IMG/VR virus record: IMGVR_UViG_3300025120_000122
Coordinates: 1 to 44,426 of that record
Length of the DNA: 44,426 nucleotides
Origin: a virus
Direction: 5' to 3' (one strand)
The notes beneath the pieces are model-generated. The model worked only from the letters and a program-made list of their open reading frames with translations. It was not told the DNA's origin and did not search any database. Both the position numbers and the translations under genes were made by a program. Below, in pieces: positions 1 to 44,426 of this stretch (position 1 is the stretch's first letter; each line of letters begins with the position of its first letter).

Positions 1-2033
1 CTTTTACACAAGCGAGGATGGCAACGAATGGATGTCTGCATTTTGGTAATAGTGGCAGCTATTGCAATGACTATACTCCTGACCCTATTAACGGACAGCA
101 CACTTATACCTTATACCCTTTCTGGACAGACCTTATAAGAGATAATAATTCTCGCATGAAGTCATGGGGCGATAACAGCAAGATGATATTCGGTTGGTAC
201 GACATGAGGGAGTACAACAGAAGCAATACAGACAATAGCTTTGAAGTCATACTTTGGAACAACAATTCCTTTGACATACGCTATGGCGCATTGGAGATTA
301 TCAACCATGATGTGCTTATAGGAGAAGTTGGGCCTAATAAAACAAACTCATACACTTACTATCACCATGATGAATGTTCTACTGGCACAACCAACTCGTC
401 TACTTGCGTAAACACTAACTGGAATAACACAGCAATAAATACAACACTAGAAAATGGTGGCTCTTTATATGGTTCAGGAAGTGGTAATGGTCCTGACTGT
501 AGTAATCCACTAAATGATTCTAGCTGTTCAGGTTATGCAGATGCTTTATTAACACAGCAATGCAACATCACTGATCTTTATAGTGAGTCATGCCCTAATT
601 ATTGGCAGGCATTTGACCAACAGGAATGTGATAACGACCCACAGTATGCACCTTTCTGTGCAGGCTACAGGCAAGAGGATTCAGTAGCTTTCTTTGATGA
701 TGAGCAGGTTGATTATGGTTTTATAGATGAACAAGAACAATTTGCCACAGGAATATTTACAGACGATCATCACGATAACCAAGGCTTTGAAGAACAGTTT
801 ACTATTATAGAAACATTTGAAGATGATATGTTTCCGCCGTTTGAAGAATTTAACGGTGATAACTTTGAAGAGTTTTTTGGCAGCCCAGAGCCTGAAGAAT
901 TAATTATATTCTTTGATCCTGAGCCTTTGCCTTTTATAGATGACTTTGGCCCACGCCATGATGAGCCTTTTCACCAAGACGATATATTAATAGAAGAGTT
1001 TATCTTTCAAGAAACTTTTTTAGTTGAAGACTTTAGAGAGCCAAGCACATTTGTTGAATTTGAAACTATTGAAGAACTAGAAGAAAGGCTTGAAGAAGAA
1101 ACAAATGAGCGTTTTGAAGAACGGCATGAAGAGGAATTTGTAGAGCTTGATGATCCTGAAGAAGAGTTTATAGAAGAAATATTTGAAGAGGAAGCTGTTG
1201 AAGAAGTCTTTGAAGCTATAGAAGAACGAATAGCTGAAGCTGAAATAGAAGAAGAAAGATTGGAAAGAGAAGAAGTAGTTGAAGAATTTGAAGAAGTTTT
1301 TGAAGAAGAGTTTCAAACCGCAGAAAGAGAAGAAGCTACAGGTAAGAGTTCTATTAGTAGAGACATAGCATTAAGAGTGGTTGCATCTACCATAACAACT
1401 GCAAATCAAAGTGTTAGCGGTACTAACTCTGGTAATTCTGTACACGCTACAGGCAACTCTATAGCTGCTGGTAATGCTGTAAGCTCATCATCTAATACTG
1501 GTATTAGTACTAGTAGCTCTCCTAGTATGTCAGATCAGTTTGCATCATCTACTGCCCAAACTAACCAAGTGCTTGATATGAGTAGCATGTCTGTATCTGG
1601 ATCTTCTTTTAGCTCTACATCTGTAGAAACCGAAACAGTTTCAACAGACACAGTTGTTTCAGTTGGGACAGTAGAAACCACTCAAGATCAAATGGACACA
1701 TCTATTGCATCTGTTAGTGCTGATACAGACAGCGAAACAACTGTAGAAAATATAATTGCTCAAAATCTACAGACAGCTCAAGAACAAGTTGCAGCTGAGC
1801 AAGCAGAAACTGGAGAGTATGGTTCAGAAAACGCTATTATTGCTGTTATGGGGTTTTTACCAGGATTCAACGCTTATAGAGCAGTAGACATGCCGCAAAA
1901 AGAATTGTGGTATGAGCCAAAAAGCATTTATACTAATAATACACTATCGGATAATAATGCTGCATTTTATGGTTTAGCAGGACAAAGTATAAAAACTTTA
2001 ACTGATTTAAAGAAATTGCAGCCAACACTATAG
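1..2033 (+). CDS. 5'-truncated NIDO-like / Glu-rich acidic phage protein
   Basis: The reading frame is open to the left edge: five sense codons precede the first Met at 18, so the true start lies outside the window. Numbering from that Met, residues about 1-105 resemble a nidogen-like (NIDO) extracellular domain, with a TNGCLHFG start, FWTDL, an IFGWYDM strand and SFEVILW. A Cys/Asn/Ser-rich stretch follows. Residues about 228-440 are extremely Glu/Phe/Asp-rich with EExFEE-type repeats, probably helical. Then comes a Ser/Thr-rich linker and a 60-residue C-terminal segment. It lies 8 bp before a one-TM coiled-coil gene, at the end of the late block. A virion or host-surface role is inference; no enzymatic motif is visible. 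Confidence 0.8.
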   Translation, partial: FTQARMATNGCLHFGNSGSYCNDYTPDPINGQHTYTLYPFWTDLIRDNNSRMKSWGDNSKMIFGWYDMREYNRSNTDNSFEVILWNNNSFDIRYGALEIINHDVLIGEVGPNKTNSYTYYHHDECSTGTTNSSTCVNTNWNNTAINTTLENGGSLYGSGSGNGPDCSNPLNDSSCSGYADALLTQQCNITDLYSESCPNYWQAFDQQECDNDPQYAPFCAGYRQEDSVAFFDDEQVDYGFIDEQEQFATGIFTDDHHDNQGFEEQFTIIETFEDDMFPPFEEFNGDNFEEFFGSPEPEELIIFFDPEPLPFIDDFGPRHDEPFHQDDILIEEFIFQETFLVEDFREPSTFVEFETIEELEERLEEETNERFEERHEEEFVELDDPEEEFIEEIFEEEAVEEVFEAIEERIAEAEIEEERLEREEVVEEFEEVFEEEFQTAEREEATGKSSISRDIALRVVASTITTANQSVSGTNSGNSVHATGNSIAAGNAVSSSSNTGISTSSSPSMSDQFASSTAQTNQVLDMSSMSVSGSSFSSTSVETETVSTDTVVSVGTVETTQDQMDTSIASVSADTDSETTVENIIAQNLQTAQEQVAAEQAETGEYGSENAIIAVMGFLPGFNAYRAVDMPQKELWYEPKSIYTNNTLSDNNAAFYGLAGQSIKTLTDLKKLQPTL

Positions 2034-2041
2034 GAGATTTT

Positions 2042-2389
2042 ATGGATTGGTTACAAAATAAAACAACACAAATTATTGCCCTTGTTGGCATAGTAGGAAC
2101 ACTAGCTGGCTTTGGCTACACGGGTGCTGAGTATGTAAACAGGCTAGAGAACTTAGAAGCTAAAATTGGTGGCATAAGCGAAGCAGAAGACAATGTGCAA
2201 ATCATTGAAGAAAGGTTTGCTGGCATTGAGACATCTGTTCAATTCTTGGAAAAAGAGATAGACAATATTGAAGTTCCTGATGTTACAGAGATTAAAACAG
2301 ATATAGCTACTATAAAAGCTGACCTAATAAGTTTAAATAAACGCATAGAGGAAATAAAAGATGACAATAAAAATCCTCTTGGTGGCTGA
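2042..2389 (+). CDS. Single-TM coiled-coil protein (holin/spanin-like topology)
   Basis: The 115-residue product has a hydrophobic segment at about residues 10-28 and then a heptad-rich, charged helical tail to the C-terminus. This topology (short cytoplasmic N-terminus, one membrane helix, long coiled coil) matches i-spanins and some phage holin-like proteins, but no family signature proves it. It follows the NIDO-like gene by 8 bp and precedes a 37-residue membrane protein, so a lysis-cassette position is plausible. GGAG lies 5 bp before the ATG. No endolysin is recognisable next to it, which weakens the lysis call. Confidence 0.75.
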   Translation: MDWLQNKTTQIIALVGIVGTLAGFGYTGAEYVNRLENLEAKIGGISEAEDNVQIIEERFAGIETSVQFLEKEIDNIEVPDVTEIKTDIATIKADLISLNKRIEEIKDDNKNPLGG

Positions 2390-2399
2390 TACTGTTTAA

Positions 2400-2513
2400 A
2401 TGGATTTAATATTAATATTTTTTTCTATTTGGCTTTTGTTAGGTTTTTTTACACCGAACCCAGATCCTTCTACTTTTATTAGAGATGAAAAGAAACTACA
2501 AAAAAGAATATAA
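2400..2513 (+). CDS. 37-aa membrane protein overlapping the HNH gene
   Basis: ATG at 2400 opens a 37-codon frame. The product is strongly hydrophobic over residues 3-17 (LILIFFSIWLLLGFF), then Pro/Asp-rich, then has a basic tail. It overlaps the next gene by 29 bp in another frame. There is no strong ribosome-binding site, so expression would depend on coupling to the gene upstream. The clean membrane helix with a charged tail argues for a real small gene. A lysis-related role is only suggested by position. Confidence 0.4.
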   Translation: MDLILIFFSIWLLLGFFTPNPDPSTFIRDEKKLQKRI

Positions 2514-2730
2514 GAATTATCAAGGTAAACCTGAGCAAAAAAAACGTCGTGCCATGCGAAATAAAGTGCGGCGTATAATGGAACGAGCAGGGAAAGTTAA
2601 GAAGGGAGATGGAAAAGACGTACATCATAAAGACGGAAACCCACTAAATTCTAATAAATCTAACTTAAGAGTAGTTAGAAAGTCAAAAAACCGTTCTTTC
2701 CCCCGAAATCGTAAATCTGGGAAAAAATGA
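2485..2730 (+). CDS. Small HNH-endonuclease-like basic protein
   Basis: The 81-residue product is very basic (Lys/Arg-rich at both ends). A central segment, residues 46-63, carries VHHKDGNPLNSNKSNLRVV, which matches the core of HNH nucleases (His-His, Asp-Gly-Asn, then Asn-Leu). The zinc-binding Cys pairs of some HNH families are absent. Short HNH proteins in phages act in packaging or as homing nucleases; neither role can be assigned here. It ends the + strand block and converges with the early - strand operon 58 bp away. Confidence 0.75.
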   Translation: MKRNYKKEYKNYQGKPEQKKRRAMRNKVRRIMERAGKVKKGDGKDVHHKDGNPLNSNKSNLRVVRKSKNRSFPRNRKSGKK

Positions 2731-2742
2731 CCTCACACAATT

Positions 2743-2761
2743 AACGCTGTTGCGTTTTGTT
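2743..2761 (+). terminator. Weak hairpin terminator between convergent operons
   Basis: AACGC-TGTT-GCGTT forms a 5-bp stem and tetraloop, followed by TTGTT on the + strand. It lies 12 bp after the HNH stop, in the gap between convergent transcription units. The stem is short, so this is only a candidate. Confidence 0.35.
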
Positions 2762-2788
2762 AAAGCGGTCAAAGGTATTAATCCAAAA

Positions 2789-3052
2789 CTACGAAAAATT
2801 GCTTGGGGGGCTTGTCCGTGCGTCCTCTAGGGTTTCTTCCTTTTCAAGCGTTTTAACTAATCTATTTAGGTACCATTGTGCTTTTAAGACATCTTGAAGA
2901 CCTTTTTTGCTTTCATAACGCCACATATACTTTTGGATGTTGCCTTTTAGGTATCCTTTAAAGGCCTCCGCCGTCATGCTTTCTTCTATTGCGTCTATGC
3001 ATTCTATATTTCCGCTATTGTAATGCGGGGGTGAGTTTACGTAATCAGTCAT
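2789..3052 (-). CDS. DUF3310 family phage protein
   Basis: The 87-residue product shows the DUF3310 pattern almost end to end: an N-terminal VNSPPHYNSG, then IECIDAIEE, FKGYLKGNIQKYMWRY, and AQWYLNRLVKTL. The family is widespread in phages, usually among early or replication genes, and is sometimes labelled nucleotide-kinase-like without biochemical proof. This is the last gene of the long leftward operon. Its ATG overlaps the upstream nuclease gene by 8 bp, which suggests translational coupling. Confidence 0.9.
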   Translation of the reverse strand: MTDYVNSPPHYNSGNIECIDAIEESMTAEAFKGYLKGNIQKYMWRYESKKGLQDVLKAQWYLNRLVKTLEKEETLEDARTSPPSNFS

Positions 3053-3446
3053 TTTTATCTCCTATAGTTATGCTGGTTATAAATTCTATAAAAGAATCAA
3101 AGGTTATGCTTTGCTTATTAAATTCTTTTAGGGTTATATATTCTAGATTAAAATCTTGCGTTAGGTAAACCTGGTTTTTTATAGCCAGGCAGGCATAACA
3201 TTTAATGTTATTAAAAAGTTGAAGGTTTAACCAAATACGTTGTTGTGGGGATAAATTAAACTTTAGTTTAGAAGTCTCTTTTGTTGGTATTTTTTCTGTG
3301 TATTTGTACTCGATAAAACAATGGTCATTGCGACCTGAGTAAAAAGTGTCTGGAACTCCCCCGTGGTAGGGGTCGTTAATCTTCCATCGATAGATGGTTT
3401 TAGGTAAGTGCTTGTGCACTTTATTTATGAACTCCTTTTCACGCAC
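3045..3446 (-). CDS. PD-(D/E)XK nuclease (VRR-NUC / resolvase-like)
   Basis: The 133-residue product has a compact nuclease core: GGVPDTFYSG (Pro32-Asp33) followed 13 residues later by FIEYKYT (Glu46-x-Lys48). That is the PD...ExK arrangement of PD-(D/E)XK enzymes such as VRR-NUC proteins and phage Holliday-junction resolvases. Its length fits a stand-alone resolvase. The start is GTG at 3446; no in-frame ATG exists nearby and no good Shine-Dalgarno is seen, so the start is uncertain. It lies among replication genes, so processing of recombination or replication intermediates is a reasonable inference. Confidence 0.75.
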   Translation of the reverse strand: MREKEFINKVHKHLPKTIYRWKINDPYHGGVPDTFYSGRNDHCFIEYKYTEKIPTKETSKLKFNLSPQQRIWLNLQLFNNIKCYACLAIKNQVYLTQDFNLEYITLKEFNKQSITFDSFIEFITSITIGDKND

Positions 3447-3479
3447 ATAAGGAGTGTAACATGTTTTAATAGGCTCGTG

Positions 3480-3502
3480 CCTGCGACACTATATGTCGCA
3501 GG
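3480..3502 (-). other. Perfect 9-bp inverted repeat (hairpin)
   Basis: CCTGCGACA and TGTCGCAGG form a perfect 9-bp stem around a CTATA loop, 17 bp after the stop of the gene ending at 3520 in the direction of leftward transcription. No T-run follows on either strand, so it is not a classical intrinsic terminator. It could be an RNA processing or stability hairpin between operon segments. Confidence 0.5.
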
Positions 3503-3519
3503 TCGAACGCACGTAACAC

Positions 3520-4191
3520 TTAGCTGGTTCCGAATGAAGCTGTATAGAAAGATTTTACACTTTCATAAATTTCATCTTTTAACCAGTCAACACCTTGAAT
3601 ATCGATGTTAACCCATGAGCCTTTAGCATTACTTTGTGGGACAGAAGACATCTTCCACAAGTATGCGAATCTATCGCCGCCTTGTTTCATTATCTTAGTA
3701 TTCCATTCTCTAGATACTTTGAGCTTTGATGAAGCGCAATCAAATAGAAACGGAATATCTGAGATTTCAGATGTTTTATCATCCAAACGCAATAACGTAT
3801 GGATTTGGGTCTGAGTGATGTCATGCTTTTCAGCTTCTAAAGAATTATTCTCTAGATGTTGTTCAGCTTCTGTTCTAGTTGGGAAGTTCCCTACTAGACC
3901 ACCACCTTCGTCCCGTCTTCTCCACACAACAAATTCTTCTCTGAAGTGTGTATTAACTACATACATAGACGAACCATAATTTTCACCAGTCACAGTGTTT
4001 ATAAAGTCGCCTTCTTTGGCTCCATCTACATACTCACTGTGGTTTGGATCTACTTCATGATTCATTTTTTGAAGTAGCTTTACCCTTGGTACTGATATAT
4101 GTTCAGATTGAACATTCTCATTACCTAGTTTTGATCCCTGTTTAACATGAGCTGGGACTTTGCTCGTTACTACACTAATATCGTTTGACAT
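3520..4191 (-). CDS. Conserved phage protein, possible ssDNA-binding protein
   Basis: The 223-residue product has an N-terminal VPRVKLLQKMNHEVDP segment, then GDFINTVTGENYGSSMYVV and EEFVVWRRRDEGGG, and a beta-rich C-terminal half. The pattern (short linker, then leads like VPRVKLLQ, GDF.NTVTGE and FVVWRR) is that of a phage family encoded beside helicase and nuclease genes. Members have been suggested to be gp2.5-like ssDNA-binding proteins, but I cannot verify this from sequence. A strong AAGGAGG precedes the ATG, inside a heptameric repeat tract. The position between a helicase and a resolvase fits a replication or recombination role. Confidence 0.65.
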   Translation of the reverse strand: MSNDISVVTSKVPAHVKQGSKLGNENVQSEHISVPRVKLLQKMNHEVDPNHSEYVDGAKEGDFINTVTGENYGSSMYVVNTHFREEFVVWRRRDEGGGLVGNFPTRTEAEQHLENNSLEAEKHDITQTQIHTLLRLDDKTSEISDIPFLFDCASSKLKVSREWNTKIMKQGGDRFAYLWKMSSVPQSNAKGSWVNIDIQGVDWLKDEIYESVKSFYTASFGTS

Positions 4192-4226
4192 TGTTATTCC
4201 TCCTTCGTCATTCGTTACTCGTTATT
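4192..4226 (-). repeat. Five 7-bp tandem units filling an intergenic spacer
   Basis: On the + strand the spacer reads as TGTTATT, CCTCCTT, CGTCATT, CGTTACT, CGTTATT, that is, five consecutive heptamers covering the gap between the two flanking genes except its last base. One unit supplies the AAGGAGG ribosome-binding site of the gene starting at 4191. The same heptamer type recurs at 5939-5987. Confidence 0.6.
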
Positions 4227-4227
4227 A

Positions 4228-4599
4228 TTATGTTGACCTAAAGTTAATTTTGGTCAACTCCGTACTTTCAACCCCAGGGATGTTATCCCCAAGACTGATA
4301 GCCTCCCTATAGGCGGTGGCTGACATACGTTTTTGTAGTAGTTCAAACCTGCCGGTTTTTGCTACGTACTGTTGTAACGTATCCCAGTCATCGACTGTAG
4401 GTACAACCTCCTTTTTAAGGGAGAGTGTTCGTCCGCCATTAGATATTTTCTCAAGACCTTCGTCTTGCATTCTAATGGCTATCTGCGCTTCTAGCTCACG
4501 CTTTTCCGCATTGTATTCTTTTTCTTGTGCTTTTAGCTCTGTAATGCCATCTCGCACGCGACCGTATTCGGCCAATAAGTCATTTAGTTTCTTTGCCAT
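4228..4599 (-). CDS. Conserved phage coiled-coil protein of unknown function
   Basis: The 123-residue product has an N-terminal coiled coil (about residues 8-42, rich in Lys/Glu/Ala). A compact C-terminal part contains a WDTLQQYVAKTGRFELLQKRMS segment and ends in a LGDNIPGVES turn and a beta-like tail. This C-terminal pattern recurs in phage early proteins next to SNF2-like helicases; no activity is known to me. It overlaps the helicase gene by 20 bp, so the two are probably translationally coupled. A helicase accessory role is inference. Confidence 0.7.
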   Translation of the reverse strand: MAKKLNDLLAEYGRVRDGITELKAQEKEYNAEKRELEAQIAIRMQDEGLEKISNGGRTLSLKKEVVPTVDDWDTLQQYVAKTGRFELLQKRMSATAYREAISLGDNIPGVESTELTKINFRST

Positions 4600-5938
4600 G
4601 TCCTACCTCCTGTAGAATGTGTAATAGATTTTCCATTCGCCCTAGCTTAGTATTAAGCTTTTTATACACCTCAGGCTCCCAAGTGTTTCGCGCTTGTATA
4701 AGTATAGTTTCGGTCTTTTGAGTCTGACCAGATCTATATATACGTTGGTTGAATTGTTGAAAATGTTCAGCATTGTATGTAGGCGAACACCATATAACTG
4801 TGTTAGCTCTAGTAAGTGTTAAACCATGACTTGCTGATTGTGGGTGACACAATAGCATTTTAACTTGCCCAGCTTGGAATCGTGCAACTATGTCTTTTCT
4901 CTTTTCAGCTTTGACCGTACCATCAATGACTTCATAAGTTATGCCTTGTTTTTCTGCTAGTTCAATTAAAGCATTACGTTCGTGGCGCCAGTTGAATGCT
5001 ACCAGACAGTGCGCACGTTGTTCTACAAGAGTCATAACTATGTCATAACGTTCTTGATGAACGAACTGCACTAACTTATCTTCGTCATATACTGCACCTG
5101 TAACTAGCTGCAAAAGCTTCTTGACACGAGCTCCTGCATGAACAGCGTTAACAGTCCCTGTCTTAGTGTATAAAACAGAGTCTTTAGCAAGGAGATTATA
5201 TTTTTGCTGTATCTGTTTAGACAAGTTAGTGTTTATCGTACGTGTAATGTTGTCTGGTAGATCCATACATTCGGACAACGCATAACGTATAGTTATATCA
5301 CGCAATCTAATAGCAACTGCGTCTTCAGCATCGGGTTTGTCTATCCATTCATTAGCAAAGCCATTGAACTTAGGTGTACATACTTGAGACCTGAATTGAA
5401 AAAACCTAGCTCCTAGTCTTTCGCCATCGTCAACTAAAAATGTTGGATGCCAAAGATCTAAAATTGTATTACTGTTAGGAGTACCAGACATAATAATCCT
5501 ATTAGTAAAATGGTGAATAATATCTTTAATGTTTTTACTTCGTTTAGCTGTACGATTTTTAAAAGCAGTAAACTCATCAATAACAATAGTATCGAATTGT
5601 TTACAGAATCGTGTGTTCTTGCGTAAAAAATTAACAGCTTCGAAATTAGTAATGATCATATCTAAATCGTTTTGTTTAAATATTTTTTCTCGGTTTTTAG
5701 CGTAAGCAACTCCGTATTTTATGTTGGGTTGAAATTTGTTAATGTCTTCCCCCCATGCCGCTTCTAGTATAGAAAGGGGCGCTATTACTAATGTACGTCC
5801 GCCAAGGGCCGCATGCGCATCAAGCACGGCGCGTGTTTTACCAGTGCCTGGGTCTGAGGTAATCATACATTTTGGATTTGCTACTATGAAATTAGTAGTC
5901 TTTTTTTGGTGGTCGTAAGCCACGGGTATATCGTTCAT
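4580..5938 (-). CDS. SNF2-like superfamily 2 DNA helicase/translocase
   Basis: The 452-residue product carries the SF2 motifs in order: Walker A DPGTGKT (residues 29-35), motif Ib-like VIAPLSIL, motif II VIDEFTAF (Asp121-Glu122), motif III MSGTP (150-154), and motif VI QRIYRSGQT near residue 398. The last is the SNF2-type version with Arg402. Length and motif spacing fit compact phage SNF2/helicase-C proteins, which remodel or unwind DNA during replication. The start ATG follows AAGGAG and lies within a heptamer repeat tract. It overlaps the downstream coiled-coil gene by 20 bp. Confidence 0.92.
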   Translation of the reverse strand: MNDIPVAYDHQKKTTNFIVANPKCMITSDPGTGKTRAVLDAHAALGGRTLVIAPLSILEAAWGEDINKFQPNIKYGVAYAKNREKIFKQNDLDMIITNFEAVNFLRKNTRFCKQFDTIVIDEFTAFKNRTAKRSKNIKDIIHHFTNRIIMSGTPNSNTILDLWHPTFLVDDGERLGARFFQFRSQVCTPKFNGFANEWIDKPDAEDAVAIRLRDITIRYALSECMDLPDNITRTINTNLSKQIQQKYNLLAKDSVLYTKTGTVNAVHAGARVKKLLQLVTGAVYDEDKLVQFVHQERYDIVMTLVEQRAHCLVAFNWRHERNALIELAEKQGITYEVIDGTVKAEKRKDIVARFQAGQVKMLLCHPQSASHGLTLTRANTVIWCSPTYNAEHFQQFNQRIYRSGQTQKTETILIQARNTWEPEVYKKLNTKLGRMENLLHILQEVGHGKETK

Positions 5939-5987
5939 CGTTACTCCTTAATCGTTGATTGTTAATCGTTCTTTGTTAATCGTTAAT
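5939..5987 (-). repeat. Seven 7-bp tandem units upstream of helicase start
   Basis: Reading the + strand from 5939: CGTTACT, CCTTAAT, CGTTGAT, TGTTAAT, CGTTCTT, TGTTAAT, CGTTAAT, with the start-codon region CGTTCAT (5932-5938) as an eighth unit. On the transcribed strand the consensus is ATTAACG, and one unit provides the AAGGAG ribosome-binding site. A perfect 12-bp palindrome ATACTATAGTAT (5986-5997) abuts it on the upstream side. Confidence 0.7.
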
Positions 5988-5996
5988 ACTATAGTA

Positions 5997-6752
5997 TCAC
6001 GTTTCCGACCATTCGCAAACTGGGTATGTACCCTTGCCATACGAACACCATTTACAATTGTATGTAGATGGGTTTGGTGGAAATTTAGTTGCAGTAGTCA
6101 TAGCTATTGCTCTATCGTGTAACTTGGGCATGAAGACCATTGCTTCATCCCGAGTATACACCTGTTCTAACATAGTGCCGTGATCAAGATACCATATCTC
6201 GGTCTTAGCAATCTGTAAGTCTGGGTATCTAAAAAAGCTACCTATTGCGTAGACAAGAGCTTGTTGGCTGTGAGGTATCTCATTACCAAAAGCTTTGCCT
6301 GTTTTGTAATCTATTACACGAGCTGACGTTTCTGAGTCATGTACAAATGCATCGAGTTTGATACGTCCCCATACATCTGGAGCCATCCAACCACAAGCTT
6401 GCCAATCTCGTGTAAATCCCCAATCGCCTTCAAGTTCTACTTTAGCATCAACAAACATTTCTCTAAGAACTTTAAATTGATATGTAAACTTTTTAAGAGT
6501 GTCGGGAAATTCGCCTAGCTTACCGCATACATAATCTTCTGCTTGTTTGTGTATTTCCGTACCTCGTGCCGCTGCGGGCCCGAAGTCTTCTTGCACTTTC
6601 TTTACTTTAGCTATGTAAGAGCGATAAGCACATGATTCGAAAGTTTTTAGGGTAGAGTATGACCAAGCTGGTATATAGCCTAACTCTATGTCCTCCGTGA
6701 CCTCAACTGCTGAGATTAGGTCTGGACGCTTGGATTGTGTTAGATTCTTCAT
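5997..6752 (-). CDS. Cas4/RecB-type PD-(D/E)XK nuclease with 4-Cys cluster
   Basis: The 251-residue product has the PDDEXK_1/Cas4 architecture: an N-terminal STLKTFESCAYR with Cys41, a GTEIH motif (His68), KLDAFV (Asp134), VIDYKTGK (Asp148-x-Lys150), and a QxxxY-like QQALVYA at 163-169. It ends with a cysteine triad, C233xxC236 and C246. The four Cys (41, 233, 236, 246) match the iron-sulfur site of Cas4/AddB-like nucleases. Such enzymes degrade or resect DNA ends. The ATG lies 50 bp inside the upstream primase-helicase gene, an unusually long overlap; later starts would lose little of the conserved core. Confidence 0.88.
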   Translation of the reverse strand: MKNLTQSKRPDLISAVEVTEDIELGYIPAWSYSTLKTFESCAYRSYIAKVKKVQEDFGPAAARGTEIHKQAEDYVCGKLGEFPDTLKKFTYQFKVLREMFVDAKVELEGDWGFTRDWQACGWMAPDVWGRIKLDAFVHDSETSARVIDYKTGKAFGNEIPHSQQALVYAIGSFFRYPDLQIAKTEIWYLDHGTMLEQVYTRDEAMVFMPKLHDRAIAMTTATKFPPNPSTYNCKWCSYGKGTYPVCEWSET

Positions 6753-9189
6753 CTAGTAGTCCTAAGTCCCTTTCATCGAAATGTTGTTCGATTAACTCCT
6801 TTCGTACATTATTATCTATTTTCCATACCAACACAACTCCGCGAGGTATGCCAGCTGTGCGGTCCGTACTTATACGTTTACGTGCAGTTTTAATACTTAA
6901 CCTGGACATACGTTTAGCAAACTCACGTTGTGAAATAGTATTTCGAGTGTCAGTTAACGCATCATGTACAACTTTAAAATGCGCTAATGGTATGACTTGT
7001 TCGTTTGATGATTGTGCTAACCAATCTTTTACGTATCTTTGTGCCGTGCTAATGCCGCCTGCTTCAAAAGTGTTTGTAAGCGGAATATCTAATATGTCAG
7101 TAAAATATTCTAAGTTGCGTATACGTATTGCGTTTGCAAATTCTTCTAATACAGACATGGATATTTCTTTCATCTCTTTCTTAGCATCGTTTTCTAACGC
7201 AGTGTGGGCCATTCGTGCGTTTACCTGAAACTTATTCAGGATACCTGACACGATATAAAGTTCTTTATCTAATAAATGTAAGTTATCTATTAGGTCTTTA
7301 TGCGTAGCTTCTAGTTTAACTTCTTGACGAGGAGCTACATTGTAACGCCTGTCTGAGTCTTCTATCTTTACTGCATCTGCCCTGTTAGTCAGAAATATAA
7401 AGTTCGTGTAAGACGGCAGCTCAATTTGGTTGGTACGCATAGCTCTAATTGTTAGAGTGGGTTCTGTAATCTGATGTTTTAGCTTGTCGGCCATACGGCC
7501 TACTGAGCCTGAATCAGCCATACGAAACTCATCAACTACAAGAAACATTGCTGTGCGCATGTAAAGGTTGAATTGTTCTTCTATATTTTCTAAAGCTCGC
7601 ATTGGTGTTTGTTGTTCACCAAACAAAGGTTTAAGAATCTTGTGTACAAACAAACCCTTGCCAGTCCCAGGTACGCCCGTGAATATCCAAGCGGTCATTG
7701 CTTTACGTTTGTTCTGGTATATGTACGCAAGCCAATTAATGAAATGTTCAAACTCAGGCTTACCGTCGCCAAGTATGTGCATTACCAATTTGTAAAAATT
7801 AGGTGCAACATTCTGGATCTCAATGGCATCACCGTACGTAAGTTCTTTTACGTTCTCTTCTGGTTGCAGCATGTAAGATGTACGGCGAAATAAATTTACG
7901 CTGTAAGGAACAGTGTCTAAGTTAATACCTTCTTCGCTACTTGGATCAAATACGACCCTAGCATCAGGAACGTAATCCAAGGAAGCGCGACTATGAGACT
8001 TAAGAAAATCATTAAGACTGTTTTTATTGGTTGGCGTGAGGGGGTAGTCCTCACTAAACTGTTGTTTGGTTTCATCATATACTCCGTTATAAAATGTGTC
8101 TGTGTAAAAATCACGTAAGACAACTGGTTTCTTTTTAGTGTCTGCATCTATTTTATCTGCAAATATTTCAAATATATTGCGGTAAAAATCTGCATCTGCT
8201 TTTTCTATTTCCCAAATAGGCTCTCCTTTAAAGTTGTACATATAATGTGGACTTGTTAGTAAGAAGTAATAACCTCCACTGTCGCCTCCGTTTACGTTGC
8301 AGTTAACGTAAGGCTCCGCTACACGCGTAACTTCTATAATCATTTTGTCTGGGTTTTGTAACACTTCGTGCGACTCTCCAGCAACGTTGACCGTGGATAA
8401 CTTACCTGTTCTTTTAGGAAGGTTGTTTTTCTTCCTAAGATTGTCTTTAATTTGCAAACCTAAAGCATGAACTTTTTCAGGGTTCACCCCAACTAAAGAC
8501 GAGGAGATTTTAAGAACAGCTGAACCACGGTCAACTTTGATGAATCTACCATTTGGATAAGGATCTTCAACACCAACGAATTTAGGTGGTGCTATATAAA
8601 TTAACTTACTGTTGTCTGCCACTGATGGATCTAACACGCACGACAGACTTTGGCCGTTGGCCGACAGAGTAATTTGTTCTGCAAGGAACTCACTTTCGTA
8701 ATTTAAGTTGCGTAAAAAATCTTTAAGGGTTTTAGGATGTACGGGCATATCCATAAGAAAGAATAAATGTAGTGAAATTGTATTTTTCTTTACACCCAAA
8801 GAAGCGCTGGCCTGCACTATGTACGAACAGTTGTGAAATATATCAGGTAATTGAAGCACGATACGATCGGCCATAGCTTGTAAGTCATCTCCGGGAGTTG
8901 CACGTAGACCATCAATGTCTAACACGAGCAATTCTGTTGTAGCTGTTCGGTCGGTCATAAACGCCCTGGGCTCATCAATGAGCGGACGTTTTAATGAACC
9001 TTTTAACATACACGCACCGGCCTCTGCTGCAGCGCCAAGTGCACGAAACAATTTGCTAAGACCTTTTTTATCAAGAGAGATGTCTTCTTCTGATGATGTA
9101 AAGTTTTTAACAAGGGGGTATGGCTTAGTGCCATTTTTAGTTATTTCTTTTGCTAAAGATTTTTTAGCTTGTAAAAATATAATTTTCAT
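6703..9189 (-). CDS. AEP-like primase fused to SF3 helicase
   Basis: The 828-residue product combines two replication domains. The N-terminal part has signs of an archaeo-eukaryotic-type primase/polymerase: LLVLDIDG (Asp91, Asp93), TISLHLFF (His141), and SCVLDPSVADN (Asp187), in the usual order of the catalytic motifs. The C-terminal half is an SF3/D5-like ATPase with Walker A GVPGTGKG (Lys511), Walker B FLVVDEF, and a sensor-type FIFLTNRAD, then DRRYNVAP. A winged-helix-like tail follows. Such fusions prime and unwind at phage replication forks. The start ATG overlaps the csrA stop by 4 bp, so the two are coupled. Confidence 0.88.
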   Translation of the reverse strand: MKIIFLQAKKSLAKEITKNGTKPYPLVKNFTSSEEDISLDKKGLSKLFRALGAAAEAGACMLKGSLKRPLIDEPRAFMTDRTATTELLVLDIDGLRATPGDDLQAMADRIVLQLPDIFHNCSYIVQASASLGVKKNTISLHLFFLMDMPVHPKTLKDFLRNLNYESEFLAEQITLSANGQSLSCVLDPSVADNSKLIYIAPPKFVGVEDPYPNGRFIKVDRGSAVLKISSSLVGVNPEKVHALGLQIKDNLRKKNNLPKRTGKLSTVNVAGESHEVLQNPDKMIIEVTRVAEPYVNCNVNGGDSGGYYFLLTSPHYMYNFKGEPIWEIEKADADFYRNIFEIFADKIDADTKKKPVVLRDFYTDTFYNGVYDETKQQFSEDYPLTPTNKNSLNDFLKSHSRASLDYVPDARVVFDPSSEEGINLDTVPYSVNLFRRTSYMLQPEENVKELTYGDAIEIQNVAPNFYKLVMHILGDGKPEFEHFINWLAYIYQNKRKAMTAWIFTGVPGTGKGLFVHKILKPLFGEQQTPMRALENIEEQFNLYMRTAMFLVVDEFRMADSGSVGRMADKLKHQITEPTLTIRAMRTNQIELPSYTNFIFLTNRADAVKIEDSDRRYNVAPRQEVKLEATHKDLIDNLHLLDKELYIVSGILNKFQVNARMAHTALENDAKKEMKEISMSVLEEFANAIRIRNLEYFTDILDIPLTNTFEAGGISTAQRYVKDWLAQSSNEQVIPLAHFKVVHDALTDTRNTISQREFAKRMSRLSIKTARKRISTDRTAGIPRGVVLVWKIDNNVRKELIEQHFDERDLGLLDEESNTIQASRPNLSS

Positions 9190-9380
9190 TTTTTCTCCTT
9201 CACTTTGTAAATCTCTTCTCTATCAATGCGGACAGTTGAATCCGCTTCGAACGCTAGTTTGCATGCGCGTTGAGAAATGTTGGTAACCGTAATCGTGCAC
9301 ATTTCGCCACCAGGCGTGTACACTTTTACACGATCACCAACTTTTCTTGTTAAGACAAGATTTGATTTTCTATTTGTCAT
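9186..9380 (-). CDS. csrA: CsrA/RsmA-family RNA-binding regulator
   Basis: The 64-residue product aligns over almost its whole length with CsrA. LVLTRKVGD (residues 8-16) matches the first strand, with Arg12 equivalent to Arg6 of E. coli CsrA. The C-terminal VRIDREEIYK (50-59) has Arg54 equivalent to Arg44, followed by the EEIY signature. Both RNA-contact residues are therefore kept. A six-residue N-terminal extension precedes the core. CsrA dimers bind GGA motifs in mRNA leaders and change translation or stability. Here the gene sits between the polymerase and primase genes with 11-bp and 4-bp overlaps, so it is made with the replisome. Targets (host or phage) are unknown. Confidence 0.85.
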   Translation of the reverse strand: MTNRKSNLVLTRKVGDRVKVYTPGGEMCTITVTNISQRACKLAFEADSTVRIDREEIYKVKEKK

Positions 9381-11178
9381 AAACCTGGCTTACGCCTCCT
9401 TCTGCATCAAGCGGTAATTCTTCGCACCAGCTTGGTGGAGTTTTCATAATGTTTAGTATCTTTTCCATTGTAGCATCTGAATTAAGTTCAGAACCCAACG
9501 CAATAATTTCATCATGTACCTGTAACACTACATCAACTTCTGGAAGTGCGTGTACCTCTAACATCTGGTCAGTAATAACAATACGCGCAAGTGCTTGTAT
9601 CACGTTTTCTGCCAGCCGGGGGCCGTATGTACGTACGATACCTTTTTGGGTAGTGTAAATAAATTCACCGCCTACATACCTTAAGTCAGGATAAGATAAC
9701 GACATGCCGTTTGGTAGTTCAAGGCGTTGCGGTCCAACCTTTAGCGGCCCATACTGTGTACCGTAATCTCTAGGTGATATCATGCTAAACAATAGATCTT
9801 TCATGCGCGACCATAAGATAGGTATATTAGAATAAGTTCCACGGTATTGTTGAACGATCTGAGCTGCGGTACTGTCCGACACGTCAACTGACGGCGAACC
9901 TGTTTTAAGAGTATCTTGGAACTTTACGTGTCCCATACCATACCCGAGTCCCAGCACTGCAGTTTTGCCGACATATCTTTCTAACTTATTTTCTTTGGTA
10001 ATAGTCCTACCATATACCTGACCTGCAAATTCGCAATACACGTCATGGCCTTCTATGAACGCATCTAGTAAATCTTGTTCTTTAGCCAGCCACGCGAGCA
10101 TGCGTGCTTCGATGTTAGACAGATCAGCAATGTACATACGTTGACCTTCTGGGGCTTTGATTGCCGTACGTAACTTAGATCCGCGGGGTAAGTTCTGTAA
10201 GTTAATTTTATCTGAGCCACCGAACCTGCCTGTATGTGCGGCATAGTATCGGAGCGGTACGCCAAAGCTGCCGTCAGGGTTGCACGAATCAATAAACCTT
10301 TGTGCTCTGGTTTCATCTATACGTGATTTAACAACTTCTCTGGCATCCCATATGTGTTTATGCTCTGGGTACATATTGCACATTTGCAAATAAGCTGGGT
10401 CATTTTTACCAAATGCTGGTATCTTTTTGCCTGTTGTTGGACTTTTCTTCGTGGGTATTGTAATGCCCAGGCTCTCCAGGTGTGCACGAAACTTTTGTTG
10501 TGACGCAAGAATTTCGCGTGTTACACCTGATGAGCTGACAGCATCTTCTGCACGTTTTGCCATATCTTCTTTATATTGCAACAGCATTGGCTGATCCAAC
10601 AGAAGTTTTGGCTCTACGAACATCCGTGTAGTTAGATCGATCAAGTCTAATTCAGACTCTGGAAATCCAACCACATAGGACTGAAAAAGAGCGTACGTTA
10701 AGTCAACATCCTGAATACAGTACGAACCTATTTGTTCGTCAAGCTCTGGGTTAAGGTCGCGTATGCCTTTGGCACTTGCAAGCTCCTCTCCCTTTCGCAT
10801 AGTATTATCAGACGGAAACTCGCGCGTAACGCAATCTTTCAGCCTTGCGGACACATTAGGGTACAAACCTCTGCTCATTGCAGCTGTATCATAATAATAC
10901 AGTGGGTTGTATCCGTAGTGCCTCGTAAGAATGAAGGCATCAAACAGAGTGTTGTGGCAAACCAAAGCGGTATTACCCCAATCAATTGCAGCTAAGATAT
11001 CGTCTACCTCGTCTGCGCTATACCATTCGGTATCTCCATCGTCCACTTTCAGTCCTACTCCCCAAACTTTAAAATCTTTGTGATTTATATATTGTGCTGT
11101 AGACATTTTAGTCAATGTAAAATGAGTGTCATAGAATGTTTCAAAATCTAAATATAATTTAACTAGGTTTGTATTCAT
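9370..11178 (-). CDS. polA: Family-A DNA polymerase with 3'-5' exonuclease domain
   Basis: The 602-residue replicative polymerase has an N-terminal exonuclease (LYLDFETF with Asp11/Glu13, VCHNTLFDAFIL, and CIQDVDLTYAL) and a polymerase domain. Motif A is YIADLSNIEARML (Asp352), the O-helix motif B is RYVGKTAVLGLGYGMG, and motif C is VLQVHDEII (Asp556). By alignment to E. coli Pol I, the residue at the Phe762 position is Leu409 (codon 9952-9954). The length is typical of phage PolA without a 5'-nuclease domain. It overlaps csrA by 11 bp and the upstream 92-aa gene by 20 bp. Confidence 0.95.
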   Translation of the reverse strand: MNTNLVKLYLDFETFYDTHFTLTKMSTAQYINHKDFKVWGVGLKVDDGDTEWYSADEVDDILAAIDWGNTALVCHNTLFDAFILTRHYGYNPLYYYDTAAMSRGLYPNVSARLKDCVTREFPSDNTMRKGEELASAKGIRDLNPELDEQIGSYCIQDVDLTYALFQSYVVGFPESELDLIDLTTRMFVEPKLLLDQPMLLQYKEDMAKRAEDAVSSSGVTREILASQQKFRAHLESLGITIPTKKSPTTGKKIPAFGKNDPAYLQMCNMYPEHKHIWDAREVVKSRIDETRAQRFIDSCNPDGSFGVPLRYYAAHTGRFGGSDKINLQNLPRGSKLRTAIKAPEGQRMYIADLSNIEARMLAWLAKEQDLLDAFIEGHDVYCEFAGQVYGRTITKENKLERYVGKTAVLGLGYGMGHVKFQDTLKTGSPSVDVSDSTAAQIVQQYRGTYSNIPILWSRMKDLLFSMISPRDYGTQYGPLKVGPQRLELPNGMSLSYPDLRYVGGEFIYTTQKGIVRTYGPRLAENVIQALARIVITDQMLEVHALPEVDVVLQVHDEIIALGSELNSDATMEKILNIMKTPPSWCEELPLDAEGGVSQVYDK

Positions 11179-11437
11179 TTTTAGCCCTCTGTATGGTGTT
11201 ATCTATTATTAAATCTGCGTGTTTTGAATCATCAGCAACACCATATGCAAGCCCAACAAAATAATCTAAGCCGACATGCAATACATGGGGCACGCTTAGA
11301 TGTTCAGCTGCTTTTGAAACTGCCGCATCAAGATCTTCAAACAACTTATCGTGGGCTGCCTCTTCGTCTATTAGCCTACTCATAGTTTGTTTTTCTGATT
11401 CGATGGGTTGACCATCTTTGTTTACTATTTTACTCAT
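11159..11437 (-). CDS. Hypothetical early protein (92 aa)
   Basis: I do not recognise this acidic, Ala/Asp-rich protein. It has a predicted helical N-terminal half and a hydrophobic HVLHVGLDYFVGLAYGVA stretch near the middle that could be a buried helix. It overlaps the polymerase start by 20 bp. Its own ATG overlaps the stop of the 54-aa gene upstream in an ATGA arrangement, with the AAGGAGG ribosome-binding site lying in that gene's last codons. Tight packing supports a real gene. Confidence 0.65.
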   Translation of the reverse strand: MSKIVNKDGQPIESEKQTMSRLIDEEAAHDKLFEDLDAAVSKAAEHLSVPHVLHVGLDYFVGLAYGVADDSKHADLIIDNTIQRAKNEYKPS

Positions 11438-11598
11438 AGTTCCTCCTTGAACTTTTTAATTTCAGTTTCTAAATAATCTATTGCATCCCAAAGTGTATCA
11501 ATAGAGTCTTTCATTTCTTGTGAACAATCCCCTATCTCATTGTCTAAATGAGACATCATTGATCGTACATGTTTAATTCCAGTAGTTATTTCTTTCAT
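11434..11598 (-). CDS. 54-aa helical protein, coupled to both neighbours
   Basis: ATG at 11598 opens a 54-codon frame ending in KKFKEEL. The product is short, acidic and probably alpha-helical (HVRSMMSHLDNEIGD, then DYLETEIKKF). Its ATG overlaps the upstream stop (ATGA), and its last codons encode the AAGGAGG that serves the next gene. The same junction sequence, TTCAAGGAGGAACTATGA, occurs at both ends of this gene. Function unknown. Confidence 0.6.
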   Translation of the reverse strand: MKEITTGIKHVRSMMSHLDNEIGDCSQEMKDSIDTLWDAIDYLETEIKKFKEEL

Positions 11599-11807
11599 AG
11601 TTCCTCCTTGAACTTATTCATTTTTGTACACCACTGTTCGTACTCTGAACGCTTTGCACGTTCCCAACCTATTTGCTTACTGGTGTACATATTGTAAGCA
11701 ACAGATAATTTGACATACTTCCATTGTATATAAGGTAAGTCGTCTGGATTGTTGTATGTATATGGATGAATCGGATTACGTTTCACATAGACATGAGATG
11801 GGGGCAT
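11595..11807 (-). CDS. Hypothetical early protein (70 aa), first of its sub-operon
   Basis: The 70-residue product is rich in Tyr, Pro and Lys (HPYTYNNPDDLPYIQWKYVK) and ends in KFKEEL, whose codons supply the next ribosome-binding site. No family is recognised. It follows the lone + strand gene's promoter region divergently, so it may be the first gene of a transcript that leads into the polymerase. TAAGGAG lies 5 bp before the ATG. Confidence 0.6.
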   Translation of the reverse strand: MPPSHVYVKRNPIHPYTYNNPDDLPYIQWKYVKLSVAYNMYTSKQIGWERAKRSEYEQWCTKMNKFKEEL

Positions 11808-11828
11808 TTAATTACTCCTTAATTAAAC

Positions 11829-11857
11829 TTGACAAAAACCAATATGGTCTTTATGAC
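11829..11857 (+). promoter_or_regulatory. Sigma70-like promoter for the lone + strand gene
   Basis: A perfect TTGACA (11829-11834) is followed after 17 bp by TATGAC (11852-11857, 4 of 6 to consensus). It lies 50 bp before the ATG at 11908 and is oriented towards it. The gene is otherwise surrounded by oppositely oriented genes, so it needs its own promoter. Confidence 0.5.
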
Positions 11858-11868
11858 TGTATATAGAT

Positions 11869-11888
11869 ATTACCTAATAATGGGTAAT
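11869..11888. promoter_or_regulatory. Inverted repeat between promoter and start (operator candidate)
   Basis: ATTACC and GGTAAT flank an 8-bp centre, just downstream of the predicted -10 box and 19 bp before the start of the + strand gene. A repressor operator or leader hairpin would both fit; nothing identifies the binding protein. Confidence 0.35.
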
Positions 11889-11907
11889 AAAACAAACGGA
11901 GAATATT

Positions 11908-12318
11908 ATGGCAACTTTTACAAGTGATCCTGTTTCAGGTAATCAGTCGTTCAAGCCATTTCCAAGTGGAAATATTGGCGTGAGATACGCTAAATTTAAT
12001 GTAACTGCTGCACCAAATGCTGCTGATGTATACCAAATGGTAGACATCTTTGCTGGTGAAACTTTACATGACATCAAAATAAAATCTTCTGATTTAGACA
12101 CAGGCACAGGTTTAGTACTTGACGTCGGTGACGCTACAGATCCAGATAGATTTATTGATGGTTCTACAATCGGCCAAGCCGGTGGTACAGACCATGAAGA
12201 TGCAAATCTTGCTCCTATTACCTATAGTGCGGATGATACTATTGACATTACTTGTCAAGTAGCACCTGCAGGTGATGTTGCAACTGGCACATTAGAAATG
12301 TGGATTTACGTATCGTAA
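11908..12318 (+). CDS. Lone + strand beta-rich protein, possible virion decoration
   Basis: The 136-residue product is Thr/Asp/Gly-rich, low in Lys and Cys, and looks all-beta (VRYAKFNVTAAP, DVYQMVDIFAGETL, a C-terminal GTLEMWIYVS strand). This style is that of phage head decoration or fibre proteins, not of early enzymes. It stands alone on the + strand inside the leftward operon, with its own TTGACA promoter, a GGAGA ribosome-binding site and two downstream hairpins. That is the usual layout of a moron. A structural role is inference from composition only. Confidence 0.75.
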   Translation: MATFTSDPVSGNQSFKPFPSGNIGVRYAKFNVTAAPNAADVYQMVDIFAGETLHDIKIKSSDLDTGTGLVLDVGDATDPDRFIDGSTIGQAGGTDHEDANLAPITYSADDTIDITCQVAPAGDVATGTLEMWIYVS

Positions 12319-12330
12319 ATTAAAAGGCGC

Positions 12331-12364
12331 ATAGCCCAAGCCGGAACCCCGAATCTTGGGCTAT
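12331..12364 (+). terminator. 10-bp-stem hairpin after the lone + strand gene
   Basis: ATAGCCCAAG (12331-12340) and CTTGGGCTAT (12355-12364) form a perfect 10-bp stem 12 bp after the stop codon. No T-run follows, so termination may be completed further on. The palindrome would also form in leftward transcripts. Confidence 0.4.
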
Positions 12365-12454
12365 ACTAATGCCACTCCTTGGCATGTTAGGTTTGAAACC
12401 AATTAAGTCAGGTCTTCGCTCGAAGTTAATACACCACCTGTAAATAGTTCGTGT

Positions 12455-12478
12455 GCAATTATTGTGGTAATTGCTTTT
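12455..12478 (+). terminator. Intrinsic-terminator-like hairpin
   Basis: GCAATTA-TTGTGG-TAATTGC forms a perfect 7-bp stem followed directly by TTTT on the + strand. It is the best candidate for ending the transcript of the lone + strand gene. The stem is AT-rich, so strength is uncertain. Confidence 0.45.
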
Positions 12479-12572
12479 ACACTTCACATTACAAGACTTG
12501 TGTAAGACTTTTCCAACACAAAATATTAACCGCCCCACATGGCAGTATATATTTCTTTCTGGTTTCAAATTT

Positions 12573-12764
12573 TTAATGAATAGCAGGTGGTTGATACCCA
12601 CCGTCTGATATGAATTGATCCCAATCACCATCGTAAGAATTAACATACATTACACATATTTTAACTCCATCCTCGGACTCAAAATATTTAGTCATAGCTG
12701 CTTCGATACCGTGGTCTGAAGCGTATTCGCCAACATTCCACATATAGTTTTTTATAACGCTCAT
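12573..12764 (-). CDS. Hypothetical protein (63 aa)
   Basis: I do not recognise this acidic protein (Asp/Glu/Tyr-rich, with DHGIEAAMTKYFESEDGVKICV, probably one alpha/beta unit). Its ATG overlaps the stop of the upstream 66-aa gene (ATGA), with GGAGAGAG as ribosome-binding site inside the last codons of that gene. It is the last gene of the MoxR/VWA sub-operon before the structured noncoding region. Confidence 0.6.
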   Translation of the reverse strand: MSVIKNYMWNVGEYASDHGIEAAMTKYFESEDGVKICVMYVNSYDGDWDQFISDGGYQPPAIH

Positions 12765-12961
12765 ATACTCTCTCCATTGCTGTTATGGCCATGCTGTTGT
12801 TGAAACACCATTTTTGCTTGTTCTTCACTATAAGGTAGTCTATTTTCAGCTTTAGCTTCATTATTAGACATGTCTCTCCACTTCCAATAGTTATTTTTGT
12901 AATCTTGACGATTGTCATAGATAAACTCAGGATGTGGTTGAATATTTAGTTGATTAGTCAT
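12761..12961 (-). CDS. Hypothetical protein (66 aa)
   Basis: The product is hydrophilic and rich in Asn, Gln and Glu (NNYWKWRDMSNNEAKAE), with no recognised domain. It overlaps the upstream 293-aa gene by 8 bp and the downstream gene by 4 bp (ATGA). Coupled reading frames and a purine-rich ribosome-binding site support expression. Function unknown. Confidence 0.6.
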   Translation of the reverse strand: MTNQLNIQPHPEFIYDNRQDYKNNYWKWRDMSNNEAKAENRLPYSEEQAKMVFQQQHGHNSNGESI

Positions 12962-13835
12962 TGTTACCCCCCAGTAAAGATGATTCTAACATTACCTCGT
13001 TAAACTCCTGTTTCATAGTAGGGGTCAACAAGTCTTCAGCTTGTACCTTGGCTTTTCGCTCTTTCTTAACAGCAGGTGCAGCCATAGTTTGCAGCTTACC
13101 AGCTGGTACTAGACTTCTGCCGCCAGGAAATTCATCAATGAATCTCTTAAGCGTAGTAATTGGTTCAATGAAGTCCTTGAACTTCTCAACCATGTCACTT
13201 GTTTTCTGTCTTGCCATAGGTATTTGTTCTAGCTTATCACACATTTCTGGATCAGATATAACAAGGCCAACCGCAACAGATGGAGCGTAGTCTTCAGAAG
13301 AATCATAAGAACTGTCGTCACCTTTAGTTAGAAAAGGAAAGTCGACAGGTTTTTCAAACGTGTGCATAAAGTACATATCGTTAGTTACATAACTTGCAGT
13401 GGCGTCGTTCATTTTCTCTTCCCAACGACTTTTGTACTGCGCACGCCAGTTTTTTATAGTATCAAAATTCTCAGAGAAACATCGATTTCTGTTACATACA
13501 AGGTGTAGTTTTTCTAACTTTTTAAGAGGATAAAATTCTCTTTCATCTTCACGGTAACCTTCATGAAGATTAGATATAGAACCAAAAACACTACTGTAAT
13601 TTACAGTATGAATATCTTTGTATTTGTTTTCGTGGGCAAACAACTTGTGTGAAAAGTCATGCGCAGATTGGAGAAGAGTTTTAAAATCTTCGCCAGCTTG
13701 TTTTTGAGTAGCTTCTACAATGTTTATAATTGTTGATTCCACGTCAAAGTCCCTATCGAAAGCAGCTTGACACTGCTTTCTATAGTTTTCGGTTATTTGC
13801 TCTCTGAGCTCAATTGTCATTCTTACTGATGCCAT
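12954..13835 (-). CDS. Phage protein paired with VWA metallopeptidase (paralogue B)
   Basis: The 293-residue product begins VRMTIELREQI and has a long helical, charged N-terminal half. Its last 75 residues contain TTLKRFIDEF, LVPAGKLQTM and a terminal NEVMLESSLLGG. The same pattern occurs in the 218-aa product at 15188-15844 (VRLSDQLKRDI, VLNRF, LVPQEKIQKM, REVLLEDALLG), so the two look like diverged duplicates. This copy follows the VWA/metallopeptidase gene by 13 bp, while the other follows the MoxR gene by 8 bp. An adaptor or substrate role for that module is inference; no catalytic motif is seen. Confidence 0.7.
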   Translation of the reverse strand: MASVRMTIELREQITENYRKQCQAAFDRDFDVESTIINIVEATQKQAGEDFKTLLQSAHDFSHKLFAHENKYKDIHTVNYSSVFGSISNLHEGYREDEREFYPLKKLEKLHLVCNRNRCFSENFDTIKNWRAQYKSRWEEKMNDATASYVTNDMYFMHTFEKPVDFPFLTKGDDSSYDSSEDYAPSVAVGLVISDPEMCDKLEQIPMARQKTSDMVEKFKDFIEPITTLKRFIDEFPGGRSLVPAGKLQTMAAPAVKKERKAKVQAEDLLTPTMKQEFNEVMLESSLLGGNND

Positions 13836-13848
13836 AATAATCTCCTTG

Positions 13849-14952
13849 TTATTGCATGTGAATCACTTCGCCGTATGGGGCGCTGTGATCTTGAGTTGAA
13901 ACCCACAACACTGGATAATGTGGCTGATCGCCAAAGTCTCCGCATTCTAGGTCAGTTAGATATACAAGGGCAGCTGTGTTTGGATGGTTTTCGTTTACAT
14001 AGTCTATGACTGGTGTAAATTCTGTACCTCCTCTGCCCTGGTACGTTACTTTTAGCGGTAACGACTCGCGTGTGTATTCAGTTACATCATTGATTTCTGC
14101 ATCGCATTGTATAAATTGCACACGTTCAGGTGCTAGCTCATGCAAGATGTATGATGTTTCTGTTGTGAACTGAGTTAGTTCTTCTTCGCTAATAGAGCCA
14201 GACGTATCAACTGCAATGACAATCTCTTCTAGACAAGGATTGTGCAAAGAAGGTAGATACATACCGCTAGCAATGAAACGCCTGTTAGGTCTTACCCAAG
14301 TAAAGTCAGACTTGTTATTGGAACGTAAAAAACGTGCCAACACATTCTTCCAATCGACTTTAGGATCGGTGATATCAGATACCACAGACTCTAAGTTAGC
14401 CGATAGTTTACCTTGGGCTTTTGCAGCTTCAGCAGCCTGATGTATTGCTACAGTCAGACCAGCCTCTACGGCACTCAGTTTGCCAGGAGTGCCGTCGTTG
14501 CCTGGGTGGTCCATAACTCCACCGCATTTACCAAAGTCTACAGATACATTGTCCCAGCCTTTTTCAGGTTCTGGTAACTGGCTGTAGATAGCTTCCGCAG
14601 TCATATTGTCATACTGCGAATCCACAAGGCCGCCCTTCGGTAATATAAAACCCTCTGCAATCAAGTAATTGTTGATCGCATAGTCACAAGCTACGTTCCA
14701 CTTGGTCGCATGCCGTTCGTTCCTACGCGTAATATGTAAGAACACAACATGCAACACTTCGTGGGCCAAGAAACCAATACGTTCCATGTCTGTTAGCTTT
14801 TCAAACCATTTTGGGTTGTAGAACAGATGCACACCGTCAGTGGCACCTGTTTCGTCTTCCCATTCAACAACTTTGAGTCGTAAACACAAAGTGCCGAAAA
14901 ATGGATTGTCAAGAATCAATCTAGACCTAGATTTGACAAATATTGGATTCAT
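13849..14952 (-). CDS. VWA-containing metallopeptidase-like protein (DUF2201)
   Basis: The 367-residue product has the two-part DUF2201 layout. The N-terminal part holds a zincin motif, AHEVLHVVFLH (His64-Glu65, His68, with His73 nearby) and WNVACDYAIN (Asp90). The C-terminal part is a von Willebrand A-like domain with the metal-ion site DTSGS (Asp249, Ser251, Ser253), GRGGTEF (Thr near 310) and LTDLECG. These proteins work with MoxR-type AAA+ ATPases, here encoded at 15853-16869, as chaperone-like or metal-insertion pairs. Pairs of this kind (often called CobS/CobT-like) occur in several phages, with unknown role. Its ATG overlaps the upstream stop by 4 bp. Confidence 0.88.
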   Translation of the reverse strand: MNPIFVKSRSRLILDNPFFGTLCLRLKVVEWEDETGATDGVHLFYNPKWFEKLTDMERIGFLAHEVLHVVFLHITRRNERHATKWNVACDYAINNYLIAEGFILPKGGLVDSQYDNMTAEAIYSQLPEPEKGWDNVSVDFGKCGGVMDHPGNDGTPGKLSAVEAGLTVAIHQAAEAAKAQGKLSANLESVVSDITDPKVDWKNVLARFLRSNNKSDFTWVRPNRRFIASGMYLPSLHNPCLEEIVIAVDTSGSISEEELTQFTTETSYILHELAPERVQFIQCDAEINDVTEYTRESLPLKVTYQGRGGTEFTPVIDYVNENHPNTAALVYLTDLECGDFGDQPHYPVLWVSTQDHSAPYGEVIHMQ

Positions 14953-15191
14953 GAGTCATCTCCGTTTTTTACAAGACCATAAAAAGTTGGTCTGTCGCTG
15001 TCGACATCTTCAACGCAATAACTATTAATTATTGTTTCTAGTTCTTGTTTAATATTCATCAACATAAACGGCTTAAGATCCAATTCGTCTTCGGGATAAA
15101 AAGCAGTAGTACTTGATTTTCGAACGTTCAAAAGCTTGTCATAAACGTCGCATAAAAGTTCGAACTCTTCAGAGTCAAATTTAATACTCAT
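14949..15191 (-). CDS. Hypothetical protein (80 aa) in MoxR/VWA module
   Basis: A short acidic protein, mostly helical (FELLCDVYDKLLNVRK, IKQELETIINSYCVE), without a recognised family. It starts at an ATGA overlap with the 218-aa gene and ends in GDDS, whose codons (GGAGATGACTC) form the ribosome-binding site for the VWA gene. Its place between paralogue A and the VWA protein suggests it is part of the same functional unit. Confidence 0.65.
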   Translation of the reverse strand: MSIKFDSEEFELLCDVYDKLLNVRKSSTTAFYPEDELDLKPFMLMNIKQELETIINSYCVEDVDSDRPTFYGLVKNGDDS

Positions 15192-15844
15192 GAGTCATCT
15201 CCAAGTAATGCGTCTTCAAGCAACACTTCACGTAGCTCAGCTAGTTCAGTATCAGCAATTTCTGCTTGCTCTTGTCGACGGCCAGTACGATCGTCTTTCT
15301 CGTGCATTTTTTGGATTTTTTCTTGCGGTACTAGATCTTTAATGTAAGGCGCAGCTTTCATCAATTGATTAAGAGAAGAAAAACGATTCAAAACTGTTCG
15401 TATGTTTTCGACATACTCACGTTTTTTGGTGTACAAGTTATCGTTAAACATTTCAATCTCAACGCACTGTAAGAACGTTGGATTGTCAGGCTTAACTTTG
15501 ACACGCATAGAATCGCCGTAATGCACTAAGACTTTAGGTACACTAACGTCTGGCATTTGCAAAGTAAAAGACTTGTCGTTTTGATATTCGTCACCGTGGT
15601 TATCTTCAACTACGACACTAGAAGATATAACTAACTGAGTAACTGTGTTAGTTGGCATTTCATAGCCCCATGTATCTTTGAAGTGTTGTGTAGTTGCAGT
15701 TATCTTTTGTTGATAGCCTTGGTCGATAAATAACTGCATGCCGTCAGTAGGATATTCCTTTTGCGGATTAGCAGCGTTGTATTTTTTCTCAGAAGCACGT
15801 TTGATGTCGCGTTTGAGTTGGTCAGATAGTCTAACAGTTTTCAT
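15188..15844 (-). CDS. Phage protein paired with MoxR ATPase (paralogue A)
   Basis: The 218-residue product has a basic helical N-terminus (VRLSDQLKRDIKRASEKKYNAA), a beta-rich middle (TQLVISSSVVVED, SFTLQMPDVSVPKVLVHYGDSMRVKV), and a helical C-terminal region ending REVLLEDALLGDDS. Its start and end match the 293-aa product at 12954-13835, which points to an old duplication. It lies 8 bp after MoxR. No catalytic motif is visible. Its last codons carry the GGAG ribosome-binding site for the next gene. Confidence 0.7.
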   Translation of the reverse strand: MKTVRLSDQLKRDIKRASEKKYNAANPQKEYPTDGMQLFIDQGYQQKITATTQHFKDTWGYEMPTNTVTQLVISSSVVVEDNHGDEYQNDKSFTLQMPDVSVPKVLVHYGDSMRVKVKPDNPTFLQCVEIEMFNDNLYTKKREYVENIRTVLNRFSSLNQLMKAAPYIKDLVPQEKIQKMHEKDDRTGRRQEQAEIADTELAELREVLLEDALLGDDS

Positions 15845-15852
15845 AAGTTCTC

Positions 15853-16869
15853 CTATAGTATAACGTTAGCGTTTTTAGTGATCCAATTACGTATGGCTAC
15901 GTGTTGGCGTAAATCTTTGTTCCTGGCTAGACAACCTTTGACGAGAACAACTTGATACTCGACGATAAGTTTCGTTGCGAGTTTCATAATGTTGTCCATT
16001 GTGTCATCGGCCGCTCTGGCTGCAACAGCATTAGACAAAGCATACAACAACGCAGGGTTGTCATCGGCTTTGTATTTAGATGGATCTTTGATGATCGCAT
16101 CTATGTCGGGTAGTTTGCTAGCAATTTCTTTGAAAGCTACAAACTCACCGGCTGCTCCATCGCCAACCAAAGAGGCAACACCGTAGAATAATCTAGTAGG
16201 GTCAGAGTTAGCTCGTTGGAGCTTTTTGCTGACCATTGACCATGCACGTGGTGTTGGAAAGGCGTATTCATCAGCTTTGAAACTAGACAAAAGTCCAGGT
16301 CTGTACTGAATAAACGAGATAACATCGGTATCGATATTATGTTGATGTGCCCATTGAACCCAGTCCTCTAGGATCGGTTCCAACTCGTAATGCGCTAGTC
16401 TGTTTCTAACTGGACTTGGCATTTGATACACAGCAGCTGAGTCAGTCAATCTATTACCAGCACAAACTAATGCCCAACCAGTTGGGAGCTCATAATCACC
16501 CAGCTTTCTGTTGAGCAATAGTTGTAAAAACGCATTCTGCGTTGCCGGTGGCGCTGTTGGTAACTCGTCAATAAACAAGATACCTCTGTCGCCGTCGCGT
16601 TCCGCAATCGGAAACACGTCAGGTACGGCCCAAGATGTGTATTTGGTAGCTTCTGGGTTAGCTTGCGCTAGATACGGAATACCTCTTACATCGACTGGGT
16701 CGAATAAATTTGCACGAAAATCAATGATATTCATGTTCATTTCGGCGGCCACTTGGGCTGGTATATCAGATTTACCGATACCTGGTCCGCCCCAAATCAT
16801 GGCGGGGTAGCCAGCTATAACGGCGTCTGTTAGCTCAGCTTTAAGTGCTTGTGGGTTTATGGTTTGCAT
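15853..16869 (-). CDS. MoxR-family AAA+ ATPase (CobS-like)
   Basis: The 338-residue ATPase has Walker A GGPGIGKS (residues 27-34), Walker B GILFIDEL (Asp101-Glu102), a sensor-1 Asn in VCAGNR (Asn139) and Arg-finger candidates in PSPVRNRL (155-157). The order and the LPTAPPATQNAFLQLLL segment are typical of MoxR/CobS ATPases. These form hexamers that remodel partners through VWA proteins, and the partner is encoded three genes downstream. GGAGG lies 6 bp before the ATG. In phages such pairs are recurrent but unexplained. Confidence 0.93.
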   Translation of the reverse strand: MQTINPQALKAELTDAVIAGYPAMIWGGPGIGKSDIPAQVAAEMNMNIIDFRANLFDPVDVRGIPYLAQANPEATKYTSWAVPDVFPIAERDGDRGILFIDELPTAPPATQNAFLQLLLNRKLGDYELPTGWALVCAGNRLTDSAAVYQMPSPVRNRLAHYELEPILEDWVQWAHQHNIDTDVISFIQYRPGLLSSFKADEYAFPTPRAWSMVSKKLQRANSDPTRLFYGVASLVGDGAAGEFVAFKEIASKLPDIDAIIKDPSKYKADDNPALLYALSNAVAARAADDTMDNIMKLATKLIVEYQVVLVKGCLARNKDLRQHVAIRNWITKNANVIL

Positions 16870-16870
16870 T

Positions 16871-17203
16871 TTAAGACCTCCAGTCTGGTTCTACAGTCTT
16901 CCATTTAGTTGTAACTGTAGGTATTTTAATTTGAACGGGTGTGGTCATCACAACGCGTTCGCTCTTTTCGATGGTTAGCTTTTCGTGCGGCATAGTTTTC
17001 TTCATGACAAAGAGAACCAAAGACGCAGTCAAACCGCCCACCATTGCTGCAGTCATACCACTGAAGGTGCCATAAAAACACACCATCAACGTGACTGTAA
17101 TCAAGACGTCGACAAAAATATCGTGGCCGATAGTTTTACGACCGCCTGCTTTAAGCGCTAGTATTAGCAAACCCAGCGCCGACAGTATTCCTACTAGTAG
17201 CAT
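16871..17203 (-). CDS. Small integral membrane protein (110 aa)
   Basis: Three hydrophobic segments are visible: about residues 2-18, 31-48 and 51-66. A basic/Thr-rich cytoplasmic tail of about 45 residues follows. There is no recognised family. GGAGG lies 6 bp before the ATG. The gene overlaps the reading frame of the 51-aa gene upstream by 53 bp and is separated from MoxR by one base. A membrane anchor for the MoxR/VWA module is a possible role, inferred from adjacency only. Confidence 0.65.
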   Translation of the reverse strand: MLLVGILSALGLLILALKAGGRKTIGHDIFVDVLITVTLMVCFYGTFSGMTAAMVGGLTASLVLFVMKKTMPHEKLTIEKSERVVMTTPVQIKIPTVTTKWKTVEPDWRS

Positions 17204-17306
17204 TTCGATTCCTCCAGGCCAAATGGGCCATGTATGCGAACTGAATTAGTTCGATTAATATCCAGAGCGCTGTTGTTAGCGCACTGACGACTGTTGTTGT
17301 ATTCAT
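17151..17306 (-). CDS. 51-aa small membrane protein
   Basis: ATG at 17306 follows GGAGGATATT, a very strong ribosome-binding site. The product has a hydrophobic helix at about residues 8-30 (SALTTALWILIELIQFAYMA), followed by an Arg/Asn/Thr-rich tail. Its start overlaps the stop of the 50-aa gene upstream (ATGA), and its end overlaps the next gene by 53 bp. The C-terminal 20 residues may be unconstrained since they share sequence with that gene's start. Confidence 0.55.
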   Translation of the reverse strand: MNTTTVVSALTTALWILIELIQFAYMAHLAWRNRNATSRNTVGAGFANTSA

Positions 17307-17455
17307 AATATCCTCCAAAGTAAATACAAGATTGAACCGATGCCGACACCGACACCGAATAGTAAAAGTGAGTATTGGATACTCGTTGCAATACCAAAAA
17401 GCACGAACAGAACGCCCGTGCCCATTAGTATAGATCTGAAATAATCTTTAACCAT
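17303..17455 (-). CDS. 50-aa two-helix membrane protein
   Basis: ATG at 17455 is preceded by AAGGAG at good spacing. The product has two hydrophobic stretches, at about residues 8-24 and 26-48 (the second Gly/Val-rich: GVGVGIGSILYLLW), consistent with a hairpin membrane protein. Its last codons provide the GGAGG for the next gene and its TGA overlaps that gene's ATG. Function unknown. Confidence 0.55.
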   Translation of the reverse strand: MVKDYFRSILMGTGVLFVLFGIATSIQYSLLLFGVGVGIGSILYLLWRIL

Positions 17456-17465
17456 TGTCGTCTCC

Positions 17466-17891
17466 TTACCAAGATGATTCATACCAAACCTGATTGCCCT
17501 GTTCGAGCCATTGCAATGCGTCCTTGCAGAACTTAAGGTCTTGTTGTTTAAAGTCCTTCATAGATTCTTCTTGGAACTGCTGTCCCCAAAAGAACCCATC
17601 TGGGCAAAACGGCAAGCTGTCGTTCTCCACTTGATTTTGCAAGTTTAGAATGTCATCTTTATCTAAGATCAGCACATCACCACCATTGAACCCTTCAGGT
17701 CCCATAATAGTTTTCATATCTGTGCCGTTCTTCTCATGCCACAACTCCGTCATAAACTGTTGAAGTCTTGCATGCTTACGCCAGTAATATGGAGCTTCCA
17801 TTCTGTCGCCGATATTGTCTTTAATATCAACAACATTGTCTGCTTGCTCCGGTTTAGGGTGTAAATACCCTGCATATACATCTAATCCCAT
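17466..17891 (-). CDS. Conserved phage protein, first gene of the leftward operon
   Basis: The start is taken at 17891 (MGLDVYAGYL), preceded by AAGGAGG at ideal spacing. The frame is open back to 18182, but that extension is Cys/Trp-rich, lies over the repeat region and has no ribosome-binding site. The 141-residue product has a MGLDVYAG start, a YYWRKHARLQQFMTELW helix and a C-terminal helix with QQDLKFCKDALQWL. MGLD-starting proteins of this size are common in phages and have no known role. It is the promoter-proximal gene of the 15-kb early operon. Confidence 0.75.
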   Translation of the reverse strand: MGLDVYAGYLHPKPEQADNVVDIKDNIGDRMEAPYYWRKHARLQQFMTELWHEKNGTDMKTIMGPEGFNGGDVLILDKDDILNLQNQVENDSLPFCPDGFFWGQQFQEESMKDFKQQDLKFCKDALQWLEQGNQVWYESSW

Positions 17892-17919
17892 AATTGCCTC
17901 CTTGTTGTAAATGGGTTTA

Positions 17920-17948
17920 TTAATAGTGGACAGCTTGTCATCTGTCCG
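17920..17948 (-). promoter_or_regulatory. Candidate early promoter with palindromic spacer
   Basis: On the - strand, CGGACA (17943-17948) and TATTAA (17920-17925) are separated by 17 bp and lie about 30 bp before the ATG at 17891. Each box matches consensus at 4 of 6 positions. The inverted repeat GGACAG...CTGTCC (17928-17947) sits within the spacer and overlaps the -35 box, an operator-like position. Confidence 0.35.
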
Positions 17949-18041
17949 TGGTCGTTCCGGTGACACCGCCACGCACTTTGATACGACTGCGTGATGTCGT
18001 TTGTCGGAAGTGTTACACATCCAACACAAAACTATATGGAA

Positions 18042-18069
18042 GCACCAGCTTGTCTGGTGCCCTGTTTTT
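18042..18069 (+). terminator. Hairpin with T-run facing rightward
   Basis: GCACCAG-CTTGT-CTGGTGC forms a perfect 7-bp stem followed by CCTGTTTTT on the + strand. It looks like an intrinsic terminator for rightward transcription, yet no rightward gene precedes it. It could block antisense transcription into the repeat array or act as a structural element. Confidence 0.4.
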
Positions 18070-18351
18070 GGTTCCACGTGGTTCCACATGGTTCCAGTAG
18101 TCGTGGAACACAAAAGAGGCTGTAAGAATAAGGCTTGTAGAGTATGGTTCCATGGTTCCATGTAAAAATAACATTCATTCATAGTTCTTTATCCTTGGTC
18201 GATGGTCGACTGTAAGTAAACGCATTCTGATTTTCGCGGAACCGTGGAACCGCAGGCAAGTAGCCCCCGCCGGTTCGTTGCAACGGCAGGCATTTCGCTG
18301 GTTCCATGAAACGGTTCCACATCGGGGGAGGTCCGTGGAACACGTGGAACC
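18070..18351. repeat. Array of GGTTCCA(C) repeats, both orientations
   Basis: GGTTCCA occurs forward at 18070, 18080, 18090, 18146, 18154, 18300 and 18313, and inverted (TGGAAC) at 18104, 18245, 18336 and 18345, with a one-mismatch inverted copy at 18237. Several are spaced 8-10 bp apart, about one helical turn. The first pair creates CCACGTGG (18074-18081), the core of parS-like sites. A further GGTTCCA lies at 19453. Confidence 0.75.
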
Positions 18352-18484
18352 AGATTCAAGATTGGCATATGCATGCAGGCACACTCGTATGCACTCGTGA
18401 TGATAGTAGTAGTTGGCAGGCATGATAGTAAGTAGCTCCTATAACGGGTGGATTCCGGGCGCGTAGCGGGCGGATGGTTAGCGT

Positions 18485-18514
18485 AAAAAAAGAAGGGACG
18501 CCCGAAGACGCCCC
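18485..18514 (-). terminator. Strong intrinsic terminator with UUCG loop
   Basis: On the - strand, GGGGCGTC-TTCG-GGCGTCCC (18495-18514, including two G-U pairs) forms an 8-bp GC-rich stem closed by a UUCG tetraloop. It is followed by TTCTTTTTTT. It lies 7 bp after the stop of the 51-aa gene and would end the 19334-18522 transcript. Confidence 0.85.
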
Positions 18515-18521
18515 TAGATGG

Positions 18522-18677
18522 CTAACTGTAGTTTTTGTATGAGTTAGAATTGAATTGGTCAGAACTGACCGAAGAATTAGATTTGATAAACCTAATGAGT
18601 TGATAACCGCCCCAGATGAAGCTGGCGATTAGTATAAATATCCAGATAGATAATAAAGTAAGAAATACGTCTAACAT
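18522..18677 (-). CDS. 51-aa single-TM protein
   Basis: ATG at 18677 follows GGAGAACATA. The product has a hydrophobic helix over residues 4-22 (VFLTLLSIWIFILIASFIW) and a Ser/Asn-rich soluble tail of about 25 residues. It is the last gene of a three-gene leftward unit and is followed at once by a strong terminator. No family is recognised. Confidence 0.6.
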   Translation of the reverse strand: MLDVFLTLLSIWIFILIASFIWGGYQLIRFIKSNSSVSSDQFNSNSYKNYS

Positions 18678-18732
18678 TATGTTCTCCAATGTTCAACCAG
18701 AGCCCATATGGACTCTGGTATGTAATGGCTAC

Positions 18733-19029
18733 TCACGACTCCCTCACAGGTTGTTGGGGATTCATGCCGGGTAGCTCTGGTTGGACGGATTCTTCCTCGT
18801 GGAGTTCCCGTCTTATTTCTTCGTCGAGACTGTCTAGCTTTTGTTCAAAGTCAGATGTGTCTTCGATACGATCTTCGTCACCGGTTGTGATGATAGTAGG
18901 TTGTTCTACCATACCGCGACCGAAGTCTGTTGCAAATGTGGTTGCTTTTTGTGCCGCCCACTTTGTAACTGGAAGGACAGCTTTCGCCGTCCCTCTTGTT
19001 ACGCGACCAAGATAATATCCTAGTTGCAT
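18733..19029 (-). CDS. Hypothetical protein (98 aa)
   Basis: The start is placed at 19029 (MQLGYYLGRVTRG), where ATG overlaps the upstream TAA and GGAG lies 8 bp before it. An in-frame Met at 19050 would overlap the upstream gene more and lacks a ribosome-binding site. The product has a basic amphipathic N-terminal half and an acidic, Pro-rich C-terminal half (DSLDEEIRRELHEEES). Function unknown. It is cotranscribed with the 101-aa gene. Confidence 0.6.
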   Translation of the reverse strand: MQLGYYLGRVTRGTAKAVLPVTKWAAQKATTFATDFGRGMVEQPTIITTGDEDRIEDTSDFEQKLDSLDEEIRRELHEEESVQPELPGMNPQQPVRES

Positions 19030-19334
19030 TATTTGCTCTCCGGTGTCCACTCTCTAGCGAAAGATGTCACTGATGTGCCACCTTGTAGACTAGCGTGTGG
19101 TTTTAGTTTGAACGCCACTGAGCCGTCCTCTTTAAGAATAAAGAAGTCGAACATCTCTCTGATGCTAGTCATCGCGTAGCTGTCAGGTCCTTCCTTCGCT
19201 TTCTTATCGAAGTTAGGGTTCGCTACTTTAGCGTCCAAGTTGAGGTTACCGCCTTTAGATACGGATAACGCTCTGCCTTTACGAGCCTCGACGGTGTCAA
19301 CGTCAAAGCTAGTTTCATATTGTTGTTTAGCCAT
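19029..19334 (-). CDS. Hypothetical protein (101 aa), first gene of small leftward unit
   Basis: The product is Lys/Asp-rich with a central MTSIREMFDFFILKEDGSVAFKL segment and no recognised domain. Its ATG is preceded by GGAG in the divergent control region, so it is the promoter-proximal gene of the 19334-18522 unit, opposite the small terminase gene. That position, next to the main control region and ended by a strong terminator, would suit a very early or regulatory protein; this is inference. Confidence 0.65.
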   Translation of the reverse strand: MAKQQYETSFDVDTVEARKGRALSVSKGGNLNLDAKVANPNFDKKAKEGPDSYAMTSIREMFDFFILKEDGSVAFKLKPHASLQGGTSVTSFAREWTPESK

Positions 19335-19496
19335 AATAATCTCCTATATTAGCTAGTTATGTAAGTAAACTATTTACTCACTTCACAAACCTATATGGAA
19401 GAACGACCGAGTCTTCGAGTGTCGTTATTAACGCTGTAAAAAATTGAGACAAGGTTCCAAACGCTGAAACCTAGAAGGTAGTTACGAAAGCGAATC

Positions 19497-19532
19497 GGGG
19501 TCGTGGGTGGGTCGCTGGCAGAGGGGAGGGGG
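19497..19532 (+). other. Putative G-quadruplex motif
   Basis: Five G-runs lie on the + strand within 36 bases: GGGG, GGG, GGG, GGGG and GGGGG, separated by 4, 1, 11 and 1 bases. This fits the loose G4 pattern (one loop longer than 7). Such G-runs are rare in the AT-leaning surroundings. Confidence 0.5.
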
Positions 19533-19584
19533 AATGTGAACGCGGTATAGAAAACATTTTTCAAAAAAAATTTTCACGCAAAAA

Positions 19585-19614
19585 TTTACAAGTTATCTAC
19601 AAATAAGATATGCT
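19585..19614 (+). promoter_or_regulatory. Candidate late promoter, leaderless small terminase
   Basis: TTTACA (19585-19590) and TATGCT (19609-19614) are 18 bp apart and point to the terminase genes. The expected transcription start falls at the ATG at 19621. No ribosome-binding site precedes that ATG, which would agree with leaderless translation. Confidence 0.35.
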
Positions 19615-19620
19615 TACGAT

Positions 19621-20139
19621 ATGAGCCTCGTAGCAAATCAAGAAATGCAAGTGACCGAAGAAGATAGGATTGAACTCCAATCGCATTATCCATACGCTGG
19701 GGTAAAATTGTCCGAGCTTTCTGTCCAAGAAGAAAGATTAGTTTTGTTTCATTTGAGGGGACTAAGTAAAGCTGCAGCTGGACGGGCGGCAGGCTACCGC
19801 AACATGGATCATGTGTACGAGGTTTTTAAAAAACCAAAAATAGAACAAGCAATCGGGTACCTAAGAGAAGAGATGCGCGAAGAGGTCAGGTTCGATCGAA
19901 ACACGGCTACCACCATGTATCTTGAGGCCCACCGAAAATCGGCCACCGCCACAGAAGAAAAAAACGTGGTCGACTCCTTATGTAAACTACATGGGTTATT
20001 CGCTCCCGAACAAGCGACCCAGGTCAATATAAATGTAGACAAGATCCAACAACTAGAACGGTTGCCGGACGCCGAGCTTTTAAAACTAGCTGGCGTAGAC
20101 ACATCATACTTAGAACCTAAAGGAGAAACCCATGACTAA
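19621..20139 (+). CDS. Small terminase subunit
   Basis: The 172-residue product has the layout of phage small terminases: a helix-turn-helix DNA-binding region at about residues 38-75 (VLFHLRGLSKAAAGRAAGYRNMDHVYEVFKKP), then a helical oligomerisation part, and a Gln/Val-rich C-terminal tail. It recognises the packaging site and stimulates the large subunit. It leads the packaging block, 1.3 kb before the large terminase, and is separated from it by seven very small basic genes. No ribosome-binding site is visible; M9 is an alternative start, also without one. Confidence 0.8.
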   Translation: MSLVANQEMQVTEEDRIELQSHYPYAGVKLSELSVQEERLVLFHLRGLSKAAAGRAAGYRNMDHVYEVFKKPKIEQAIGYLREEMREEVRFDRNTATTMYLEAHRKSATATEEKNVVDSLCKLHGLFAPEQATQVNINVDKIQQLERLPDAELLKLAGVDTSYLEPKGETHD

Positions 20140-20263
20140 ATATTCACAACAAGCAAAAGTTACTAAAAATAAAATGAAGAAAACTAAACTCAAAGGCAAA
20201 CAAAATTCTTTACCTGATTTTCTTAAAAAAATAATAGCTAAAAAGAAACAAGGAAAAAAATAA
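20132..20263 (+). CDS. 43-aa Lys-rich basic protein
   Basis: ATG at 20132 follows AAAGGAGAAACCC, a strong ribosome-binding site in the end of the small terminase gene. The product is about 40% Lys (TKNKMKKTKLKGK, then FLKKIIAKKKQGKK). Its TAA overlaps the next ATG (TAATG). It is the first of seven consecutive tiny basic proteins between the terminase genes. DNA binding is inferred from charge. Confidence 0.6.
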   Translation: MTKYSQQAKVTKNKMKKTKLKGKQNSLPDFLKKIIAKKKQGKK

Positions 20264-20481
20264 TGGGCACACGAGTTCCGCAAGGCAAAGGCAAACCCGC
20301 AGAAGTAAAAACTGTCGACGAAGTTTATAAAGTTATCGACCATCAATTAAAACCCTACAAACCAAAACTAATAGATGCGGCAGGGATGTCTGATAAGATT
20401 ATTAGAAAGATGATGGGAGTAAACCCAAAAACACCATCACCTGAACAGGGTAAAACTTATATTAAAAAGGGAAAAAAATAA
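20263..20481 (+). CDS. 72-aa basic protein
   Basis: The product has a Lys-rich N-terminus and C-terminus with a helical centre (TVDEVYKVIDHQLKPYKPKLIDAAGMSDKIIRKMM). The start and stop are both in TAATG overlaps with the neighbouring small genes, which supports a coupled operon. No family recognised. Confidence 0.6.
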   Translation: MGTRVPQGKGKPAEVKTVDEVYKVIDHQLKPYKPKLIDAAGMSDKIIRKMMGVNPKTPSPEQGKTYIKKGKK

Positions 20482-20588
20482 TGCATTGTATAAATCAAAA
20501 GCCAAAGAAAATGAAGATGGCTAATAAAAAGAAATCCAAAGGCACAACTAAGAGAGGCTACCGTGGCGGTAAAAAGAAAAGCTACTAA
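20481..20588 (+). CDS. 35-aa Lys/Gly-rich basic protein
   Basis: ATG at 20481 overlaps the previous TAA. The product is almost entirely Lys, Gly and Arg after residue 7 (KPKKMKMANKKKSKG, then RGYRGGKKKSY). It overlaps the next gene by 26 bp in another frame. It is too short to assign. The coupled start supports translation. Confidence 0.5.
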   Translation: MHCINQKPKKMKMANKKKSKGTTKRGYRGGKKKSY

Positions 20589-20748
20589 GCGAAAAAGCAC
20601 AAAGAAAAAAGGCGCAACACCTACTAACCCAAGTTTATATTCTAGGGTAAAGTCTGAAGCTAAACGAAAGTTTAAGGTATACCCTAGTGCATATGCCAAT
20701 GGTTGGTTAGTAAGGACCTATAAAAAACGTGGTGGTGGATATAGATAA
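20563..20748 (+). CDS. 61-aa basic protein with conserved C-terminal motif
   Basis: The start is GTG at 20563 with AGAGAGG upstream. The N-terminus is a run of Lys/Arg/Thr (KRKATKRKSTKKKG), and the C-terminal half, SEAKRKFKVYPSAYANGWLVRTYKKRGGGYR in two parts, is a motif seen repeatedly in marine phage genomes next to terminases. The TAA overlaps the next ATG (TAATG). Likely nucleic-acid binding; no experimental role known to me. Confidence 0.65.
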   Translation: MAVKRKATKRKSTKKKGATPTNPSLYSRVKSEAKRKFKVYPSAYANGWLVRTYKKRGGGYR

Positions 20749-21050
20749 TGGCTAAGCCTACCGGTGGCCTAACAGCGTGGTTCGGCAAAGGACCAAAAGG
20801 CGATTGGGTAGATATCGGTGCCCCAAAGAAGAAAGGCAAGTACCAAGCTTGCGGCAGAAAGTCCGCTAAAGGTAAAAGCAAACGCAAATACCCAAAATGC
20901 GTTCCAAGATCAAAAGCCAATTCAATGACTGCGGCTCAGAAAAAAAGCGCAGTTAAAAGAAAACGTGCAGCAGGCAACCCGGGTGGGAAGCCGCGTAACG
21001 TAAAAACCGTTGTGAAAAGAAGGAGAACTCGTGCCAAGAAAAAGAGATAA
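20748..21050 (+). CDS. DUF5872-like basic protein
   Basis: The 100-residue product begins KPTGGLTAWFGKGPKGDWVDIG, then PKKKGKYQACGRKS and KRKYPKCVPRSKA, which I recognise as the DUF5872-type pattern with its two conserved Cys. The rest is Lys/Arg/Ala-rich. Proteins of this kind recur in environmental phages, and no function has been shown. It starts at a TAATG overlap and carries the AAGGAG site for the next gene near its end. Confidence 0.75.
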   Translation: MAKPTGGLTAWFGKGPKGDWVDIGAPKKKGKYQACGRKSAKGKSKRKYPKCVPRSKANSMTAAQKKSAVKRKRAAGNPGGKPRNVKTVVKRRRTRAKKKR

Positions 21051-21315
21051 TATGCCCAAACGGAACAAAAAGAACTTCCGTTCTACAAAATCTGGTGCCG
21101 GTATGACTGCAAAGGGCGTAGCAGCTTACCGAAGAAAGAATCCGGGGTCAAAATTAAAGACCGCAGTAACAGGAAAAGTCAAAAAAGGGTCAAAAGCAGC
21201 TAAAAGACGTAAATCTTATTGCGCTAGAAGTGCGGGACAGATGAAAAAGTTCCCAAAAGCGGCAAAAAACCCAAATTCTAGGCTAAGACAAGCTAGAAAA
21301 CGTTGGAAATGTTAA
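21031..21315 (+). CDS. DUF6321-like basic protein
   Basis: GTG at 21031 is chosen because AAGGAG lies 6 bp before it; an in-frame ATG at 21052 has no such site. The product has GAGMTAKGVAAYRRKNPGSKLK, then KRRKSYCARSAGQMKKF, and ends RLRQARKRWKC, which is the DUF6321-type pattern (TAKG...AYRR, KRRKSFCAR, RWKC). It is very basic. It overlaps the DUF5872-like gene by 20 bp. A role in DNA condensation or capsid filling is speculation. Confidence 0.75.
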   Translation: MPRKRDNMPKRNKKNFRSTKSGAGMTAKGVAAYRRKNPGSKLKTAVTGKVKKGSKAAKRRKSYCARSAGQMKKFPKAAKNPNSRLRQARKRWKC

Positions 21316-21330
21316 AAAAAGGAGGAAAAT

Positions 21331-21414
21331 ATGGGCTACGGTAAAGGATATCCTAGAACGTCGGTAAAAAAACCTAAGAAAACTAAAAAGAAGACTAAAA
21401 AAGCTAAAAAATAA
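21331..21414 (+). CDS. 27-aa Lys-rich peptide
   Basis: ATG at 21331 is preceded by AAAGGAGGAAAAT, a strong ribosome-binding site that serves no other start. The product is MGYGKGYPRTS followed by 16 residues that are nearly all Lys, Thr or Pro. It ends 2 bp before the large terminase GTG. The tail resembles a histone-like basic tail. Confidence 0.5.
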   Translation: MGYGKGYPRTSVKKPKKTKKKTKKAKK

Positions 21415-21416
21415 GC

Positions 21417-23060
21417 GTGACAGACCTTCAAAAGCTAGAATGCTATAAGTGTAAGAAGCTTTTAGCAGAGAATCTCGTATTACCTAAAGGTTTATGCGTG
21501 TATTGTGCTGCCGACGAGTCAGATCAGCTTCCGCAACCTAAAAAAGAACAAAAAGAACAAAAAGCAGCGCATACAGCACAATTACGGGCCGAGCAAGAGC
21601 TCGCGAAGAGAATACTAGCACGAAAACGTATGCTGCCTTTCGTAGAAAAATTTAATCCAGAGTATCAAGCGGGTTGGGTGCATAAAGATATTTGTAAAAG
21701 GCTAGAAAAATTTAGCCAAGATGTAGCCGACAAACAATCCCCCAGACTTATGTTGTTCATGCCCCCTAGGCATGGGAAGTCTACTCTGGCTAGTATTGCC
21801 TTTCCCGCTTGGCACCTCGGACGCAACCCAGAACATGAATTCATAAGTTGTTCCTATTCTGGATCTTTGGCTATGAGCTTTTCAAGAAAAGTTAGGCAAG
21901 TTCTAAGAGAGCCGAGCTATAGAAAAGTATTCGAAGACACCAGGCTGGACAAAGATTCTCAGTCAGTAGAATCTTGGCAAACAACACAAGGCGGCGGATA
22001 CGTTGCAGCTGGTGTTGGCGGTGGTATCACCGGTAAAGGTGCGCACATATTATTAATTGACGATCCAATAAAAAACAGAGAGGACGCAGAATCCGAGAAC
22101 AATCGCGAAGCGACCTGGGACTGGTATACCTCAACAGCTTATACTCGTTTAGCGCCAGGTGGTGGTATCTTAGTTATTTTAACTAGGTGGCACGACGATG
22201 ATTTAGCGGGCAGACTATTAATGGCCAGTGAAAACGGCGCTGACGATTGGGAAGTTGTTAAGTACCCCGCGTTGGCTGAAGAAGATGAAGAGTTTAGAAA
22301 CGAGGGTGACCCGCTGCACCCAGAACGTTACAGCATAGAATCTTTAGAAAAAATACAAAGAGCAATTGGGCCCAGAGACTGGACGGCTCTGTATCAACAG
22401 AACCCAGTATCAGACGACGGGGATTATTTTACCCGAGAGATGATTCAATACTACGATACTCCCGATTTAGATTACGACAGGCTTAGATACTATACCGCTT
22501 GGGATTTGGCGATTGGGCAAAGGGATCGGAATGACTACTCAGTGGGCATGACCGTTGGCATTGATGAATACGATAATATGTTCGTGGTCGATGTTATCCG
22601 CGGCAGGTATGACGGGTTCGAACTGGTAGAAAAAATTCTAGATTTTTATGAGCAATGGCGACCTGGAGTTATTGGTATAGAAAAAGGGCACATAGAAATG
22701 GCCATTGGACCCTTCTTACAAAAACGAGTTTCAGAGCGTGGATTACATTCTGCGTATTTTAAAGATTTAAAAGTAGGTAGGCGTGACAAAGAAGCAAGAG
22801 CTAGAGCTATCCAAGGTAGGATGCAACAAGGAAGGGTATTTTTTCCAGAAAGTGCGGTTTGGACAGGCCCACTTGTCGCCGAGCTTTTACGTTTTCCTAA
22901 TGGCGTGCACGATGATCAGGTCGATGCCCTAGCTTGGGTGGGTTTAATGATGACTGAGTACGCAACTTTTTATGAAGCGCCAGAGCATATACCTTCATGG
23001 CGCGATAGGTTAAGATATATATCAAAAGGACCGAAGAAAAAGTCCGCAATGAGCGCATAG
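21417..23060 (+). CDS. Large terminase subunit with N-terminal zinc ribbon
   Basis: The 547-residue packaging motor starts at GTG 21417. Residues 9-30 form a CxxC...CxxC zinc ribbon (C9, C12, C27, C30), then a charged helical linker. The ATPase has Walker A MPPRHGKST (115-123), Walker B ILLIDDP (Asp215-Asp216) and a coupling motif LTRWHDDDLAGRL. The nuclease domain has AWDLAIGQRD, GIEKG and HDDQVDALAW. It cuts and translocates the genome into the prohead. The zinc ribbon is not usual for this family and may mediate contact with the small subunit or DNA. Confidence 0.95.
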   Translation: MTDLQKLECYKCKKLLAENLVLPKGLCVYCAADESDQLPQPKKEQKEQKAAHTAQLRAEQELAKRILARKRMLPFVEKFNPEYQAGWVHKDICKRLEKFSQDVADKQSPRLMLFMPPRHGKSTLASIAFPAWHLGRNPEHEFISCSYSGSLAMSFSRKVRQVLREPSYRKVFEDTRLDKDSQSVESWQTTQGGGYVAAGVGGGITGKGAHILLIDDPIKNREDAESENNREATWDWYTSTAYTRLAPGGGILVILTRWHDDDLAGRLLMASENGADDWEVVKYPALAEEDEEFRNEGDPLHPERYSIESLEKIQRAIGPRDWTALYQQNPVSDDGDYFTREMIQYYDTPDLDYDRLRYYTAWDLAIGQRDRNDYSVGMTVGIDEYDNMFVVDVIRGRYDGFELVEKILDFYEQWRPGVIGIEKGHIEMAIGPFLQKRVSERGLHSAYFKDLKVGRRDKEARARAIQGRMQQGRVFFPESAVWTGPLVAELLRFPNGVHDDQVDALAWVGLMMTEYATFYEAPEHIPSWRDRLRYISKGPKKKSAMSA

Positions 23061-23061
23061 T

Positions 23062-25179
23062 ATGGCATACAGAAATAAAACTAAGAAAAAGTTAAATAAA
23101 GGGGAAGAGCTTACACTAGCAAAAACCCAATGGAATGCATACACACGTGCGCGAGACAATGGCCACGAAGAGTATGTACAGATGGCAAAAAAATGCGACA
23201 TGTATTACCGTGGCGAACAATGGGACGAGTTCGATATGCAAGAACTTGATGACCAAGGCCGACCTGCACTAACAATTAATACTATATTACCTACAGTCAA
23301 TGCAGTTCTCGGGGAACAAAGCACGAAAAAAGCAGACATACAATTTAAACCTAGAGGCGGGGGTAACCAAGAGGTTGCTGACGTCCTAACAAAAGTCTAC
23401 CAACAGATAGCAGACAATAACAAACTAGAATGGGTCGAGAACCAAGTATTTTCTGATGGGTTAATTCAAGACAGAGGGTACTTTGATGTGCGTATAGATT
23501 TTTCTGATCACATACAAGGGGAAGTTAGACTAGAAGCTAAAGACCCGTTAGATATTCTTATAGACCCAGACGCAAAACACTACGACCCAAGAACTTGGAA
23601 CGAGATATTCGAAACTAAGTGGATGAGTATTGATGAAATAGAAGAAACATACGGGCAAGACCGAGCAGATAAACTAAGAATGTTAGCAGAAATGGGAACA
23701 ACGTTAGGCGCAGACTCTATGGAGTTTGAAGAAGAAAGATACGGGGATACCGATGAATACAATTACGGACAACAATACCCTGGGGATCCCGAAAATGCAC
23801 GGATGCTTAAATCTATAAGAGTTATAGAAAGACAATATTATAGACTTAAAGAATGCATGTATTATTTAGACCCTGTGACTGGTGACATGCGAGAAGTGCC
23901 TTATAACTGGACAAAGAAAAAAAGAGAAACTTTTGCTGACCAATACGGATTAGATATTTTAACTAAGACAGTTAGAAAAGTACGTTGGACCGTTACGGCC
24001 GATACTATTGTTTTGTTTGATGATTGGTCTCCTTATAAACATTTTACAATCGTTCCTTACTTTCCGTACTTTAGACGCGGCAAGCCATTTGGGATGGTAC
24101 GAAACTTGTTATCCCCACAAGAACAACTTAATAAAATAACTTCTCAAGAACTGCATATAGTAAATACAACTGCAAACAGTGGTTGGATCGTAGAGAATGG
24201 TTCTCTTTCAGGCATGACTGCAGATGATTTAGAAGAACACGGAGCAGAGACCGGGCTAGTGTTAGAGTTTAATCGTGGTTCCTCGCCCCCTGCAAAAATA
24301 CCACCTAATCAAATACCTACGGGTTTAGATAGATTAGGACAAAAAGCTGCGGCCAATATTAAACAAATAAGTGGTATTACCGATGCTATGTTAGGCCAAG
24401 ACAGCGCGGAAGTATCTGGCGTAGCTATTCAAGCTAAACAAAACAGAGGATCTATGCTTTTACAAGTGCCTCTTACTAACCTAGCTAAATCTAGGCAGTA
24501 TTTAGCTGAAGCCATACTCGGTTTAGTACAGGGGTATTACACAGAAGAACGTGTTATACAAATAACAGATGAGTCTGATCCGTATAAACCAAGAACACAA
24601 TTAAGAATTAATCAAATGACCCCAGAGGGACAAATAATTAATGACTTACAACTCGGTGAATATGATGTAGTAGTATCAAATGCACCTGCTAGAGACAACT
24701 TTGACGAAATGCAATTTGCTGAAGCGATAGCTTTACGTCAAGTTGGAGTGCCAATACCAGATGACATGATAGTAGAGTACTCCCATTTATCACGTAAAGC
24801 AGATGTTGCTGACAGGATTAGAAAAATGCAGGGCAATGCTCCTCCTACACCAGAACAAATCCAACTACAACAATTCCAAATGGAATCAACCATACGTTCT
24901 ACTCAGTTAGAAATTGCTAAGCTCGAAGCAGAAGTTGCTAACTTGCAAACACAAGCAGCGGTAAACGTGGCTAAAGTAGATCAGATAGAAAGTGAACCAC
25001 AGTTGAAGATTGTAGAGTTACAGAGTAAACTGCAAACTAAACGAGAAGAACTCAATTTACGTGAGAGATTGTCAGCATTAACAAACGATATGCGTAAGGA
25101 ACAGAGTGATACAGCAGCGGCGTCCAAGATGGCCGTCGAAGCTCTTAAAAACTTAGATACTACAGGAGGTACCGAATAA
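23062..25179 (+). CDS. P22-type portal protein
   Basis: The 705-residue product matches the P22-like portal family. It has a long basic N-terminus, YYRGEQWDEFDMQELDDQGRPALTINTILP, VLGEQSTKKADIQF, PLDILIDPDAKHYDP, and HFTIVPYFPYFRRGKPFGMVRNLLSPQEQLN. A C-terminal coiled coil (about 605-680) follows, as in long-barrel portals. It forms the dodecameric ring through which DNA is packaged and ejected. It starts 1 bp after the large terminase stop, and its TAATG overlaps the scaffold gene. Confidence 0.93.
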   Translation: MAYRNKTKKKLNKGEELTLAKTQWNAYTRARDNGHEEYVQMAKKCDMYYRGEQWDEFDMQELDDQGRPALTINTILPTVNAVLGEQSTKKADIQFKPRGGGNQEVADVLTKVYQQIADNNKLEWVENQVFSDGLIQDRGYFDVRIDFSDHIQGEVRLEAKDPLDILIDPDAKHYDPRTWNEIFETKWMSIDEIEETYGQDRADKLRMLAEMGTTLGADSMEFEEERYGDTDEYNYGQQYPGDPENARMLKSIRVIERQYYRLKECMYYLDPVTGDMREVPYNWTKKKRETFADQYGLDILTKTVRKVRWTVTADTIVLFDDWSPYKHFTIVPYFPYFRRGKPFGMVRNLLSPQEQLNKITSQELHIVNTTANSGWIVENGSLSGMTADDLEEHGAETGLVLEFNRGSSPPAKIPPNQIPTGLDRLGQKAAANIKQISGITDAMLGQDSAEVSGVAIQAKQNRGSMLLQVPLTNLAKSRQYLAEAILGLVQGYYTEERVIQITDESDPYKPRTQLRINQMTPEGQIINDLQLGEYDVVVSNAPARDNFDEMQFAEAIALRQVGVPIPDDMIVEYSHLSRKADVADRIRKMQGNAPPTPEQIQLQQFQMESTIRSTQLEIAKLEAEVANLQTQAAVNVAKVDQIESEPQLKIVELQSKLQTKREELNLRERLSALTNDMRKEQSDTAAASKMAVEALKNLDTTGGTE

Positions 25180-26219
25180 TGGCTAAGAAACCAGAAACTG
25201 AAACTACCGAGGACGTCGTGTATGACACGATGCCTGGAGCAGACCCAAAGACCGAAGAAGAAGCAAAACCATTCGAAGTAGATTTAAACTTCGACGACCC
25301 AGCCAAAGATGAAGACGAAGAAGAGGCTGAAGAAACTCAAGAGGAGGAGACCGATGAAGTCGAGGCTGAAGAAGAATCACTTGAAGAGCCTGAAGAGGAG
25401 CCAGAAGAGGAAGAACTTGAACCTGAAACTGAAGTCGCAGAAGATACAGGAGAAGAACCAGTATTGGCAGACAATGAGGGGGATACACAACAACCTGAGG
25501 AACCAAATGAGGGAGGACTTGCTCAAAAAGAACCGATGATTCCTAAGTCTAGGTTTGACGAAGTTTTAGCAAAACAAAAAGCTTTACAGAAAAAACTAGA
25601 CGATGCCTTAGCTCCTAAAATAGAAGACGTAAAAGAATCACCCGACTTTGATTTTGATACTAAAGAAAGCGAGTATCAAACTTTGGTTATGGAAGGTGAA
25701 ACTGACAAAGCTACCCAACTTAGAAAAGAAATTAGAGAAGCAGAAAAACAACAAATGATGTTTGAAGTGCAAACTAAGATGGGACAAACTGTTAACCAAA
25801 ATCAAGAACAAGTAGATTTACAAACCAAAGCCCTACAGCTAGAGACTCTATACCCTATGTTAAATCAAGCAGACCCGAGTTTTGACCAAGATAAAACTAA
25901 TGAGGTATTAGAACTAAGAGATGCTTATATGACTCAAGGTTATTTAGGTTCGGATGCTTTGCAGAAATCAGTAGATTTACTTATGCAAAAACCTACTGCA
26001 CAAGAGGCCCCAAAGGTTGATCCCGTACAGAAAGAAATTACGCAAAAGAAAAAAATTGCAAACACTAATAAAAAGATAGAAGCAGCAGAAAAACAACCAC
26101 CTGCTATGAAAGGTCAAAATAGATCTGACAAAAAAGTAGATGTTAATACTCTATCTACCGAAGAATTTGCAGCATTGCCGGATGAAACTTTGAGGAGAAT
26201 GCGTGGAGATTTCGGATAA
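25179..26219 (+). CDS. Acidic scaffolding-like protein
   Basis: The 346-residue product has an extremely acidic first 110 residues (Glu/Asp with Pro), then PMIPKSRFDEVLAKQKALQKKL. A Gln-rich helical middle follows, and a C-terminal basic-acidic tail ends LPDETLRRMRGDFG. Acidic, helical, and placed between portal and capsid genes, it fits a scaffolding protein that directs capsid assembly. The SRFDEVLAK/helical region is typical of such phage scaffolds. It is not proven by a motif. It starts at a TAATG overlap with the portal. Confidence 0.8.
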   Translation: MAKKPETETTEDVVYDTMPGADPKTEEEAKPFEVDLNFDDPAKDEDEEEAEETQEEETDEVEAEEESLEEPEEEPEEEELEPETEVAEDTGEEPVLADNEGDTQQPEEPNEGGLAQKEPMIPKSRFDEVLAKQKALQKKLDDALAPKIEDVKESPDFDFDTKESEYQTLVMEGETDKATQLRKEIREAEKQQMMFEVQTKMGQTVNQNQEQVDLQTKALQLETLYPMLNQADPSFDQDKTNEVLELRDAYMTQGYLGSDALQKSVDLLMQKPTAQEAPKVDPVQKEITQKKKIANTNKKIEAAEKQPPAMKGQNRSDKKVDVNTLSTEEFAALPDETLRRMRGDFG

Positions 26220-26433
26220 AGTATGTTATAAAACAAATAAGTTCGCACGTAAGAGCGATATCTTACTAGGGTCGATCCTATAAAAAATCGTTACTCGCCG
26301 GCACAAGGCGTAAAATTGGCCGGGTTCGCAACCCGTATCAAAACGATAACGTAACCCCAACGACAAAGGGTATACGGATAAATAGTCGCTCCAATAAGTC
26401 GACTGGTTAATTTTAATTAATGGAGACATTATC
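26220..26433 (+). promoter_or_regulatory. 214-nt structured leader before the capsid gene
   Basis: No gene is present. Predicted stems in order: GTAAGA/TCTTAC (26249-26266), TAGG/CCTA (26267-26280), then ATCGTT (26287-26292) pairing with AACGAT (26342-26347). The last encloses two hairpins, CGCC/GGCG (26296-26310) and CGGGTT-CGC-AACCCG (26321-26335), making a three-way junction. An A/T-rich stretch and AATGGAG precede the capsid ATG. Confidence 0.55.
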
Positions 26434-27579
26434 ATGGCAAATACAAATTTTGCTTCGTTGACCAGTGAACAACTAACGATCTGGTCTCGTGATTTTTGGC
26501 GTGTTGCAAGAAATATGTCCTTTGTTAACCAATTCGCAGGTAGCGGATCCAATGCTATGGTTCAGAGAATATCTGAACTTACTCAATCAGAAAAAGGAGC
26601 TAGAGCGGTATTAACGCTTTTAGCCGATATGACTGGTGATGGTATCGTTGGAGACAACACCTTAGAGGGTAATGAAGAGGCACTAAGAGCTTTCGACATC
26701 GTCGTAACAATTGATCAATTAAGATTTGCAAACAGACTTTCGGGTCGTCTTGCTGATCAAAAATCAGTTGTAAACTTTAGGGAACATTCAAGAGACGCAC
26801 TTGCTTACGCAATGGCTGACAGAATGGACCAATTAGCATTCCTTACTTTAAGTGGTATTGGATATGGCCTAAAAAATAATGGTGCGCTAAGAGCGTCATT
26901 AACTTCAGGTCAAAATCTAAACGACTTAGAGTTTTCAAGTAATGTAACTGCTCCAACTTCTAATAGACATAGAAGATTTGATGCTACAAATGGTATCGTG
27001 GCTGGTGATGTTACTGCAACTGTTGCAGCTGACAAACTGACTTACGGTGCTATTGTTGATCTAAAAGCTTATGCTAAAGATCAGTACATCAGAGGACTAA
27101 GAGGTGCGGGTAACGATGAGACATTCCATCTTTTCGTAACTCCACAAGTCATGGCTGACCTTAAACTTGATTCAGATTTCTTGGCTAACGTCAGAAATGC
27201 TGGAATCAGAGGCCCTCAGTCAAGCTTGTTCTCAGGTTCTTCGAGTCTAATGGTTGATGGCGTGATGATCCACGAGTTCAGACATGTGTTTAACACAACT
27301 GGAGCTTTAACTGGAACATCAAGTAATGCGGGTTCTAATGGATATAAGTGGGGCGCTGACGCTGACGTTAACGGTTCTGCATGTTTATTCTGCGGTGCTC
27401 AAGCATTAGCTATGGCCGACATTGGGATTCCTGAAATAGTAGAAGACACCTTCGACTATGGGAATCAAAATGGTATATCAATTGGTAAGATATTTGGTCT
27501 ACAGAAGCCTAAGTACCATTCAGATGTCACAGGACAGTCTGAAGACTTCGGTGTTATTAGATTAGATGTAGCATATTAA
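26434..27579 (+). CDS. Major capsid protein (N4 gp56 / DUF4043-like)
   Basis: The 381-residue product shows the pattern of N4 gp56-like coat proteins: LTSEQLTIWSRDFWRVARN, FAGSGSNAMVQRISELTQSEKG, LLADMTGDGIVGDNTLEGNEEALRAFDIVVTIDQLRFANR, and AMADRMDQLAFLTLSG. The C-terminal half has domain features of HK97-fold capsids (LFVTPQVMADLKLD, GVMIHEFRHVF). It makes the icosahedral shell. The gene stands alone between a structured leader and a hairpin, which would allow separate high expression. Confidence 0.9.
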   Translation: MANTNFASLTSEQLTIWSRDFWRVARNMSFVNQFAGSGSNAMVQRISELTQSEKGARAVLTLLADMTGDGIVGDNTLEGNEEALRAFDIVVTIDQLRFANRLSGRLADQKSVVNFREHSRDALAYAMADRMDQLAFLTLSGIGYGLKNNGALRASLTSGQNLNDLEFSSNVTAPTSNRHRRFDATNGIVAGDVTATVAADKLTYGAIVDLKAYAKDQYIRGLRGAGNDETFHLFVTPQVMADLKLDSDFLANVRNAGIRGPQSSLFSGSSSLMVDGVMIHEFRHVFNTTGALTGTSSNAGSNGYKWGADADVNGSACLFCGAQALAMADIGIPEIVEDTFDYGNQNGISIGKIFGLQKPKYHSDVTGQSEDFGVIRLDVAY

Positions 27580-27592
27580 TTGTGTTATTCTT

Positions 27593-27625
27593 TATGGGTG
27601 GCTAATTAGTAGTCACCCATATTTA
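27593..27625 (+). terminator. Hairpin after the capsid gene
   Basis: TATGGGTG (27593-27600) pairs with CACCCATA (27614-27621), 8 bp, around a 13-base loop that itself contains CTAATTAG. TTTAAGG follows. It lies 13 bp after the capsid stop and may act as a partial terminator or mRNA stabiliser. Confidence 0.5.
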
Positions 27626-27636
27626 AGGAGAAAATT

Positions 27637-28017
27637 ATGTGGATAGTATCAGACGAAGATAAGTCAGTAGCCTCTACCTGGGGCGCAGTTGTAAATTTAA
27701 AAGCAAAAACACCAAAACAAGTCGGCAATGACTTAGGTTTGTTATGTTTGCAAGCAGGGTGTACAGAAGTACAAGGCGGGGTTCCTGATATAAATGTAGA
27801 AGAAGTTCCAGCCCCTGTAGTTGAAGAAGTTCCAGCCCCTACAGTCGAAGAAGAAGTTTCAATAGAGGAAACGGCCGTAGTAGAAGAGCCTAAGCCAAAT
27901 CTTAAAGGCATGAGTAAACTCGAGCTTGAGGAATACGGCCGTACTCTTGGCATCGAATTAGATAGACGCAAGAAAAAAGCAGACCTTATAGCAGAACTAG
28001 AAGACTGCCTACACTAG
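27637..28017 (+). CDS. Small acidic virion protein with SAP/HeH-like C-terminus
   Basis: The 126-residue product has an N-terminal domain (WIVSDEDKSVASTWGAVVNLK), a middle linker made of imperfect VEEVPAP repeats (about residues 52-80), and a C-terminal helix-extended-helix segment (89-126: LKGMSKLELEEYGRTLGIELD, then KKKADLIAELE). SAP/HeH-like folds bind DNA in other proteins. Position after the capsid and before the adaptors suggests a head-related component. AAGGAG precedes the ATG. Confidence 0.7.
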   Translation: MWIVSDEDKSVASTWGAVVNLKAKTPKQVGNDLGLLCLQAGCTEVQGGVPDINVEEVPAPVVEEVPAPTVEEEVSIEETAVVEEPKPNLKGMSKLELEEYGRTLGIELDRRKKKADLIAELEDCLH

Positions 28018-28031
28018 TATCAAGGTAAACT

Positions 28032-28754
28032 GTGGGCACGCTAACAGAGACTAATTTATTAGCTAGAATAAGAGATACTCTGCAAGATACCACTAGCGTT
28101 CGTTGGTCAGATGCTGAATTGCGTCGATACACCAACGATGCTCAAAGAGAAATCGTTAACTTCAGACCCGAAGCCTCTGCTAAAACAGCAAACGTAGCTT
28201 TAGCGGTAGGGACTAAACAAACCCTACCCACTGAGGGGTTGCGATTAATTAAAATAACTAGAAATATGTCTAGTGCAGCAGCTAATGCAACTGGTAAAAG
28301 AGCAGTTAGATTAGTTAACGCTGATATTTTAAACACACAAGACCCAGATTGGCATGATCCTACCGCAACAGGATCTTCCACGCACGGAACAGTCGTTAAA
28401 AATTATATTTTTGATGAAGATGATCCGCGAAATTTCTACGTTTACCCAGGAGCGTCTAGCACAAGTACTTTTTTAGAGATTGTTTATTCGAAGTCTCCTA
28501 CAGATTTAACCACAGGCAGTAGCACTATTGATATAGATGATACGTATGGCAATGCAATTGTAGACTTCGTGCTATATAGAGCTTACCTGAAAGATGCGGA
28601 GTACGCAGGCAACGCACAGCGGGCGGGTACGCATTATCAACTTTTCCAAGCAAGCGTAGGACAAGGGGCCCAAGCACAATTACTAATAGATCCTAATAAC
28701 GACCCAGTTTCTAATAGAGCATTTACACCATCTTTAATGCAGCGAGGAGGATAA
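28032..28754 (+). CDS. Head-tail adaptor (DUF6682-like)
   Basis: The 240-residue product starts at GTG 28032 with AAGG upstream. It has ARIRDTLQDTTSVRWSDAELRRYTNDAQREIV, then GLRLIKITRN, DPRNFYVYPG and a C-terminal IVDFVLYRAYLKDAEYAGN helix. This is the DUF6682 adaptor pattern found after the capsid gene in marine podoviruses. Such proteins join the portal to the tail. It is followed 1 bp later by a second protein with related helix placement. Confidence 0.82.
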   Translation: MGTLTETNLLARIRDTLQDTTSVRWSDAELRRYTNDAQREIVNFRPEASAKTANVALAVGTKQTLPTEGLRLIKITRNMSSAAANATGKRAVRLVNADILNTQDPDWHDPTATGSSTHGTVVKNYIFDEDDPRNFYVYPGASSTSTFLEIVYSKSPTDLTTGSSTIDIDDTYGNAIVDFVLYRAYLKDAEYAGNAQRAGTHYQLFQASVGQGAQAQLLIDPNNDPVSNRAFTPSLMQRGG

Positions 28755-28755
28755 C

Positions 28756-29430
28756 GTGGCAACTTATACTTCTTTAGTAAAAGAAATATTACCCTACGTA
28801 CCTCTATGCCCAGACTCTTTGGTAGAACAGCATATTAGAGCCGCAACTATAGAATTTTGCGAGAGATCAAAGGCTTACATACTAGACATGGATCCGTTTA
28901 ACACCACTGCAGGTGTTTATGAGTACGATTTTGATATCCCAGTAGCCACAGAAGTACACCAAGTTTTATATATGACCCATGATGGCAACGACATGGACCC
29001 TATCAGTCCGCGTAGCTTAGAGTTAAATTACCCAGATTGGAGAAATAGAACAGGTAGTCCCCATGTTTACCTACAAAAATCAACTAGTTTGTTTTGGATA
29101 GTCCCTGTATCAAGTGGCTCTAAAGAAGTTATTGTTAGTGTGGCTTTAAAACCAACTAGAACCAGCACAAACATTGATAGCACGGTTTCTAACCAATACA
29201 GAGATGCAATTATTTATGGTGCTCTATATAGGCTACTTCGTATGCCTAGCAGAGAATGGACAGACATAGGTGCAGCTAGAGAATACTTAGCACAATTTAA
29301 TAATGAAATAGTACAAGCAGAACTTCGTGCAAGAGGCGGGGACCTGGGCGTAAAACGAACCGTAAAATACAAAGGAGTAGGTAAGCCAAGGAGGCGCTAT
29401 GGAAGATACGGAAGGGAAATCGACTACTAA
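28756..29430 (+). CDS. Head-tail connector / tail adaptor protein
   Basis: The 224-residue product starts at GTG with GAGGAGG upstream. It has LVKEILPYVPLCPDSLVEQHIRAATIEFCERSKAY, a beta-rich middle, and a C-terminal QYRDAIIYGALYRLLRMPSREW helix. This repeats the helix-beta-helix layout of the adaptor just before it. Similar proteins in phages are called adaptor or tail proteins of unknown detail. A very basic C-terminus (KRTVKYKG...RRRYGRYGR) may touch DNA. It overlaps the next gene by 32 bp. Confidence 0.75.
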   Translation: MATYTSLVKEILPYVPLCPDSLVEQHIRAATIEFCERSKAYILDMDPFNTTAGVYEYDFDIPVATEVHQVLYMTHDGNDMDPISPRSLELNYPDWRNRTGSPHVYLQKSTSLFWIVPVSSGSKEVIVSVALKPTRTSTNIDSTVSNQYRDAIIYGALYRLLRMPSREWTDIGAAREYLAQFNNEIVQAELRARGGDLGVKRTVKYKGVGKPRRRYGRYGREIDY

Positions 29431-29848
29431 TGGCTTTATTGAACCGGTACTTACTGACATACGTTCCACGTGGAACATTGTCAAACCTGGCATAGAAAGT
29501 ATATTAGCAGACAACCCAAGTCTGACTTTTATTCCTGAAGATGTTTATAGTGATTGCGTAAATGAAACAGCGTTTTTATTTACCTCACCAATAGGGTTTT
29601 TAGTACTTACTATAGACATAGATAGGTATACAAAAGACAAGACATTGTATATGTGGATAGCGTATACTTATAAAAAAGGCGGGCATGAGTGGTTAGCTCA
29701 CCAAGATTGGATTGAAGGCTTAGCTAGAAAATCCGATTGTAAGTATATAGAAGCGCAATCTCATGTACCTGAATTGGAACCGTATGCGATAGCAAAAGGA
29801 TGGCATACTGATACAAGGATATATAGGAGAACAGTAAAAAGTGGGTAA
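29399..29848 (+). CDS. T7 gp13-like GNAT-fold protein
   Basis: The 149-residue product resembles internal virion protein A (gp13) of T7-like phages and GNAT acetyltransferases: WNIVKPGIESILADNP, FLFTSPIGFLVLTID, KTLYMWIAYTYKKGG, WIEGLARKSDCKYIEAQSH, and a final GWHTDTRIYRRTV. The fold is recognisable, but a clear acetyl-CoA loop is not. In T7, gp13 is needed for virion morphogenesis. GGAGG precedes the ATG. A parS-like palindrome lies inside this gene at 29463-29476. Confidence 0.7.
   Translation: MEDTEGKSTTNGFIEPVLTDIRSTWNIVKPGIESILADNPSLTFIPEDVYSDCVNETAFLFTSPIGFLVLTIDIDRYTKDKTLYMWIAYTYKKGGHEWLAHQDWIEGLARKSDCKYIEAQSHVPELEPYAIAKGWHTDTRIYRRTVKSG
29463..29476. other. parS-like 14-bp palindrome inside a CDS
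   Basis: GTTCCACGTGGAAC is a perfect palindrome. It matches parS (TGTTNCACGTGAAACA type) at the central CACGTG and outer GTT/AAC. Read in one frame of the other strand it gives FHVE, the tell-tale peptide of parS sites in bacterial genes. The GGTTCCAC repeats at 18070-18351 are half-sites of it. Confidence 0.55.
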
Positions 29849-30449
29849 GCCTAGTAAACAAGACTACAAAGCTAGCGAGGTTGAAAAAATCAATGCTGCT
29901 GTAGCAAAAGCTGATAAAGAATTTTTCAGAAATGAATACTTGCCTAAGCAAAAAGATTTTGTCGAAAGGTCTTTTACCGAAGAAGATACTTTAATTTCTC
30001 AAGGTGAGGGTAGAGCCCAAGCCGATACCATGCAAGCCCTTACTGAGAATCCAAATAGAAAAGCAGTAAGTGCAGTAGATACATTAGCTGACATAGCTTC
30101 TGCTGCTACTGCGCAACAACTTCAAGGTGCAACTCAAGGTCTTTTAGGGGCAAGAAGCGACCAAGTTGCGGGAATAAAAAGCGCAAATCAAATGGCTTCA
30201 ATGACTGCTTCAGGTTTATCACAAGCTTCTAAGATAGCTACCACTGATACTTTAAATAGAGCAAAAGCTAAAAATATACGTACCGCTGGTTTAATAAAAG
30301 GAGCTACAACTTTAGGAGTACAGATGGGTAAAAACTTTAAGCAAAACCAAGCTGCAAAAATTTATAACCAAACAGCGGGTGAGGACGATCAAATAAGTAT
30401 AAGCACTAATCCATTCGACATAGCATTTGGGCGGGGTTTCAATGTTTAG
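29841..30449 (+). CDS. Internal virion-like protein (202 aa)
   Basis: GTG start at 29841, overlapping the previous gene by 8 bp. The product is helical and Ala/Gln/Lys-rich (ADIASAATAQQLQGATQGLLGARSDQ) with a Gly/Phe-rich C-terminus (NPFDIAFGRGFNV). Its position between the gp13-like gene and two other Gln-rich proteins is that of T7-type internal core proteins. No domain is recognised, so the call rests on composition and position. Confidence 0.65.
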   Translation: MGKPSKQDYKASEVEKINAAVAKADKEFFRNEYLPKQKDFVERSFTEEDTLISQGEGRAQADTMQALTENPNRKAVSAVDTLADIASAATAQQLQGATQGLLGARSDQVAGIKSANQMASMTASGLSQASKIATTDTLNRAKAKNIRTAGLIKGATTLGVQMGKNFKQNQAAKIYNQTAGEDDQISISTNPFDIAFGRGFNV

Positions 30450-30465
30450 GGTAAAGGAGTAAATA

Positions 30466-31029
30466 ATGGAATCTCTATTAGGTGGTTATAACAACTTAAG
30501 AACTAAACAAGACTTTGCAGGCGGACTACAGACCGTAGATAATCCAGACCAAGAGTTTGCCCAAATACTTAGACAAGACTATAACGATTACATAGGAAAC
30601 TTTAGAGAGTTTGAAAAAAGGCTGTTAGGCAAGACTGACGATACTACGCTTATAGACAGAGCTAGGCAAAGCGCACCAAAACAAAAAGATATTGCTGCGG
30701 GAATACAATCGCGTAACCTAGAACGGTATGGGGGTGGTCTATCTAATGCGCAACTTCAACAACAACAACGAACCGCGCAAAGGGGCGGTCAATTGTCTTT
30801 AGCAAATACTGTTAACAATGCCAGAGTTCAACAAAGGTCAACAAACCAAGCGTTACTACAAGAACTAATTGGCATAGGCCAAGGCGTTAATGCTAGGTCA
30901 TTGGAAGGGTTAAGCACTGCGGCTCAAGGTGAAGTGCAAAGAAGAGGTGCGTATAAAGGCGCTAAAGCTAACTATGCTTCTCAAATGACTGGTATGGGTG
31001 CTTCTATATTAGCTGCATTTTTAATTTAA
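30466..31029 (+). CDS. Internal virion-like protein (187 aa)
   Basis: The product is Gln/Arg-rich and helical (SNAQLQQQQRTAQRGGQLSLANTV) with a hydrophobic C-terminus (SQMTGMGASILAAFLI) that could insert into a membrane. GGAG precedes the ATG. It is followed 1 bp later by the 605-aa gene. The composition and the hydrophobic end fit an ejection protein; no family is recognised. Confidence 0.65.
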   Translation: MESLLGGYNNLRTKQDFAGGLQTVDNPDQEFAQILRQDYNDYIGNFREFEKRLLGKTDDTTLIDRARQSAPKQKDIAAGIQSRNLERYGGGLSNAQLQQQQRTAQRGGQLSLANTVNNARVQQRSTNQALLQELIGIGQGVNARSLEGLSTAAQGEVQRRGAYKGAKANYASQMTGMGASILAAFLI

Positions 31030-31030
31030 T

Positions 31031-32848
31031 ATGCCAACACTAGCAGATATACGACAAGCAAACGCCATAGGCAATCAGATTTCAAATAGAAATGATCAAA
31101 TAGCTTCACAACTTTTAGAAAGTGTGTCTCCTTATTTAGACCTTTTAGATATTAAAGATAATCAATCTTATTCACAGATAAAAGATCTTAAGTTTGATCA
31201 GTTGTTTGAAGAAGAGGGTGGCCAAGATAAAATAATCAACATTTTAAATGCTAGCCCTACTGCAACTACTTATACTGATATAAATACTGGCCAAAAAGAA
31301 AAAGGTAAAATAGTAGGGCTGCGAGAAGGACCTGCTGGTATAACTTTTGAAATAGAAGGTAAACAGGGCATTGTGCCAAAAACTCTTGGATTTAGTAATA
31401 ATCCAGAAGACATTGTTATGACAACTAACCGAGAAGGACTTCGTACTATGGTTAACACCATACTACAGGGCCAGTCAAATAGACTTACTGCATCTAGAAA
31501 AGGTTTTGGAAGTAGAACACAAGCAATAGCAACTTTAGATGGGATAACTAAAAACAACGAGCTTTCAGTTTCTGACCAACTAGATCAAGCAGAAGATGTA
31601 CCAGAAGCAGTAAGTGTAATAGAAGGTATGGTAGAAACCGGGGAGTTAAACCCAGCTACTGCTTTTCAAATGATTGTTGATTTAGGAACTCAATTTAATA
31701 ACGGATTAGATGCTTACAGAGCAAAACTAGGAGGAGAACTAACAGAAGTCGATTCTGAAATTAAAACCTTAAGACAAGCGTCAACGCCTGATTCAGTTTC
31801 CTCGCGTATGCCTGGAGAGGGAATGGATAGCAAAGTTCCCGTTAGAACTCGTGGTGAACCTACAGAAGAAAACATCCAGGCTACAGGCGATTTAAAAATA
31901 GCGCAAGACAAACGACAAGATTTGTTAACACGAATCGGAGAGTCAAACGTTTCTATGCCATTACAGGCTTCCCCAGAACAACTGTTTGCTTTTATCCAAA
32001 CAAATTCAAATCTTTTACAAGAAGTTGGCATAGAACAAGCTACTGTAGACAAAACTAGAGCAGCTTTCCGTAAATACAATGTCCAAAACCCACAAGATTT
32101 AAAAACATTGCCCGAGTATGATGATGAAATTGACATCAACAAAGCAGAAATAGCTGCAGCTTTAGCGGTAGCTGCAGGTGGTGATTTTCAAAAAGAGTTC
32201 CAAGAGAGTTTAAACCTATTAGAAACTGGAAATGTAAACGTAAACAGACTGCAAGAACAAACGTTTGACAGAACAAGTCAGAAATTTAATGAAGAGTTAA
32301 AACTAAAACTACAAGAAAATAAAATAGAAGGCGCTAAATTAACTAATAAAGCTGTTCAAGATGCTTACACTGCATTTGATAAAGACTTTGTTAACTTTAC
32401 AGCGGCTTTATATGACGACGGGGGTGTAACCGATATAACTGCTAACGAAGGCAGTGTTCATTTTAAACGAATGATAGACAAGTTTAGTAATGCACAACAA
32501 AGAGGCTTGTTATCTCAACCAATGGTTGACAGCATGAGAACTGTTATCGGGCAAACTATGTATAGTGTAATGATGAATAGGGGAGTAGATGACCGAAACT
32601 TCTTTATAAGTTTATTTTCTGATAGAGCGAGCCAAGATCAAACACTTGGGGATATTGTCAATACTGCGCGTGGCATATACGAAGAAAAATCCGGGGGCGG
32701 ATTACAACTTAAGAAAATAATATTTGTAGACTCTAGCCAAAGACAGGTCGGTAAAGCTATAGAAGGCAAAGAGTTCACTGATACATTTAACGATTTAGCA
32801 ACCAACATAGAAGTAAGTCAATTTATAAAACCGTATCGTGGGGATTAA
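31031..32848 (+). CDS. Large internal virion-like protein (605 aa)
   Basis: The product is mainly helical and polar, with coiled-coil stretches and no recognised catalytic motif. It sits between two small core-like proteins and the giant 2,615-residue protein, the position of T7 gp15-like core proteins. An EKSGGGLQLKKI segment near the C-terminus is followed by a short beta region. It starts 1 bp after the previous stop, without a clear ribosome-binding site, which suggests reinitiation. Confidence 0.65.
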   Translation: MPTLADIRQANAIGNQISNRNDQIASQLLESVSPYLDLLDIKDNQSYSQIKDLKFDQLFEEEGGQDKIINILNASPTATTYTDINTGQKEKGKIVGLREGPAGITFEIEGKQGIVPKTLGFSNNPEDIVMTTNREGLRTMVNTILQGQSNRLTASRKGFGSRTQAIATLDGITKNNELSVSDQLDQAEDVPEAVSVIEGMVETGELNPATAFQMIVDLGTQFNNGLDAYRAKLGGELTEVDSEIKTLRQASTPDSVSSRMPGEGMDSKVPVRTRGEPTEENIQATGDLKIAQDKRQDLLTRIGESNVSMPLQASPEQLFAFIQTNSNLLQEVGIEQATVDKTRAAFRKYNVQNPQDLKTLPEYDDEIDINKAEIAAALAVAAGGDFQKEFQESLNLLETGNVNVNRLQEQTFDRTSQKFNEELKLKLQENKIEGAKLTNKAVQDAYTAFDKDFVNFTAALYDDGGVTDITANEGSVHFKRMIDKFSNAQQRGLLSQPMVDSMRTVIGQTMYSVMMNRGVDDRNFFISLFSDRASQDQTLGDIVNTARGIYEEKSGGGLQLKKIIFVDSSQRQVGKAIEGKEFTDTFNDLATNIEVSQFIKPYRGD

Positions 32849-32851
32849 AAC

Positions 32852-35800
32852 GTGGCGATTGACAGTAATACAATTGCTAAGTTTAAACAAACTCCCGATG
32901 CTACCCGAACTACTTTTGTAGAAACCGCCGGTAGGCGTGCTACTCCAGATGCAACTTATGTAGAAAAGATAGATACCATTGGGGAAGCTTTTGGTGCAGG
33001 CATCGAGTCCGGCGCCGCAAATATATCCGCGCAAAATCAAAATTTTTTAGCTGCTTTAGATACTTTAAAAGGCGATGACTTAAAAGCCAGGAACAGGATT
33101 AGAGAAGCAGATTTTCTTGAAGACCAAGCTGGTATACCACTACAAGGGCTTGAAACGGATTTTGCTAGTTCTCTTGAAGAAGGCAACGTGCACGATTTTA
33201 TGCTTAACTTTGCATCCGCCACGGGGCAGTTTATACCTTCTTTAGCAGCCAGTTTAGCTGAAGCTGTTGTTGTAGGGGGAGTTGTAGCCGGTGGTTCTGT
33301 GTTGTCTGGTGGTACTGCAACCCCTGCTTTACTAACAGCCGCAGCTGCTGGAACAACCGCTCGAAGGAAAGCTGTAGAAGGTGGAGTAAAAGCCTTAAAC
33401 AACCAAAGATTTCTTGTAGGTGGGGGAAGAAAACCCGGCAGAGATGCAGGAGACGTAGAGGATCTACTTAATCGAGCTTACAAAAACCAAATTAAAGTTA
33501 ATGCTGGTAAACAACCTTTACATAAGTTTTCAAAGGAAGAATTACTTGACTTAGAAGATATATACGGCGTCATGCGTTCTAACTTGAGAGGCAAAAGATT
33601 TACCCAAGGTGCAGTTTTAGGTGCATTTACCCAAGAACAGAGAATGGGTACGGGTATAGCTTTTAGTGATTACGTTGACCAAGGAATGGACAGCAAACAA
33701 GATGCTATTAACTCACTAGTACAAGGTACAGCTTTTGGTGTTGTTGGAGTCGGTTCTGAAGCTTTAACTGCGGCGGCTACTTTTAGAGCTTTTAAAAGGC
33801 CAGGCAGACTTAAAAAAACTAGGGCTACAGACCCATTTAAGTTTGACCCTATACCTCCAGGTAGTATGTTTAAAGACTTTGCTTCAATAAGTGCGGTTAC
33901 GTCTGCTTCCGAAGGCCTTGCTGAACTTTTACAAGAAGAACTTTCCGTGCAACAGAAATTTAGGATAGATAAAGACTACACGCAGGCCCAAGCAAAAGTA
34001 GATAGGGTAAACGCTCTGTTCGCAGGTGTTATGGGTGGACTGGGTGTTGGTGGTGGTTTAGGTGCGGGTACTGCAGTTATAAATAAAGCTAGAAATCTTT
34101 CGCAAAGGGGTGCCGCTGAACGTGAGATGATGCGTATTTTTTCAGATAAAGAGTTCCAGGCATCTATAGGTGCAGTTATGGGCGAACGCGCCGGGGCCCT
34201 AGAGACGCAGTTTGATTTTATAAAGAACGAAAACTCTGGAGCAAAAAGTGTGTTTGTCCCTATAGAAGCAAAAGCAGAGTTTGCAAAAGTACAAGAGAAA
34301 ATAGAAGCCATGTTTGGTGACAATGAGTTGTTTAGCGTTTCGACGCCTATAGGCGCTTTTTTTAGCACGGACCAACGTGCTGCTGGCAGACTAGCAAATA
34401 TCATGGATAGTGGTTATAAGTATGACACTGGTATTTTAGAAGGGTTCTTAGCAAAAGAACTTGGTTTTAGTAGAGGCAGAAACCCTAGAGATGACATAGT
34501 AGTTGGGCTTTTTGATAACGAAAAAGGTGAGTTTGTTAAATACCAATCTGCTAGAGAAGATATAAAAGGAGATGCAGAAGCCGCACAAGCAGCCATGAAC
34601 AAAATAAGGGCGGCTATGGATCCGAAGAGGTACACGGTAGAAATCCAAAGCTTGGCACAACACAGAAAGTTTAGACAAGAAGGACTGCCAAAAGATGCTG
34701 ATGTACTAAAAGCTACCAAAGAGGCTTTTGAAACAAGCGATATGTCTGAGATGGGAACTAGTGACGATGATGCTGGAGTAGAGGGGGACAGAGGAACCCA
34801 AAACCTAGATGTAACAGCAGCCAACATTGACATAAGAAAGAACAAAGTGCCCCCAACCCAGAGAGCGCAGTTTGATGCTTATCTTAGAGACGTTTACAAA
34901 CTACCAATTAACTTTAGCGATCTTGTTTTCTTTATTGACCAAACGCCAAAATTTTTAAATGCAATACGAGCAAGAGAAAAAAGTAAAAAATCAACACCAG
35001 TACTACAAAGTAAAGATGGAGCAAGATACCGAGATATATATGGTGAGTTAATAAATGCCGAAAAAAATGCTGGGGCCCTTAGCGCAAGCGATAGAAACTT
35101 TATACAAAATCTAACCGAAGGAAATAGTCCTGGCCGTATGGCTGGAATATTGAACCAGCTTTTAGATGAAATAGTCGAAGAAGGAGCACAATTACAACAA
35201 TCGGATTCTATTGAAAGTAGTTTAGCCAGAGATGAGTTTGGTAGTAGAGAAGTTACTAACGTGCCTTTGGTAGGAGTTAGTGAGGTTTTAAATAGAACCA
35301 ATATTGAGTTAGAAAGACCAAACCCAAAAGACTTTAAAAAAGGCAGAAAAGATAAAGCTTATATAAAACAGCTTGCTGATTTTAGAGCTGCGCAAAGAGA
35401 GGCTAAAGCTCCTATAAAAGAACAAGATCCAGTCGTTATGGCTAAAAAGGGCTCGGGTACTGTACAAAATCCATTTGTAGATCCAAAGACAGACAAAGGG
35501 TTTGAAATATCAAAAGGTGATCCTAAAGCAGATGGGCGTTCTATTGCTGGATTAAATACATTTATACATCCTACTCTAAGGGCTGAATTTGAAAGCCAAA
35601 AACCTTTTTTATCTAAAAGGGCAGTACAAACTTTTAGAGATAAAGCCAAGCTAGAAAGAGAAGGAACTAGCCAAACAGGGTTCTTAAGATTTGTAGATGT
35701 AAGAGATCTAAGAGGCTTAAGAACAGCAACAGCTAATAACAAAAGTTTTACAGTCCCAAATAGAAGGCTAGTTTTGCCTAACGTTCCTATAGTACCTAGA

Positions 35801-38800
35801 AAATTCAAAGGCGATAAAACTATGGGTGGGTGGGCTTCGTATAATAGAAAAGAAAATAAAATCTTTATTGATGAAAGCGAGTTAAAAAAACGTTTTGATG
35901 CTAAAGCTTGGACTAAACCAAAAGTAAAAGGGGTTGATCCTTTAGCTGCAGATCAATTTAAAACCATTAATGAATGGCGTAATTTTATTGTTAAACATGA
36001 AACAGCACACTCTATGTTCCCAAGAAAAGACGGCGAAACGTTAGCTGCGTATGAAAATAGAATAAACCAAATTGCTACAGATGAAAAAACATCTATAGCG
36101 ACCGGCAAGGAAGCTTCTACAATCCAAGAGATTGATCCTAGTACTTTTGCAGTTATCCCTAAAGTAATTTATAAAAAAGGCGTAGCCGCCGTAAGAAAAG
36201 CTGAAACTGCTGGAGAAGGTATAAATGTTCTAAGAAAGGCGGGTAATGAACATTACGGAAACCCTTTCACTATGTTAAAAACGCCAACTAGAGCAGACGT
36301 AAAAGTAGACACATTAGAAGAAGCAGTAAGTCGATATACAAGTTGGCTAGAAGGTACGTCTGATACTGACTTACAACAAGAAAGACGCCAATGGATTATA
36401 GATCAAATAGATAGTGGTGCTCTGGATAATAAGAATCTTTTATATTATACCGAACAGACTCCGAATCACGCTGAAGCTTTATTACGTTTTTCTGAACAAA
36501 GGTCAGCACCAAAAACAACACCAGATCAAGTTGGCGATTTTAGGGCAACTAACAGATTCGTTATTGTAAGGATGAAACCCGACCCAGAACAGTTTAGAGA
36601 GATTACTAGAGAAAATGTGGATACCCTTAGAAACATACGTGCAGATCTCCAGATAAGATTAGATCAAGCGCACGCAAGAACTAGGGCGGGTAGTTATAAA
36701 ACCCCAATACATTTTAAATTACAAAACTTAAACCCAGAAGCTAAAAGTAAAAACCCAATTAATATAGATATGTCAGTTTTACTGGAGGGTATCTCTACTC
36801 TATCTAAAATAAAACAACGTAGACAACCTGAAGAGTACACGAACCAAGCCGCACAAAGAGTTGCATCTTTATTAGATGCAATAGACATACTACAAGAAAA
36901 CAACTTTAAGCTTGAGTACTACCCGTTAGGCGTAAAAGAAGATGCAGTCTTCACTATGACAGGGGGCAAAAAGAAAAGCGACATAGAACTAGGAGCTGCT
37001 CTTGATGACATCATCTCTCAACCAGATGGGCCTGGGGCAAGTATCCTTAGAATTACAATGCCTAAAAAATTTGAGGGCGAGTTCGCTCAACAGGTAGCGT
37101 ATCTACGACAGCAGTTTGGTCTTCCAAGACTAGCTAGTGGTTTTTTTACAAACGATAGATTTGCAAAAGTAAACATTCCTTTAAAAGAACTAGTGTACGA
37201 AGCAGGGCCCACACCCTTAACTGCTGGTATGAACCCTGCATATATTGTGCCTTTGATACAAAATGTCGAAGCTAATACTATGCAGGAAATGACTCTACAA
37301 GAACTAGAAGATCTTGCGGCTAGGGCTGAAGATGCTTTAAGTGTTAGGTATGCTGCAGTAGATAAAGATTCTAAAAAGACACCCGGTGAAGTTAAAGACT
37401 TGTACGGAGAAGTTCAAGCCCAAGACAGGACCATAATGCAGTTTTTAAATGAAATAGGAAAAATTATAGCTGCTATAAACAGTGCGGATATAAGAAACCA
37501 ACCCGGCACATTTGATGCAAACTTTACTAGAACAACACTTCAACGTGATGAAGAAGGCGACCCAACTTCAAAAACAGTTATACAACCTAGGTTTGTAGAT
37601 GTTGGAGGTAGAATTGATAAAGAGGTACCAATAGAAACTTACTTAGATGATCTTCAAACAATCGCTATAGAAAGAGCCACACCTTCCATAGATGAGACTG
37701 GCATGTACAATTTAGACAGTCCTTCCGATACACAGATTACAGATAACTCTGCTATGAAAATGGACATACAAGATCGAAACTTGTTTGAATCTTACCAAGA
37801 ACAACAAGGCAAAGAGTTTAGGGGCAGAGATAGATACGCAGACCTAGCAAGAGCAGGTAACATAAAACCAACTTTTAAAGATAATACCAAGTATCAGAAG
37901 GTTACAGCGGTATATCTAGGTAATGTCATACAACAAAAAGCCAATAAGCTAAGAGGCATAGATACTCCAGCACCTACTACAAGGACAAGAGCAAACTTAC
38001 CTTTTAGAAAACAAATAATAACCAACATGATTGGCGCAGCTAGGAACTTAGGCCTTACAACAAACCTGCATGTGATTGCGGCTGAAGAAGGATACAGTGA
38101 TTCCCAACTGCCCCCTAGAATTAAAAATGTAATAGACCAAAAAAACTTTGATACTAAAAGACAAAACTTGTTAGGGCAACCAGATAAAGTTGCTATGACT
38201 CTGCAGTACAGAGACTTTGATATTATTTTAATAAAAACTAACCCAAATATATCAGAGGGACAATACTATTCTGCCTTCTTAAAAGAATTAGGTAACTCTT
38301 TAACTTTTCAAGAATTAGAAAGAAGTTTAAAAATACCCGCGACTAGAAAAAAAATATTACAGGCTTACGAACAAATATTAAAAGGCAACAACGTGCCTCC
38401 AACTTATACTAACGATGACACGGGCATAGAAAACTTTATGGCTGACCAGTTTAGTGTAGCTATAAGAAAAGAACTAGGCGTAGAAGTAGATGGCGCAGTG
38501 TTTGACAGCATGAACAAACCCACTCAGGCTTGGTTCAAACGGTTAGCTAAGTCCCAAAAGAAAATGTATGACCAGTCAAAAATATTTAAAAAAAGAACTG
38601 GGGTAGACGAGACTTTCCAAGAGTACGCAGCTGACTTGCAACAAAAACTTATAAACCCAGAAAATCAACAAGTTCCATACAAAACTAAAGCGAGTATAGA
38701 AACAATGATTGAGGGTATTCTTGGGCCAGAAACGTTTACTGATAAACAGTTACGAAAAGCTATGGAACAAACAAGTAAGTTATTTAAAAGCAAAAACCTA

Positions 38801-40699
38801 CCTACCTGGCTTACTAAAATACTTCTTACCTCGGATACTAGACTTAGAAACTATGGCCCAATTGGCGAAGAACTAGCTAACTTTTTTAACCTAGACCCTA
38901 GAACTACTTCTACATCTGGAAGAGCTGGTATATTTACTTTAAAAACCAGAAGGGCAAACGCTATGTTTAACGACGTGGCAAAGTTATTGGGTGTAGAAGA
39001 TGGTTGGATTTACTCTACTTTAACCGTTGAACAAAAACAAGAAATAGACCTAGCCGCAGACGACACTAGGGACACAGCTAGTTTGCCACCACGAGCTAGA
39101 GCTATAAGAGAATATTTAGAAAATAATGTGTACAACGACCTAGGTTTAAGTAGGTATGGGGTAGTACAAAGGCAAAACTTTTTCCCTCGCGTAATAGCAG
39201 TTGCAGAACTAGCGGGCAATCAAGAATTACAAATAGTAGCTAGAAAATTGTTAGAAGAAGCTAACCCTGAAGTATCACAAGCTGAAATAGCAGACTCTGT
39301 AAATGAGCTAGTTAAAAAAGGATCGGGTGAGCTAGACTTCGAAGCAACAGATGAAATAGATCTTGGCATGATGAAAGAAAGAAAAAGATTATGGAACAAA
39401 ATTACAAACAAAAAACTTATAGACGCAGGAGTTGCCTTGCCCGCAGAAGTAGCTTTAAAACAGTACCTAGACAAAGTAGCTCTTAAATATGAGTTTGAGC
39501 AGTCTGGGGGCATAGAAAAATTAAATAACCTGCGGGAAAAATTGACTCCAGAACAGCAAGAAGACTCTAAGAGAATTATTGATTCTATGTTTGGTAAAAC
39601 TCCACCTGTAGATAAAGGTTGGTTAAAAACGGCAAACAATGTATTGCTTCCTGTAAATATCATAACTCTACTGGCCTTTACTGTATTAGCATCTTTGCAA
39701 GATACAGCAGGACCAGTCTTAAGATCTAGAGGCACAGCTAAGATAAGTGATATAGCCAGTGTTATAAAGACCATGATAAAAGACCCGCAAGAAGCTGCAG
39801 AGTTAGCACGTGAGGTTGGAGTTATAGGTGTAGATGCTATGTCTAGTTTCTTTATCTTTGCAGGAGAACAAAACTTTATGAACCAAACTGCAAAAAACGT
39901 ATCTGATACTTGGTTTAGGGTTACTTTACTGGAGGCATACACTAAGTTTACTAGAGTATTTGCTACGGGCATGGGCACAAGATTCTTGCAAGACAACGCA
40001 CGAAAGGCTCAAAAAGGTGATAGCACTGCTCAACTTTATTTAGATGAATTAAATGTTACAGCAGATGAAGTCTTAGCTTGGGAGGAAGGCAAATCAGATG
40101 ATGCTACACGTACAAAGGTTAATGAAGCATTGGCTCAGTTTGTAGATGAATCTATTGTAAGACCCAACCCAGCACAAAGACCTACTTATGCTAATGATCC
40201 TAGGTATGCTCTTATATGGCAGCTTAAATCATTCTTCTACGCTTATGGTAAAACCATTGTATTCCCAACCTTAAAAGAATCACACAGGGGGTTTGTAAAT
40301 CAAGGCGCAGGTGCTGGGGTTATGCCTTTATTACTTATGGCTGGAATATTATTACCTATAACTATGTTAGGGTTAGAAATAAGAGAACTAACCAAGTATC
40401 TATTAGCAGAACTATTACCTGGCATTGATGGTGATGATCCAGGAGTAAATTACTTCAAGACCAATAGCATGGGCACAGGTCAATATATAACTGAGATAAT
40501 AGATAGAAGTGGTATGCTAGGCCCAGCAAGTCTAGCTTTGCCTATATTCTTAGAAAGTCATAGGTATGGTAAGCCGTTCTGGGTGTCACCTTTAGGGCCA
40601 TCCGCAGAAAGGGTTTATGATGGTATAACTTGGGATTGGAACACTGCAGACTATTTACCCGTTTATGGTCAACTAGACACTAGAAATTTAGGAAGGTAA
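32852..40699 (+). CDS. Giant internal virion / ejection protein (2,615 aa)
   Basis: GTG start, 3 bp after the previous gene. The N-terminal 400 residues carry several Ala/Gly-rich hydrophobic segments (near 130-170, 285-310 and 385-405). Residues 1049-1053 are HETAH, an intact HExxH zincin motif, followed by a Tyr-Glu-Asn-Arg-Ile-Asn helix. Residues about 1130-1205 (GNEHYGNPF, a paired SRYTSWLEG helix, then NHAEALL) resemble DUF4326. Near 1811-1815 KELGN with downstream ENFMADQ looks like a second zincin site lacking its histidines. Hydrophobic helices return near 2255-2280 and 2485-2515. Size and position match T7 gp16-type proteins that span the envelope during DNA ejection. The peptidase role is inference. 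Confidence 0.85.
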   Translation: MAIDSNTIAKFKQTPDATRTTFVETAGRRATPDATYVEKIDTIGEAFGAGIESGAANISAQNQNFLAALDTLKGDDLKARNRIREADFLEDQAGIPLQGLETDFASSLEEGNVHDFMLNFASATGQFIPSLAASLAEAVVVGGVVAGGSVLSGGTATPALLTAAAAGTTARRKAVEGGVKALNNQRFLVGGGRKPGRDAGDVEDLLNRAYKNQIKVNAGKQPLHKFSKEELLDLEDIYGVMRSNLRGKRFTQGAVLGAFTQEQRMGTGIAFSDYVDQGMDSKQDAINSLVQGTAFGVVGVGSEALTAAATFRAFKRPGRLKKTRATDPFKFDPIPPGSMFKDFASISAVTSASEGLAELLQEELSVQQKFRIDKDYTQAQAKVDRVNALFAGVMGGLGVGGGLGAGTAVINKARNLSQRGAAEREMMRIFSDKEFQASIGAVMGERAGALETQFDFIKNENSGAKSVFVPIEAKAEFAKVQEKIEAMFGDNELFSVSTPIGAFFSTDQRAAGRLANIMDSGYKYDTGILEGFLAKELGFSRGRNPRDDIVVGLFDNEKGEFVKYQSAREDIKGDAEAAQAAMNKIRAAMDPKRYTVEIQSLAQHRKFRQEGLPKDADVLKATKEAFETSDMSEMGTSDDDAGVEGDRGTQNLDVTAANIDIRKNKVPPTQRAQFDAYLRDVYKLPINFSDLVFFIDQTPKFLNAIRAREKSKKSTPVLQSKDGARYRDIYGELINAEKNAGALSASDRNFIQNLTEGNSPGRMAGILNQLLDEIVEEGAQLQQSDSIESSLARDEFGSREVTNVPLVGVSEVLNRTNIELERPNPKDFKKGRKDKAYIKQLADFRAAQREAKAPIKEQDPVVMAKKGSGTVQNPFVDPKTDKGFEISKGDPKADGRSIAGLNTFIHPTLRAEFESQKPFLSKRAVQTFRDKAKLEREGTSQTGFLRFVDVRDLRGLRTATANNKSFTVPNRRLVLPNVPIVPRKFKGDKTMGGWASYNRKENKIFIDESELKKRFDAKAWTKPKVKGVDPLAADQFKTINEWRNFIVKHETAHSMFPRKDGETLAAYENRINQIATDEKTSIATGKEASTIQEIDPSTFAVIPKVIYKKGVAAVRKAETAGEGINVLRKAGNEHYGNPFTMLKTPTRADVKVDTLEEAVSRYTSWLEGTSDTDLQQERRQWIIDQIDSGALDNKNLLYYTEQTPNHAEALLRFSEQRSAPKTTPDQVGDFRATNRFVIVRMKPDPEQFREITRENVDTLRNIRADLQIRLDQAHARTRAGSYKTPIHFKLQNLNPEAKSKNPINIDMSVLLEGISTLSKIKQRRQPEEYTNQAAQRVASLLDAIDILQENNFKLEYYPLGVKEDAVFTMTGGKKKSDIELGAALDDIISQPDGPGASILRITMPKKFEGEFAQQVAYLRQQFGLPRLASGFFTNDRFAKVNIPLKELVYEAGPTPLTAGMNPAYIVPLIQNVEANTMQEMTLQELEDLAARAEDALSVRYAAVDKDSKKTPGEVKDLYGEVQAQDRTIMQFLNEIGKIIAAINSADIRNQPGTFDANFTRTTLQRDEEGDPTSKTVIQPRFVDVGGRIDKEVPIETYLDDLQTIAIERATPSIDETGMYNLDSPSDTQITDNSAMKMDIQDRNLFESYQEQQGKEFRGRDRYADLARAGNIKPTFKDNTKYQKVTAVYLGNVIQQKANKLRGIDTPAPTTRTRANLPFRKQIITNMIGAARNLGLTTNLHVIAAEEGYSDSQLPPRIKNVIDQKNFDTKRQNLLGQPDKVAMTLQYRDFDIILIKTNPNISEGQYYSAFLKELGNSLTFQELERSLKIPATRKKILQAYEQILKGNNVPPTYTNDDTGIENFMADQFSVAIRKELGVEVDGAVFDSMNKPTQAWFKRLAKSQKKMYDQSKIFKKRTGVDETFQEYAADLQQKLINPENQQVPYKTKASIETMIEGILGPETFTDKQLRKAMEQTSKLFKSKNLPTWLTKILLTSDTRLRNYGPIGEELANFFNLDPRTTSTSGRAGIFTLKTRRANAMFNDVAKLLGVEDGWIYSTLTVEQKQEIDLAADDTRDTASLPPRARAIREYLENNVYNDLGLSRYGVVQRQNFFPRVIAVAELAGNQELQIVARKLLEEANPEVSQAEIADSVNELVKKGSGELDFEATDEIDLGMMKERKRLWNKITNKKLIDAGVALPAEVALKQYLDKVALKYEFEQSGGIEKLNNLREKLTPEQQEDSKRIIDSMFGKTPPVDKGWLKTANNVLLPVNIITLLAFTVLASLQDTAGPVLRSRGTAKISDIASVIKTMIKDPQEAAELAREVGVIGVDAMSSFFIFAGEQNFMNQTAKNVSDTWFRVTLLEAYTKFTRVFATGMGTRFLQDNARKAQKGDSTAQLYLDELNVTADEVLAWEEGKSDDATRTKVNEALAQFVDESIVRPNPAQRPTYANDPRYALIWQLKSFFYAYGKTIVFPTLKESHRGFVNQGAGAGVMPLLLMAGILLPITMLGLEIRELTKYLLAELLPGIDGDDPGVNYFKTNSMGTGQYITEIIDRSGMLGPASLALPIFLESHRYGKPFWVSPLGPSAERVYDGITWDWNTADYLPVYGQLDTRNLGR

Positions 40700-40707
40700 A
40701 ATTAATT

Positions 40708-41082
40708 ATGGCATATTCAGACACAATAAAATTAGTAGTTGGAGACACATTACCGGAACTTACTTTTAACTTAAAAGACAGTAACACCGCGGCTTCTGGA
40801 GCTACATTAGACGTAGAAAATAGTGCAACATGGGCCCCTATAAATTTAACAGGTGGCGGTGTAAAACTAAGAATTAGAAAAGTAGGCTCAACTACAGTCT
40901 TGAGCACTATTACTGCTACTCTTTCTGCCCCTTCTTCTGGCACGTGTACGTTAATATTCCCATCTGGAACTTGGACAACGGCAGGTACTTTTGAAGGTGA
41001 GCTAGAGTTTACTAAATCAGATGGCAACATTCAGACTGTACAAGACCTAGTCAAGTTTAAAGTCCGCGATGACTTTGATTAA
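40708..41082 (+). CDS. Small beta-rich tail protein (BppU-N-like)
   Basis: The 124-residue product has a GDTLPELTFNLKDSN start, GGGVKLRIRKVGSTTVLSTI strands, and ends with GTFEGELEFTKSDGNIQTVQDLVKFKVRDDFD. This is the pattern of the N-terminal beta domain of baseplate upper protein-like (BppU) and related phage fibre adaptors. It probably links fibres to the tail. It overlaps the next gene by 1 base (TAATG). Confidence 0.7.
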   Translation: MAYSDTIKLVVGDTLPELTFNLKDSNTAASGATLDVENSATWAPINLTGGGVKLRIRKVGSTTVLSTITATLSAPSSGTCTLIFPSGTWTTAGTFEGELEFTKSDGNIQTVQDLVKFKVRDDFD

Positions 41083-42548
41083 TGGCGTTCAAGTTTACCG
41101 TAGACTACAAACAGCTACGGCTGATAATTCAGACAGACTCTACTGAGTCTGTAAATTTATTTCAACATCTAAAAGCTACTGTAGCTTCTATAGATCTTAA
41201 GCAGGTTGTAGCTTTTCAACAACTTGTAGCTGCAGAACTAAGTGTAGATGCTGACACTTTAAACAGGTACTTTACCGCACAATACAACTCACCAAATGCA
41301 GAGACCGTCACTCTAGCAGACGCCCCAGCTTTAACTTTCGTAACAACCAAAACAGACACTGTTTCTATAGCAGAAGAAACAGCGCTTGCTTTTGCTAGCG
41401 GCCAATCAGATACAGTCAGCATGTCTGAGTCTTTAAGCAAGGTAGTCCAGTATGTAAGGGCCTTTAGTGATACCCCTACCCTTAGCGATTCACCAGCGAT
41501 TGCTTTTAGTACAGCGTTTAGTGATAGTAGCGCATTAAGTGAAGCCGCTGTATTAAATATTGAACCAGCAAAAAGCGACACTTTATCTTTTAGTGATTCA
41601 GAATTTTTCAGTGTTAACCCCGCTAAAAGCGATACTTTATCGGTCTCTGATGCACCGGCACTTCGTCTTAGTGTGCCGCACTCTGAAACAGCAACTATAT
41701 CTGAGGCAAAGGCATTAGCTGTATCTAAACCAATACCTGTAGGTGGTACAGTTACATACGCCGTAACAGTTGCTTCAGCAACAAATTCTTACGGTTCAGG
41801 CAATAAATATCATATTGATGGGGTTAATAGCCCAGCACTAACGCTAGATGTAGGCAAAACTTATAGGTTTGATTTATCTAATTCTAGTGTAAGTGGGCAC
41901 CCATTAAGGTTTTCAGAAACAGCAAACGGTTCACATGGCGGGGGTTCTGCATACACCACAGACGTTACTGTAAGTGGCACGCCAGGATCTTCTGGTGCGT
42001 ACGTAGAAATACAAATCTCCGGATCTACACCAGGATCCTTACATTATTACTGCACGAACCACAGTGGTATGGGGGGTGCAATTACCGTACAAGTTGCTGA
42101 ATCTGTGGTCATGTCCGAATCGTTTAGTCGTGTAGCTACGTTTGTACGGGCTTTTTCAGATAGTTATGCGCTTGATGATGTAGCAAGTGCGTCTGATGAT
42201 TTACAAACAGATGTAACCATTAATAAAGGTAATATTGTAGGTGTTGGCGATAGCGACCCTGCAATTGCTTTTTCAACCAGTGCTGCAGATACCCCTACAA
42301 TAACAGAAAATCTTGCTTATTCTTTCTCAACATCCTTCAGTGAGACTATAAGTTTAGCTGATGTATTGGTTTCTGGAGCTGGAAATATCTTTACAGAGAG
42401 TGCTTCTATCTCAGAAAGTTTGGCACATAGTCTTGGCAAATCATTATCAGATAGTGCTACAATAACAGAGTCGATAAATGTGGTGTTGATCTCCGGATCA
42501 AACAGTGTTCTTAACACCTCTGCATTTAACACTAGTGTATTAAACTAA
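41082..42548 (+). CDS. Repetitive tail protein with embedded cupredoxin domain
   Basis: The 488-residue product has Ser/Asp/Thr-rich repeats of about 17-20 residues (SDTVSMSES, SDTPTLSDSP, SDSSALSEA, SDTLSFSDS, SDTLSVSDA) at about 85-215 and again at 335-470. Between them, residues about 226-339 form a plastocyanin-like domain. It has GHPLRFS (His273) and YYCTNHSGMGG (Cys324, His327, Met330), the full His-Cys-His-Met set of a type 1 copper site. The domain begins YAVTVAS and has DVGKTYRFDLS. A stalk with an inserted copper-binding or copper-derived domain is the simplest reading; adhesion is inferred. Confidence 0.8.
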   Translation: MAFKFTVDYKQLRLIIQTDSTESVNLFQHLKATVASIDLKQVVAFQQLVAAELSVDADTLNRYFTAQYNSPNAETVTLADAPALTFVTTKTDTVSIAEETALAFASGQSDTVSMSESLSKVVQYVRAFSDTPTLSDSPAIAFSTAFSDSSALSEAAVLNIEPAKSDTLSFSDSEFFSVNPAKSDTLSVSDAPALRLSVPHSETATISEAKALAVSKPIPVGGTVTYAVTVASATNSYGSGNKYHIDGVNSPALTLDVGKTYRFDLSNSSVSGHPLRFSETANGSHGGGSAYTTDVTVSGTPGSSGAYVEIQISGSTPGSLHYYCTNHSGMGGAITVQVAESVVMSESFSRVATFVRAFSDSYALDDVASASDDLQTDVTINKGNIVGVGDSDPAIAFSTSAADTPTITENLAYSFSTSFSETISLADVLVSGAGNIFTESASISESLAHSLGKSLSDSATITESINVVLISGSNSVLNTSAFNTSVLN

Positions 42549-42563
42549 AATTGGAGAAATTTT

Positions 42564-42989
42564 ATGATAAACGACGGTTTAAAACTTACAGGTAAGTTAA
42601 AAATTGCTCTCAATGGAGAGACTGTCCAAGAAGTCGATAACCTTGTGGTTACTGATGGAAAAGGATATGTTGCCTCTAGGATGAAAGATGCTACCGCAGA
42701 TGCTATGTCACACATGGCAATTGGTAGTGGTTCTACTGCAGCCGCAGCTGGCAATTCCGCTTTAGGAAACCAACTAGGCCGTGTTGCATTGACTAGTACT
42801 GCTGTATCAGCTGCTGTTGTGACTTACACAGCTACTTTTGCTGCAGGTACTGGTACTGGTGCTGTAACTGAAGCTGGTATTTTAAATGCCGCTTCTTCAG
42901 GTACTTTACTTTGTAGAACAGTTTTTTCAGTCGTAAACAAGGGCGCGTCTGACTCAATGACAATTACTTGGACTGTAACAGTTAGTTAA
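42564..42989 (+). CDS. Small phage structural protein (141 aa)
   Basis: The product has an N-terminal NDGLKLTGKLKIALNGETVQEVDNLVVTDGKGYVASRM and SHMAIGSGSTAAAAGNSALGNQLGRVAL, then two or three beta strands with GTGTGAVTEAGILNAASSGTLLCRTVFSVVNKG. This layout occurs in short structural proteins in the tail-fibre region of many marine phages. GGAG lies 8 bp before the ATG. Function within the tail is unknown. Confidence 0.7.
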   Translation: MINDGLKLTGKLKIALNGETVQEVDNLVVTDGKGYVASRMKDATADAMSHMAIGSGSTAAAAGNSALGNQLGRVALTSTAVSAAVVTYTATFAAGTGTGAVTEAGILNAASSGTLLCRTVFSVVNKGASDSMTITWTVTVS

Positions 42990-43007
42990 TTTTAAGGAGT
43001 TAGCTAA

Positions 43008-44426
43008 ATGGCTGTTAAGTTCACCAACAACGCAGCAACAACACTTGCCGCAGGAATCAATAGCAGCGTCACAAGCATTGCTGTAACGGATGGTTCTGTC
43101 TTTCCTACCATAACTGGTAGTGATCATTTTTATGTAACCTTTGACGATACTACCAACAAGGAAATCGTAAAGGTAACAGCAAGAAGTAGTAACACACTTA
43201 CCGTAGTTAGAGGCCATGATAATACAACTGCACGTGCATTTAGTTCTGGAGATAAAGCAGAGCTAAGGATCGTTGCGGCTTTATTAGAAGACGTTAAGAC
43301 CGATGTTACTTCTACCTTAACTGTTGATACTTTTACAGGTAATGGTAGTGCAACTGCATTTACGCTCAGTGTTGCACCAGCAAGTGAAGACAACTTAATT
43401 GTATTTATAGAAGGCGTTTATCAAAACCCCGGAGATTTTGCTTTATCAGGAACCACTCTTACTTTAGATGTTGCGCCCGCTAACAGCCGCAAGATAATTG
43501 TTTATCATGTAGCAGCGTTAGTTTCAGGCAATAACCTAACCCACAATCAATTTACTTGTAACGGGAGCACCACAGCTTTTACGCTTGGTCTTTCTCCAAT
43601 ACATGAAAACAACACTCAAGTATTTTTAGATGGTGTTTACCAACAAAAAACAGACTATGCAGTAAGTGGTACAACCTTAACTATGGATACCGCACCGGCT
43701 AATGGTGCAATCTTAGAGGTTATGACCTTTACTCAAACAGAAGTAAATACTCTACCAGCATCCTTCGTGTCAGGCTTAACACAAGTTACAGCTGTAGGTG
43801 CGGATCACTTTATGATTTTCGATGCTACAGACAGTGCATTAAAAAAATCTTTGGTGTCAGATGTTTTAGAATCAGCTACCTCAATTAGCACAAGTGCAGA
43901 TGCTACAGCAATTACTATTGATTCAAGCGAGAATGTAACTTTTACTGCCGCAGTAACCACAGGAACAACGCTTTCTATAGGCGGTAGCAACAACGAACTA
44001 AGGTTCTACGAAGGATCTAACTATGTAGGCTTTGAAGCTCCTGCCTTATCAGCAGATAAGATATGGGTTTTGCCCGCAGCGGATGGTTCTAACGGACAGG
44101 TAATAAAAACTGATGGGTCTGGTAATTTAAGTTTTGCAACGATTAGCGGAACAACCATCAACAACAACGCCGATAACAGAATCATAACTGGTAGTGGTAC
44201 TGCTAACACTTTAGAAGGTGAAGCTAATCTTACTTATGATGGTTCTACTTTAGCTGTAACAGGAGCTATAACAAGCGATAGCACAGTAACAACCTTATCC
44301 AACTTTAATTCTACAAGTGGCAATGACTTGCGATTAAATGCAGGAAGTGCTAATAGAGATATTTTCATGCAGGTTAATGGCACTACTCACATGACAGTGC
44401 AAGGCAGTACTGGCAACGTGGGTATT
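43008..44426 (+). CDS. Tail fibre protein, 3'-truncated by the window
   Basis: ATG at 43008 follows AAGGAG; the frame has no stop for 473 codons to the right edge. Residues 1-90 form an N-terminal attachment region with a VTDGSVFPTITGSDHFYVTF motif. Two tandem domains of about 62 residues follow (from 109: FTGNGSATAFTLSVAP; from 182: FTCNGSTTAFTLGLSP), both with a VF..GVYQ core. The rest is a beta-repeat shaft (ISGTTINNNADNRIITGSGTANTL, NLTYDGSTLAVTG). The shaft and the GNVGI at the edge resemble fibres that end in an intramolecular chaperone, so the missing part may hold one. Confidence 0.85.
   Translation, partial: MAVKFTNNAATTLAAGINSSVTSIAVTDGSVFPTITGSDHFYVTFDDTTNKEIVKVTARSSNTLTVVRGHDNTTARAFSSGDKAELRIVAALLEDVKTDVTSTLTVDTFTGNGSATAFTLSVAPASEDNLIVFIEGVYQNPGDFALSGTTLTLDVAPANSRKIIVYHVAALVSGNNLTHNQFTCNGSTTAFTLGLSPIHENNTQVFLDGVYQQKTDYAVSGTTLTMDTAPANGAILEVMTFTQTEVNTLPASFVSGLTQVTAVGADHFMIFDATDSALKKSLVSDVLESATSISTSADATAITIDSSENVTFTAAVTTGTTLSIGGSNNELRFYEGSNYVGFEAPALSADKIWVLPAADGSNGQVIKTDGSGNLSFATISGTTINNNADNRIITGSGTANTLEGEANLTYDGSTLAVTGAITSDSTVTTLSNFNSTSGNDLRLNAGSANRDIFMQVNGTTHMTVQGSTGNVGI

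Follow-up and report, generated by a model that had tools for sequence, protein, structure and literature searches.

The window analysed here comprises an entire IMG/VR record (44,426 bases); since relatives reach 56-64 kb, it is probably partial. Its minus strand carries a replication operon of overlapping genes, in the middle of which lies csrA, a small gene of the CsrA/RsmA family. The genes of this module are the following.

9186..9380, minus: csrA, 64 aa, CsrA/RsmA family RNA-binding protein (by Pfam, AlphaFold2 with Foldseek, and dN/dS)
9370..11178, minus: pol, family A DNA polymerase, 602 aa (Pfam DNA_pol_A, 7.7e-29)
6703..9189, minus: primase/helicase-like replication protein, 828 aa (PHROG DNA primase, 4.6e-22; DUF5906)
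11159..11437, minus: u92, small ORF with a 20-nt overlap with pol (counterpart in L002 and L004-L007)
11434..11598, minus: u54, small ORF with 4-nt overlaps with u70 and u92 (counterpart in L002)
11595..11807, minus: u70, which opens the replication operon and is kept in relatives
5997..6752, minus: PD-(D/E)XK nuclease with a 50-nt overlap with the primase (Pfam PDDEXK_1, 3.7e-15)
4580..5938, minus: SNF2/DEAD-type helicase, in the same module as csrA (Pfam search)
4228..4599, minus: gp33-like gene, whose leader carries a predicted CsrA site (Pfam DUF7307)

The chain runs u70-u54-u92-pol-csrA-primase-nuclease, with overlaps of 4, 4, 20, 11, 4 and 50 nt. The initial annotation had described csrA as coupled by overlaps to the polymerase and primase genes, and this is what is found: pol ends inside csrA, whose start codon lies within pol (11 nt in common), and the primase starts in the csrA stop codon, as ATGA (4 nt in common).

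Some further features of the window are recorded here. Within the early module, on the opposite strand, u136 (136 aa; 11908-12318, plus) is 98% identical in the relative G006, though the G006 polymerase is only 66% identical, which suggests a recent exchange. Between the divergent genes u136 (plus) and u70 (minus) lies the dyad TATTACCTAATAATGGGTAATA (11868-11889); a palindrome of different sequence is kept at this position in relatives, and could be an operator or a terminator. The hairpin AUGCCA[AGGAG]UGGCAU (12369-12385, minus), 3' of u136, is found in most close relatives with no start codon there, and is probably a terminator between convergent genes. A DUF2201 metallopeptidase/VWA-like gene and an AAA (MoxR-like) ATPase gene (13849-14952 and 15853-16869, minus) form a pair kept in all nine other near-complete relatives, while a 2615-aa ORF (32852-40699, plus) is strongly variable, with 27-79% identity between relatives. 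No tRNA was found in the window.

The product of csrA, translated from the minus-strand ORF 9186-9380, is MTNRKSNLVLTRKVGDRVKVYTPGGEMCTITVTNISQRACKLAFEADSTVRIDREEIYKVKEKK. The gene is below the size limit of the home-made gene caller and was located by homology; in the ORF reading, the plus strand carries stops across the same positions. The protein scores above the cut-off of the Pfam CsrA family PF02599 (42.1 bits, E 8e-11, cut-off 27) and is assigned to PHROG 9500, 'CsrA-like regulator'. Against the NCBIfam csrA equivalog TIGR00202 it reaches 34.5 bits, below the cut-off of 70.1, and is thus a member of the CsrA family rather than an equivalog of bacterial csrA. Its nearest solved relatives by sequence are RsmE, RsmA and CsrA (E about 1e-3), with an identity to solved members of about 30-34%. 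An AlphaFold2 monomer, predicted from an alignment of 52 family members, has a mean pLDDT of 90.2 and shows the CsrA fold of beta strands and a C-terminal helix; its best PDB matches by Foldseek are all CsrA/RsmA/RsmE (probability 1.00, TM up to 0.88), with E-values of 6e-3 to 2e-2 for what is a very small chain. The 64-aa CsrA homologue of the initial annotation, which left the strand unstated, is therefore borne out by profile and fold. Known CsrA members are dimeric, as domain-swapped homodimers; the structure prediction that had been proposed there is answered here by the monomer model, as to the fold.

Arg12 and Arg54 of the phage protein correspond to R6 and R44 of E. coli CsrA. Among 84 distinct csrA homologues, R54 is present in all 84 and R12 in 82, so that both RNA-contact arginines are indeed kept, and their loss in relatives, which had been named as a refutation, was looked for in these homologues and did not occur. 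Invariant across the set are L8, L10, I52 and R54; L10 and R54 (each 84/84) match L4 and R44 of E. coli CsrA, two contact residues that are critical for RNA binding (PMC7652899). The gene is under purifying selection, with pairwise dN/dS of 0.07-0.39 and a pooled pN/pS of 0.19 in the gap-free close set. Positions 9186-9380 thus encode a CsrA-type protein, for which RNA binding is predicted from sequence and model.

A scan with csrA yielded 56 loci, most of them with the order pol-csrA-primase-nuclease-helicase-gp33-gp34. Ascertainment by csrA itself was avoided by a scan based on polymerase alignment, from which 80 viral loci, with polymerases 52-100% identical, were kept; pol-positive contigs number more than 600. 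All 79 viral loci extending past pol have csrA directly after it; L100, the sole viral locus without csrA in this place, ends 108 nt past pol. A contig of a Ca. Neomarinimicrobiota MAG also has pol and then csrA, for a total of 80 of 80 informative loci, which answers the search for csrA in relatives suggested by the initial annotation. Pairwise divergences of csrA and pol are parallel (Mantel r 0.86, p 0.001), and csrA is thus inherited with the operon. By sequence, then, csrA belongs to the core genes of a marine phage lineage and has a fixed place after pol. No csrA was found next to pol in the cultured distant relatives KPP25, RHph_TM3_14A and phiA008 (polymerase about 30-34% identical), and tblastn of the csrA protein against GenBank phages gave no match.

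The MAG contig, L133 (PBPT01000002.1, 60,834 bp), is a near-complete relative phage and the sole relative found in a genome bin; it may be a host hint or a misbinning, and is not counted as host evidence.

CsrA binds with high affinity to hairpins whose loop contains GGA; the ANGGAN hexaloop is one well-characterised form (PMC3791407, PMC7652899). Scanning both strands of the whole window, only ten tight hairpins with GGA after A were found, and four of them sit 9-11 nt before early starts, those of u70, u54, u92 and the gp33-like gene. These four, and three further hairpins considered here, are listed below.

11806..11828, minus: H2, Shine-Dalgarno (SD)-sequestering hairpin of u70, predicted CsrA site, GUUUAAUUA[AGGAG]UAAUUAAAU
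11831..11849, minus: H1, hairpin in the 5' leader of u70, window version GACCAUAUUGGUUUUUGUC, without GGA
11599..11614, minus: H3a, AGUUC[AAGGAG]GAACU at the u54 start, predicted CsrA site with an ANGGAN hexaloop
11438..11453, minus: H3b, second copy of AGUUC[AAGGAG]GAACU, at the u92 start, predicted CsrA site
4601..4617, minus: gp33 site, predicted CsrA site UUCUAC[AGGAG]GUAGGA, where the gp33-like gene starts
3427..3442, minus: weaker candidate GUGAA[AAGGAG]UUCAU, within the opening codons of ORF 3045-3446 (VRR-NUC-like)
9388..9413, minus: hairpin before csrA, with AGAAGGAG loop, not conserved

H2 is formed in 23 of 31 unique u70 leaders of relatives, versus 3.9 expected. Orthologous gp33 leaders show the hairpin in 7 of 45 cases (1.6 expected) and the leaders of a DUF3310 gene, in relatives, in 17 of 52 (3.2 expected); in a distant clade a hairpin, GGCUC[AGGAG]GAGCU, stands at the primase itself. 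As H3 and the gp33 site both fall within the last part of the coding region upstream, coding constraint may contribute to these hairpins. The window has no Rfam match, and so no known sponge RNA family of the CsrB/RsmZ type.

Two candidates were rejected. GGA is present in the H1 loop (as AGGAG, AGGAU or AGGAA) in only about half of the relatives and absent from the rest, as it is from the window, which rules H1 out as a universal CsrA site. The hairpin directly 5' of csrA, in which GGA derives from the pol C-terminal DAEGG codons, is broken or GGA-free in most relatives, and a conserved autoregulatory hairpin in this place was likewise discarded.

Leader hairpins of the same type were also seen elsewhere. 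AACAC[AGGAG]GUGUU precedes a late gene in five genomes, in one of which the protein was identified, a late-strand 2OG-Fe(II) oxygenase (L146:10719-11285, minus). An HTH_3 regulator gene of the distant relative G005 (L153:11973-12506, minus) has AGUUUC[AGGAA]GAAACU in its leader.

The u70 leader was compared in 49 distinct relatives, in which it contains the two hairpins H1 and H2. The H2 stems include AAUUA/UAAUU, AAAUA/UAUUU, AAAAUU/GAUUUU and AGUC/GACU, and the loops AGGAG, ACGGAG, AUGGAU and UAGGAG; the H1 stems, which show compensatory change, include GACAAAA/UUUUGUC, GCAUUC/GAAUGU and GCAUUU/AAAUGU. In H3, which stands where the gene following u70 starts, AAGGAG loops are carried by the stems AGUUC/GAACU, AGUUU/AAACU, ACAAUUC/GAAUUGU and ACUUU/AAAGU. 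Pairing is 91% for H1, 76.7 for H2 and 85.7 for H3, versus 73.5 +/- 2.9, 69.2 +/- 2.1 and 71.4 +/- 2.5 in shuffled controls, each covariation score is above 500 of 500 shuffles, and sliding the stem partners drops pairing to 56% or less; these covariation figures lean towards structure, because the aligned rows were selected with the loop as centre and are related by descent, a lean of which the flank re-pairing test reported below is free. A constant GGA loop on a changing stem is what is expected of an RNA site read at its loop, and the reverse of what is expected of a DNA operator.

The initial annotation had pointed to the many phage ribosome-binding sites that contain GGA. The observation is correct, GGA being present in 89% of the leaders of early genes and 61% of those of late genes, but GGA is common in leaders because it is the SD consensus; among GGA-bearing leaders the share with ANGGA is 52% in early and 45% in late ones, and GGA in ribosome-binding sites was dropped as evidence for CsrA. 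The possibility, raised in the same place, that the protein acts on GGA-containing phage leaders is strongly supported on other grounds, namely by sites in hairpin loops.

The frequency of such sites was evaluated in ten near-complete relatives (204 early and 220 late leaders), with six csrA-less phages, T4 and the distant relatives KPP25 and phiA008 among them, as control (258 leaders); gene starts were taken from the home-made caller. A loose MFE test (51 versus 19) was superseded by rigid stem tests, in which the GGA of the SD must lie in a loop of 4-6 nt on a stem of 5 or more pairs, and then by tests of loop class and flank re-pairing. Counting all tight GGA loops, hairpins are found in 33 of 204 early leaders (6.4 expected), 16 of 220 late leaders (6.5 expected) and 8 of 258 control leaders (8.1 expected). 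Six mutually diverged genomes alone give 19 of 136 early leaders versus 4.3, and the window alone 4 of 17 versus 0.49.

For loops of the A(N)GGAN form, the search of the leaders that had been recommended for ANGGA yields 25 of 204 in the early set, versus 0.9 expected by shuffling the flanks and 1.6 (maximum 5 in 200) under a null in which real left flanks are paired anew with other leaders. Late leaders have 8 of 220 (1.0 expected) and the six csrA-less phages 2 of 258 (0.8-1.0 expected), neither T4 nor the five other controls showing a hairpin excess. Early leaders differ from controls with a Fisher p of 7e-8, and from late leaders with a p of 0.001, values that are indicative only because related genomes are not independent. 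Over all loci, 994 unique early-strand leaders contain 66 A(N)GGAN hairpins, versus 4.1-6.4 across the two nulls, whereas other loop types amount to 30 versus 22.9 expected; the excess is thus specific to the loop form bound by CsrA. When the two commonest site types are removed, 45 A(N)GGAN hairpins are left versus 5.4 by flank re-pairing. About 93% of the unique early leaders in this wide set have no A(N)GGAN hairpin, and the sites differ between relatives. Early leaders of the lineage therefore present the GGA of the SD in CsrA-type hairpin loops, beyond nulls and csrA-less phages.

We consider it likely that the phage protein is an autogenous translational repressor of early phage mRNAs, a counterpart of T4 RegA built on CsrA. 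The marine phage lineage would have made a CsrA-type protein its own early translational regulator. Translated mid-chain among the overlapping genes from u70 to the nuclease, the protein would bind A(N)GGAN hairpins at u70, u54, u92, gp33 and other early starts, and block ribosome entry at the SD; by translational coupling, the synthesis of pol, csrA and primase would be lowered, and the resulting negative feedback loop would cap or shut off early synthesis, as RegA does in T4. Binding to the hairpins, repression, and its spread to pol and csrA by coupling are the inferred steps of this model.

By analogy, repression is a likelier sign of regulation than activation, because the SD is placed in a loop 9-11 nt before the start and H2, being AU-rich, is weak alone. 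H2 is comparable to the unstable SD hairpin that RsmA stabilises at psl (PMC7652899). CsrA can also activate, as at ymdA (PMC7652899), and an activation of this kind by the phage protein is possible. One CsrA dimer bridges sites 10-63 nt apart (PMC7652899); in relatives with GGA in H1, the H1 and H2 sites are about 20 nt apart, within this range.

A different role, raised in the initial annotation as a redirection of host translation, is that the phage protein acts mainly on host mRNAs for carbon storage, motility and biofilm, phage hairpins being secondary or only self-limiting; this seems unlikely. Bacterial CsrA controls such genes (PMC7652899) and the RNA-binding surface is kept in the phage protein; yet csrA is a core gene whose divergence parallels that of pol, its product falls below the bacterial equivalog cut-off, cognate-type sites cluster in early leaders of the phage itself, and the MAG that contains L133 has no CsrA match besides the phage's own. 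The ligand of the hairpins could also be a host CsrA or another host GGA-reading protein, with which the phage protein would compete or whose effect it would relieve. The RNA motif would be the same, and some mobile elements carry their own CsrA paralogues (PMC7366521). However, CsrA is found over cut-off in only 19 of 79 other sampled genomes of the one candidate host phylum, Ca. Neomarinimicrobiota, so that most of the genomes sampled there are without it, and the sites track a family whose phages always supply their own CsrA; this arrangement is judged rather improbable.

The loops might instead be targets of a RegB-like early-mRNA endoribonuclease, or tune access to the SD, with no role for CsrA. 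T4 RegB cuts GGAG/U in early SDs and favours unpaired GGA (PMC3014915), and many of the loops are AGGAG or AAGGAG. Against this, in some loops the fourth G or U is missing (AGGAA, AUGGA, AGGA tetraloops), there is no excess in T4 itself or in the five other controls, and none of the proteins covered by a general scan looked RegB-like; the explanation is very unlikely. That csrA is a passenger without regulatory consequence, in line with its description as a moron gene in Bcep22-like phages (PMC9144972), is hardly credible in view of its universal syntenic retention, purifying selection, embedding in overlaps and matching leader sites.

The repressor model can be set beside known systems. With bacterial CsrA/RsmA/RsmE (PF02599) the phage protein shares the fold, the RNA-contact strands beta1 (LxLTR) and beta5 (IDRxE) and, as predicted, the ANGGAN-type hairpin sites over the SD and the theme of autoregulation. 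It differs in being encoded by a core gene of a replication operon, with phage early leaders as predicted targets, and in its lineage-specific F44-x-A46 and I52-D53-R54 core. T4 RegA is a small repressor that binds RNA at the ribosome-binding sites of early transcripts, and its gene adjoins that of the DNA polymerase in the core replication cluster (PMC3014915); the phage CsrA is predicted to be a repressor of this kind. Phage csrA adjoins the DNA polymerase gene in a replication cluster, as regA lies between genes 62 and 43 of T4; regA keeps this place next to gene 43 in every T4-related phage whose sequence was known by 2010 (PMC3014915). RegA represses early mRNAs, its own operon included; in the window phage, predicted sites stand at own-operon and other early starts, where repression would act. 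The folds are unrelated, the phage protein being a CsrA by profile and fold with no RegA sequence, and RegA sites are AU-rich and unstructured and include the AUG, whereas those of the window phage are structured A(N)GGAN loops.

Alleles of csrA are known from phages, in 30 of 2517 phage genomes in a 2020 survey, e.g. F116, VvAW1 and Bcep22-like phages (PMC7366521). They lie in the structural module in F116 and Bcep22-like phages and in the recombination module in VvAW1, unlike the gene of the window, which is in the replication operon. No A(N)GGAN leader excess was found in the other csrA-positive phages (F116, VvAW1 and the metagenomic L049-L057), which offer few leaders, and the hairpin rule may thus be special to the lineage of the window. 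In phage F116 (L174), the annotated CsrA-like regulator F116p47 is in the structural module, while a second 'transcriptional regulator', F116p24 (YP_164288.1), is its CsrA in the 2020 survey. Mobile elements with a CsrA of their own also include Legionella ICEs, with CsrT, and plasmids, with CsrA in replication regions (PMC7366521); these elements are different from the phage. A search of open-access literature turned up no paper that describes cognate sites in any phage, or a phage Csr circuit under autogenous control. Phage csrA genes are therefore already known, and what appears to be new, as read from sequence, is predicted cognate A(N)GGAN sites in phage leaders.

With some caution, we favour the broader view that, in the marine phage lineage as a whole, a bacterial CsrA was domesticated as an autogenous repressor of the RegA type, with a phage-wide regulon of its own. 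The sites would move between leaders, at u70, u54/u92, gp33, the DUF3310 gene, the primase of the distant clade and the late 2OG-Fe(II) oxygenase, with the A(N)GGAN loop kept and the stems free to change. Phage csrA genes have been listed since 2020 without a known target; here one comes with predicted RNA sites that are located, covary and are not in excess in csrA-less phages, which makes its function directly testable with short RNAs. If the model is true, the early leaders and csrA would form a complete, self-contained viral Csr circuit, and, next to RegA and RegB, a further independent way for a phage to shut off early translation. The regulons of other phage CsrAs could then be sought by the rule of A(N)GGAN hairpins over start sites, and a widespread group of uncultured marine phages would have made a dedicated viral feedback device out of a bacterial global regulator.
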